Below are positions 1-40,427 of a stretch of 40,427 nt of DNA, one piece after another. The DNA is taken from positions 1 to 40,427 of IMG/VR virus record IMGVR_UViG_3300044961_001092. One strand, written 5' to 3'. The notes below the pieces were generated by a model. That model was not told the DNA's origin. It did not search any database and saw nothing but the letters and a program-made list of their open reading frames with translations. Every line of letters starts with the position of its first letter. Positions within the stretch are counted from its first letter, which is position 1. The stretch is from a virus. Both the position numbers and the translations under genes were made by a program.

Positions 1-1071
1 CATTCTATCGGCTGCGCGGCCGCTGTCCAACTCAACATTTTCAGATTTTTCGTAACCTGTAGCGGCCAATGCGTTTATTGCCTGACGCAACGGCAACAGG
101 TTGGCCTCGACATACACCGCCTGCGTGAGTCTGGGGTCTGTGTGCCGGGCAAGCTCCTGCGTCACGCTCATGGGAGCCCCGCTTGCCGCCAGCGCCGTCA
201 CGAAGCCTTTGCGGAAGCTGTGAAGCCCGATGGTCTGCCCCAGTCCGCCCAGATTCGCCGCTTTGGCGTCACCATCGAGGACCCATTTTCGAGGCCTCGG
301 CGAGAGCATGAGCAGGTCGAGCGGGTCACGCCTGCCGACATATGCAGTCAGCCACGGGAGCACGGAATCCGCAAGCGGGATTCGCTGCACCCGCCTTCCC
401 TTTGCCACCTTTGCAGGCACCGTAACGCACGCGCGGCCGGGCTCCAGGCAGAGATTGCCGACTCGGAGCTTCTGCATCTCCAGTGCTCGCAAGCCTGTCG
501 CACGCGAGAGACGGTACCACGGTGACCGCACCGACTTGGAGCGCCTGAGCTCTGCCGGTTTGGCCTCATCTTCCTCCGCGACGCGGATCATCGCGTCCAT
601 TTCGATGGGACTGAGGGCTCTGGAGCCCGGTCCCGCGAAGTGGCGAGTAAGACCTATACGCTCGAACGGGTTTTCAGGGATTTCCTCCCGTCGCACCAGC
701 CAGTTAGCCCACGCGCGCACGGCGCACAGGATGTTGTTTCTGGTTTTTGGCGTGGCCTTGAGGGCGGTGAGGTAGTCCTCGAGCGCCGGCCCCGCACCCC
801 GAACGTCGTGCAGCGTCTGCCATCCACACGCGACGCAGACGCGCTCGAGGGTGCGTGTGACCTGCGCAACGTAGCGCTCGGCCTTGCCCTGCGCATGGCA
901 CCACGCCGCGTACCGCTCGACGGCATCCCCCACAAGGGCGGAGGTCACCGATGGCTCGGGCTGCTGTGACACACCACAAGTATGTGGGATTATGCTCTGG
1001 ATTTCAAAACAAATCTTGCGCAGCAGACGGTTACCGGACCACACAAGCAGCTCAAATCGCAGCGGCTCCAT
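1..1071 (-). CDS. int: Tyrosine site-specific integrase (C-terminus runs off window)
   Basis: Phage integrase that recombines attP with a bacterial tRNA attachment site. The frame is open for 357 codons from ATG at 1071 to base 1. A clear ribosome-binding site, GGGAGGAG, lies 6 bases before the ATG. The N-terminal part (about residues 43-130) looks like a SAM-like core-binding domain, including the segment RNNILCAVRAWANWLVRR. The catalytic domain shows Arg195 in ATGLR, a probable beta-hairpin Lys near 224, His284 and Arg287 in HSFRK, His310 in LARH, and Tyr320 in QAVY. All catalytic residues are therefore present and only a C-terminal tail is cut off. It is the last gene of the leftward series and points at the expected attL. 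No excisionase is recognised beside it. Confidence 0.95.
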   Translation of the reverse strand, partial: MEPLRFELLVWSGNRLLRKICFEIQSIIPHTCGVSQQPEPSVTSALVGDAVERYAAWCHAQGKAERYVAQVTRTLERVCVACGWQTLHDVRGAGPALEDYLTALKATPKTRNNILCAVRAWANWLVRREEIPENPFERIGLTRHFAGPGSRALSPIEMDAMIRVAEEDEAKPAELRRSKSVRSPWYRLSRATGLRALEMQKLRVGNLCLEPGRACVTVPAKVAKGRRVQRIPLADSVLPWLTAYVGRRDPLDLLMLSPRPRKWVLDGDAKAANLGGLGQTIGLHSFRKGFVTALAASGAPMSVTQELARHTDPRLTQAVYVEANLLPLRQAINALAATGYEKSENVELDSGRAADRM

Positions 1072-1130
1072 GGCACACTCCTCCCATCGACGGCGAAGAG
1101 GGGTGTGATACGGCTCATGCTGGTTGAAGT

Positions 1131-1718
1131 TCAGGTGTCGGCGGCGATGCACACGCCCACGTCGCCGGAAGCGGCTTGCAAGTCGATGAAACACCGCTGG
1201 GGATTGCCGAGCTCAGGCAAAAACAGCACCGCAGGGGTGTCGTTCCCCGGGCTGTACACGGTCGGATCGGCGCCCCGGAAGCTTGTGATGACGGCCTCTC
1301 CGATGCCGGTGGGGGCGGTCGCCCTGGTCGCGGTGATCTCATCGGCGACGCGCTCTGTGGCGAGCACGCCGGTCCTTGCCGCGCCCGTGCCGAACATGGC
1401 CGAAAGCCGGAACTGGCCGAAGGACAGCATGGCCAAAAGCCACTGCGGTTCTTCCGGGTCTGACGACTCAATCTGCCACGACCCCCACGCACGATAGTTG
1501 TGCAGGGTGTTTTCGCCGGCGGTGCCGAAGAATATCACGCGCCCACCCCTCCATGGTTGGGTGTTCGACGGGGCGGCAACGAACTGGCTGGGCACTGTGT
1601 TGATGAGGGCGTTGTGCGCGGTATTCGAGATAATCGCCGCAGCGCTGATTGTGAAAGATGTCGCGGAGATGTTGGCCATCGTCTGGCGGCGAAAGGCCTG
1701 AGTTCGAAGCGTGTTCAC
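1131..1718 (-). CDS. Unknown phage protein, probably structural
   Basis: A 195-residue protein that I do not recognise. It starts with GTG at 1718, preceded by AAGGAG about 6 bases upstream; the ATG at residue 14 is an alternative start. The sequence is rich in Ala, Thr, Gly and short hydrophobic stretches typical of beta-sandwich phage proteins (for example NTLHNYRAWGSWQIES), with no signal peptide, membrane segment or enzyme motif. It lies between the small membrane protein gene at 1759-2022 and the integrase, in the spike and lysis-like region. A minor virion or spike-associated protein is the most likely role, by inference from position and composition. An unrecognised muralytic role cannot be excluded but no catalytic signature is visible. 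Confidence 0.7.
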   Translation of the reverse strand: MNTLRTQAFRRQTMANISATSFTISAAAIISNTAHNALINTVPSQFVAAPSNTQPWRGGRVIFFGTAGENTLHNYRAWGSWQIESSDPEEPQWLLAMLSFGQFRLSAMFGTGAARTGVLATERVADEITATRATAPTGIGEAVITSFRGADPTVYSPGNDTPAVLFLPELGNPQRCFIDLQAASGDVGVCIAADT

Positions 1719-1758
1719 AGGAAGCTCCTTTTCGCGGGTTCTCGGCCGCGGGACACTG

Positions 1759-2022
1759 TCACTTGATGCGTTCTTTGATGGTCCGAAGGTCGGCCTTGAT
1801 TTCGGCCAGCCCTCCGATCACGTCGGCCTCCAGTTTGCGAAGGCGTGATTCGTGGTCGGCAATGCTGTCCGCGTGGTAGTTCAAGCGATTCTCGGCGGTC
1901 ACCTTGAACCCGACCGTTGCGCTCGCCGCGCCGATGGTGACGCCGACCAGCGAGACGACGACACCGAGAGACGTGCGAACGCGGGTAGACCGCTCAACTT
2001 CGATGGCCTCGGCTTGCGTCAT
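1759..2022 (-). CDS. Small membrane protein with coiled coil, holin-like candidate
   Basis: An 87-residue protein. The ATG at 2022 overlaps the stop codon of the beta-helix gene (TAATG), so it should be translated by coupling; longer upstream readings of this frame run over that gene and are not real. Residues about 18-38 (LGVVVSLVGVTIGAASATVG) form one hydrophobic segment. Residues 50-85 are charged and heptad-like (DHESRLRKLEADVIGGLAEI), suggesting a coiled coil. A single membrane helix joined to a coiled coil is common among small phage lysis proteins (holin-like and XhlA-like), although in XhlA the order is reversed. Its position after the spike gene and near a lipoprotein supports a lysis role, but this is inference. 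Confidence 0.7.
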   Translation of the reverse strand: MTQAEAIEVERSTRVRTSLGVVVSLVGVTIGAASATVGFKVTAENRLNYHADSIADHESRLRKLEADVIGGLAEIKADLRTIKERIK

Positions 2023-4046
2023 TATCGCCCCCTCAGTTGATTGGGGCCCCACATGCTGATGTAGTCGCCGGTTGCTCCAACAAGTCCGCCGGTCGAATGG
2101 GGCACCCACATGCGTCGGCTTGTCATCGCCGCGAGAGATGCGCGGCGCAACTCGCTCTTGTTCGCCCACGCCCCGATGAGCCCGTAGGTGTACGGGTCGG
2201 AGAAGACGCACCCGTTGATCGCCACGCCGGTACGGTCGATGCCCGTCGAGGTGTTCAGGAACTCGGCGGCGGTGTCGAAGTCGGTATCGGCCATGAACGT
2301 GCCGACGTTGACGTAGCAGTTGCCGGAGAACTGGCGTTTGGCCTCGGTCGCGGTCCACGCGGCATCCTCGTTGGCGATGAGCCTGCGGGTGCCCGTCGCG
2401 TTGGCAAAGGCGATGATGGAATCCTCAACGATGAACGTGCCGCTGCCGGACGGGGTCGCGTATCGGAACATGTTGCTGACTTGTCCGACCGAGCGCAGGC
2501 CAACGTCGATGATGGTGCATCCCCGGAAGCGGACGGTGTTCCCGGTATTGACTTCGATACCGTGACCTTGGAATCCCGCCGAGAAGTGGTCCGAGTTGAT
2601 GACGATGACGCACCGCTCGAACAGGCAGTACTTCGTGCCGCTGATCGTGGTCCAACGCATCGCCGTACACGTCGGCGTAGGCGACGCGCTGGTCCATGCC
2701 GACCCGACGCCGCGCAGGTCGATCAGGCATCGACGCATGGCGACGTGCTGGGTTTGTGCCGTGCCCGCCCCGCCGAACGCGAACGCATGGACGTTCTCGA
2801 AAGAGCAATCTTCGATGACGAGCGGATAGGTAGACGGGTCCGTCGCCACGAACGTGGCCGGGGCATACGCGCCGTTGACCAGAATGAACGCCCCACCGCC
2901 AGCGTGCGCCGTCGGGTTGGTGTGCCGCACGACGTTGCGGCGCATCACGCACCCGCTCATGGGGTACGTCGGGCTTTCCGTGGTCGAACCGTCGAGGGAT
3001 GTTATAAACCCGGCTGATGGCGTCTTCGCGGTGAACAGGGGTTGGCATGACGGGCTGAGGACGACGTGGGCGTACCACTCGCAGTCTTCGACGACGTGGT
3101 TCGTGGCCGGACGACCGACAACAAAGAACGGCGAGAAGGAGCCGGTGTTGCTGTCGAGCGTGGTCGCCGCACCGTAGTACCCACGGCCCGAGCAACGGCG
3201 GATGACGTTTCCGGTCTGCGCTGGCGATGGTGTACCCGTGTGCCCGAAATAGTGGTGGCTCGCCCCGTCGATCGAGTGACAGTCCTCGATGACGCAGTTA
3301 GACGAGTCGGAGGTGCAGAGTTGATAGGTGCCGTTGGTCTGGTAGGCGTTCGCGGTCATAAACCCGCGAATGGTGCATCGGTTGGCGTTCTGCAAACAGA
3401 TCAGGGCGGGCGTGCCGGTGTTTCCGATGACGAAAGACACGTCCGGCGTGCTGGCCGACGTTGAGGGCGCGGACCCTGCTCCGCTCAGCAACGTCCCGAA
3501 TCGGTCGGTGATTCGGATCGTGAGGACGCCGGTCGCCGAGTCGTAGAACCACGAGTTGTCGGTCGTGGCGACGGTCGCGGCATCGACGACCCACTTGAGG
3601 TGTCCGAAGTGCCTGCCCTGCTGCTCGACGACGCGGCCCCACCGGAACAGAACGGCGGTCAGATCAAGCCCGGTGGCGAGCGTGTAGGTGTAGGTGTTGC
3701 CGCTGGCGGTCCACGATCCGCCCGTGATCGGCACGTCACCGCGAAGGAACGGCTGGCTGATGGTCAGCGCGCCGGGGTTGGGCTCGGCGGTGGTCCACGG
3801 CGTAAACGTCACTCCGACGGCCCCGGCGGGGTTCCCGGCAAAGTTGTAGTTGGCGAACGATCGCTCGGGGTTCGCGGCGGTTCCCCGAATGATTCCGGAG
3901 ACGTACACCACGTCCCCCTCGACGAACCCGGTTCCTGCGGAGACGGCGGCAAACAGGCGGTTGATGCTGGGGGCGGGTGTGGCCGCGTTCTGCATCTGGG
4001 CCTGCGTGGTGCCCGTGCCGCTGGGGTGGACGTAGTAATTCGCCAT
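2022..4046 (-). CDS. Right-handed beta-helix tail spike-like protein
   Basis: A 674-residue protein starting at ATG 4046 after GAGGGAG. From about residue 200 onward it has the repeating pattern of a parallel beta-helix, with short strands ending in motifs such as RCTIRGF, NCVIEDCHSI, NVIRRCSG, HVVEDCEWY, VIEDCSFENV and VAMRRCLIDLRG. Such proteins are usually phage tail spikes or pectate-lyase-like depolymerases. The N-terminal 120 residues (MANYYVHPSGTGTT onward) would hold the virion-attachment part. It is the only obvious receptor-binding candidate in the phage. Catalytic residues cannot be assigned from sequence alone, so enzymatic depolymerase activity is unproven. It overlaps the next small membrane gene by one base. 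Confidence 0.82.
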   Translation of the reverse strand: MANYYVHPSGTGTTQAQMQNAATPAPSINRLFAAVSAGTGFVEGDVVYVSGIIRGTAANPERSFANYNFAGNPAGAVGVTFTPWTTAEPNPGALTISQPFLRGDVPITGGSWTASGNTYTYTLATGLDLTAVLFRWGRVVEQQGRHFGHLKWVVDAATVATTDNSWFYDSATGVLTIRITDRFGTLLSGAGSAPSTSASTPDVSFVIGNTGTPALICLQNANRCTIRGFMTANAYQTNGTYQLCTSDSSNCVIEDCHSIDGASHHYFGHTGTPSPAQTGNVIRRCSGRGYYGAATTLDSNTGSFSPFFVVGRPATNHVVEDCEWYAHVVLSPSCQPLFTAKTPSAGFITSLDGSTTESPTYPMSGCVMRRNVVRHTNPTAHAGGGAFILVNGAYAPATFVATDPSTYPLVIEDCSFENVHAFAFGGAGTAQTQHVAMRRCLIDLRGVGSAWTSASPTPTCTAMRWTTISGTKYCLFERCVIVINSDHFSAGFQGHGIEVNTGNTVRFRGCTIIDVGLRSVGQVSNMFRYATPSGSGTFIVEDSIIAFANATGTRRLIANEDAAWTATEAKRQFSGNCYVNVGTFMADTDFDTAAEFLNTSTGIDRTGVAINGCVFSDPYTYGLIGAWANKSELRRASLAAMTSRRMWVPHSTGGLVGATGDYISMWGPNQLRGR

Positions 4047-4090
4047 CAGATCTCCCTCTCAATCAGGGCATTTGCCGACGGCCGGCTCGA

Positions 4091-4828
4091 TCACGAGGAC
4101 GCCTTCGCTGGGGGCGGAGCGTGCAGGGCGAACAACTGAGCCTGAGCCGCGTCCCACGCGGCGTCGGCGGCCTGGCGGACGGCCTCGGCGGACGCACGAC
4201 CCTCCGCGACGCCCTCGGCGTAGTTGGCGTCCGCGTCCTTCTTGCGGCGACGCATCTGGTACAGCATCCCGCCCCCCAGAAGGACGTTGAGCGCAGCGTT
4301 CACGTCGATGCCCGCCGCGCCCATCGCGGACTGGACCCCGGGGATCCCCGCGACGAACCTGCCGATCCCCGCCCACTTCTCTCGCTTCGCAGCCAGTTCG
4401 GCCGCTGCCGCGTCCCCCTGCTCCACGATGAGGGCGAGCTTTTGTTCAAGCGCCTTGGCGGCGGCGTCGATGGCGGCTGTAGCGGCGGCGATCTTCTGGC
4501 CGGTCTCCGCTTCCACCATGGCGGCCTCGGCGGTGAGCTCGGCGGCGGTGGTGGCCTGCCGCTGGGCCAGGTCGATCGATGCTCTCCGGGCTTCGGCCTG
4601 AGCCTCCCGGATCTCCTGTGCAGCGGCGTCGGCGGCGAGCTTGGCCTCGGCCTTGGCGGCGGCCTCCCTCGCCATAACCTCCCGGACGAGGCCGGCCTCT
4701 GTTACCGGTTCGCCCGTGAATGGGCTGGGGACGCGCGGGTCCATAACGTCGCACCCGGCAAGGCCAAGGACGCACCCAGCCAGAGCGAGGACGATGACGA
4801 CACGATTGAAGGTGGATCGGATGAGCAC
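4091..4828 (-). CDS. Alanine-rich coiled-coil lipoprotein, spanin-like candidate
   Basis: A lipoprotein of 245 residues if started at GTG 4828, which has GGAGA 7 bases upstream. A GTG at 4834 is also in frame but lies too close to that site. The N-terminus is a typical lipoprotein signal with two possible lipoboxes, LALAGC and LGLAGC (Cys19 and Cys26). A long Ala/Glu/Lys-rich helical region follows (about residues 45-150). Near residues 165-192 is a hydrophobic Gly-rich stretch ending in MRRRKK, which could be a second membrane segment. Lipid anchor, periplasmic helix and membrane segment together resemble unimolecular spanins that fuse inner and outer membranes during lysis. The Asp after Cys26 would favour inner-membrane retention in enteric bacteria, so the spanin reading is tentative. 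Confidence 0.8.
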   Translation of the reverse strand: MLIRSTFNRVVIVLALAGCVLGLAGCDVMDPRVPSPFTGEPVTEAGLVREVMAREAAAKAEAKLAADAAAQEIREAQAEARRASIDLAQRQATTAAELTAEAAMVEAETGQKIAAATAAIDAAAKALEQKLALIVEQGDAAAAELAAKREKWAGIGRFVAGIPGVQSAMGAAGIDVNAALNVLLGGGMLYQMRRRKKDADANYAEGVAEGRASAEAVRQAADAAWDAAQAQLFALHAPPPAKASS

Positions 4829-4893
4829 GGCCACGTCTCCGGCTCAAGCCCGGACGCAGACGGCACGGCGCAGTGTAGCACCATTACGGGACG

Positions 4894-4922
4894 TTGACAC
4901 AGCACCCGGAAGCCGTTCTAAT
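4894..4922 (+). promoter_or_regulatory. Strong sigma70-type promoter of the plus-strand moron gene
   Basis: TTGACA at 4894-4899 is a perfect -35 box. It is followed by a 17-base spacer and TCTAAT at 4917-4922, one base from the consensus -10. Transcription should start near 4929, giving a leader of about 15 bases that still contains the AAGGAG ribosome-binding site at 4933-4938. It is the best housekeeping promoter I saw in the window and serves the only rightward phage gene, so that gene is probably expressed in the lysogen. Confidence 0.82.
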
Positions 4923-4944
4923 CCACCGATTCAAGGAGACGGTG

Positions 4945-5427
4945 ATGTCTTTTCAAAGTCCCGTGGTTTCGCCCAAGTCGATCGCCCTCGACATACTGCG
5001 ATGGATCCTTGTGCTGCCGGCGGCCGCTGCTGGTGCCCTGATCTTTGCGTACATCTTTGTGCAGTGCGCCGGGTTCTTCACCAACTTCGCCAAGCCGGAG
5101 ATGGATGGGTGGGGTTTCGGCCAGCATTGGGTTTTGGGTCCCATCTACACAGTCGCCCAAGCGGTGACCAGCGCGGCCGGGTTTGTGCTTGTTGGGACGC
5201 AGTGCGCTCCTGATAGACGATCGGTCGTGTCCACCGTGCTCGCCACCATCTGGGGCATTTTCTTGCTGGCCGTCTACGGGATCTTCTGGTCGGCGTTTTT
5301 CCACGACGATCCGGACGCGAGAACCTGGAGTGCGGGCATCCGCATGACCCTGTACTTCGCCGCTGGGATGTTCGCAGCCGTGGCGGCCGCAGCCTCAATC
5401 AACGGCCGGGAACGGTTGCGGGCCTGA
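4945..5427 (+). CDS. Four-helix membrane protein, prophage moron
   Basis: A 160-residue membrane protein starting at ATG 4945, six bases after AAGGAG; the longer frame from 4894 would begin inside the -35 box. Four hydrophobic segments are visible at about residues 17-47, 63-86, 93-118 and 130-150, with charged loops between them (for example HDDPDART before helix 4). I do not recognise the family. It is the only plus-strand phage gene, has its own strong promoter, and is inserted between leftward structural and lysis genes. These are the marks of a moron, a gene expressed in the lysogen for the benefit of prophage or host. Superinfection exclusion or an envelope change is a reasonable guess, not shown. 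Its 3' end overlaps the 3' end of the giant gene by 29 bases, tail to tail. Confidence 0.85.
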   Translation: MSFQSPVVSPKSIALDILRWILVLPAAAAGALIFAYIFVQCAGFFTNFAKPEMDGWGFGQHWVLGPIYTVAQAVTSAAGFVLVGTQCAPDRRSVVSTVLATIWGIFLLAVYGIFWSAFFHDDPDARTWSAGIRMTLYFAAGMFAAVAAAASINGRERLRA

Positions 5428-8400
5428 CCCTGTTCTCCGCCTGCTTGCTGCGAGCCTCTCGAACAGCTTCCCCAAAGAGCGACCACTCTTCCCGGTAACG
5501 ATCACGCTCTTTGTCCCGGTCGGCTGGGCTGAGGCCGCGGAGGTACAAGGCGTACTCCTTCTCTGACCTTCCACCCCGGACCCGCTTCTGGACTCCTTCG
5601 ATAAGGTTCGTCGCCACGCGAGGGTTGTCTTTGTTGCGCTCGAGGTAGTCGTACACCCGCTCGACAGCGTCGTCCTTGCTGCGCCGGCTGATCGCGGCAT
5701 AGACGCTCCATGGTTCTCCCTTCGGCTGGCCAAACAGCCGCACCGCCCCCTTGCCGGCGGTGTAGACGGGCTCTCCAGGCACACCGGCAATCTTCATTGC
5801 GGCGAGTACGGCACGTTCCACCTTGGGCATCAGTTCGGCCCGGTCGGGAGTGCTGCCGGCTGTGGTCTCGTCTTTCCGAGCCATGAGTGCTCGGACGGGC
5901 TCGACAATGTCCGTCGTGAGCCCGACGAACGAGGTGGGCTTGTTGAAGTCCACTGGCTTTCCCCGAAGCGTGGCGCTGAGGATCTTGACCACGTCGGATC
6001 CGCCCAGCGCAAAGGCGTCGACCACGTCCGCGAGCGCGGCGACGCCGAGCTGGTCCAGGGTCTTGGGTTGCTTCTCGTCCTGGAAGCCGCGGGTGAAGCG
6101 TCGCCAAAGCTCCCTGATGATCGCGGCAAGCACGGCCGAGGCCATGAGGCCAAGCGCCGCACGACTTAGACGAGCCGCGTTGGCCCGCGAGGGGTTGTGG
6201 TAGAACTCGAGCGCCGCTTCCTCGACCTGGTTCCCCATCTTCATCGCCGCGCTGGCAAACAAGGTCCACATCGCAGCAAAGGCGTTTTGGTGGCCGAGAA
6301 GACCTTGCCCCGTATGGTCGATCTCGCTGGTCGCGTTCGCCGTGCGGCGGATTGTGAGGGCCGCCTCCCTTGCGGCCGTCTCCTGCACCTGCAACTCGGT
6401 CATGTGGGGGAACGTCTGCTTGATCCTCGACTTGGCCGCGGCGTAGACGCCGATAGCCACGTCCTGATCGAAGTACTCCAAGGGCTTCATGCCAACCTGC
6501 TTGTACTTGCGATACCAGCCGACCAAGGCGTTCGACGGCCTGGACCCCAACGCCCCGGTGTACTGGGTGGGATCGACGAGTCGGGCCGAACCCTCCCCGT
6601 ACCGGTCCCGAAGGTATCCGCTGTGGCGGGTCATCTCGGCGAAGAGGGTGCGGTTCAGCACGTTCAGACGCGGGAACTTGGCTAGGATGCCGGCGGCCTC
6701 GCTCCAAGTGCCGGCGTCGGCGGCGGCCATCAAGAGCCCGAGCTTTTGCAGGACCACGGTCGTCAGCCGCCCCCAGAGCGTGGCGACAGCGTAGTTCCCG
6801 ACGAACTTCCGCAGAGTCCGATTCTCCACGTTTCGGAGGTTGGAGTCGACTCCGGACACCGCGGCCAAACGCTGCTCGACTTCCGCGGTCCACTGGGTCC
6901 CAAGCCGGGCGTCCAGAATGGGTCGGAGTTGCGGATGTCCCATCAGCATCAAGGCCGTGCGAATAGGCGAGGCCATGTGGGCGTACCGCGAGACCCGATC
7001 GATATGCTGGTCCGCGAACCGGAAGAAATCCTTCACAACGATGGGATCGCTGCTGGTGGACCGGGCTTTCAGAATCCCCATGTCTTCAAGCCAGCGTTGC
7101 ATAATCGAGGTTTGCCCTCGCGCGTTCTGCTGCCGTTGAGACCGGTCTCGCGATCGAGAGAAATGTTCCGGGTTGGTGAAGAGGTCGATGCCGTCCATCT
7201 CCCTGCTGGCCTGATTCCCTTCTTGCGCAAGGCGGCCGTTGGCAAAGGACTTGAACGCCCGGAGCATGTCCATCTCGAACGCCGTGGCCGACTGCTCGAG
7301 CGCATCGAAGTCGGCGGCGGTCAACTTGAAAACACGGTTGGTTTGCCCCTTGAACCGATCCAGAATGAGACCGCCCTTGAGGATCTCGGGCCGGTTTTGC
7401 GGGTCGGACCACAGCCCCAAAAGGTGCATCCGCTCCGAAGGCGTGATGTCGATCCGCCCGGCGTCTGGAAGATCGACCTCCGAGGTAGTCGTGGCCATGT
7501 CGGACAAAGCCCGCTCGGTGATCTTGTGCCTGACCAGCACCGCCCGCATCGCGTCGATGCCCTCGTACCTCAGCTTGAGCGCGCGGTCTTCTCCCTCCGC
7601 CACGGCCTCGTACACCGTGCGGTATAGAACGCCGTCCCGCCCACCAGCCGCCGACATCATGCGGGCGGTATCGCGCCGGCGGTCTCCGAAGAACTGACGG
7701 AGCGTGCCCTTGCTTGTGATGCCCGGTGGCTGGCCCTTGTCGCGGCCCAAGTCCTTGGAATGTCGGGCGGAGACTTGAGCGGCCGTGCTCGCAGCCAAGT
7801 CTCTGAGGTCCATCATCTTCCCCATCACCCGGGCCTTCTCGTATGTGGCCGAGAGCCACGCAACATGCCGCAGAGCTTGATCTGCCAAACGGATGGCCTC
7901 GGGCCGGAGGTTCGGGTCCGACAGGTCCCGGGGCCCAACCATCCGAAGGGCCCCAAGGTCGGCATCGGTGAAAGCGTTTGAGCGTCCTTGGCTCACCTGG
8001 TCAGCGATGAAGTCGGCCAGAGGGCCGAGGTCGGGCATGACCTTGGCCTCGCGGATCGATTTCACCACAGGCTCGACCACGGCGCGGTGCTCGGGGCGGA
8101 GCTTGCCGAGCGTAACCTTTGCGGCAAAGGGTTTGGTCGGCTTTGTGACACCCAGAGACTTGTTGATCTGCTGGGCCAGAGTGGGCCCGGTCTTGGGCTT
8201 GACGAACGAACCGACGGTGCGCGTGAGCCGAGAGACGGCCTGACGACGCAGCAACGATCCGAGCTCGCGTTGCATGGCCTGGACCGCGCGCATGTACTGG
8301 CCCAGAGTCTTGACGGTCCGAACTTGCCGGATGAACTTCCCGCGGATCTGGGGCGGAAGGTTCGCCCGCAAGATGTCATGGAGGTTGTCGCGGAGCCTTT

Positions 8401-11400
8401 CAACAGCATCGGCCTGTGCCTTGCGGACGGCCGCTCGACGGGTCTCTTCCGACCGGCTTCGGATGTCGGCCCGAAGGTACGCCGTCCGGGCGGCGTCCTT
8501 GGTCTGCTTGATGAGCGACGGGATCTGGGCCTGAACGTTGGCCATTCCCTCTCGGACACCCTGGTTGTACGCCCGGAGCGTGGTGCGCTGGTCTCGGCGG
8601 AGTTGCCGGTTCAGCCTCCTGGGCTCGCCAGCGTTGGCCACCCCGGTTGACGCCTCCACATTCGCCCCGACCTCTTTCCCTTCGGGGGCGGAGCTCTTGC
8701 GGGCCTGCTCCTTGGCAATCGCCAGCTCCATGAGGTCTTGGTTCGGGCGCCCGTCGAGCCCCCTCGAGCGCGTGATGATCCTTCTGGCGACGGTGCGGAT
8801 GCGTCGGGCGTACTGCGCAAGCTCCGCGCCCCGAGTCTGCACCGCATCCTGAATGAACTTGGTGAGGGTTGGGCCCCTGGTGATTCCCCTGGCGAGCATC
8901 TTGGCGGCTACCTCGATGCCCATGTCGATGATGTCGTCGATCGGCGGACCGCTCATCAACCGAAACCCACGGGACAGACGACGCCGGCGGGCACCTTCGG
9001 CCACGCTTTCAAGCCAAGAGACCATCCTGCGTCGAAGACCCTCTCCCTTGCGCAGGACAACGCCGACAGCACCGTCATTCTTTTTCTTCCCTTCGAGGTC
9101 GGCGTCAATCTCGGCGAGCTCTCGCTCTGCTTTGGCGAGTTCCGGGGCCTTGTCCCATGTCCGCTTTACCTCCTCTTCGAGAGCCTTCTCTCGCTTTCGA
9201 GAAGACTCGACCTCCTCCCGAGACCGTTCAGCGTCTCGGCGCAGCGAATCCCCGATGTTCTGGAGAGCCCCCAATAGTCCGTTGCCGGTCGTCGCCGATC
9301 CGCTGTAGATGCTGTTCCCACCGGGAGTCTCTACCTCCAGCACCGTTTTCCGATACAACTGCTCCCCATCGGGCCTGGCCATGTGCTTGACGAGAAGCAC
9401 CAGCCCCATCAGTTCGGCCTTCGCTTCGGCGCGACCTGGTCTGTCTCCGACTTTCTCCTCCACTTTGGAGACCATGGCGTCGATCGCCTTGGCAACGTCC
9501 TTGCGTCCTTCGGCGTTGACCGACCCCGTTCTGAGTGACACGCCATCGGGATCCTTGAACTTGGCATCAGCGAGCTCGGCAAGATGCTTCAAGTTCGGGA
9601 TTTTGGAAGATTCCAAGTACTTGATTTCGCGGCGCGTGCTGCTCAGCTTTGAGACCTTGAGGCCCAGTTCGTTCTCAAACGCCGATTGCTCGCTCCGGAG
9701 CTGCTGGACGATGTTCTCCAACTCCAGCTTGCGCATGACACGGGGGTCTCCCGTGAGGGCGGCCTTGAACTCCGCCATTACCGCCGAGAGCTCGCCGGCA
9801 GCGTCGTCGAAGGACCGACCGACGCCCTTGCCGGAAAGAACCTGCGCGAGCATCTTGCCCTTGTCTTCAAGCTTCTGGTAGATGGCGGTGTCCATCGACC
9901 GCTCGGTACCGTAGTTCAGGATCTCGATTTCAAAGTTCGGATCCTTCTCCAGGAGCATGTTCCCTTGTCGGATGCCTCGTCCATTGCGCTGCTCCATCAT
10001 GGCGGGGGTGAGCATTCGCGGCGGGTCGAGGTGGTGCATGGCGACCAGACGCTCCTGCACGTTGACGCCCACCCCCATCTTCTCCGTCGACCCGATCAGG
10101 ACGCGAATGTCTCCCCGGTTGACGGAGGCGAAAAGCTGCTCCCGCTTTTTGTCGCTGTTGTACTCGTGGATGATGGCGATCTGGTCGCGCGGGATGCCGC
10201 GGGCGACCAGCTTGTCCCGGAGGTCCTTGTAGAGGTTGAACCCCTCGGCGGCGAAGGCTTCATCCTCGGCCGCGGACTGGGCGGACTCTTCCCCTTCGGA
10301 GCCCTCGTCTTGAATCTCTTCGTTGGATTCAGCCTCAACGTCTTCTTGCGAAATCTGCACCTCCTGCGAAGCCCCTCCCGCGAAGGACTGGAGAAGATCC
10401 GTGTTCATCGGCTTGAACCGGTCGGCGAACACGAGTTGCGTGCCGGCGACACCGTCCGTGCGCTTGTAGATCTCGGCAATCCGATCGGCGGCGACGTTGG
10501 CCTTTGATCCGGGCTCGTCCGGGAGGCTGGGGTCGATGAGCCTTGGGTCGAGCGCCGCGGCCATGCCCGCCTGCATCGTGAAGATGGGCACCCAACCGGC
10601 CTCTGCCCGCTCTTTGCCTGTGAGATTTTCAAACGTGTCGGCGACGTTTCCGAGCCACGAGTCGATCTGCTCACCGCCGTTGGTCTTCTTGACCTTGACC
10701 AGTTCGGGCTTGCCTCCCTTGATCGCTGGAACCTTGAGCCCCAGTTCTTTGTTGCCCATCTTCACGTCGAACCCGGCCCGGATCATGGCCACCAGCTCAG
10801 CACCGTTCGTGAAACGGTTGAACCGGGTAACCATCTTCCACTTGTTCGACCAGGTCACTTCGAGCTTGGTCTGGGTGGTCCCGAAGGTGTTGGCGAAGTC
10901 GTCGAACGTGTCGATGTTGTACTCGCGCAGCACATTCGGCGTGGCGAGCTTGAGCATGACATAGGCCTCGGCCATCGTGTTGGTGATGGGCGTGCCCGTG
11001 GCAAGGATGACATTTTTCCCACCGGTCTTGGTCTGGATCTGACTGGCTTTGAGCTCCAAACCGATCGACCGCTGAGACTGACCGGAAGGAATCCCTTTCA
11101 CACCCATCTTGCGGGTGACGAGGGCCATGCGCTTGTAGGCGTGCGCCTCGTCGATGAGCAGCGCATCCACACCCAACTCTTCAAAGAACACCGCGCGGTC
11201 CTTTCGCTTGGCCGCGGCGTCGAGCATTGTGACGAGTCGGGCTTCGAGGTTCTTCTTCGCTGCTTCGAGCTGCTTGACGGTGGGGTGCCGTCCTCCCGCC
11301 TGCGCCTTGGCCTCTCGGATAGCAGACTCAAGCTCGCTGATCCTCGCACCAATGAACGCCCGCATGGTCTCCGGCTTGTTGTCGAGAAGATCAAACTGAG

Positions 11401-14400
11401 GCTGGGTGACGATGACGGCGTCGTAATCTCCGAGAGCGATTTGCGCCATGAGGCGCTTGCGGTTCTTCGCGGCGAAGGTCTTCTCGTTGGCCACCAAGAT
11501 TCTGGCGTCGGGATAGGCCTGGCGGAACGATGCGGCGAACTGCCCAATGGTCGCCTTCTGCACCACGATCATGGGCTTCTTTGCCAGGCCAAGCCTCCGC
11601 ATCTCCATGGCGAGAACGATCTGAGAGAAGGTCTTGCCCGACCCCACCCCATGGGCCATGACCGCCGATCCTTCTTGGAGCACTCGCGCCACGATCGACA
11701 GCCTGTGCGGGAGTCGCCGCACGGTCTCCGTCAGGCCGGGGAGGACAAGATAAGAGCCGTCGTACTGGGCCGGAACGACCGAGTTGTTGACCTCGTTGTA
11801 GACCTGTTCCATTGCGTCCCGGGCGATCGTCTTGGTCTCCCGAAAGTCGATCTCATCTGCGGAAGTCCTGGCCCACGTCGAGAATGCCTTTTGCATCCGC
11901 TCCACCATGGCCTGGGCGGCAACGGTCGCGTCGCGGTCGACGAACGTGGTCCTTTGGGACCCAAACCCTTCTGATTTGCGAACCTCGGGCAGGGTGCCGT
12001 TGAGGGCGTGCGTGAGAAGTGCCGCACCGTCCATGTCTGCGGTGCCCCAGGTTTCCGTCGCGGCGACGGTGCCGCGCCCGCCCATCACCGCGTAACCGTT
12101 TGCGGCCTTGGCGTAGTAGACCGTGGTCGGCGCCTCGAACAGGAAAGACGCGAACGCGGACGTGACTTCGGTGGGGATCCACCTGGAAGACAGATTGAAA
12201 TCCACCTCGGCGATGGGAACGCGGGCGGGCTGCACAGCCTCGAGCGCGGCGACGTTCCGCTCGTATTCGGGGGCGTCGGCCGCAGCCTTGCGGGCCTGCT
12301 CCAGCTTCACCCGAACGTTGCCCGACAGATACCGCTCCCTGGGCTCCATGATCCCGGTGTCAGGACTCTCGAACGCTCTGCCGCTGTCCAGAATCTCCTG
12401 CTTGGCCCGCTCCGGGGTGATCCCGAGAAGCTGGGCGACGAGATCCACGTCGATGTTGTTGCGGTAACCAAGGCTAATCCCGATTGCGTCGGAGACGTTC
12501 TCGGCTTTCTTGGGCATCCGGCGTGGGCGGCGGATCCGCCTCGTGAAGATGTCGCCCTTGACGTACTCCTTTGTGGCGACCTCCACGTCCCCGCCCTTGC
12601 GCTTGCGCATGACCTTGACGGTTCGCTCCTGCTCCATCGACTGGAGGAGGGGGTAGTCGTCGTCGTCGCGCAGGAACGCAGCTCGCTCGTTGTGGGCCTG
12701 CTCTTTGGTCAGGGTGCCGTGCTTTTTGACGTAGGCGTCGTATGTCCGGTTGAGATCGGCGCGGAGCTTGTCGAGTTCGTCCTTGGAAACCCCATCGGTG
12801 TTTTCAGCGTCGAAAAGGGCCCGAGCCACGGTCCGAAGTCCGATCCAATCCTTGGCGATCTCGATCCGCTTCGCTCGCTCCTTGGCGTCGATCTTGCCGT
12901 CGTAGTCCCCTGATGTCTTTTTGATGGTGAGCCAGTCGGCGTCCTCGAATCCTTCACCCACGACTCGCTTGAACTCCCCGCCCCGGATGACGTATGAACC
13001 CTGCCGCTCGCCCTGCGCGAGAGGCGCGGTATCTTCGAGCTCAAGCGGAGTAGACCCCGAACCGGCGATGTTCTCGGGAAGCCGCTCGGTGGCCTTCTTG
13101 AGGTCGGCCTCAAGGTCTTGCCCACGGATGGAGGTGAGGGCATAGTCCCCGGCTCCGTACATCGTTCCGGCCAGAGAGTGCCGACCGAGAGCGTTCTCGG
13201 GGTGCGCGGCGAAGTACTCGTTTGCCTCGATGGGGACAGTCTCCCGGTCGTCGGCAAGTTTGACCCACCGCTCCCGCTCCTCTCGCAGGGCGGCCATGCG
13301 TTCTTGCCCCTTTTCAAAGGAGAGCTTGCCGGCTCTGTAGTCCTCCGTCACCTTGTCGATCTGGCGGTCGATCTTGTCCGTGAGGGTTTTGAGAGGCCAG
13401 CGCCCGACCTCGGTGGTGTTGATCCAGTCGGCCCCTTGGAATCCGCTGCCGTCCTTTTTCCGGAGGATGATGATGTCCGTGGTGACAGCGGTCCCGGCGT
13501 TCTCCTGGAAAGCGTCGTTGGGCAAACGGAAGGCGGCGACGAGGTCCGCCTTCTGGGAAAGCATCGCGCGAACCTTCGTCCCGCCTTTGTCCATCGTGCC
13601 GTCGCTGGTGATGAACATGACGAGCCCGCCAGGGCGAACTTTGTCGAGGGAGCGGGCGAAAAAGTAATCGTGGATGCGAAGGTCGCTGTAGTCCTTGCCT
13701 GCGATGATGTACGAGCCGAAAGGCACGTTGCTGATGGCCAAGTCAATCGAGTTGTTCGGGATCCGCGTGTCTTGGAACCCCTTCACTTCAATGCGGGCCT
13801 GTGGGTACAGCTTGCGCAGGATGCGGCCGGAAAGGCTGTCGAGCTCGACGCCGATGAGATTGCTCTCTTCGGCGACGGTCCCGGGCATCAAACCCAAGAA
13901 GTGCCCCACGCCGGCGGCAGGTTCCAGCACGTTGCCCCCCTTGAACCCCATGCGTTCGGCCATGTCCCACATGGCGGAGATGACCTGGGGTGCGGTGTAG
14001 TGGGCGTTCGTGGTGCTGGCGCGGGCGGACGCGAACTCCTCCTTGGTGAGAAGATTTTCCAGCGTCTGGTACTGCTTGGCGTACCGGGCGTTGTCGCGGT
14101 TGAAATACTCCCCTGCCCAACCCCACCCGGTGTAGCGGGCGAGGACGGCCTTCTCCTCGGGCGTGGGGTTGCGGTCCTCGGACTCCAGAGTCCGGAGGAG
14201 CTTGATGGCGTCGAGGTTGGCGGCGAACTTCCCGGTGTTGCTGGACGGCGCCATCTCGGAGCCGCGCTTGATCGTGTGGTTGCGGTCCTGAGGGGGCAGA
14301 TCCTCGGGGTTCAGTCGAGGCTTGCGCGGACTTCCGACGGGCTCACGCCCACCATCCGTGCCGCCCCCAGCAGCGTTGTCCGATGCTCCGGCGTCAGCTT

Positions 14401-17050
14401 CGACCACCGACGCCGTGCTCTGGCCAGGTTTCGCGCCTCTACCTCGGCGGCCTCCGCGGCCTCCACGCTGTCCGGGTCGAACGACTTCGGCTCCAGAATC
14501 CACCCCTCCCGCAGCTCCGTCGCCGTCGCCTCCGCCCCCTTGGCTAGCACCGCCGACGGACTTGTCGCGTTGGCCAGGAAGCTCAGGATCGCGGGCATCG
14601 ACATTGGAGGACTCCTTCGCGGAGATCTTACCTCCGCCGTTCTCGGTGACATCGACGTTACCGGGCACGGACGGATTACGAACGAACTCGGCCCCCACGG
14701 CCTGCGTAGCATCAGGCGTGCCGGACTCCCGCACCATCCCGCTGCCCGATCCGCTGCCTCGTGGTCCCATGTGGGACTCAGAGGGTGCGTTCAAGGTGTC
14801 GGCCGTGCTGGACGGCTTGGACTCGGTCTGGGTGCTTTCCGGCGACGGCCGGTCGCTCTTTTCCGGCGGACGACCCCGCAGGCTGGAGGACGACTCGGTC
14901 TCGCCCGAGGAGTTCGCGGCCGAGGCGGCGCGGCGGCGAGCGGCGTCCAAGGCCGCTCGGTAGCCCGCCTTCGATTCATCTTCGAGAGCCGTCTTCTTTG
15001 CCATCTCCTCGTTGGTGATGGTGCCGCGCTTCATCTTCTCGTCGAGGGGAGACCACTCCTCGTAGATCTTGTGGCCACGACCAGCCTTGTACGCGAGCAC
15101 CTCGGGGATGTTGACCTGGATTTCGGCAATGGTGCCCGAGGGCAGGCGGACGTTGGCGAGGATGTCCGAGTACCCCAGTTCCGTCGGCGTCGTGAAGCGG
15201 TCCTTTACCCGGGCAACGTCGAGATGTTCGGGCAGCGAGGAGAGGACCTTCGCGGCCTCCTCCGGGGTGTCGACCTCGATGGTCCCGCGGACCACGTCTT
15301 TGAGTTCGCGGAAGTCACCTTTGTAGTCCTTGCGGACCTTCCCCACGATGCGGCCCGGGGTCTTGATCGGACCCGAGATCCACTTCCCGCCGACAGCCTC
15401 GGCGATCTTCCGACCTGCCACCTGGAAAGGCGGGGCATCGTTCACCGCCGACCGATACACCTCGCGCAGCCCCGTGACCTCATCCGGTTTGATGTCTGCC
15501 GGCGAGTCGTCCGGCTTCACTTTCGCGTCCTCGTTCGCCTTTGAGGCTTGGGCGTAGGCCGCGTGGTGGGAATCATCACCCTGGTTGTTCGCTTCGGGAG
15601 AGGGTCGTTTCACCTCCGCCGACACGTTCACAGGAGCCTCATTTTCGATCGCACCCTTCGGCACCGTCGCCGTGCTGCCTGTGTCGGCGTTCCTCCTGCG
15701 ACGGATGGCCTGCATGAATCCGCCCGGATCCTGCTGAGCAAAGGCCTGTCGCGCTCGCCTGGTCTGCTCGTCCACGTTGGGGTCGTTGAGCACCAGAAGA
15801 GCCTGGTCGAACACTGAACCGGAGGCATCTTCCTGTGAGCGAGCGTTCGGTTCGTTCGTGCTGGGAATGCTCGTCCTGGACCGTCGGAACTGCTCGTGGG
15901 CGGCCTGTGTCGCATCCTGCACCATCCGCGCGGTCTCGTAAGCGATTCGGATGTCCGCGGACTTCCGGGCTTCCCGCTTGTCCACAAACCGCTGCGCGAG
16001 CTGCGGCGCTGCGAGCGTGACATCGGTTCCCGCGCCGAGAATGCCGCCGACGAGACCGGCCTGCGTCACACGGCCGACAAACCCCTCCCATGCGCTGGGA
16101 TCGTCTTCGGCCCAGCGCTGGAGGGCCATGGAAACTATTTCCTCGGACGCTTCTTGGGTGCCTTCCTTGACAAACGCCTTGGCGGCCTCGCCAAGCAGCC
16201 CCCTTGCCCCCGCCGACGCGGCCTCCCCCATGTACTTCTGGAAGACGCTGGGAGCCAGTCGTTTGAGGTACTGACCCAGAGGGATAACGCTTGAGGCCGT
16301 CGTGAAGGCGCCCATGCCAAGCCCTTCAAGACGCGCCGTCGCGTCGGATGCACCACGCTGCTTTGCATCTAGGAATTGAGAGGAACCGGATTGAATGCCC
16401 GCGGTCAACATGGCGGCCGCCATGGGGACGGTTCCGGCCCCCCCGGTCAACGCGGCGACAGTAATTGGGGGCGCCATGCTCGGAGCTGCGCGGGCAACGG
16501 TCCCGAGCATGGTTTCTGGCGGGCCGTAGCCCTCCGCCTGAGAACCCTTCGAGAGAGCGTCTTTCCGGGCGAGCTCCGAAATGTACGGGATTCCTGCGTA
16601 TTCAACAGCACCCGAGATCTGCCGACTCACGTCAAACGACCCGGCCTGGAGCTGGTCGAGCACGTCCCGAACCACGCCCTTCGGAGCCGGCGCCGGCGGC
16701 GTGAGCATCGCCCGCAGCGTCGCGGTGCTCATCGCGTCGTAGTTGGGCATGGGAGCGCCGAGCGAAACGTCGGACGGGTTTACCCTCGAGCGCAGACGCT
16801 TGAGATACACCGATCTGGCCTCGTCGCTCTCGGGGCTGGAACTGATGATGTAGTCTTCGAGGGCCTCCACGCCAGCAACCGGCGATTGTGGCGAGGTCGG
16901 AGCCTGCGTTGGATCCCCAGAGCCAGCCCCCATAGACGCCCGCACGGCCGCGATCCTGCTGGCAAGATTGTTCTGTGCCTGGTTCGCTGTTCCCGCACGG
17001 ATGCGCTGGATTCGCTGCTGAATCGTTTCGGAGTTCGAGACCGTGGACAT
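5399..17050 (-). CDS. Giant polyvalent virion protein: RelA/SpoT-like domain, DarB-like methyltransferase-helicase
   Basis: One uninterrupted 3883-codon frame with a strong GGAGGT site 9 bases before ATG 17050. N-terminal hydrophobic, virion-like segments cover about 178-345. A RelA/SpoT-like domain spans about 540-665, with Asp585 (LKDVVRG), Tyr627 (ELGYSDI) and Glu643 (IAEIQV). A low-complexity Ser/Gly linker covers about 710-940. An N6-adenine methyltransferase of DarB type follows, with motif I at 1041-1053 (VLEPAAGVGHF) and SNVPFG with Asn1108. A helicase has Walker A HGVGSGKT at 1800-1807, DEAH at 1967-1970, ATGTPITNT near 2019, and motif VI QRNGRGIRQ from Gln2354. Coiled coils follow, then a C-terminal virion-type region with hydrophobic stretches near 3430-3470 and 3640. 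DarB of phage P1 is a virion protein ejected to protect DNA from restriction, and polyvalent proteins of this design are known in phages. Position after core and nozzle genes suggests a gp16-like ejected role. Confidence 0.93.
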   Translation of the reverse strand: MSTVSNSETIQQRIQRIRAGTANQAQNNLASRIAAVRASMGAGSGDPTQAPTSPQSPVAGVEALEDYIISSSPESDEARSVYLKRLRSRVNPSDVSLGAPMPNYDAMSTATLRAMLTPPAPAPKGVVRDVLDQLQAGSFDVSRQISGAVEYAGIPYISELARKDALSKGSQAEGYGPPETMLGTVARAAPSMAPPITVAALTGGAGTVPMAAAMLTAGIQSGSSQFLDAKQRGASDATARLEGLGMGAFTTASSVIPLGQYLKRLAPSVFQKYMGEAASAGARGLLGEAAKAFVKEGTQEASEEIVSMALQRWAEDDPSAWEGFVGRVTQAGLVGGILGAGTDVTLAAPQLAQRFVDKREARKSADIRIAYETARMVQDATQAAHEQFRRSRTSIPSTNEPNARSQEDASGSVFDQALLVLNDPNVDEQTRRARQAFAQQDPGGFMQAIRRRRNADTGSTATVPKGAIENEAPVNVSAEVKRPSPEANNQGDDSHHAAYAQASKANEDAKVKPDDSPADIKPDEVTGLREVYRSAVNDAPPFQVAGRKIAEAVGGKWISGPIKTPGRIVGKVRKDYKGDFRELKDVVRGTIEVDTPEEAAKVLSSLPEHLDVARVKDRFTTPTELGYSDILANVRLPSGTIAEIQVNIPEVLAYKAGRGHKIYEEWSPLDEKMKRGTITNEEMAKKTALEDESKAGYRAALDAARRRAASAANSSGETESSSSLRGRPPEKSDRPSPESTQTESKPSSTADTLNAPSESHMGPRGSGSGSGMVRESGTPDATQAVGAEFVRNPSVPGNVDVTENGGGKISAKESSNVDARDPELPGQRDKSVGGASQGGGGDGDGAAGGVDSGAEVVRPGQRGGRGGRRGRGAKPGQSTASVVEADAGASDNAAGGGTDGGREPVGSPRKPRLNPEDLPPQDRNHTIKRGSEMAPSSNTGKFAANLDAIKLLRTLESEDRNPTPEEKAVLARYTGWGWAGEYFNRDNARYAKQYQTLENLLTKEEFASARASTTNAHYTAPQVISAMWDMAERMGFKGGNVLEPAAGVGHFLGLMPGTVAEESNLIGVELDSLSGRILRKLYPQARIEVKGFQDTRIPNNSIDLAISNVPFGSYIIAGKDYSDLRIHDYFFARSLDKVRPGGLVMFITSDGTMDKGGTKVRAMLSQKADLVAAFRLPNDAFQENAGTAVTTDIIILRKKDGSGFQGADWINTTEVGRWPLKTLTDKIDRQIDKVTEDYRAGKLSFEKGQERMAALREERERWVKLADDRETVPIEANEYFAAHPENALGRHSLAGTMYGAGDYALTSIRGQDLEADLKKATERLPENIAGSGSTPLELEDTAPLAQGERQGSYVIRGGEFKRVVGEGFEDADWLTIKKTSGDYDGKIDAKERAKRIEIAKDWIGLRTVARALFDAENTDGVSKDELDKLRADLNRTYDAYVKKHGTLTKEQAHNERAAFLRDDDDYPLLQSMEQERTVKVMRKRKGGDVEVATKEYVKGDIFTRRIRRPRRMPKKAENVSDAIGISLGYRNNIDVDLVAQLLGITPERAKQEILDSGRAFESPDTGIMEPRERYLSGNVRVKLEQARKAAADAPEYERNVAALEAVQPARVPIAEVDFNLSSRWIPTEVTSAFASFLFEAPTTVYYAKAANGYAVMGGRGTVAATETWGTADMDGAALLTHALNGTLPEVRKSEGFGSQRTTFVDRDATVAAQAMVERMQKAFSTWARTSADEIDFRETKTIARDAMEQVYNEVNNSVVPAQYDGSYLVLPGLTETVRRLPHRLSIVARVLQEGSAVMAHGVGSGKTFSQIVLAMEMRRLGLAKKPMIVVQKATIGQFAASFRQAYPDARILVANEKTFAAKNRKRLMAQIALGDYDAVIVTQPQFDLLDNKPETMRAFIGARISELESAIREAKAQAGGRHPTVKQLEAAKKNLEARLVTMLDAAAKRKDRAVFFEELGVDALLIDEAHAYKRMALVTRKMGVKGIPSGQSQRSIGLELKASQIQTKTGGKNVILATGTPITNTMAEAYVMLKLATPNVLREYNIDTFDDFANTFGTTQTKLEVTWSNKWKMVTRFNRFTNGAELVAMIRAGFDVKMGNKELGLKVPAIKGGKPELVKVKKTNGGEQIDSWLGNVADTFENLTGKERAEAGWVPIFTMQAGMAAALDPRLIDPSLPDEPGSKANVAADRIAEIYKRTDGVAGTQLVFADRFKPMNTDLLQSFAGGASQEVQISQEDVEAESNEEIQDEGSEGEESAQSAAEDEAFAAEGFNLYKDLRDKLVARGIPRDQIAIIHEYNSDKKREQLFASVNRGDIRVLIGSTEKMGVGVNVQERLVAMHHLDPPRMLTPAMMEQRNGRGIRQGNMLLEKDPNFEIEILNYGTERSMDTAIYQKLEDKGKMLAQVLSGKGVGRSFDDAAGELSAVMAEFKAALTGDPRVMRKLELENIVQQLRSEQSAFENELGLKVSKLSSTRREIKYLESSKIPNLKHLAELADAKFKDPDGVSLRTGSVNAEGRKDVAKAIDAMVSKVEEKVGDRPGRAEAKAELMGLVLLVKHMARPDGEQLYRKTVLEVETPGGNSIYSGSATTGNGLLGALQNIGDSLRRDAERSREEVESSRKREKALEEEVKRTWDKAPELAKAERELAEIDADLEGKKKNDGAVGVVLRKGEGLRRRMVSWLESVAEGARRRRLSRGFRLMSGPPIDDIIDMGIEVAAKMLARGITRGPTLTKFIQDAVQTRGAELAQYARRIRTVARRIITRSRGLDGRPNQDLMELAIAKEQARKSSAPEGKEVGANVEASTGVANAGEPRRLNRQLRRDQRTTLRAYNQGVREGMANVQAQIPSLIKQTKDAARTAYLRADIRSRSEETRRAAVRKAQADAVERLRDNLHDILRANLPPQIRGKFIRQVRTVKTLGQYMRAVQAMQRELGSLLRRQAVSRLTRTVGSFVKPKTGPTLAQQINKSLGVTKPTKPFAAKVTLGKLRPEHRAVVEPVVKSIREAKVMPDLGPLADFIADQVSQGRSNAFTDADLGALRMVGPRDLSDPNLRPEAIRLADQALRHVAWLSATYEKARVMGKMMDLRDLAASTAAQVSARHSKDLGRDKGQPPGITSKGTLRQFFGDRRRDTARMMSAAGGRDGVLYRTVYEAVAEGEDRALKLRYEGIDAMRAVLVRHKITERALSDMATTTSEVDLPDAGRIDITPSERMHLLGLWSDPQNRPEILKGGLILDRFKGQTNRVFKLTAADFDALEQSATAFEMDMLRAFKSFANGRLAQEGNQASREMDGIDLFTNPEHFSRSRDRSQRQQNARGQTSIMQRWLEDMGILKARSTSSDPIVVKDFFRFADQHIDRVSRYAHMASPIRTALMLMGHPQLRPILDARLGTQWTAEVEQRLAAVSGVDSNLRNVENRTLRKFVGNYAVATLWGRLTTVVLQKLGLLMAAADAGTWSEAAGILAKFPRLNVLNRTLFAEMTRHSGYLRDRYGEGSARLVDPTQYTGALGSRPSNALVGWYRKYKQVGMKPLEYFDQDVAIGVYAAAKSRIKQTFPHMTELQVQETAAREAALTIRRTANATSEIDHTGQGLLGHQNAFAAMWTLFASAAMKMGNQVEEAALEFYHNPSRANAARLSRAALGLMASAVLAAIIRELWRRFTRGFQDEKQPKTLDQLGVAALADVVDAFALGGSDVVKILSATLRGKPVDFNKPTSFVGLTTDIVEPVRALMARKDETTAGSTPDRAELMPKVERAVLAAMKIAGVPGEPVYTAGKGAVRLFGQPKGEPWSVYAAISRRSKDDAVERVYDYLERNKDNPRVATNLIEGVQKRVRGGRSEKEYALYLRGLSPADRDKERDRYREEWSLFGEAVREARSKQAENRVRPATVPGR

Positions 17051-17056
17051 CTGGTG

Positions 17057-17545
17057 TTACCTCCAGGCAACGATGCGGGCGGGAATGGCATTGGAGGCAT
17101 TGCGGTTGCGGCCTTCGATTCTGGTCAAGAAGTACTCGGCGTCCGAAGCGTCTCGCACGCTCGCAGGCAGGATGATGGGCATGGTGTTATCCCGCTGCTG
17201 GAAGGCAACATCGGTGAGCACCGCCCCGGCGGCGTTGGTGTAGAGGGCCCTGACGCCCAGAGGGAGGCCGGAGCTCGGGTACGCCCCGGGATCAACAAGC
17301 ACAGCAAACACGGTTGCCGCGGCCGAGGCGCCCGAGACGCCGTGCTGCGTTGTGCCGTCGGTCTTGGTGGCCTGCCACAGAACCGTGCTGGTTGTGGGTG
17401 TGTTGGCGGCGACGACGATGGTCTGGTCGAATGCCTTGACCCCGCTCGCGAGCGTGATGTCCCACGACCCTTCGATGTCGGGGTCCGATCCACCACCGCC
17501 GATGCCTGGCGCGAAAGCCGAAAAGCCGATTTTGAGCGTGGCCAT
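17057..17545 (-). CDS. Unknown small structural protein
   Basis: A 162-residue protein starting at ATG 17545 with only a weak upstream GGG for ribosome binding. It is Ala, Thr and Gly rich, with alternating hydrophobic strands such as IVVAANTPTTSTVLW and ALYTNAAGAVLTDVAFQQ, and no transmembrane or catalytic motif. The style resembles small beta-sandwich head or tail proteins. It ends six bases before the start of the giant protein gene and follows the two core-like genes, so it is probably made together with ejected or tail components. I cannot name the family. In style it resembles the protein at 1131-1718, but I see no clear alignment between them. Confidence 0.75.
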   Translation of the reverse strand: MATLKIGFSAFAPGIGGGGSDPDIEGSWDITLASGVKAFDQTIVVAANTPTTSTVLWQATKTDGTTQHGVSGASAAATVFAVLVDPGAYPSSGLPLGVRALYTNAAGAVLTDVAFQQRDNTMPIILPASVRDASDAEYFLTRIEGRNRNASNAIPARIVAWR

Positions 17546-17581
17546 AACCGTACCCGATCAGAGCGGGACGGGCGGCACGGT

Positions 17582-18595
17582 TTACTGTAGCCCCATCCTC
17601 CGTAGTTCGGCCTCGATCTTCTCGTCTGACATGCCCTGGAGCACCATCTCTTGGATGATGGCGTCGAGGTTCGGAGCAGCAGCGGCGGCGGCCGGCTGAG
17701 ATGCGGCACCCATGGAGAGTGCCGTGATGGCCTTGGCGATCTCCTGAGTTTGAGACTGCATCTGCTTGATGCTCGTCGCCAACTCTCGTGCCCGCTCCTC
17801 CATGCCTTGAGCAATCCCTCCAAACTGTGGGTCTTTCAGGCTTGCAAGCTCTCTCCCCGCGGCCTGAATGAGGCCCTGCAAAATCTCGCCCTGCTTGGAA
17901 AGCGCCTGGACGTTGGCAACGTACCGCAAGCGATCTTCGGACTCTCTTTGCTTCACAGCGGACGCTGCAATCCGGCGGTCCGTGTCCGCACGATCCTCCT
18001 GATTCTGGCGGTCCGCATAGACCATTCGGAGCTCGTCGAACGTTTGAGGTGTTTCCGGCCTGAGGTAGAAATCCGGAAGAACCTGCGGCGCGACACGTTG
18101 AACGGACTCTTTCTCCCGCGCCCGATCGATGTCCTTCTCGCTTTGGCGGATGCTCTGCTGACGGTCGCTTTCCATCAGGCGTTTGTTCCACTCCTTGTCA
18201 GCCCGCAAGCCCGATGCCCAGTTCTCCACGTCTCGCCTGGTGGTGAGACCGGCGGGCGGGAACACCCCGTGCTCCGATCCATAGGCGATGGCAAGAGCAG
18301 CGGCTTCTTGCATCTCCCGGTCGCGGTCCTGTGCCTCGGCCTCACGCGAACGGTCGAATCCCTCTTTCTGCCGGCTTCGGATCATCCGATCCTCGATCTC
18401 GGCCATCTTGAGGTTGCGATCGAAGGCGGTGCGGTTGGCGCGTTCGGCGATCTGGGCTTGCGCGAGGCGCATGAGCATGTCGTTGAGCCCACCCATTCCT
18501 TGGGACCGACCGGCAATCGCGTTGCCCGCAGCGCCGGCGGCGGCGTCGAGACCGGCCAAGAGCGGGGATCCGTCGTGTCGGACGATGATGGGCAT
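17582..18595 (-). CDS. Helical internal virion (core) protein, gp15-like position
   Basis: A 337-residue protein starting at ATG 18595, five bases after GGAGG; the longer upstream frame runs over the neighbouring gene and is rejected. It is strongly helical and charged, with long coiled-coil-like runs (DRNLKMAEIEDRMIRSRQK, EKDIDRAREKESVQR) and an Ala-rich linker near the C-terminus before a final short helical domain. No enzyme motif is visible. It begins one base after the stop of a 196-residue Gly-rich protein and is followed by a small protein and the giant polyvalent protein. In T7-like phages this slot holds the internal core proteins gp14, gp15 and gp16 that are ejected ahead of the DNA. 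The role is inferred from order and composition. Confidence 0.8.
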   Translation of the reverse strand: MPIIVRHDGSPLLAGLDAAAGAAGNAIAGRSQGMGGLNDMLMRLAQAQIAERANRTAFDRNLKMAEIEDRMIRSRQKEGFDRSREAEAQDRDREMQEAAALAIAYGSEHGVFPPAGLTTRRDVENWASGLRADKEWNKRLMESDRQQSIRQSEKDIDRAREKESVQRVAPQVLPDFYLRPETPQTFDELRMVYADRQNQEDRADTDRRIAASAVKQRESEDRLRYVANVQALSKQGEILQGLIQAAGRELASLKDPQFGGIAQGMEERARELATSIKQMQSQTQEIAKAITALSMGAASQPAAAAAAPNLDAIIQEMVLQGMSDEKIEAELRRMGLQ

Positions 18596-18596
18596 G

Positions 18597-19187
18597 TCAG
18601 CCTCCGAGGATCTTGGCCATGACGGCGGGGTTGCTGTTAGTGTTCTGGAGCATGGCCAGCATCTTGCGCTGGAAATCGAGGTTGGCACCGTACTGCCCAA
18701 GCCCTCCGGCGAGTTGCGCAAACCCCGTCAACGGGTTTGCCCCGGCCGTGTCGGTCCGGCTTTCCATCAACCCGGCAATCCGGCTGGAGACAGACTCGTC
18801 GATGGCGGTCCGCTGGCGCTGTTCCCGCTCTCGGCTGTCGTTCATGGCGGCGTCGTAGGCGGAGGACCCAGTCACACCCCGCTGGAGCAGTCCTGACTTC
18901 ATCCCCGCGCGTGCCTGCCCCTCCTGCATCGCAATCTCCTGCTTGGCCGCCGAGCCTTGGCTTTGAAGCAGGTTGAGGATCTGGCGATAGCGGGCCTCGT
19001 TCACCCGGTTCGCTTTCTTCTGGGCTTTCCCGCCCATGATGCCTCCGAGCCCGGCAAGACCCACGGAAGCGACTTGCAAGTACGGGTTGGCCTTGCCGAG
19101 CATTCCGCCCAGGTCGAATCCGCCCCCACCAGCCATCATTCCTGCCCCAACCTGGGGAGACGCAGCAATCAAAGGCATCGAAAACAT
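18597..19187 (-). CDS. Small core protein, T7 gp14-like
   Basis: A 196-residue protein from ATG 19187, with GGAG eight bases upstream; the longer frame reads into the nozzle gene and is not real. The N-terminus is hydrophobic and Gly/Met rich (GAGMMAGGGGFDLGGMLG, then VASVGLAGLGGIMGG), followed by helical Gln/Ala/Arg-rich sequence with RYRQILNLLQSQGSAAKQE and ending in NTNSNPAVMAKILGG. A hydrophobic start followed by a long amphipathic helix is typical of gp14-type internal virion proteins that insert into the outer membrane during ejection, and T7 gp14 also has 196 residues. The similarity is in layout and position, not in any alignment I can show. Confidence 0.78.
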   Translation of the reverse strand: MFSMPLIAASPQVGAGMMAGGGGFDLGGMLGKANPYLQVASVGLAGLGGIMGGKAQKKANRVNEARYRQILNLLQSQGSAAKQEIAMQEGQARAGMKSGLLQRGVTGSSAYDAAMNDSREREQRQRTAIDESVSSRIAGLMESRTDTAGANPLTGFAQLAGGLGQYGANLDFQRKMLAMLQNTNSNPAVMAKILGG

Positions 19188-19197
19188 CGTGCTGCTC

Positions 19198-21141
19198 CTA
19201 TTGCGTTCGGCGGTTGCCCGCCGGGCCGATCTGTGCCGAAAGGTCGTCGATTGCCCACCATTGGGATGCTGAATGCTGCCTGAGTACCAGCATGTGCGCC
19301 CCGGCCGAGACACGCATGTCGGCCCATTCTTGCCGTCCGGCGTGCGTTGAGAAGAACACTCCGGAAGCGTCCGGTGCTTGTTGTCCCGTCAGAACGCCGT
19401 TGACGTAGCGCCCGATTTCGAGGTTCACGCACTCCTCGGGGCTTTCGGCGCCGTACCACAGCCAGTTCAGCAAACCTGTGCCGGCGGAGCCGACGGCCGT
19501 CACTCCGGTCGCAATGCTCTCCTTGGACCCGCCTTCCTCCTGCATGGGAGTGAGCTTGATCCACGAGTCGATAGGGTCTCCGTCGTCCGAAGTGGCCGTG
19601 TCCGACAGCTCCCGCACGAACCCATCGACCCCGCACAGCAGCAGGCTTCGGTCCTGAGGGTTCTGCCCGGTGATTTCGACGACCGAGGAAGGTCCGTGCC
19701 CAGTGGGGTACTCATCCGGCCAGAACGCCTCGTTCTCAATGTCGTACACAAGGGCCTTGCCGTTCACTCCGGTGGTCCCAGGACGCGGCACAAGGTAGAC
19801 GCGGATGGTGTTGTCGCTGGCCCGGAACGCCAGCACGATCTGGAAGTTCTTGGTGTCGGTGTAGTCGAAGAAGTCGGGGAGGCGTCGACCGTCGGTCTTG
19901 GTGTACTCGCGCGTCCCCCTCGGCATGGCGTGCAAGCCACCGTTGCCAACCCACCAGACGTTGCCGCGGTTGTCATAACACCACGCGGAGCGATCCACGA
20001 TGCCGGCAGAGTTCGAGATGGGCACAACCTTCCCGCCCGTCCCGGGGTCACCGTCGAGCATGTAGATTGATCGCGAGCAGAACATCAACAAGCGGAGGCT
20101 GACAGCCTCTCGCGTGTCGTCGGTGGGGACCTCGGCGACGGCGACGATGGAGTCGGCGGGGATGCCCACCCCTGGGCTTGTGCCGCTGAACGCCCGTTCG
20201 GCGGCGGTAAGTCCAGCGTCCGACAGGTCGAAGTTCTCACAAGCCTTGCGCGAACCCGTGTCCCGCGAAGCCGAGACGTACCACATGCCCTTGTTGCCCG
20301 GCGGAGCCGCGAGGAAGACCCTGAACCCGAAGTTGGCGATGAGCTCGCACCCCCGCACTTCGGTGTTGTGCGCCCCAGGATCCCACTTGTGCACCTTTTG
20401 GGTGACACTGTCGGCAAGGATGTGGGCGGCGACGGAGGCCGCCGAACCGTCAAGAGCGAGAACTCGCGTGCGCGTGGTGTCTACTCCACTTTCGTTCGGC
20501 CATGTGATGAGGCGAGCGATAGCCTGAACGTAGTTGCCGAGCAGCCCGTCGTTCGTCGGAACGGTGCCAACATTGGCCGTCTTGTCGAACTTGGCCAGCG
20601 TGGTGGATTCGCCCCGAGTGGCGCCCCAGATTTCGCCCGCCACGAACGCGAGAATGTCCGACCGACCAGCGTTGGGAATCTGGCCGGTGGTCTGTGGGCG
20701 ACGGATGATCCGCCCCCCCGCGGCACGGCACGGCTTGTTGGTGCCGTCGCTGTTCCCATTGAAGACGAGGCATACCCGGCGGGTGAAGGCTCCGGAGTAA
20801 TCGAGACCGGAAGTGTTCGGTATGTCGCTGTTCCTGGGGCTGAGCTGGGCGACCACGATCCCGTTGATCGAAACCTCGATGTAGTTTGTCGAGGGGGTCG
20901 TTCCGTCGTAGGCGTCACGCAGTCGGGGCTTTTGGGTGGTGTCGAAAGCGCCGCCCCAGGCCGTGGTGGAAACCACCTTGCGGTCCAGGACCGTCTTCAC
21001 CCCGGCGATGTTTTGCACGAGCTGGAGCCGGATGAAGTCGGACTGGTTGAAGATGCGGGACACTGATGAGCGAGTCCGCTGGCACTGCACCTCCAGCATC
21101 GTGAACGCGGCCGGATCTCCAACTCCTGCGCCAATGCTCAT
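19198..21141 (-). CDS. Tail nozzle protein, beta-propeller part (gp12-like)
   Basis: A 647-residue protein starting at ATG 21141, coupled to the gene before it by an ATGA overlap and with AGGGGA upstream. It is beta-rich throughout, with blades such as RLLMFCSRSIYMLDGD, SAWCYDNRGNVWWVGNGGL and RSLLLCGVDGFVREL, a pattern of tail tubular protein B/nozzle or P22 gp10-like proteins that form a propeller at the tail tip. The C-terminal part (WADMRVSAGAHMLVLRQH) looks like a final strand-rich domain. It follows the gp11-like adaptor and other structural genes and precedes the core proteins, as in T7-like tails. The family call is by pattern and order. Confidence 0.75.
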   Translation of the reverse strand: MSIGAGVGDPAAFTMLEVQCQRTRSSVSRIFNQSDFIRLQLVQNIAGVKTVLDRKVVSTTAWGGAFDTTQKPRLRDAYDGTTPSTNYIEVSINGIVVAQLSPRNSDIPNTSGLDYSGAFTRRVCLVFNGNSDGTNKPCRAAGGRIIRRPQTTGQIPNAGRSDILAFVAGEIWGATRGESTTLAKFDKTANVGTVPTNDGLLGNYVQAIARLITWPNESGVDTTRTRVLALDGSAASVAAHILADSVTQKVHKWDPGAHNTEVRGCELIANFGFRVFLAAPPGNKGMWYVSASRDTGSRKACENFDLSDAGLTAAERAFSGTSPGVGIPADSIVAVAEVPTDDTREAVSLRLLMFCSRSIYMLDGDPGTGGKVVPISNSAGIVDRSAWCYDNRGNVWWVGNGGLHAMPRGTREYTKTDGRRLPDFFDYTDTKNFQIVLAFRASDNTIRVYLVPRPGTTGVNGKALVYDIENEAFWPDEYPTGHGPSSVVEITGQNPQDRSLLLCGVDGFVRELSDTATSDDGDPIDSWIKLTPMQEEGGSKESIATGVTAVGSAGTGLLNWLWYGAESPEECVNLEIGRYVNGVLTGQQAPDASGVFFSTHAGRQEWADMRVSAGAHMLVLRQHSASQWWAIDDLSAQIGPAGNRRTQ

Positions 21142-22682
21142 GGGTAAGTCCCCTCGATCCCATCGATGCGGAATCCGCCTCCGATCGAGTCGTCGATGGT
21201 CCCGTCGTTGTCGTTCCAAGCAAGCTCGATGTCGGGGGTCTCTGTGAGGGCACCAATCGCCGCGTCGGTGTAGTAGTCGCTCGGAAGCATGATCCGCGAA
21301 TGGTTGACCATCGAACCCCCCGCGTTGGCCCCGCCCTCGCCGGTGGTGCCGTTGGTCTGACCGCCGTAGATCTGAGCCTCGGCGGGAGCGCCCGACGCGG
21401 GAGAAACCCCAACCCTGTCGATGGTGGGATAGTTGACGGTGGGCGTGCTCCCGTTCTCGCTGTACGCGCTTGAGTCGCCGCGGTAACCCTCGATGGTGGA
21501 GTCCGTGATGTAGACGGAATCCCACCCTCTGGGGATCTGCCAGCGGCCTTGGTTGCGGTCGGCGTCAGACGCAAAGATTGAGTAAAGCACCTCCGGGATG
21601 AGCGGCGTGATCTTGGTGTACTCGATCTTGGCTATGGATCGGTAGGCAGAAGATCCGCTGTGCCGGTAGATGACGCCAGCCCTGTTGTTTGACGCGAGGG
21701 TCAGGCCTGGCGGGTTCTGCGAGAGGGTGTACGTCTCGTCGATGTTCTCGTCGGACCAGACGGCGCGGAAGATGATCGCTCCAGCGGTGGCGATCAGCTC
21801 AAGGCTCAGCGTCGACGCGAACAAGGACGCGACGCCGCTCAGGTTGTGAGTCTGGGAGCTTGTGTAGGTGGTGACGGTCCCTGCAACGTGCGTCTCCACA
21901 CGGAGCTGCACAACGTTGGTCGACGTGGCGACCAAGTAACCGCACACGAAGTTCCCGAGATTGGCCGACCCACGGACAAAGACGGCGAGGTTGGTGCACT
22001 GGCCGGGCGTCAGCGATGGGAAGGACGCTCCACGGTTGCCGAATGGGGTTGGATTGATCCGGAGCGTGAGGCGGACCCGGTTCGACGTGGCGTAGTTGAT
22101 GGCCAGCCCATAGTTTGCTGACCCGGAGATGGGCAGCGCGTCAACGCGGCACTCCTTGAAAGCGGCACGGGGATCGGTGCTTTGCGTTGGGAAGAACGGG
22201 CCGTTGGGATAGATCCCCGTCGAGGGGTTCATCGTCGCATAGGCCTGGGAGGGATTTTTGGAGAAGACGACGTACTCGCCCCGAAAGTCGGTACCCGAGA
22301 AGAATCCGTTGAAGTTGTTTGGCAGCGCGTAGTTTGAGAACTCGTCCGTCACGTTTACGTTGTTGCCGGCGGGGTTGATCTGCTCGTTCCACGAACGAAC
22401 GCAACGGACGGCACCTGTGATGCGCTTGCCCACGGGCCCGGCGTCGGCCTGTCCGGCGGCGTTGATGAACGCTTTGATCGTCCCCTCACGAGAACCACCT
22501 CCACGGCGCCGCGTGCGCGGCGACACACCCCGAACGTTCAGCGCGTCGGGGCAGGTTCCATCGGGCTGCCGGCCGCGTGCGTCGGCCTTGGACACGCCCT
22601 TGATTGGGAACGGGATGGGGAAGGGTCTTCGCAAAAAGCCCGCCGGATCTCTCGATCCGGTCTCGGGCTGTGCCGTCCGCAT
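21138..22682 (-). CDS. Tail protein with nozzle-type N-terminus
   Basis: Up to 514 residues, ending in an ATGA overlap with the propeller gene. The N-terminal segment (FPIPFPIKGVSK, then PDALNVRGVSPRTRRRGGG) matches the start I associate with podovirus nozzle proteins, where Asn-Val-Arg and an Arg-Gly-Gly turn are conserved. The rest is beta-rich with many Ser, Thr, Asn and Gly, like a receptor-facing or decoration domain. The start is uncertain: ATG 22682 has no ribosome-binding site, and an intrinsic terminator (22637-22669, with its T-run to 22632) lies over the first codons. A TTG at residue 17, in the T-run, would still keep the conserved FPIP segment. The two adjacent genes may be a split form of one ancestral nozzle protein. 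Confidence 0.75.
   Translation of the reverse strand: MRTAQPETGSRDPAGFLRRPFPIPFPIKGVSKADARGRQPDGTCPDALNVRGVSPRTRRRGGGSREGTIKAFINAAGQADAGPVGKRITGAVRCVRSWNEQINPAGNNVNVTDEFSNYALPNNFNGFFSGTDFRGEYVVFSKNPSQAYATMNPSTGIYPNGPFFPTQSTDPRAAFKECRVDALPISGSANYGLAINYATSNRVRLTLRINPTPFGNRGASFPSLTPGQCTNLAVFVRGSANLGNFVCGYLVATSTNVVQLRVETHVAGTVTTYTSSQTHNLSGVASLFASTLSLELIATAGAIIFRAVWSDENIDETYTLSQNPPGLTLASNNRAGVIYRHSGSSAYRSIAKIEYTKITPLIPEVLYSIFASDADRNQGRWQIPRGWDSVYITDSTIEGYRGDSSAYSENGSTPTVNYPTIDRVGVSPASGAPAEAQIYGGQTNGTTGEGGANAGGSMVNHSRIMLPSDYYTDAAIGALTETPDIELAWNDNDGTIDDSIGGGFRIDGIEGTYP
22632..22669 (-). terminator. Intrinsic terminator inside the structural operon
   Basis: Read on the minus strand, AGCCCG, a three-base AGA bulge, CCGGATC, a GAGA tetraloop, GATCCGG and CGGGCT form a 13-pair stem, followed at once by a run of five T (the last stem T included), TTTTTGC. 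This is a textbook rho-independent terminator with a stable GNRA loop. It lies 36 bases after the stop of the gene at 22705-23475 and overlaps the first codons of the annotated tail gene. It probably ends or attenuates the head-gene transcript before the tail genes. I found no clear new promoter just downstream. Confidence 0.8.
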
Positions 22683-22704
22683 CCGCGGACTTGAGATGCT
22701 TGGG

Positions 22705-23475
22705 TTAGGCGCAGTCGCGCCCGATCTTGATGTAGCGGCACTCGAAGGACCTGGCCGCGGCCGAAGAGGTCTTCACGCCGAGCTGGGTGATGAGGGTGGT
22801 TCCCGAAGTGACACCTCCTCCAACTGTGCCGACGCCCCGGATCTCGTTGTTGACCCAGAACACGGGCTGGAGGCTCTCGTTGTACTGGATCATGAGGTTG
22901 TAGTCGGTGCCCGCAACGACCGGGACGCCCGTGTTGATGTAGGACACGGCACCGCTCGCGTTGCGATAGCGAGCGATCCAGTTTCCCAGGACGGCGGTAC
23001 CGAGGCCGCTGGAGAGGGCGTTTGCGGGGTCGAAGAAGAACTCGGCCGAATCGGTTCCGCTGTTTGCGGCGCCGGGGTCGGTGGCCGACGGAGCTTGCCC
23101 AAGACCGGCCTGGACAAGGACGGTGGTGATGGTGGGCACGGACATCCGCGCGAGCATGATGACCCTGCTGGTCGCGGTGATGGCGGGTCGGAACGCGGTC
23201 GCAGCCACGGCGGTCAGTACCGATGCGTTGCCCGAGGCCCCGCCCGTGGTGTAGGACATGCCGCCTTTGGTCGCGCGAGCGATGGTGCCCGGGGTCGCTC
23301 CGGTGTTGGCGAACATGAGCTTGTCGGTGGCGGCGGCCACGGACGATGCGGGCAAAAGCTCGAAGTTGGTGAACGAGCTGATACGCGGGGGTTCGCCGTG
23401 AAGCAGGTCGAACGGCATGAGGCCGAACTCGGCATCTTCAAACAATCTGTTCTTTCCGGTCGTGGTCGTGGGCAT
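22705..23475 (-). CDS. Structural protein with lectin/jelly-roll-like fold
   Basis: A 256-residue protein starting at ATG 23475 after AAGGAG. The first 40 residues are polar (MPTTTTGKNRLFEDAEFGLM). The rest alternates beta strands typical of concanavalin-like or jelly-roll domains in phage decoration and fibre proteins, for example FRPAITATSRVIMLARMSV, AEFFFDPANALSSG and NLMIQYNESLQPVFWVNNEI. No catalytic signature is visible. It sits between the gp11-like adaptor and the nozzle pair, and is the last gene before the terminator at 22632-22669. A head fibre, decoration or tail appendage is likely. Confidence 0.78.
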   Translation of the reverse strand: MPTTTTGKNRLFEDAEFGLMPFDLLHGEPPRISSFTNFELLPASSVAAATDKLMFANTGATPGTIARATKGGMSYTTGGASGNASVLTAVAATAFRPAITATSRVIMLARMSVPTITTVLVQAGLGQAPSATDPGAANSGTDSAEFFFDPANALSSGLGTAVLGNWIARYRNASGAVSYINTGVPVVAGTDYNLMIQYNESLQPVFWVNNEIRGVGTVGGGVTSGTTLITQLGVKTSSAAARSFECRYIKIGRDCA

Positions 23476-23510
23476 GGTGGACTCCTTGGTGTGGTGAATG
23501 CAACGGCAGG

Positions 23511-24224
23511 TCAGGGGGTGATGGTGCCGATCTGGATGAAGTCGTCTTCGTCGCGTTCGTCAACGATCCCGCCGATCATGGGGCCGAAGTCGATTTGCTG
23601 GCTCTCGTCGAGCTTCCACAATCGCTCAAGCTCCGCCTCGAAGATCGGGCGATCGGCGGCCGGCTGCTCCGGGTGCAAATACTCCCATGTCCAGACGCGG
23701 CATCCGAGGAGGATGGCCCGGTGGAACTGGGGCGGGAGATTGGGGACGCGAAAGTCGTCGACGCTTTCGACCATGTCGACCCACCGCCTTCGGTAGGTGA
23801 TGACAATCGTCGGGGATCCGTTTGTAGTGGGGATCGGCCACAGCGAGGCGCGAACCCGTGCGGGAACTGCCGTAGAAGCCTGTCTCGCGGTCCCGTCAAT
23901 GGCTAAAAACCACCAGCCGGTGTATGTGCGGGTCCGTTGGCGGTGCTTGCGAATGGTGCCCGGAGCAACCAGCTGCACGCCGCCAACGCCGATGCCGTCG
24001 ACGATGGCGTCCTCGAGCGCTTCAAAGTCCGGAGGCATGAGGATGAAGTCCTGTCCGGCGGTCGCGGGAACGCTCTCGGTGGTCGTGAGGAAAGACCACG
24101 GGCGAGCATCAACAACCTCAGAGGCGGCCGAATTGAACACGTCCCACGGGTCCACCCGGGAATCCCAGGTGTTTTTTCCAGCGCGGTGCTTCATCTGCGA
24201 GATGTACCAGGACGCGGTCTTCAT
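23511..24224 (-). CDS. Head-to-tail adaptor, gp11-like (tail tubular protein A)
   Basis: A 237-residue protein starting at ATG 24224, preceded by GGGGGA that forms the foot of a hairpin. Features of gp11/adaptor proteins are visible: an N-terminal helical bundle with DPWDVFNSAASEVVDARPW, a strand region with QDFILMPPDFEALEDAIVDG, a beta middle domain (TYTGWWFLAIDG, PTIVITYRRRW), and C-terminal helices with FHRAILLGCRVWTWEYLHPE and a GGIVDERDEDDF tail. Such proteins form the dodecameric ring between the portal and the nozzle. Gene order (capsid, head protein, adaptor, structural protein, nozzle) agrees. Confidence 0.72.
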   Translation of the reverse strand: MKTASWYISQMKHRAGKNTWDSRVDPWDVFNSAASEVVDARPWSFLTTTESVPATAGQDFILMPPDFEALEDAIVDGIGVGGVQLVAPGTIRKHRQRTRTYTGWWFLAIDGTARQASTAVPARVRASLWPIPTTNGSPTIVITYRRRWVDMVESVDDFRVPNLPPQFHRAILLGCRVWTWEYLHPEQPAADRPIFEAELERLWKLDESQQIDFGPMIGGIVDERDEDDFIQIGTITP

Positions 24225-24231
24225 CGAATCC

Positions 24232-24257
24232 CCCGGACGGCGTCTCCGCCGCCCGGG
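24232..24257 (-). promoter_or_regulatory. RNA hairpin with GAGA tetraloop before the adaptor gene
   Basis: On the minus strand CCCGGGCGGCG, GAGA and CGCCGTCCGGG form an 11-pair stem with one G-U pair and a GNRA loop. On the plus strand the same site gives an A-C mismatch, so the structure is better as minus-strand RNA. Its foot runs straight into the GGGGGA ribosome-binding site of the adaptor gene (start 24224). There is no T-run, so it is not a terminator. It may tune translation or serve as an mRNA processing or stability element. Confidence 0.6.
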
Positions 24258-24296
24258 TGTGCACTGACGGAATGTGCTGGCTGAGCGGGGGACGGA

Positions 24297-24878
24297 TTAG
24301 GCTCCGCCGCCGCGCATGTGCGCGATGCCCATGCCGTTGAACAAACACCGACGGAGGGCGGGGGACGCGGACGCGGGCGGGGTTTCGAGCACCACGCCGA
24401 ACATTGCGGCCGGGGCATTCAAGTCGTCGTGCGATCCGGTGCCCACGGCCGGTCGGCTAAACAGCGTTCGGTCAACGTAAGTGCCGGGGACGTTGGTGGC
24501 GATGTTGCGGAACGACGTGAGCACCCCACCCGCCGCCGGGGTGAGGTCGGATCCGTTGTTTTGGCCAACGCCGCACAAGATGTCGATCTCTCCGGCGATG
24601 GCGAACTGTCCGACCGACCCGGGAGCGATGGTGCCCAAGGCCACCACCAAGCAGTAGTTGACGTGAGCGTTGGAGTCGGCGGTCAACTCCAGAGCGTTGC
24701 GGGCCCAGTAGTTGTCGTTTTCGGGGTCGAGGGAGTTGTACGTCGCGTTGGTCATGGACAGGTTCAACGCCGCGACCTGTCCTCGCGTGATGGGAGTCGA
24801 CCCGCGCCACACAGCGCGGCGGGGCGTGGGATCCGCCCTAAAGCCGAGACCCTTGAGAATTGAGGAGAAACTGAACAT
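24297..24878 (-). CDS. Putative head/decoration protein
   Basis: A 193-residue protein from ATG 24878, with AAGGAGGG upstream; an upstream frame to 24992 is not used. The protein has an N-terminal helical start (MFSFSSILKGLGF) followed by beta-rich sequence with NLSMTNATYNSLDPEND, VNYCLVVALGTIAPGSVG and QFAIAGEIDILCGVGQNN. It ends in a Gly-rich tail. No motif identifies a family. Its place directly after the major capsid gene fits a decoration or other head-completion protein, which is an inference from position only. Confidence 0.68.
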   Translation of the reverse strand: MFSFSSILKGLGFRADPTPRRAVWRGSTPITRGQVAALNLSMTNATYNSLDPENDNYWARNALELTADSNAHVNYCLVVALGTIAPGSVGQFAIAGEIDILCGVGQNNGSDLTPAAGGVLTSFRNIATNVPGTYVDRTLFSRPAVGTGSHDDLNAPAAMFGVVLETPPASASPALRRCLFNGMGIAHMRGGGA

Positions 24879-24934
24879 GGGGAAACCCTCCTTGGTGGGG
24901 GTGATGGTGGTGTGGGGGGTGAGAACGAGACGGC

Positions 24935-26056
24935 TTACACGCCGACGGCGATTGCGAGTCGGTTTGGGCGTTCGCACAACATCTGCATCCACGACTCGCG
25001 GAAGACCGCTTTCATGTCGCGCTGACGTGCGCCGCCGTCCTTGATGACCTCGTTCATCATGTGCTTGGGGTGGAACGCGAGGTAGATCTCGTTGAGGTCG
25101 AGGAACCAGAACGGAGGTCGGAAGCTGGGGTAGGCCTGTGTGAACGGCGTCGCGGTGGAGTGGTCCAGCGGGAGCTCATCGATGATCGAGTAGCCGTCGA
25201 TCGGCAGACCGCGGAACATGACACCGCTGTAGTCGGAGTCCCGTCCGTTATTGTCGTTGGCGGCCCGCTGTTCCTGCTCGGCCATGTCGCGACCGTGCAG
25301 GCCGGTGACGATCTTGTACCGACGGAGCACGGACTCTTTGAAGGACGCCCGGGACAGCCCGCGCACCGCCTTGTCGAAAAGCGTGCGAGAGAAGATCTTC
25401 CCGAAGCAGGCGAAGAGCCCCGACTTCTTGTCGCCGGGGGCTGAGGACGAATAGGTCCGAAGCACGGGGCGAGCGTTGGCGTTGGTGACCCGATTGATCT
25501 GCGCGATCGTCTGGGTCGCACCCCAGTTGGCCGGGAGACCCAGGTAGGTCGACTCGTTGGACCCTGCCGGAATCCACGTCGGGATCGAGATGATGTCGCC
25601 CTTGCGGACGTTCAGGTCGATCATTTCGAGGTTGGGCACCGAGAAGAGCTGTCGCTCAATCCCCTCGTAGTGCTCGGTGTCGAGAGACGCGAAGATCTGC
25701 GCCTCCAGTCGGTTGTAGTGGGCCTCTTCGTCGCCCTCGTTGAGGTCGATCTCGGCCTCGACGATCGGCTCGTTGTTCTCGAAGAATCGCCACGGAGCCT
25801 TTGCCTCGGGCGATCCGGACCGGCGTTCGATGGACCTTTCCTCGCCGGCCTCGTAGGAGCCGAAGTTCCCCGAGGTTCGCGTGAAGAGGGTCCACTTGAG
25901 CGGGTCGCCGCCGCGGATGGTCTTGTTGGTGGGGTTGTCCAGCATGTCACCCGCGAGGTAGGACTGACGCTGGACCAGGTTCTTGATTTCGTCGTAACCC
26001 TGCACACGCGCCTCGCGCGTGTTGTTCAGGTAGTTCTCAAACGTGCTGATCGGCAT
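24935..26056 (-). CDS. Major capsid protein (HK97-fold expected)
   Basis: A 373-residue protein starting at ATG 26056, weak AAGGG upstream. It directly follows the scaffold gene, the usual order. The N-terminal third is polar and helical (TFENYLNNTREARVQGYDE), followed by a strand/E-loop-like region with WTLFTRTSGNFGSYEAGEER, a long spine-like helix with EEAHYNRLEAQIFASLDTE, and a C-terminal core with RPPFWFLDLNEIYLAFHPK and ending in MLCERPNRLAIAVGV. That closing pattern, a ligand-binding-like loop and a final strand, is common in podovirus major capsids. The size is right for the family. No head protease is seen, so maturation without proteolysis is likely. Confidence 0.82.
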   Translation of the reverse strand: MPISTFENYLNNTREARVQGYDEIKNLVQRQSYLAGDMLDNPTNKTIRGGDPLKWTLFTRTSGNFGSYEAGEERSIERRSGSPEAKAPWRFFENNEPIVEAEIDLNEGDEEAHYNRLEAQIFASLDTEHYEGIERQLFSVPNLEMIDLNVRKGDIISIPTWIPAGSNESTYLGLPANWGATQTIAQINRVTNANARPVLRTYSSSAPGDKKSGLFACFGKIFSRTLFDKAVRGLSRASFKESVLRRYKIVTGLHGRDMAEQEQRAANDNNGRDSDYSGVMFRGLPIDGYSIIDELPLDHSTATPFTQAYPSFRPPFWFLDLNEIYLAFHPKHMMNEVIKDGGARQRDMKAVFRESWMQMLCERPNRLAIAVGV

Positions 26057-26108
26057 GTGTGGGACCCTTGTGCTTGGGTCCGGGTTCGGGCCTCATCTCC
26101 GGCGTCGG

Positions 26109-27383
26109 TCACGATCCCGAGAGGTAAGCCTGCATGAGCGTCCGGTTTTCGTCGGGGGTGCGCCCTTCCTTGGCCGCCCTGAATCCCGCCTTCCGGATCT
26201 GCTCCGGGGTGGGCTTGCTGCCCATCTGCCCCGCCGGCCTGGACGCGGATCCGTCCCCGCCCAAGCCGTTGCCGGTCTGCCTCCTGAAATCGTCGGTCGC
26301 CTTGCTCTTGGCCTTCTCCCGGACCTGGTCGTAGAAAACAATCTTGGCCGCATCCCTCATGGTCTCGTGAATCTCTTTCACGTCGCCCGAAAGCAAGATC
26401 TCCTTGCGTTCGGGCTTGGCCATGAGGTACTCGGCCAAACGTTGGACACCGGCTTCATCTCCCAGCATGGGGAAGTCGGCCTCCAACGCATTCAGGCCCG
26501 TAGCAAAGTGAAAGGACGCTTCTTTTTCGCGGTACTGCTTCTCCCGCGTGTCTGCGTCCTGCACCCGCTTGAACAGTTCAAAGAGCTCTGACCGCGTGCG
26601 GTCAGCCTCCTCGGGGTCCATGAGCCTGAGTGCGTCTTCCAGACCGGCCGGGATGGCTGGGGCCGACTTGTCGGCCTTGCCGCCCGGGGGGGGCTGGCGG
26701 TCTCCGGCGCCGGCCTTGCGGCCTTTGCCGGTCGAGGGGGGCGAGTCTGAATGACTCGCGGCCTCGTCGTCGTCTTCGGGGGGCTGCTCATCGCTCGGGG
26801 TCTTGCCTCTGGCGTTGAGCTCGCGGCCGAAGTCGGCGTGGCGCTCCTTGAGCGTCTCGGCCAACTGTAGCACGGCGGCTTGCGTCATGCTGTCCAGGTT
26901 GCCGGGATCGAACTTGCCTTTTGTGAATCGACGAATGAAGGCCTTCGCCTCCACGATCTTTTCGTTGCGTTGCGCGAGCTTGGACCGCTCGTCATCACCA
27001 TCAAACGAAGAAGAGGGGGAGCCCTCACCGCTGGGCTTTCCCCCCTCTTTCCCGTGGCCGTTCTGCCCGCCGGGCTGCTCGCCGTCGCCGGTCCTTCCGG
27101 TCGTGGAGCCGTCCTTGGCCTGGTTCGACGTGCCCGCGGGGGCCTTGCCGATGGCCTTGAGGTAGCCGTCACGCCGGATGCGGTTGAGGACCTCGGGGTC
27201 TTTGCCTCCCTGAGTTTGCCGCTCCTGGCCCTGGCCCTTCCCCGCGCCGTTGGCGGCGCCGTTGGGAGCGCTCGCGCCCCCCTTGCCGGCGGTCCCGGCG
27301 CCGGAGGGGTTGTCGGTGGCGGTCGTCGCGCCCGGGGGGGGCTGGGATGCGGTCGGCTCGGAACTGGTCTCGATGGGGGGCAT
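26109..27383 (-). CDS. Scaffolding protein
   Basis: A 424-residue protein if started at ATG 27383; GTG 27395 in frame would add four residues. Neither start has a good ribosome-binding site. It is rich in Gly, Ala, Lys, Glu and Pro with long disordered linkers (such as GAANGAGKGQGQERQTQGG), and has helical segments near the middle (AQRNEKIVEAKAFIRRF) and C-terminal half (DRTRSELFELFKRVQDADT). The C-terminal end is basic (KAGFRAAKEGR), as expected for the capsid-binding part of scaffolds. It lies directly before the major capsid gene. Low complexity and position make the call reasonably secure although no alignment was possible. Confidence 0.78.
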   Translation of the reverse strand: MPPIETSSEPTASQPPPGATTATDNPSGAGTAGKGGASAPNGAANGAGKGQGQERQTQGGKDPEVLNRIRRDGYLKAIGKAPAGTSNQAKDGSTTGRTGDGEQPGGQNGHGKEGGKPSGEGSPSSSFDGDDERSKLAQRNEKIVEAKAFIRRFTKGKFDPGNLDSMTQAAVLQLAETLKERHADFGRELNARGKTPSDEQPPEDDDEAASHSDSPPSTGKGRKAGAGDRQPPPGGKADKSAPAIPAGLEDALRLMDPEEADRTRSELFELFKRVQDADTREKQYREKEASFHFATGLNALEADFPMLGDEAGVQRLAEYLMAKPERKEILLSGDVKEIHETMRDAAKIVFYDQVREKAKSKATDDFRRQTGNGLGGDGSASRPAGQMGSKPTPEQIRKAGFRAAKEGRTPDENRTLMQAYLSGS

Positions 27384-27424
27384 GAACGATCTCACGGGGG
27401 GTGCGGGTCGGGGGCGGTGGGGGA

Positions 27425-27802
27425 TCAGACGGCGTTGCGGCCGAGAACGCCGCGGGCGGCTCTGTCAGTCGCTCGCACATGGAGGGCCCTGATGGCCTCG
27501 TTGATGTGGTCGATGGCCTCCTGGTTCGCCGGGTGGGCGAATCGGCTGGACTGGAAGAACCTGAGTCGCTCGGCCGCGGCGACGAGGAGGTCCTCGACAA
27601 ACGCTCCGTTGGCGGGCCTGAGCTCGCCTCCGTCGGTCTTGCCGCGGGGTCCATCTTGGAAGTTCACGCACAGTCCGATGCCGTGGGCGTACCCGCCAGC
27701 GGGGTTGCCGTTCTCGTCGACGTAGTTTCGGGAACGGACGGGGTTGGACTGGCCGATGGTCGTGACGGTCTGGGGTGGTTCGCTTTGGCTGTTGTGTGTC
27801 AT
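27425..27802 (-). CDS. Tad1/Acb2-like anti-defence sponge protein (candidate)
   Basis: A 125-residue protein from ATG 27802, with weak AAGAA upstream; the longer frame to 27979 overlaps the previous gene. The sequence matches what I remember of the Acb2/Tad1 hairpin family: a strand with VNFQDGPRG (residues 46-54), the motif NGAFVEDLL (65-73) opening a long helix with ERLRFFQSSRF, and a second long helix with NEAIRALHVR running into DRAARGVLG (113-121). Tad1 binds the gcADPR signal of Thoeris defence, and Acb2 binds cyclic nucleotides of CBASS. The protein would act as a cytoplasmic sponge that blocks such signalling. Its place between scaffold and portal-side genes is unusual for an anti-defence gene. 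The family call is by memory of motifs and needs a profile search. Confidence 0.68.
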   Translation of the reverse strand: MTHNSQSEPPQTVTTIGQSNPVRSRNYVDENGNPAGGYAHGIGLCVNFQDGPRGKTDGGELRPANGAFVEDLLVAAAERLRFFQSSRFAHPANQEAIDHINEAIRALHVRATDRAARGVLGRNAV

Positions 27803-27843
27803 GGGGTTCTTTTGGGGTGGGTGCGGTGGTGGAAGGACGGGGT

Positions 27844-28290
27844 TCAGGCCTGGGTCTGGTCGGCGGGCTTCCGGCGGGAACGTCGCTCCGCCGGCGTGGT
27901 GTCGTCGGCCTTCGGGGGGGCCTCGGAACGCGGGACGACGACGGGAGCTCCCACGCTCACAAAGTTCACGGCGGGCCATTCCCAGGGCGTCTCCTCGCCC
28001 TCCTTGAGCGTCTCGGCGGGAGCGAGGAGCAGGACGTGCTTGACCTGCTCGACTTCGGGCCTGCCCCCGTCGTGCTTGGCGGAGTTGAACACCAGCGCAT
28101 TGACGATGCGGCGCGGGCCGCGACCGGGGTCCTTGTCGGTGGCGGGGACGCCGGAGTCGGACTCGACCTCGTCGATGATGATGGCCTTGCGCGGCGTGAA
28201 CGGGCTTTCCCGATGGGCACCATAGAAGTGCAGCGTGAGGCTGCTGGCGTCGGGCGTGGGCGTGGGGGCGGGGGTGGTGTCAGTTGACAT
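27844..28290 (-). CDS. Unknown 148-residue phage protein
   Basis: An acidic and proline-rich protein starting at ATG 28290, with a GGGA about ten bases upstream. The first 15 residues are Thr/Pro rich (MSTDTTPAPTPTPDASS), the middle is a compact strand-rich domain (LTLHFYGAHRE, KAIIIDEVESDSG, VNALVFNSAK, EVEQVKHVLLLAP), and the C-terminus is basic and disordered. I do not recognise the family. It lies between the FmdB-like gene and the Tad1/Acb2-like gene in the head operon, so a small virion or assembly role is possible, as is a second counter-defence gene beside the Tad1-like one. Nothing in the sequence decides between these. Confidence 0.7.
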   Translation of the reverse strand: MSTDTTPAPTPTPDASSLTLHFYGAHRESPFTPRKAIIIDEVESDSGVPATDKDPGRGPRRIVNALVFNSAKHDGGRPEVEQVKHVLLLAPAETLKEGEETPWEWPAVNFVSVGAPVVVPRSEAPPKADDTTPAERRSRRKPADQTQA

Positions 28291-28296
28291 GGCAGG

Positions 28297-28701
28297 TCAA
28301 TCCCTTGGGGTGTAACCGAGCGCGTCGCAATAACGCTTGCGATCCTCACGGTTGCGGATGATGGGGCGATCGTCCAACGTGCGATAGGTCCCGTCGGCGT
28401 TGCGCTTGACGGGGTGGCCGTCGAGGCGGTCGGCAACGGAGGGCCGGTCGGGGTCGTCGGGCGGGAGGCTTTGGGACACAGGGATGGCCTGGCCCCTGTA
28501 CTTCACGCCGCCCTGTCTGTCGATCACGCCACCTACGGGAACAAACAGGACCCGGTTGAAGGTGCCATCGGCGTCGGGCTCGGTGGCTTCCACCCACGTT
28601 CCGTCCTCAAGGAACTGGACCGACATGGGCGGGGCGGACCGCATGGGAGCGATGATCTCTCGCTTCTCCCCGCGGGCGTTCTGGTACTCGTAGACCGCCA
28701 T
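28297..28701 (-). CDS. FmdB-like small protein without zinc cysteines
   Basis: A 134-residue protein whose ATG at 28701 directly follows the portal stop codon, with GGAGG five bases upstream. The start MAVYEYQNARGEKREIIAPM resembles FmdB-type zinc ribbons (usually YEYRC..C near the N-terminus), but the Cys pairs that bind zinc are missing and only one Cys is present in the whole protein. The second half has VADRLDGHPVKRNADG and the closing RNREDRKRYCDALGYTP, which is a pattern I associate with phage relatives of this family found near portal genes. No function is known for these phage forms. The link to FmdB is weak and could be coincidence. Confidence 0.7.
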   Translation of the reverse strand: MAVYEYQNARGEKREIIAPMRSAPPMSVQFLEDGTWVEATEPDADGTFNRVLFVPVGGVIDRQGGVKYRGQAIPVSQSLPPDDPDRPSVADRLDGHPVKRNADGTYRTLDDRPIIRNREDRKRYCDALGYTPRD

Positions 28702-30678
28702 TCAGCCTCCGACCGGGGCGTAACCCCGAGACGCGGCGGAGCCGAAGCTCGACGCCTGGGACTGTGTTGCCTGCGCGAGGTTGCCCGCGCCGCGGCCGAA
28801 CCCGCCACGCGAGGACATCCACGACGACGTTCCGGCGGCTTCCCCCCCAGGCCCGCCCATTCCGCCGAATCCACCCCCCCCACCCATGGCCGTCGATTGG
28901 TGTCCGGGCCCCACCCCTATCGCGCCAGCCGTTCCGGACGAGGTCATGAGCCCAGCACCCATCCCGCCCATGGCGGCCCCGATCTGCATCTCGACCAGCA
29001 TCCGCACCATCGGCCACTTGATGTACCGCTTCCCGCCCTTGCGAATGTTCATCGTCTCCATCGTGTCGTTGATGAGCTCCTCCCACCCGACGGCCGCGGC
29101 GGCGAGAGGGTTGGCCAGGATGCGGTCCACGACCCCCGTCACAAGGTTGAGAACCTCGGTCATGCGCGAGCGGAGGGCGTTCTGGTCGACGTGCTCCATG
29201 GTGTAGGGCTCGATGTCGAGCTCCAGATCCTCAAAGCTCGCATCGTCGCCTTCTTGCACACCCCCCCGGAAGATCGCTTGCACGGTCTCTCCGGTCATGG
29301 GGTCATCCACCGGGACCGGGAACTCGACCATGTCGGAGTTCCACATGAGCCATGCGACCCGCGTGAGCAGCTCGCGGACGCAGGCGCGGAATCGGGATTG
29401 GATGTACTTCACCCGGCGGTCCGCAGCGCTCGAGGCTTCGACCACGGCCGTCGCTGTGGCATCGGCGTCGACGTTCCCCTGTCGGATCTGGGACAGGCCC
29501 GTGAGCATCTCCCAGTCGTTGTCGAGGAAGGCCATGTACTCGGCGGTGGCCTGTTGCACCCCGCCAAACTCAAACTCCTTGAGCTTGTCAAGGGCTTCGA
29601 CGGACATGACGGAGTTGTTCTGGGCGGCGACGATGGCCTTGGCGAGCTTGGCGCCCTGAACGGCCAGCATCTTCTTTGCCGCTCGGGCGTCCTCACGGGC
29701 CTTTTTGCGGTGCTCGTCCTGCTCTTGAACGTTCCGTTCAAAGAGAGCTGTGAGGCTGACGGGGAACGCTTGGCCCCGTACCCAAACGATCCCGAACACA
29801 ACGTAGGGGCCCGACGGGTGACCGAAGTACGGGGTTGGCTCGCGCAGAAAGACGCCCTCTGATTCGCGGGCGTGGGGGGTATACCCGATGGTGTAGATGG
29901 TCTTTGTGGTGCGGCACCAAATGTGGAAGATGACGACTTCGTCGCGCTCGAGGTCCTCGTTGCTGAGGTCGTCGTGAAGCGTGTCGCGTCGGACCTCGTC
30001 GGGCTTGGGCTCTTTGGACAAGGCAGCGAGGGCCTGCTGATCCCAGACCGGTGCCCCGGTTGGGTCGGTCTCGGATTGGAGGTCCGAGATGTTCCTGATC
30101 TCCCAGTGGTACTGGTACTGCGCCTGATCGGGCGTGGTGTCGGGGTCGCAGCCGAACTGCGTCGGCATGATGTACTGGGCCTCGGGGATCAAGGCGGGGA
30201 TCTGCACGCCCATGCCGGCGTACTCGGAAAGGGTGGAGCCCTTGCGTGGCACGAGGCGAACGCGGATTACGCCATAGTCCCAGAGCGTGTCGTCGGCGAC
30301 CTTGTCCAGAATCGTGAAAAGGTTGACCCTGTTGATCCAGGCGTTGAGCCCGTAGCGGAGGCTGTCGGCGTGTTGGTTTGCCGATGGTGCGAAGGTGTCG
30401 ACGTAGACGGCCGGGTTGGTGGAAACGACCGACGGCTTGATGTCGGAGATGAGCTTCCACCAGGCACCGCAGTGCGTGTCTTTGGCGCCTCGCCAGCCGC
30501 GGCGGAAGTGCGGGCCCGCGAAGTTGCGTATGCGGGCCTCCGAAAGCGTGGTGTGATCCCGTCGATGGGACTGGCCGCGGTCCAGACGTTGGCGCCACCA
30601 CCCCGGCGAGTAGCGTTCGTGTGTCGGCTTGGCTTTGCTATTCGGCGCGATCACTGAGGGCTCCCGCTTCGGGCCCAT
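28702..30678 (-). CDS. Portal protein
   Basis: A 658-residue protein from ATG 30678, which has no ribosome-binding site. It matches portal proteins of podoviruses: an N-terminal helical part (HRRDHTTLSEARIRNFAG), the wing domain with VADDTLWDYGVIRVRLVPRKG, IFHIWCRTTKTIYTIGY, a clip/stem region with ALFERNVQEQDEHRKKAREDA, and a crown region with AVVEASSAADRRVKYIQSRF and RVAWLMWNS. The last 80 residues are Gly, Met and Ser rich and disordered (GGMGGPGGEAAG). The gene lies between large terminase and the head genes, as expected. The portal forms the DNA channel at the capsid vertex and receives DNA from the terminase motor. An extended -10-like sequence occurs just before the gene. Confidence 0.88.
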   Translation of the reverse strand: MGPKREPSVIAPNSKAKPTHERYSPGWWRQRLDRGQSHRRDHTTLSEARIRNFAGPHFRRGWRGAKDTHCGAWWKLISDIKPSVVSTNPAVYVDTFAPSANQHADSLRYGLNAWINRVNLFTILDKVADDTLWDYGVIRVRLVPRKGSTLSEYAGMGVQIPALIPEAQYIMPTQFGCDPDTTPDQAQYQYHWEIRNISDLQSETDPTGAPVWDQQALAALSKEPKPDEVRRDTLHDDLSNEDLERDEVVIFHIWCRTTKTIYTIGYTPHARESEGVFLREPTPYFGHPSGPYVVFGIVWVRGQAFPVSLTALFERNVQEQDEHRKKAREDARAAKKMLAVQGAKLAKAIVAAQNNSVMSVEALDKLKEFEFGGVQQATAEYMAFLDNDWEMLTGLSQIRQGNVDADATATAVVEASSAADRRVKYIQSRFRACVRELLTRVAWLMWNSDMVEFPVPVDDPMTGETVQAIFRGGVQEGDDASFEDLELDIEPYTMEHVDQNALRSRMTEVLNLVTGVVDRILANPLAAAAVGWEELINDTMETMNIRKGGKRYIKWPMVRMLVEMQIGAAMGGMGAGLMTSSGTAGAIGVGPGHQSTAMGGGGGFGGMGGPGGEAAGTSSWMSSRGGFGRGAGNLAQATQSQASSFGSAASRGYAPVGG

Positions 30679-30693
30679 CAGTGCACGCGGCAG

Positions 30694-30702
30694 AGTATAT
30701 CA
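30694..30702 (-). promoter_or_regulatory. Possible extended -10 element before portal gene
   Basis: On the minus strand TGATATACT matches an extended -10 (TG-N-TATAAT with one change). It falls in the 36-base gap between the terminase and portal genes. There is no convincing -35 at the right distance, and transcription starting near 30687 would leave a leader of only about nine bases in front of ATG 30678, which has no ribosome-binding site. A near-leaderless portal transcript is conceivable, but chance is also possible. Confidence 0.3.
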
Positions 30703-30714
30703 CGCCCCATTGCT

Positions 30715-32127
30715 TCACGCGAACGTCGTGGTCTCCCCCTGGTCGCTCTCGTCGTACTGGCCCTCGTGCCTCAGAATCCACCCCAGACTGTTTGGGGGCG
30801 GTGGGGGCTCCTTGACCAGCTCGCTGGGGTCGATCTCCTCGGCAGCCATGACCACATATCGCATGGCATCCATGCCGTGGTCACCGACCTTGAGAGGCTC
30901 CTCGATGGCGGGCTTCCCCTCCTTGGGCGGGGCCCAGACGTAGCCGCCAAACTCCTCCAGGGTGCTGCACGGCTTCCCGCGACTGACAAGGGAGGCGTCG
31001 CGCTCAATGAGAGCCGACCGCAGGAAGAAAATCCGTGGGCGGCCGTCTCCCGCCCTTCGGAGCCGTCGCTTGACGGCCTCGATGCCCGGGAGCACGTCCT
31101 TGTTTGCCCTGGCGGTCGGGATCCCCTCGGCCCAAAGGGTTGCCCGGTCCTCGGCGTCGTGATCTGCTACGGTCAGCTCCACGGGCTCACCCTCGGAGTT
31201 CTCGCGGATGAGGGTGGCGTGATCGCTCACCAGGCGTTCGGTCCGATAGATCTCGCGGTAGAGGTACAGGCGACCGTCGGGGTCCATGGCCCACCATTGG
31301 CAAACGAACGGGTTCGTGTACCCGAAGTCGATGCCGCGGATCCGTCGCCATCTATGCCATCCCTCGGGCATCTCGTCGATGACGTGGATTCGCTCATCGA
31401 AGGTGTCGTAAACCACGCCTTCGGCCGCGGTCCACAGGCCTTTGCGGAGGCGGTCGTGGTTGTACCCAGTCAGCGCGTCGAGCTGGCGGATGTAGATCTC
31501 TCCGTCCCGTGTCCACCCCTTGCCGTCGTGCCACTTCGGGTTGTCCTCGTGGCGGGATGGGATGCTGGTGATGCGGCCGGCGTCCATCTCGATCTTGAGC
31601 CAGTGCTTTGGGCCGGCGGGATTGCAGTCGAGGATGATCTGGGAGAAGGGCATCCGTTTGTAGCGGTGCAGGCGGGTGGTGAGCTTCTGGTAGTCGTCGA
31701 AAGTGAGCTCGGTCGACTCGAAGCAGCAGATGAGGTCCCACTCCGTGGACATGACTCGGCGGGAGTCGGACCCGTCGGCGTTCTTCATGCCCCCGCAGAC
31801 GATCGTCGAGCCGTTGGCAAGGTCGTAACTGGAGCGCGTCTTGCGTGCGGCGCCGTCTCGGAGTGGGTGCCCGTCCGGCAAGACCTCGTTCTCGAACGTG
31901 GCGAGGACCGATTCAGACAGGTCGGCTCTGAGCTTGCGGACCAGAAGTATGCGGGCGTTCGGCCAGGTCGTGGCGCAGTAGAGGGCTTTTTCGAGAACCC
32001 CCCTCGTCTTGCCGGTGCCGGCGGGCCCGTGGTAGCAGATGGCGGGATCGCGGCAGTAGAACAGCCGTTCGGACCCACCGCGGGGCATGTAGGGCTTGGA
32101 CTCGGGGCGAAGGAGAGGGGGCACCAC
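30715..32127 (-). CDS. terL: Terminase large subunit
   Basis: A 470-residue packaging motor. The ATPase has Walker A GPAGTGKT at residues 34-41, a Walker B-like strand LICCFESTE at 132-140 with acidic residues, and the coupling-type motif LDCNPAGP at 167-173. The nuclease domain has GIDFGYTNP with Asp267, VADHDAEDR with Asp322 and Asp324, and GDHGMDAMRY with Asp417 and Asp420, the usual metal-binding set. GTG 32127 follows the stop of the upstream gene by one base (TGACGTG), so coupling is likely. The overall pattern is PBSX/Terminase_3-like. It cleaves concatemeric DNA and pumps it through the portal. Confidence 0.93.
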   Translation of the reverse strand: MVPPLLRPESKPYMPRGGSERLFYCRDPAICYHGPAGTGKTRGVLEKALYCATTWPNARILLVRKLRADLSESVLATFENEVLPDGHPLRDGAARKTRSSYDLANGSTIVCGGMKNADGSDSRRVMSTEWDLICCFESTELTFDDYQKLTTRLHRYKRMPFSQIILDCNPAGPKHWLKIEMDAGRITSIPSRHEDNPKWHDGKGWTRDGEIYIRQLDALTGYNHDRLRKGLWTAAEGVVYDTFDERIHVIDEMPEGWHRWRRIRGIDFGYTNPFVCQWWAMDPDGRLYLYREIYRTERLVSDHATLIRENSEGEPVELTVADHDAEDRATLWAEGIPTARANKDVLPGIEAVKRRLRRAGDGRPRIFFLRSALIERDASLVSRGKPCSTLEEFGGYVWAPPKEGKPAIEEPLKVGDHGMDAMRYVVMAAEEIDPSELVKEPPPPPNSLGWILRHEGQYDESDQGETTTFA

Positions 32128-32128
32128 G

Positions 32129-32599
32129 TCACACTCTGTTCGGATCGAGGTTGATGTACTGCTTCACAAGGTCCTCTTGGCTCTTGACCTCCCGCTCTTT
32201 CAGCCGGATCTCGTCCTCGTGGTGCTCGTCCTTCTGCTGAAGCGCAGCGATCATCGCGCCGGTCCGCGCCAAACTGGCGAGCGCGTCGATGGTCGCCACC
32301 TTTTCAGAGGGCTTCTCGGCGGTCCTGAGCTGCTTCCTCGCGGCGTCCACCGCCTCGACCATGCCCTTCACCAGCTTGTTCTGAACCGCCTCGTCCATCG
32401 CGCGGAACCGCCGCGGTGCCCCTTTGGCGAGCTGCCGCACAAGCCCCCGATCCTTCTCGTCGGCCATGTCGACCTCGACGGAAGGTCCCGAAAGTCGTGG
32501 CTGCCCCTTGATTCCTGGACGCGCGGACTTCGCCCCTCCCGCCGGAGACGGGGCCAAAGACCCGCCAGACTTGGGTGTGTTTGTGGGTTGGCGAGCCAT
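32129..32599 (-). CDS. Putative terminase small subunit
   Basis: A 156-residue protein from ATG 32599. The first 45 residues are Pro/Ser/Gly rich and basic. The rest is helical with repeated charged heptads, including LVRQLAKGAPRRFRAMDEAV, EKVATIDALASLARTGAMI and DEIRLKEREVKSQEDLVKQ. Small terminases form helical rings that recognise the packaging site. This protein has the right size, a predicted coiled coil, and lies immediately before terL with a one-base spacing. A DNA-binding N-terminal HTH is not evident, so the call is mainly by position. A regulatory or assembly role remains possible. Confidence 0.62.
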   Translation of the reverse strand: MARQPTNTPKSGGSLAPSPAGGAKSARPGIKGQPRLSGPSVEVDMADEKDRGLVRQLAKGAPRRFRAMDEAVQNKLVKGMVEAVDAARKQLRTAEKPSEKVATIDALASLARTGAMIAALQQKDEHHEDEIRLKEREVKSQEDLVKQYINLDPNRV

Positions 32600-32607
32600 G
32601 GTTGACT

Positions 32608-33048
32608 CTACGCGCTACGATCACAAGGCGGTTCTCTCCATGTCCCGTCTCTGGCCGGGCTCCATGCCCCGGAAACCATTGCGACGACAGCCCTCATGTT
32701 GATCCAGCAGCGGCAACGTGGCGAATACCGCGTGACCCCATCGCGTCGATGACGTTGGCGTCTGACAAGGCCTAAGTCCTCAAGGACATCCAGAGCCCTC
32801 CACGCTTGGGACACCGAACATCCAGCGCGAGCGGCCAGATCTCGCACATGCGTCATCTCTCCAAACGACGCCCAGACCGCCAAAGCGACGAGCTTGAGGG
32901 TTGTACCGCGAATGGGCCTGCCCGTGCGATCGGGCAGACGAACCGGGAAAATGGCGTCCATCACAACGCGCGGCGTCCTCTCTGTCCACCCGCACGCTTC
33001 CGCGAGGGCGTCGGCGACCTGCTTGTCCGTCATTGTGTTGATGTTCAT
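32608..33048 (-). CDS. Winged-helix DNA-binding protein
   Basis: A 146-residue protein from ATG 33048, joined to the gene before it by an ATGA overlap. Residues about 50-108 form a winged helix: a helix with TLKLVALAVWASFGEM, the recognition part AGCSVSQAWRALDVLEDLGL, and a wing with RRQRHRRDGVTRYSP. The N-terminal 45 residues are helical (MNINTMTDKQVADALAEACG). Such proteins in phages are replication initiators or transcription regulators. It lies at the end of the early cluster, directly before the packaging genes, which is a good place for a regulator of the late genes, but no target site is known. It is one of two winged-helix candidates for the missing lysogeny switch. Confidence 0.78.
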   Translation of the reverse strand: MNINTMTDKQVADALAEACGWTERTPRVVMDAIFPVRLPDRTGRPIRGTTLKLVALAVWASFGEMTHVRDLAARAGCSVSQAWRALDVLEDLGLVRRQRHRRDGVTRYSPRCRCWINMRAVVAMVSGAWSPARDGTWREPPCDRSA

Positions 33049-33467
33049 GCCTTCCCCCCCGCCTCGCGTGCGGCCTCGGCGGCCTCGCGGGTGGCAAAGC
33101 ACTCGCTTACGGGCACAAGCGTTGATCCACCGTACACCTTTGCCGCCACGTTCAATCCATCCGGTACGGGGTAGCACGCTCCGTTTATTGGGTGCCACAC
33201 AACGGCATCTTGGCAGGCGATAGACCCATCCGCCGTCACGGGTAGCGTCCCCAGCACTCTCCGCACGGTGCCCTTGTCGTCGATGATGTGGCCGGGGGGA
33301 GGAACACGGTCGGCCCTCAGCCGCTCGTTTTCCGCCTCCAACTCGCGGACGCGGGCGTCCTTGGCGGCGAGGGTTTTGGACATGAACCCGTTGAAATCAC
33401 CCTCAAGCCCACCGTTGCCGATGATCTTTCGATATGCCTGGAAGTCGTGGTAACTGTTTCCGCTCAT
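33045..33467 (-). CDS. Unknown early phage protein with coiled coil
   Basis: A 140-residue protein from ATG 33467, with GGAGGGG upstream and ATGA overlaps at both ends. Residues about 28-52 form a coiled coil (LAAKDARVRELEAENERLRA). A compact C-terminal domain follows with Val/Gly-rich strands and WHPINGACYPVPDGL and VSECFATREAAEAAREAGG. It lacks enzyme motifs and membrane segments. The longer frame reaching 33821 reads over two neighbouring genes and is not used. Function unknown. Confidence 0.75.
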   Translation of the reverse strand: MSGNSYHDFQAYRKIIGNGGLEGDFNGFMSKTLAAKDARVRELEAENERLRADRVPPPGHIIDDKGTVRRVLGTLPVTADGSIACQDAVVWHPINGACYPVPDGLNVAAKVYGGSTLVPVSECFATREAAEAAREAGGKA

Positions 33468-33682
33468 GGCTTCCCCTCCCCCTCCGGCAGTATGCGGATC
33501 AGGCGGGCGGCGGGGTACTTGCCTTTGTACTGTTTGTCGTACATGAGCCGGGTGAACGACTCCGAGCAGAAGTCTGTGGTGTGCCACGTCCCATCTTTGT
33601 AGTACCGAATAATCAACGCTCCCGGGTCCTTCGGGATGGGCGGCCTCGACTCGTCCACGACTTCGGTTTGGTTGTTGCTCAT
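33464..33682 (-). CDS. Small unknown early protein
   Basis: A 72-residue protein from ATG 33682, with AAAGGA upstream and ATGA overlaps with both neighbours. The middle has a strand-rich stretch with IIRYYKDGTWHTTDFCSES followed by a helix with FTRLMYDKQYKGKYPAARL. I recognise no family. The tight overlaps in the row of tiny genes show it is a translated gene although it is short. Confidence 0.72.
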   Translation of the reverse strand: MSNNQTEVVDESRPPIPKDPGALIIRYYKDGTWHTTDFCSESFTRLMYDKQYKGKYPAARLIRILPEGEGKP

Positions 33683-33864
33683 GGCTGTCCTTTCGTGCCA
33701 CAAGTGACGCGCCACGGGTCCACCGGACGTTCGCACGGAACTTTGATCTCTCGCAGGATGATCGGCGGCCTGCGCTCGACCTCCGCGAGTCGGCGTTCGA
33801 TCGCGTCGAGTCGGCCCGCAAGGTCTGGGGTCTTGGGTGTCTTCTTGGTCTTCTTCTTCTTCAC
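33679..33864 (-). CDS. Tiny lysine-rich early protein
   Basis: A 61-residue protein starting at GTG 33864, with AGGAGA upstream. The first twelve residues are nearly all Lys, Thr and Pro (KKKKTKKTPKTP) and are followed by a coiled-coil-like helix (LAGRLDAIERRLAEVERR) and a short strand-rich end. It overlaps both neighbours by four bases (GTGA before it, ATGA after it). The basic N-terminus suggests nucleic-acid contact. Function unknown. Confidence 0.68.
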   Translation of the reverse strand: MKKKKTKKTPKTPDLAGRLDAIERRLAEVERRPPIILREIKVPCERPVDPWRVTCGTKGQP

Positions 33865-34049
33865 GGCTCGCTCTCCTCTTCCTCGTCCTCCACGACGATC
33901 TTGGTGATCTCGGTTGACCCGGACGACTCAAACTCGTCGTTCAAGTGGGTGTCGATGCGACTCGCCATCTTCTCGGCCACCTCCCCGGCGGCGTACTCGT
34001 CCTCGCACTCGATTTCGTGAATCACCGACAGATACACAACGTACTTCAC
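33861..34049 (-). CDS. Tiny acidic early protein
   Basis: A 62-residue protein starting at GTG 34049, GGAG eight bases upstream, with GTGA overlaps on both sides. The fold looks like strand-helix-strand: VKYVVYLSVIHEIECED, then GEVAEKMASRIDTHLNDEF, then TEITKIVVEDEEEESEP. The acidic C-terminus could mimic nucleic acid, as small phage inhibitors sometimes do, but no target is suggested by the sequence. A longer ORF reading to 34100 uses an implausible start over the previous gene. Confidence 0.7.
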   Translation of the reverse strand: MKYVVYLSVIHEIECEDEYAAGEVAEKMASRIDTHLNDEFESSGSTEITKIVVEDEEEESEP

Positions 34050-34261
34050 GGCTTCCACTCCTTTCGCTCCACGGTGTCCCAGAGCTCGATGGTGTCCCAA
34101 GAGCCGATTGATTTACCGCCAGTGTCCCACACGACTTTCCGCTCCTGAACCTCGACGTACCGCTCCAGCCACACGATCCAGCCGCTGTTGAGTTCGACCG
34201 GCAACCACGCGAGCCTCACCCGCTCCCGCTTGTCGCCAACCCTCGGGGTACGCCACTTCAT
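34046..34261 (-). CDS. Tiny tryptophan-rich early protein
   Basis: A 71-residue protein from ATG 34261, with GGAGG eight bases upstream and ATGA overlap with the gene before it. It is rich in Trp and charged residues (WLPVELNSGWIVWLERYVEV, VVWDTGGKSIGSWDTIELW). The sequence looks like a small beta domain, of the kind found as accessory proteins in phage early regions. No family recognised. Confidence 0.7.
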   Translation of the reverse strand: MKWRTPRVGDKRERVRLAWLPVELNSGWIVWLERYVEVQERKVVWDTGGKSIGSWDTIELWDTVERKEWKP

Positions 34262-34599
34262 CGCATCGCCTCCTCCGCCCACCCCGCCGCTCCATTCGTC
34301 TCTCGCAGCATCGCCCGCACATAGGCCGAAGCCGCCTCAAAGATGCGCTCGGCGGCGAGTTCGTCGTTCGGGGGCCGCCTGCAATCGGCGTTCATCCGCA
34401 CCGACGCCACTTCCCGAATGACCGCCTCCCACGCGCAGTCCGATTCCTTCTCGCACCAGAACGCCTCGCCGTTCTCGTTCCACGTGTGCGTCCCGCTGCT
34501 CCACTTCCGCCACGTCCTGTTCCTCCCGCAGAACGTGCACAGGCACGGCTTGCCACGCCACAGCCTCCACACCACCTGCCCGACCTTCGGATCGCTCAT
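34258..34599 (-). CDS. Small Cys-rich early protein, possible zinc ribbon
   Basis: A 113-residue protein from ATG 34599, with a strong GGAGGAGG site. Cysteines CLCTFCGRN near residue 20 and FWCEKESDC near residue 50 could make a zinc-binding site. A helical C-terminal part contains DELAAERIFEAASAYVRAM. A longer frame to 34746 reads through the 37-residue gene before it in a different frame and has no good start, so it is rejected. Function unknown. Confidence 0.72.
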   Translation of the reverse strand: MSDPKVGQVVWRLWRGKPCLCTFCGRNRTWRKWSSGTHTWNENGEAFWCEKESDCAWEAVIREVASVRMNADCRRPPNDELAAERIFEAASAYVRAMLRETNGAAGWAEEAMR

Positions 34600-34709
34600 C
34601 GTTCCTCCTCCGGCCACTGCCGCACACGAAGATCCTCCGGCCATTCGGACGGGTCGCCGCCCTTGCGGTCGCGGAGCGGCCACCCGCGGCTGTTCGTGAA
34701 TCGTGTCAC
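34596..34709 (-). CDS. 37-residue phage protein with WPEDLRVRQWP motif
   Basis: A very short gene from GTG 34709 to a stop that overlaps the next ATG. The product includes RFTNSRGWPLRDRKGGDP and then SEWPEDLRVRQWPEEER. The stretch DPSEWPEDLRVR is a motif I recognise from small conserved phage proteins. A GGAGG lies about ten bases before the GTG. GTGA overlap with the gene before it and ATGA overlap with the gene after it fit the pattern of the whole cluster and show that this frame, not the longer frame on top of it, is the real one. Function unknown. Confidence 0.72.
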   Translation of the reverse strand: MTRFTNSRGWPLRDRKGGDPSEWPEDLRVRQWPEEER

Positions 34710-34798
34710 TCATCGCCGTTCCTCCTGTCCCACCACGCCCGGCCAAACTCCCACGCCAGCAACAGGCACACCGCCGTCACCGCCGCCACGAGGCTCAT
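34706..34798 (-). CDS. 30-residue single-pass membrane peptide
   Basis: A very short gene from ATG 34798, with AGAGGA upstream, overlapping the gene before by ATGA and the next by GTGA. The product is a hydrophobic helix with a basic end: MSLVAAVTAVCLLLAW followed by EFGRAWWDRRNGDE. It would be an inner-membrane peptide with a short cytoplasmic tail. Such tiny membrane peptides in early phage regions can act as membrane inhibitors or exclusion factors; nothing here shows which. Confidence 0.68.
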   Translation of the reverse strand: MSLVAAVTAVCLLLAWEFGRAWWDRRNGDE

Positions 34799-35088
34799 GT
34801 CTGCCCGTCCTCTCGGATCGCCTGCGAGACGTGGCACAGCACCCGCAGCGCGGTCCGCTCGTAGGCGCTGACCGCCAGCTCGCCCCAGAAGTACCCGTAG
34901 CGGTCCACCGCTGGCAGCTTGTCGTCGGGCCGCACGTACGGGTGTTTCGCGTCGCGATTCCGCATGCGGTAGCGGAAGCCAACACGGGCCCGCTCGCGTC
35001 GGAACCCGATCCGACGCATCTTCCCGCCCACCTCGCCGCCCATGATCGGGACGGGGACGTACACCCAATCTCCGTAGTCCAGCGTCAT
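34795..35088 (-). CDS. Unknown early protein
   Basis: A 97-residue protein from ATG 35088, joined by ATGA overlaps to the genes on both sides. It has a Gly-rich N-terminal part (MTLDYGDWVYVPVPIMGGEV), a basic middle with RIGFRRERARVGFRYRMRN, and an alpha-helical end with YERTALRVLCHVSQAIREDG. I recognise no family. It follows the replication initiator-like gene directly and may be a small partner of it. Confidence 0.7.
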   Translation of the reverse strand: MTLDYGDWVYVPVPIMGGEVGGKMRRIGFRRERARVGFRYRMRNRDAKHPYVRPDDKLPAVDRYGYFWGELAVSAYERTALRVLCHVSQAIREDGQT

Positions 35089-35894
35089 CGTGTTTGCTCC
35101 TCCATGGCCCGCCTGCGCTCGGCCATGATGCTTTCCTTCGCCGCGGCGGTCTTGAGCTGCCCGATGAGCCCGTGGTCCGCGGGGAGTCCTCGCTGCGTGC
35201 GGCTGTCATGCACCCGACGGATAGCCTCGAGCGTCGGGAACGGCTGGGACACGAACTCCATGGCCTTCGTGGGGCTGACGCCGGCGATGATGAGAGCCTC
35301 GTACCTGGGCTTCTGCTCCACCGTCGGTCCCCAATGCGTCCGCCCACCGGGGGTCACTGTCCTTTCCCCCACTCCCACAGAAACCACCGCCGCCGTCGTC
35401 GCCGTTGTCGCCGCCGACTCGGCCCGCGCAGACCCAACGGTTGATGTTGACGACGGTGTTTTCTCTTCTCTTCTCTTCTCTTCTCTTCTCTTCTCTAGGT
35501 GACGCTCGCGTGACGCTCGCGTGACGCCCGCACCGTCACGCTGTCGCGTTCGTAACTTCGCATTCCGCCGAGCGTTATTCGCGCGTGACTTCGCCGATGC
35601 CCCGTTGTGTGTCAACCAACGAGGCAACAATACACCGGTGTCATTTTGCCGCGCCCAGTCCACGAACGGGTCCGCGAGTGCGGCGCAGAAGCCGGGCAAG
35701 CCGACCTCGGCGTCGATCGCCTGGAACGTCAGCCCGGGCAACAGGCCGTTGGTGGTTTGCTCGTCGGCCATCGACCACAGGATGAACACCGCCCCGAGAA
35801 CGGTCGCCTTGGACACGCCCAGCACGGTGGCGACGCGGAGCGTCTTGGGGCTCCGCACAAGGCACGTCCGCATTTTGATCCAATCGCCTGCCAT
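35085..35894 (-). CDS. Phage replication initiator-like protein (replisome organiser)
   Basis: A 269-residue protein from ATG 35894, with GAGGA upstream. Residues 1-110 resemble the N-terminal DNA-binding winged helix of phage O-type or DnaD-like replication proteins: WIKMRTCLVRSPKTLRVA, ATVLGAVFILWSMADEQ and FCAALADPFVDWARQND. A highly charged linker follows (HLEKRREEKRREEKTPSS), encoded by tandem pentamers and preceded by 11-base repeats. The C-terminal half has GRTHWGPTVEQKPRYEALI and LIGQLKTAAAKESIM. In phage lambda the O gene carries the origin inside its own coding sequence in just this place. No helicase loader or helicase gene is seen, so the host replisome would be recruited. A transcription-control role is also possible. 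Confidence 0.72.
   Translation of the reverse strand: MAGDWIKMRTCLVRSPKTLRVATVLGVSKATVLGAVFILWSMADEQTTNGLLPGLTFQAIDAEVGLPGFCAALADPFVDWARQNDTGVLLPRWLTHNGASAKSRANNARRNAKLRTRQRDGAGVTRASRERHLEKRREEKRREEKTPSSTSTVGSARAESAATTATTAAVVSVGVGERTVTPGGRTHWGPTVEQKPRYEALIIAGVSPTKAMEFVSQPFPTLEAIRRVHDSRTQRGLPADHGLIGQLKTAAAKESIMAERRRAMEEQTR
35461..35495 (-). repeat. Pentanucleotide tandem repeat TTCTC x7 (GAGAA on coding strand)
   Basis: Seven exact copies of a 5-base unit lie in the coding region of the replication-like gene. On the coding strand they form a pure purine tract with no pyrimidine in 35 bases. Because the unit is not a multiple of three, gain or loss of one copy would shift the frame of the C-terminal half. 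Besides slippage, such purine-rich runs beside iterons occur in phage origins. Confidence 0.92.
35499..35531 (-). repeat. Three 11-base tandem repeats, candidate iterons
   Basis: GTGACGCTCGC occurs at 35499-35509 and 35510-35520 exactly, and at 35521-35531 with one change (GTGACGCCCGC). The copies lie back to back in the same orientation, immediately next to the (GAGAA)7 purine tract, inside the replication-like gene. Iteron repeats beside an easily opened or purine-rich run are the arrangement of lambda-type origins. Eleven bases is about one helical turn, so an initiator could bind all copies on one face. Confidence 0.85.
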
Positions 35895-35905
35895 GGCACG
35901 CTTCC

Positions 35906-36412
35906 TCAGTTGACGATGAACTCGGCGTCGTGGACTTCGCCTCCTGGCGGAAGCGCTGGCAGCACTCGCAGGGGCTTGCCCTCGATGGCAGACCGCACGC
36001 TGGGCATCATCCGGTCGCCGAACGTCTCCCCTGTGTCCGTCACCATGTAGGGGAGGAACTCCTTCTCGAAGGTGGTGACCTTGTCCTCGACCGCAATGAT
36101 CTTCGCCTTGAGGGCCAACGCCAGGCACCGCCACCGCCGGCGAACCTCGGCGTCCCACTCAGATCTTGCCCGCTCCGGAGTTGGCGTGCCAATCCTGGGA
36201 CGCCAGCCCGTGAAGGCCTTGTCCTTGGGGTCGGGGAGCGGCACTTCCATCTGAATGTTGATGTTCTTCCAGCGGAAGCCGATCATGGCCCGGAGCTTGT
36301 CGATGTCGGTGATGGTCCCGAACTGGGACGCCCCGATCTTCTGGAGCATCGCCTCGATCTGCATCCGCGACTTCTCGGTGCTCACCGTCGTCCCTTTGGC
36401 AAAGGTTGTCAT
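35906..36412 (-). CDS. Conserved phage protein near recombination genes
   Basis: A 168-residue protein from ATG 36412, GGAG seven bases upstream, overlapping the annealing-protein gene by ATGA. The N-terminus has FAKGTTVSTEKSRMQIEAML and GASQFGTITD, a pattern I recognise from a conserved phage family often found near recombination or replication genes, function unknown. The middle is strand-rich with FRWKNINIQMEVPLPDP, and a long helical region follows (WRCLALALKAKIIAVEDKV), ending in a FGDRMMPSVRSAI part. It is probably a cofactor of phage DNA metabolism. Confidence 0.75.
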   Translation of the reverse strand: MTTFAKGTTVSTEKSRMQIEAMLQKIGASQFGTITDIDKLRAMIGFRWKNINIQMEVPLPDPKDKAFTGWRPRIGTPTPERARSEWDAEVRRRWRCLALALKAKIIAVEDKVTTFEKEFLPYMVTDTGETFGDRMMPSVRSAIEGKPLRVLPALPPGGEVHDAEFIVN

Positions 36413-37500
36413 GGGCTTACTCCTCGTGCCGGATGCGGAGCCCGTTCAGGTTGGAGGCCTGGCCGGGGGTGGGGATGATGATGCGTGGCCGTTGTGGAGG
36501 TGGTTGGTTCGGTGGTTTTGGCGACCTCGGCGGCCTTGGCCCGCAGCTCCTCGAGCTTGGCACCGCTGTCTGCCTCGGGCGTGTCTCCCTTGATCTTGCT
36601 CAGCGTCTGCGCCGCACGGGAAGAGCCCTCGGCGGTCGCGGTCGTCTGGACCTCGAAGTAGTCCTCACGCTTGCTCTGCCCGTCGCGGATCGACGCATAC
36701 ATCTGCCGCAGGCTCGCCATCTCCTCGGGGCTCATCTCCGCCAGCGAGTGCCCGAGCTTCGCTTCGAGCATGGCCGTGGTCACGCCGAACTCCGAGAACG
36801 CCGCGGCCATGCGCCTCACGGCCTGCTCGCGGTTCTGTGTGAACTCGCCCGCGGCGGCCTTGCGGAGAGTTTCGGTGGCCCGCTCGAGGGCGTCGTCGAT
36901 CACGTCGGGCGGCATGAGCTGCAGAATGGCGTTCCGGACGCAGATCGCCCCGCGACGGTTCACCAGTTCCCGCAGGTCCCGCTCGTCGGGGGCGACCCAC
37001 TCGGCCCGTCCCGTGTTCCTGTTCTTCCGCTGCACCAGCTTGGCGAACTTGTCCTCGGCCTCGGTGTAGTTGTTCGTCTCGAGGTCGTAGGCGTACCCCT
37101 TGATGTGGACCTGCTCCTCGTCAGCCGACACAATCCGCAGCCCATAGCGGATGTTGCCCCAGCACCGGGCGAGCTCGCGGGCCAGATCGACGGACGGGCC
37201 GGTGACGGTCTGACCACCCCGGGGGAATCGGTACGCCGCACCGTCGGCGAATCCGGGCCGATCGCACGACCGAAGGATCTTCGTGTACGCCGCGGCCTCG
37301 TTGCGGGGGAACTTCCGGGCCAGCACGATCGCGGCCTTGACCTCGGCCTCCTCGCGGGCGACCCCGGCCACCGCTCCCACCTGATTGGCGAGCTGTCCCA
37401 CGTCCGCCGCGTTGCTCTCGAACCCGGCCAACGCCGCCGCGTTCTCGACCGGAACGATTCCACCCGCCGCACCATTGACCTGCACTAAGTTGCTTTCCAT
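36409..37500 (-). CDS. Putative single-strand annealing protein (recombinase)
   Basis: A 363-residue protein from ATG 37500, GGAGA upstream. A conserved core can be read at about residues 52-150: VKAAIVLARKFPRNEAAA, CDRPGFADGAAYRFPRGG, QTVTGPSVDLARELARCWG and GYAYDLETNNYTEAEDKFA, followed by RRGAICVRNAILQLMPPDVI. I know this as a phage family found next to YqaJ-type exonucleases, the slot usually filled by RecT/Redbeta/ERF annealing proteins. The C-terminal 130 residues are charged and disordered and end in a His/Pro-rich tail. It sits between the exonuclease and another conserved phage gene, which supports a role in annealing recombination. No direct RecT or ERF motif can be claimed, so the function is inferred from context. 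Confidence 0.72.
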   Translation of the reverse strand: MESNLVQVNGAAGGIVPVENAAALAGFESNAADVGQLANQVGAVAGVAREEAEVKAAIVLARKFPRNEAAAYTKILRSCDRPGFADGAAYRFPRGGQTVTGPSVDLARELARCWGNIRYGLRIVSADEEQVHIKGYAYDLETNNYTEAEDKFAKLVQRKNRNTGRAEWVAPDERDLRELVNRRGAICVRNAILQLMPPDVIDDALERATETLRKAAAGEFTQNREQAVRRMAAAFSEFGVTTAMLEAKLGHSLAEMSPEEMASLRQMYASIRDGQSKREDYFEVQTTATAEGSSRAAQTLSKIKGDTPEADSGAKLEELRAKAAEVAKTTEPTTSTTATHHHPHPRPGLQPERAPHPARGVSP

Positions 37501-37511
37501 CGTTGTTCTCC

Positions 37512-38471
37512 TCACGCCTTGACCAACCGCGGGACCACCCCGCGGCTCTCGCTCACGTACTTCGCGTAGACCTCGGGCAACTCCGACCTGAGCCTCGCCG
37601 TGTCCACGCGCTTTCCGAATGACTGCTCGACGCACCGCAGGAGCTTGGTTTCGCCGTCCAGCCGCACGCGGGCGGCCTCGGCGGACCCCAGCAGGGCGAC
37701 GGCGCGGGCCTTGGCCGCTTCTTCCTGCGCCTCAATCAGCTTGCGCCGCTCCTGAGCGTCCCTCCACGCCGCGACCGCTTCGCTGGCCCCCGCGTCGTTC
37801 GTCAGGTCGATCACGGACGACGGTTCCCGCCGCACGCGGCGAAGGGTGTCCAGCGACGGCGGGGCCTCATCGGCGGGCAGGGGCGTGCGTTCCAAGACGT
37901 GCGTCTTCCACCACGCGGCGCATCGGGCTTCGACGACCACGATCAGCTCGGCCACGTCGGGGGTGTCCCGATCGACCTGGTACAGAACCCGACCCCGCCC
38001 GCCGATGAGGGCCGGCACGTAGACCCGCCGAACCGACGGCGCGGCGATGAGCTGCCCGACCACTTGGAGCAGGTGCCGCATGGGAATCTGGTCCGTCCCG
38101 GCCTCGCCCCACTCATCGCCGACGCCCGCGGGGTTCAAAATCCCCGCGGTCTTGGCCTCGATGCCCACGGCCTGCTCTTTGCGTGCCACGGCGTCGAAGG
38201 TCGCGGCGTTGACGCCGTTGGGACCCACGCGCCACTGATTGCGGACGACCTCTCGGAGCCCGATTTCCGCCGCGCACCATTCGATCAGCATGGGCTCGAT
38301 GCCCAGCCCGATTTCCGCCGCCTCCCCGGCCCTGTCGTCCTGCACCGGCAGGGTGTAATACGCCAGCACGTCGGCAGCCGTGCGGAATGGGTCGCACCCC
38401 ATCACCGCGGGGACCTTGGAGGCCGTCAGGTACTTGCGCCGCTGTTCCTGTTGCCACGGGGTGAGGCTCAT
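37512..38471 (-). CDS. YqaJ/lambda-type exonuclease
   Basis: A 319-residue protein from ATG 38471, overlapping the upstream winged-helix gene by ATGA. Motifs of the PD-(D/E)XK exonuclease family are visible in order: TASKVPAVMGCDPF near residue 16, GLGIEPML with Glu59, NAATFDAVA with Asp93, VGIEAKTAG with Glu105 and Lys107, and a helix with MRHLLQVVGQLIA bearing Gln136 and Gln140. It digests one strand of double-stranded ends from 5' to 3', leaving 3' tails for the neighbouring annealing protein. The last third is a charged coiled coil (DAQERRKLIEAQEEAAKAR) that may bind that partner. Confidence 0.88.
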   Translation of the reverse strand: MSLTPWQQEQRRKYLTASKVPAVMGCDPFRTAADVLAYYTLPVQDDRAGEAAEIGLGIEPMLIEWCAAEIGLREVVRNQWRVGPNGVNAATFDAVARKEQAVGIEAKTAGILNPAGVGDEWGEAGTDQIPMRHLLQVVGQLIAAPSVRRVYVPALIGGRGRVLYQVDRDTPDVAELIVVVEARCAAWWKTHVLERTPLPADEAPPSLDTLRRVRREPSSVIDLTNDAGASEAVAAWRDAQERRKLIEAQEEAAKARAVALLGSAEAARVRLDGETKLLRCVEQSFGKRVDTARLRSELPEVYAKYVSESRGVVPRLVKA

Positions 38472-38773
38472 TGGCGGCCCCCTTCCATGAGCGCGGCGAG
38501 GCCCTTGTCGGTCACGTCCCAGACGATCGCTCGGCGGCCCGAACGGGTCGGCCTGGTGCGTTCGGTGCGAGCGACGAGGCCCATGCCGATCAGTTCGACG
38601 CGGCGAGGGCGGACGGTGTTTCCGGGCATCCCGGTGATATCCGACACCTCTTCGTCGGTGTACCCGCCCGCGATGGCCTCGAGGACGCGGCGACGCTTGG
38701 CGGCGATGTTATCGACGCCGGCGGCGGCTTCCTTCGCCGTCGCGGGATGGTCATGTCGAGCGAGGCCGGTCAT
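38468..38773 (-). CDS. Winged-helix protein next to recombination genes
   Basis: A 101-residue protein from ATG 38773, with AAGGGGG upstream and ATGA overlaps at both ends. The winged helix reads AAKRRRVLEAIAGGYTDEEV, SDITGMPGNTVRPRRVELIG and MGLVARTERTRPTRSGRRA, then WDVTDKGLAALMEGG. It resembles small MarR/replication-type winged helices often encoded beside phage recombination genes. It could regulate the early genes or take part in DNA processing. It is a candidate for the missing lysogeny regulator, though its place inside the early operon makes that less likely. Confidence 0.76.
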   Translation of the reverse strand: MTGLARHDHPATAKEAAAGVDNIAAKRRRVLEAIAGGYTDEEVSDITGMPGNTVRPRRVELIGMGLVARTERTRPTRSGRRAIVWDVTDKGLAALMEGGRQ

Positions 38774-39054
38774 CGCCCACCCCCTTCGGCCTTGGCGATG
38801 GCGGCGCGAAGCATATAGCGAGCGTGGTTGATGCGGTCTTGGTTGTGGGGGTCCGTCTCGCTTTCCGCAAGCGCCAGTTTGCAGGCGTCGAGAAAATCCG
38901 GCGCGGCGGAGATGATGTGGGCGTCTGCTTCCGTCAGCAGCGTTGCGATGCAGTCGTCGCCGTACATGACCTGATGTGTGTAGTAGTGAACCCCAACAAC
39001 CTGCCCCGGCTGCACCGTTGCGATCCACGGCCCCGGTGTGTGCTTCGTATTCAT
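38770..39054 (-). CDS. TPGPW-motif small phage protein
   Basis: A 94-residue protein from ATG 39054, with GGGGGG upstream and ATGA overlaps at both ends. MNTKHTPGPWIATVQPG, then ADAHIISAAPDFLDACKLAL and ARYMLRAAIAKAEGG, match a small conserved family found very widely in phages (TPGPW start, a middle strand, then AAP..L.A...AL). Its function is unknown. The family is common in early regions, which agrees with its position here. Confidence 0.82.
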   Translation of the reverse strand: MNTKHTPGPWIATVQPGQVVGVHYYTHQVMYGDDCIATLLTEADAHIISAAPDFLDACKLALAESETDPHNQDRINHARYMLRAAIAKAEGGGR

Positions 39055-39818
39055 GAGGCACCCCCCATCAGATTTCGGGTGGCCTCTTGGATGTTCCGCG
39101 CGGCCGCATCGAAGTCCTGCCTCACCGCCCGCAAAGACGCCACGATCGGGCCCGTGAACTCGTCGAACTCCTCCGGATCCTCCCCGTCAAGGGCCTGATC
39201 CTCGGCGTGCCACCCGCAGCCACAGCAGTAACCCCCGGCCCACGCTGGAATGCCCACGTCAGGCTCGGCTGCACGAGCGGGCTCGTGCTGCACCGGGCAC
39301 GCGCAGTTTGGGCACAGCAACTTGCCGAGAATTTTCATCGGCTCATCGACCCGCTGGCCGTGGGTCAATCCCCAAGCCACCGTCGTCCACCGATTGTGAA
39401 GTTCGCGGGCTTCTTCCACCGTGAAGCGAGTGTCGTAGCGGGTCTCGATCTCATCCTGCTCGTTCCGGGCCTGTGAATCAGCCCAGACAAACACTGCGGT
39501 CCTCACCTTGGCGGCCTGTGCCTCGTTGAACCGCTCGCGGACGGGGTCCATCGCACACAGGTTGACACGCATGACCGAGGTCGACGGGAGCTCCTGAGCG
39601 ACCGCCACAAAGCCGCGCACGACAAGGTCACAGAAAACTTCGTCCGTCACCTCCGGTCGGGCGCGGGTCCCCATCACCCGGCTCAGCGTGTCAGCGAGCC
39701 GATCCACGCTCTGCTGGAGAACCCCTTCTGCATGGGATTTCCGCACGATCCCGAGGGCCTTCTCAAGGCTTTTCGCGGCGATCGCCGCATCCAACGTGTC
39801 CTTTGTGTGCACAACCAT
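39051..39818 (-). CDS. First early gene: unknown protein with zinc ribbon
   Basis: A 255-residue protein from ATG 39818, with GGGAGG upstream that lies in the arm of a hairpin. Residues 1-130 are helical (LDAAIAAKSLEKALGIVRKS). The last third has a Cys cluster, LLCPNCACPVQ and YCCGCGWHAED, consistent with a zinc ribbon, and the C-terminal end is helical (IVASLRAVRQDFDAAARNIQ). I recognise no family. It is the first gene of the leftward early operon, next to the att site. Its position and the hairpin over its ribosome-binding site make it a likely target of control. Confidence 0.78.
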   Translation of the reverse strand: MVVHTKDTLDAAIAAKSLEKALGIVRKSHAEGVLQQSVDRLADTLSRVMGTRARPEVTDEVFCDLVVRGFVAVAQELPSTSVMRVNLCAMDPVRERFNEAQAAKVRTAVFVWADSQARNEQDEIETRYDTRFTVEEARELHNRWTTVAWGLTHGQRVDEPMKILGKLLCPNCACPVQHEPARAAEPDVGIPAWAGGYCCGCGWHAEDQALDGEDPEEFDEFTGPIVASLRAVRQDFDAAARNIQEATRNLMGGAS

Positions 39819-39823
39819 CGCAG

Positions 39824-39839
39824 CCTCCCACCTGGGAGG
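39824..39839 (-). promoter_or_regulatory. Palindrome overlapping ribosome-binding site of first early gene
   Basis: CCTCCCACCTGGGAGG is a perfect 7-base inverted repeat with a 2-base spacer; the real RNA loop would open to four bases or more. On the minus strand the 3' arm TGGGAGG contains the GGGAGG ribosome-binding site, five bases before ATG 39818. In RNA the stem would cover that site. In DNA it could be an operator for a dimeric repressor. Confidence 0.7.
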
Positions 39840-39890
39840 TCAGACGCCGAATCAGGTCAGCACTGGCCGACAACACGTCGACCACGGACC

Positions 39891-39918
39891 GCAACAGGTT
39901 CGAGTCCTGTCGCGCCCA
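39891..39918 (+). other. attR: 3' end fragment of a host tRNA gene
   Basis: ACAGG-TTCGAGT-CCTGT at 39894-39910 is a perfect five-pair T-arm with a seven-base loop. CGCGCCC at 39911-39917 is a 3' acceptor strand, and A at 39918 the discriminator. No matching 5' acceptor (GGGCGCG) or D-arm occurs to the left, so only the 3' part of the tRNA is here. Tyrosine integrases usually insert into tRNA 3' ends and restore the gene on the other side, left of this window. The acceptor end would suit a tRNA-Val-like gene, which is a guess. Confidence 0.82.
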
Positions 39919-39926
39919 GTCGAGCT

Positions 39927-39955
39927 ACCCCGGAGTCCTCCGGGGTTCTTTCGTT
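39927..39955 (+). terminator. Host tRNA terminator
   Basis: ACCCCGGAG-TC-CTCCGGGGT is a perfect inverted repeat (a practical loop of four bases) followed by TCTTTCGTT. It is oriented on the plus strand 9 bases after the tRNA fragment, so it is the terminator of the interrupted host tRNA gene, now separated from it by the prophage. It also lies 11 bases before the convergent 3' end of the Rrf2-family gene. Confidence 0.78.
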
Positions 39956-39965
39956 CCCGCGGACG

Positions 39966-40427
39966 CTACCGCACCTGAATCGTCGGCTGCACCCGCAGCG
40001 GGCACGTCGATCGTGCACGCTTCGCCGATTCGATGATCTCCGCCAGGCTTGTGCGTGCAAAGCCCTGCTCCACGCTGTCCAGCGCGTCGTCGAGCTGCTT
40101 GTGCAGAGGGCACAGCAGCACGTGCTCCGGATTGCCCAGCGGGCACCGCTTGATCCGGGCGATCGGGTCCACCGCATTGACCACGTCCAGGATCGAGATG
40201 TCCTTCGGCAATCGCTGCAGACAGAAACCCCCGTTGGGGCCCCGCTGCGACCCGATCAACCCCGCGAGCACCAAATCCCGCATCACCTTCGACAGGTACC
40301 CCTTCGGAACCTTGGTTGCCTTCGCCACCGACTCGCTGTTCGCCGTCCCACCTTCCCCCAGAGAGGCGAGGTGCACCATCGCCCGAAGCGCATACTCGAT
40401 TGTCTGTGAGATCATCGACGAGCCCAT
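39966..40427 (-). CDS. Rrf2-family transcription regulator, iron-sulfur type
   Basis: A 153-residue host regulator whose start codon lies at the very edge of the window. Many Rrf2 proteins start at MISQT, which here is residue 5 (ATG at 40415), so the true start may be there. The winged helix is clear: ISQTIEYALRAMVHLA, ATKVPKGYLSKVMRDLV and SQRGPNGGFCL with the wing. The cluster-binding region has Cys95 and Cys106 in RIKRCPLGNPEHVLLCPLH; further Cys69 and Cys142 are present. Members of the family sense iron-sulfur clusters, nitric oxide or oxidants. The class with CPLG and LCPLH is one I associate with Planctomycetota and relatives. The gene is host, outside attR. Confidence 0.9.
   Translation of the reverse strand: MGSSMISQTIEYALRAMVHLASLGEGGTANSESVAKATKVPKGYLSKVMRDLVLAGLIGSQRGPNGGFCLQRLPKDISILDVVNAVDPIARIKRCPLGNPEHVLLCPLHKQLDDALDSVEQGFARTSLAEIIESAKRARSTCPLRVQPTIQVR

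Follow-up and report, generated by a model that had tools for sequence, protein, structure and literature searches.

Gene content of the head module

The window, i.e. the whole stretch of DNA that was analysed, corresponds to an IMG/VR record, linear and 40,427 bases long, which carries a phage head module on its minus strand. The genes follow each other in the order small terminase subunit, large terminase subunit (TerL), portal, FmdB-like protein, a 148-aa protein, Tad1, scaffold-like protein and capsid-like protein. These genes and the features used for assigning virus and host are listed below.

1 to 1194, minus strand: integrase, at the left end
24935 to 26056, minus strand: capsid-like protein, 373 aa (position and conserved order; 32% identical to the protein at the same place in the related record L050; no family match)
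26109 to 27395, minus strand: scaffold-like protein, directly downstream of Tad1, starting with GTG at 27395 or ATG at 27383 (position, composition and a weak match to the same-place L050 gene; no family match)
27425 to 27802, minus strand: Tad1-family gene, 125 aa (125 codons plus TGA)
27844 to 28290, minus strand: 148-aa gene of unassigned function, directly upstream of Tad1 (weak match to the same-place L050 gene; no family match)
28297 to 28701, minus strand: FmdB-like small protein, 134 aa (homologues in L050, E = 1e-12, and in L196; conserved after the portal gene in relatives; no family match)
28702 to 30678, minus strand: portal protein, 658 aa (Pfam SU10_portal, 1.6e-6, below the curated cut-off; phrog_1216, 3.3e-6)
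30715 to 32127, minus strand: large terminase subunit (Pfam Terminase_3, 8e-9; phrog_2, 1.6e-31)
32129 to 32599, minus strand: probable small terminase subunit, 156 aa (weak PHROG match, E = 0.013, and position before TerL)
37512 to 38471: RecE/YqaJ-type exonuclease
39966 to 40427, minus strand: Rrf2 regulator, at the right end

The original prediction had placed an anti-defence gene between FmdB-like or unknown genes and a scaffold gene. This order is correct, but the names "FmdB-like", "scaffold" and "capsid" come without a family match and rest on position, size and conserved gene order. Gaps of about 30–40 nt separate the Tad1 gene from both of its same-strand neighbours, and neither a promoter-like site (in a scan for the sigma-70 type) nor a terminator-like site was detectable on the minus strand between these neighbours. 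For the portal and capsid-like proteins, searches in phage records and IMG/VR retrieved either no relatives or a single lineage.

The Tad1-family gene starts with ATG at position 27802 and ends with TGA at 27427–27425. The coordinates of the predicted reading frame were thus exact, and the strand, which had been left unspecified, is the minus strand. Reading the same stretch on the plus strand yields an unrelated product. A longer reading frame of 184 aa, starting at 27979, was rejected, as it overlaps the 148-aa gene and the relatives start near 27802. The GC content by codon position (0.67/0.49/0.83) resembles that of the neighbouring genes. Pairwise comparison of the Tad1 gene with its five closest relatives yielded dN values of 0.29–0.39 and dS values of 0.95–1.74, and therefore the gene is protein-coding and, as judged from these substitution rates, under purifying selection. 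RNA folding of the stretch did not exceed that of shuffled sequences (z 0.31) and therefore we claim no regulatory RNA structure. No clear Shine-Dalgarno-like site was visible upstream of the Tad1 gene, and the same is true for several neighbouring genes.

The integrase at the left end together with the RecE/YqaJ-type exonuclease indicates a temperate phage, probably a prophage. With the integrase on the left and the Rrf2 regulator on the right, the record resembles a prophage plus a small host flank. The host is probably a planctomycete, as hinted by the best relatives of the Rrf2 regulator, which are 66–68% identical and reside in genomes of the same class as a Phycisphaerales bacterium. Sampling of 198 genomes from this probable host class revealed Thoeris STALD proteins in 4 and CBASS SMODS proteins in 18 of them, and Tad1-family matches were present in 6 of 397 genomes. 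Therefore, both defences and the counter-defence occur there. Of note, positions 5399–17050 (minus strand) consist of one open reading frame of 3883 aa with weak matches to SNF2 and Helicase_C. Its product is reminiscent of a large polyvalent protein and is possibly transported in the virion.

Family membership and predicted fold

Scans of the window protein alone against Pfam and NCBIfam yielded no match, and this includes the Pfam family Acb2_Tad1_hairpin (PF24729). The latter does match 11 of the 48 relatives that were aligned, at best with 2.8e-8. Within PHROGs, the window protein belongs to the unnamed family phrog_2428 (4.2e-16). Direct comparison with PDB sequences by phmmer detected CbTad1 over nearly the full length at 1.8e-7 and CmTad1 at 5e-4, and a tblastn search retrieved Tad1 of Bacillus phage SBSphiJ7 at 3e-6, with 42% identity over residues 46–121. 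A family profile was built from the 48 relatives, which derive from IMG/VR and bacterial genomes. When compared with PDB sequences, this profile matched CmTad1 at 3.5e-18 and CbTad1 at 8.8e-16. The similarity to Tad1 greatly exceeds what would arise by chance. Accordingly, the proposed relationship to the Acb2/Tad1 family, which had been based on short motifs, is borne out by the profile search. The four motifs are also present as quoted, i.e. VNFQDGPRG at residues 46–54, NGAFVEDLL at 65–73, ERLRFFQSSRF at 78–88 and RATDRAARGVLG ending at residue 121.

Seventeen residues are invariant across the 48 sequences, among them N65, G66, E70, R79, N93, R110 and R114, and the window protein keeps all 17. 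The ligand pocket of CbTad1 involves residues F82, N92, R109 and R113. If the crystallised chain starts with one additional residue, these align with F83, N93, R110 and R114 of the window protein in the phmmer alignment, and of these putative equivalents N93, R110 and R114 belong to the invariant set. We regard this correspondence to the CbTad1 pocket as a lead only.

Using the alignment of the 48 relatives, AlphaFold2 predicted a monomer with a mean pLDDT of 94. The model has strands at residues 12–14, 22–28, 34–41 and 44–48, followed by helices at residues 69–84 and 91–116. Tad1 consists of an N-terminal antiparallel beta part and two long C-terminal helices (PMC12043709), and this layout is present in the model, with four N-terminal antiparallel strands preceding the two long helices. 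Indeed, all 20 PDB fold matches below an E-value of 0.001 are entries of CbTad1 or CmTad1, and the top match among predicted viral structures is an Acb2/Tad1 hairpin protein of Vibrio phage VP-1. The TM-scores to Tad1 are moderate (0.49–0.68), with large rmsd for several entries, which might reflect a different angle between the beta part and the hairpin in the monomer model. The predicted structure is thus that of Tad1 rather than a different fold.

Taken together, the window protein is clearly a real Tad1 homologue and, within the Acb2/Tad1 family, falls into the Tad1 branch. The original prediction had named the product "Tad1/Acb2-like", of which the Tad1-like part holds and the Acb2-like part has to be dropped, because the N-terminal beta part is absent from Acb2. 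The four strands preceding the hairpin speak against Acb2 proper as identity of the protein; among the sequence and fold matches listed for the window protein there were no Acb2 chains. The kind of protein is therefore already known, and what is unusual is its genome position only.

Genome position of Tad1 in the window and in relatives

Two further records, L046 and L050, which apparently represent one lineage, encode relatives of both terminase subunits, the portal, FmdB-like and capsid-like proteins and of several downstream proteins in the same order. Between the FmdB-like and the capsid-like gene, they contain only a gene of about 190 codons and a scaffold-like gene, both of which show weak similarity to the corresponding genes of the window. 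A Tad1 gene was not found elsewhere in these two records, both of which are fragments. Tad1 is likewise lacking in L196, L197 and L198, three pieces of prophages in genomes that share the class of the Phycisphaerales bacterium; their layout is portal, zero to two small genes, scaffold-like and capsid-like. Because syntenic relatives carry the module without it, we interpret Tad1 as an accessory insertion, located in a region of the head module that accepts small extra genes. Within its lineage, it is an isolated accessory gene present in one of the members sampled.

None of the window's head genes surrounds Tad1 in the ten relatives that were found first. Of the relatives in which TerL could be detected, the two closest (L004 and L104) have it about 11–12 kb away from Tad1. 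In Vibrio phages and OLIVR5, primase, rII, recombination and ligase genes are found in the vicinity of the Tad1 relative. A tally of 111 genes directly adjoining family members showed helicases, a methyltransferase and recombination proteins to be the most frequent PHROGs with a name, and terminases were also present. The remark that the gene lies outside the early region, where anti-defence genes are usually located, thus describes a real difference from most relatives, but inspection of neighbouring genes together with a survey of terminase positions in 50 records identified at least six loci (L130, L108, L138, L120, L111 and L165) in which TerL adjoins Tad1 or is found within a few genes. 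Therefore, the position of Tad1 in the window is unusual rather than unique, and a spot near the packaging genes is recurrent. A location between portal and capsid genes was seen in the window only, as far as this incomplete survey reaches.

The six loci just named are on unrelated viral contigs, with Tad1 placed directly before TerL or a few genes away from it. In four other records (L106, L118, L124 and L173), the Tad1-family gene adjoins or overlaps a phrog_62 DNA helicase gene, a pairing that is possibly conserved.

Proposed function and comparison with known systems

Tad1 binds gcADPR as well as cyclic di- and trinucleotides (PMC12043709), and by homology an anti-defence activity is predicted for the window protein. 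Most probably, it is an ordinary second-messenger sponge with anti-Thoeris and/or anti-CBASS activity, made with the late genes and representing an accessory acquisition in a prophage. According to this model, Tad1 alone would have been gained as an accessory gene, with the 148-aa gene on one side and the scaffold-like gene on the other. The protein would fold into a beta part and a helical hairpin, presumably assemble into an oligomer and bind gcADPR (Thoeris) and/or cyclic di- or trinucleotides (CBASS) without cleaving them. Characteristic of Tad1 are a hexamer made up of three dimers, sequestration of gcADPR and cyclic oligonucleotides in intact form and the rescue of phages from Thoeris or CBASS. 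The defence effectors would stay off, allowing the cell to survive long enough for phage production. Since it would be co-read with the head genes, the product may peak as the capsid protein appears. According to reviews, the major head protein of phages is sensed by Thoeris (PMC12043709), and phages with an acb2 deletion escape CBASS with the help of capsid mutations (PMC10419184). A sponge made with the head genes might thus be timed to its trigger.

The sponge might be made late with the head proteins to meet capsid-triggered defences, or be carried in the virion and be present from entry on, for which gp184 of phage phiKZ provides a general precedent; we consider this unlikely. Somewhat less probable still is that the protein is head-associated, i.e. 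that the Tad1 fold has been recruited to a function in head structure or assembly, or that the sponge is packaged and delivered with the DNA. Such a role would fit the location of the gene between the portal and capsid-like genes. It would also have parallels in gp184 of phiKZ, whose C-terminal domain is Tad1-like and which is a virion protein reported to be injected (PMC10449902), and in a "structural protein" of Klebsiella phage vB_KvM-Eowyn (BFVD A0A7R8MJE9), whose fold matches the Tad1 model at 1.6e-3. However, the absence of Tad1 from four syntenic relatives indicates that it is not needed for the head, and close relatives of the protein occur in phages that lack the window's head genes. 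Unlike gp184, the window protein has no domain beyond the Tad1 fold, and inspection for signs of packaging revealed neither an extra domain nor a long tail.

A decayed or idle passenger, which has kept the fold and lost the ability to bind signals, might be expected of a single accessory gene sampled in one member of a lineage. This is highly improbable, as the reading frame is intact, 17 of 17 family-invariant residues are kept, dN is well below dS and the codon pattern resembles that of the neighbours. The gene adds to the Tad1 family a phage lineage which has hardly any relatives in databases and probably infects planctomycetes, and with a sponge gene in a head operon the timing of counter-defence becomes testable.

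Among characterised proteins, CbTad1 of a Clostridium botulinum prophage (PDB 7uav, 7uaw, 8smd and 8kbe–8kbh) resembles the window protein in its full-length alignment, in the order of strands and hairpin and as top PDB fold match. It is 27–28% identical in fold alignments and has another genome setting; ligand binding has been shown for CbTad1, whereas it is predicted for the window protein. CmTad1 (PDB 8kbb–8kbd), the best match of the family profile, provides the fold match of lowest rmsd (3.9 Å), but is only about 23% identical. Tad1 of SBSphiJ7, similar over the residues quoted above, differs in belonging to a large herellevirus, where the gene is found among annotations that are hypothetical only. 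Acb2 of Pseudomonas phage PaMx41 has the hairpin (Pfam Acb2_Tad1_hairpin) and the sponge principle in common with the window's Tad1. It differs by its size of about 94 aa and by lacking the beta part, and its gene is located at the end of the replication block in a direction opposite to the structural genes.

The C-terminal Tad1-like domain of phiKZ gp184 (PDB 8y6v chain I; gene PHIKZ184, NC_004629 198808–199158) matches the family profile at 5.1e-8, and an orthologue in Pseudomonas phage PA1C (L199:4608-5189) matches CmTad1 at 1e-7. In contrast to the window protein, gp184 carries about 110 additional residues at its N-terminus, and it is reported to be an inner-body interactor that was validated as an injected protein (PMC10449902). 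Our literature search retrieved no stated function for gp184; by its similarity to Tad1 it could be a virion-borne sponge. This observation may even outweigh our main finding, as it points to a domain of the sponge family that is delivered with the virion.
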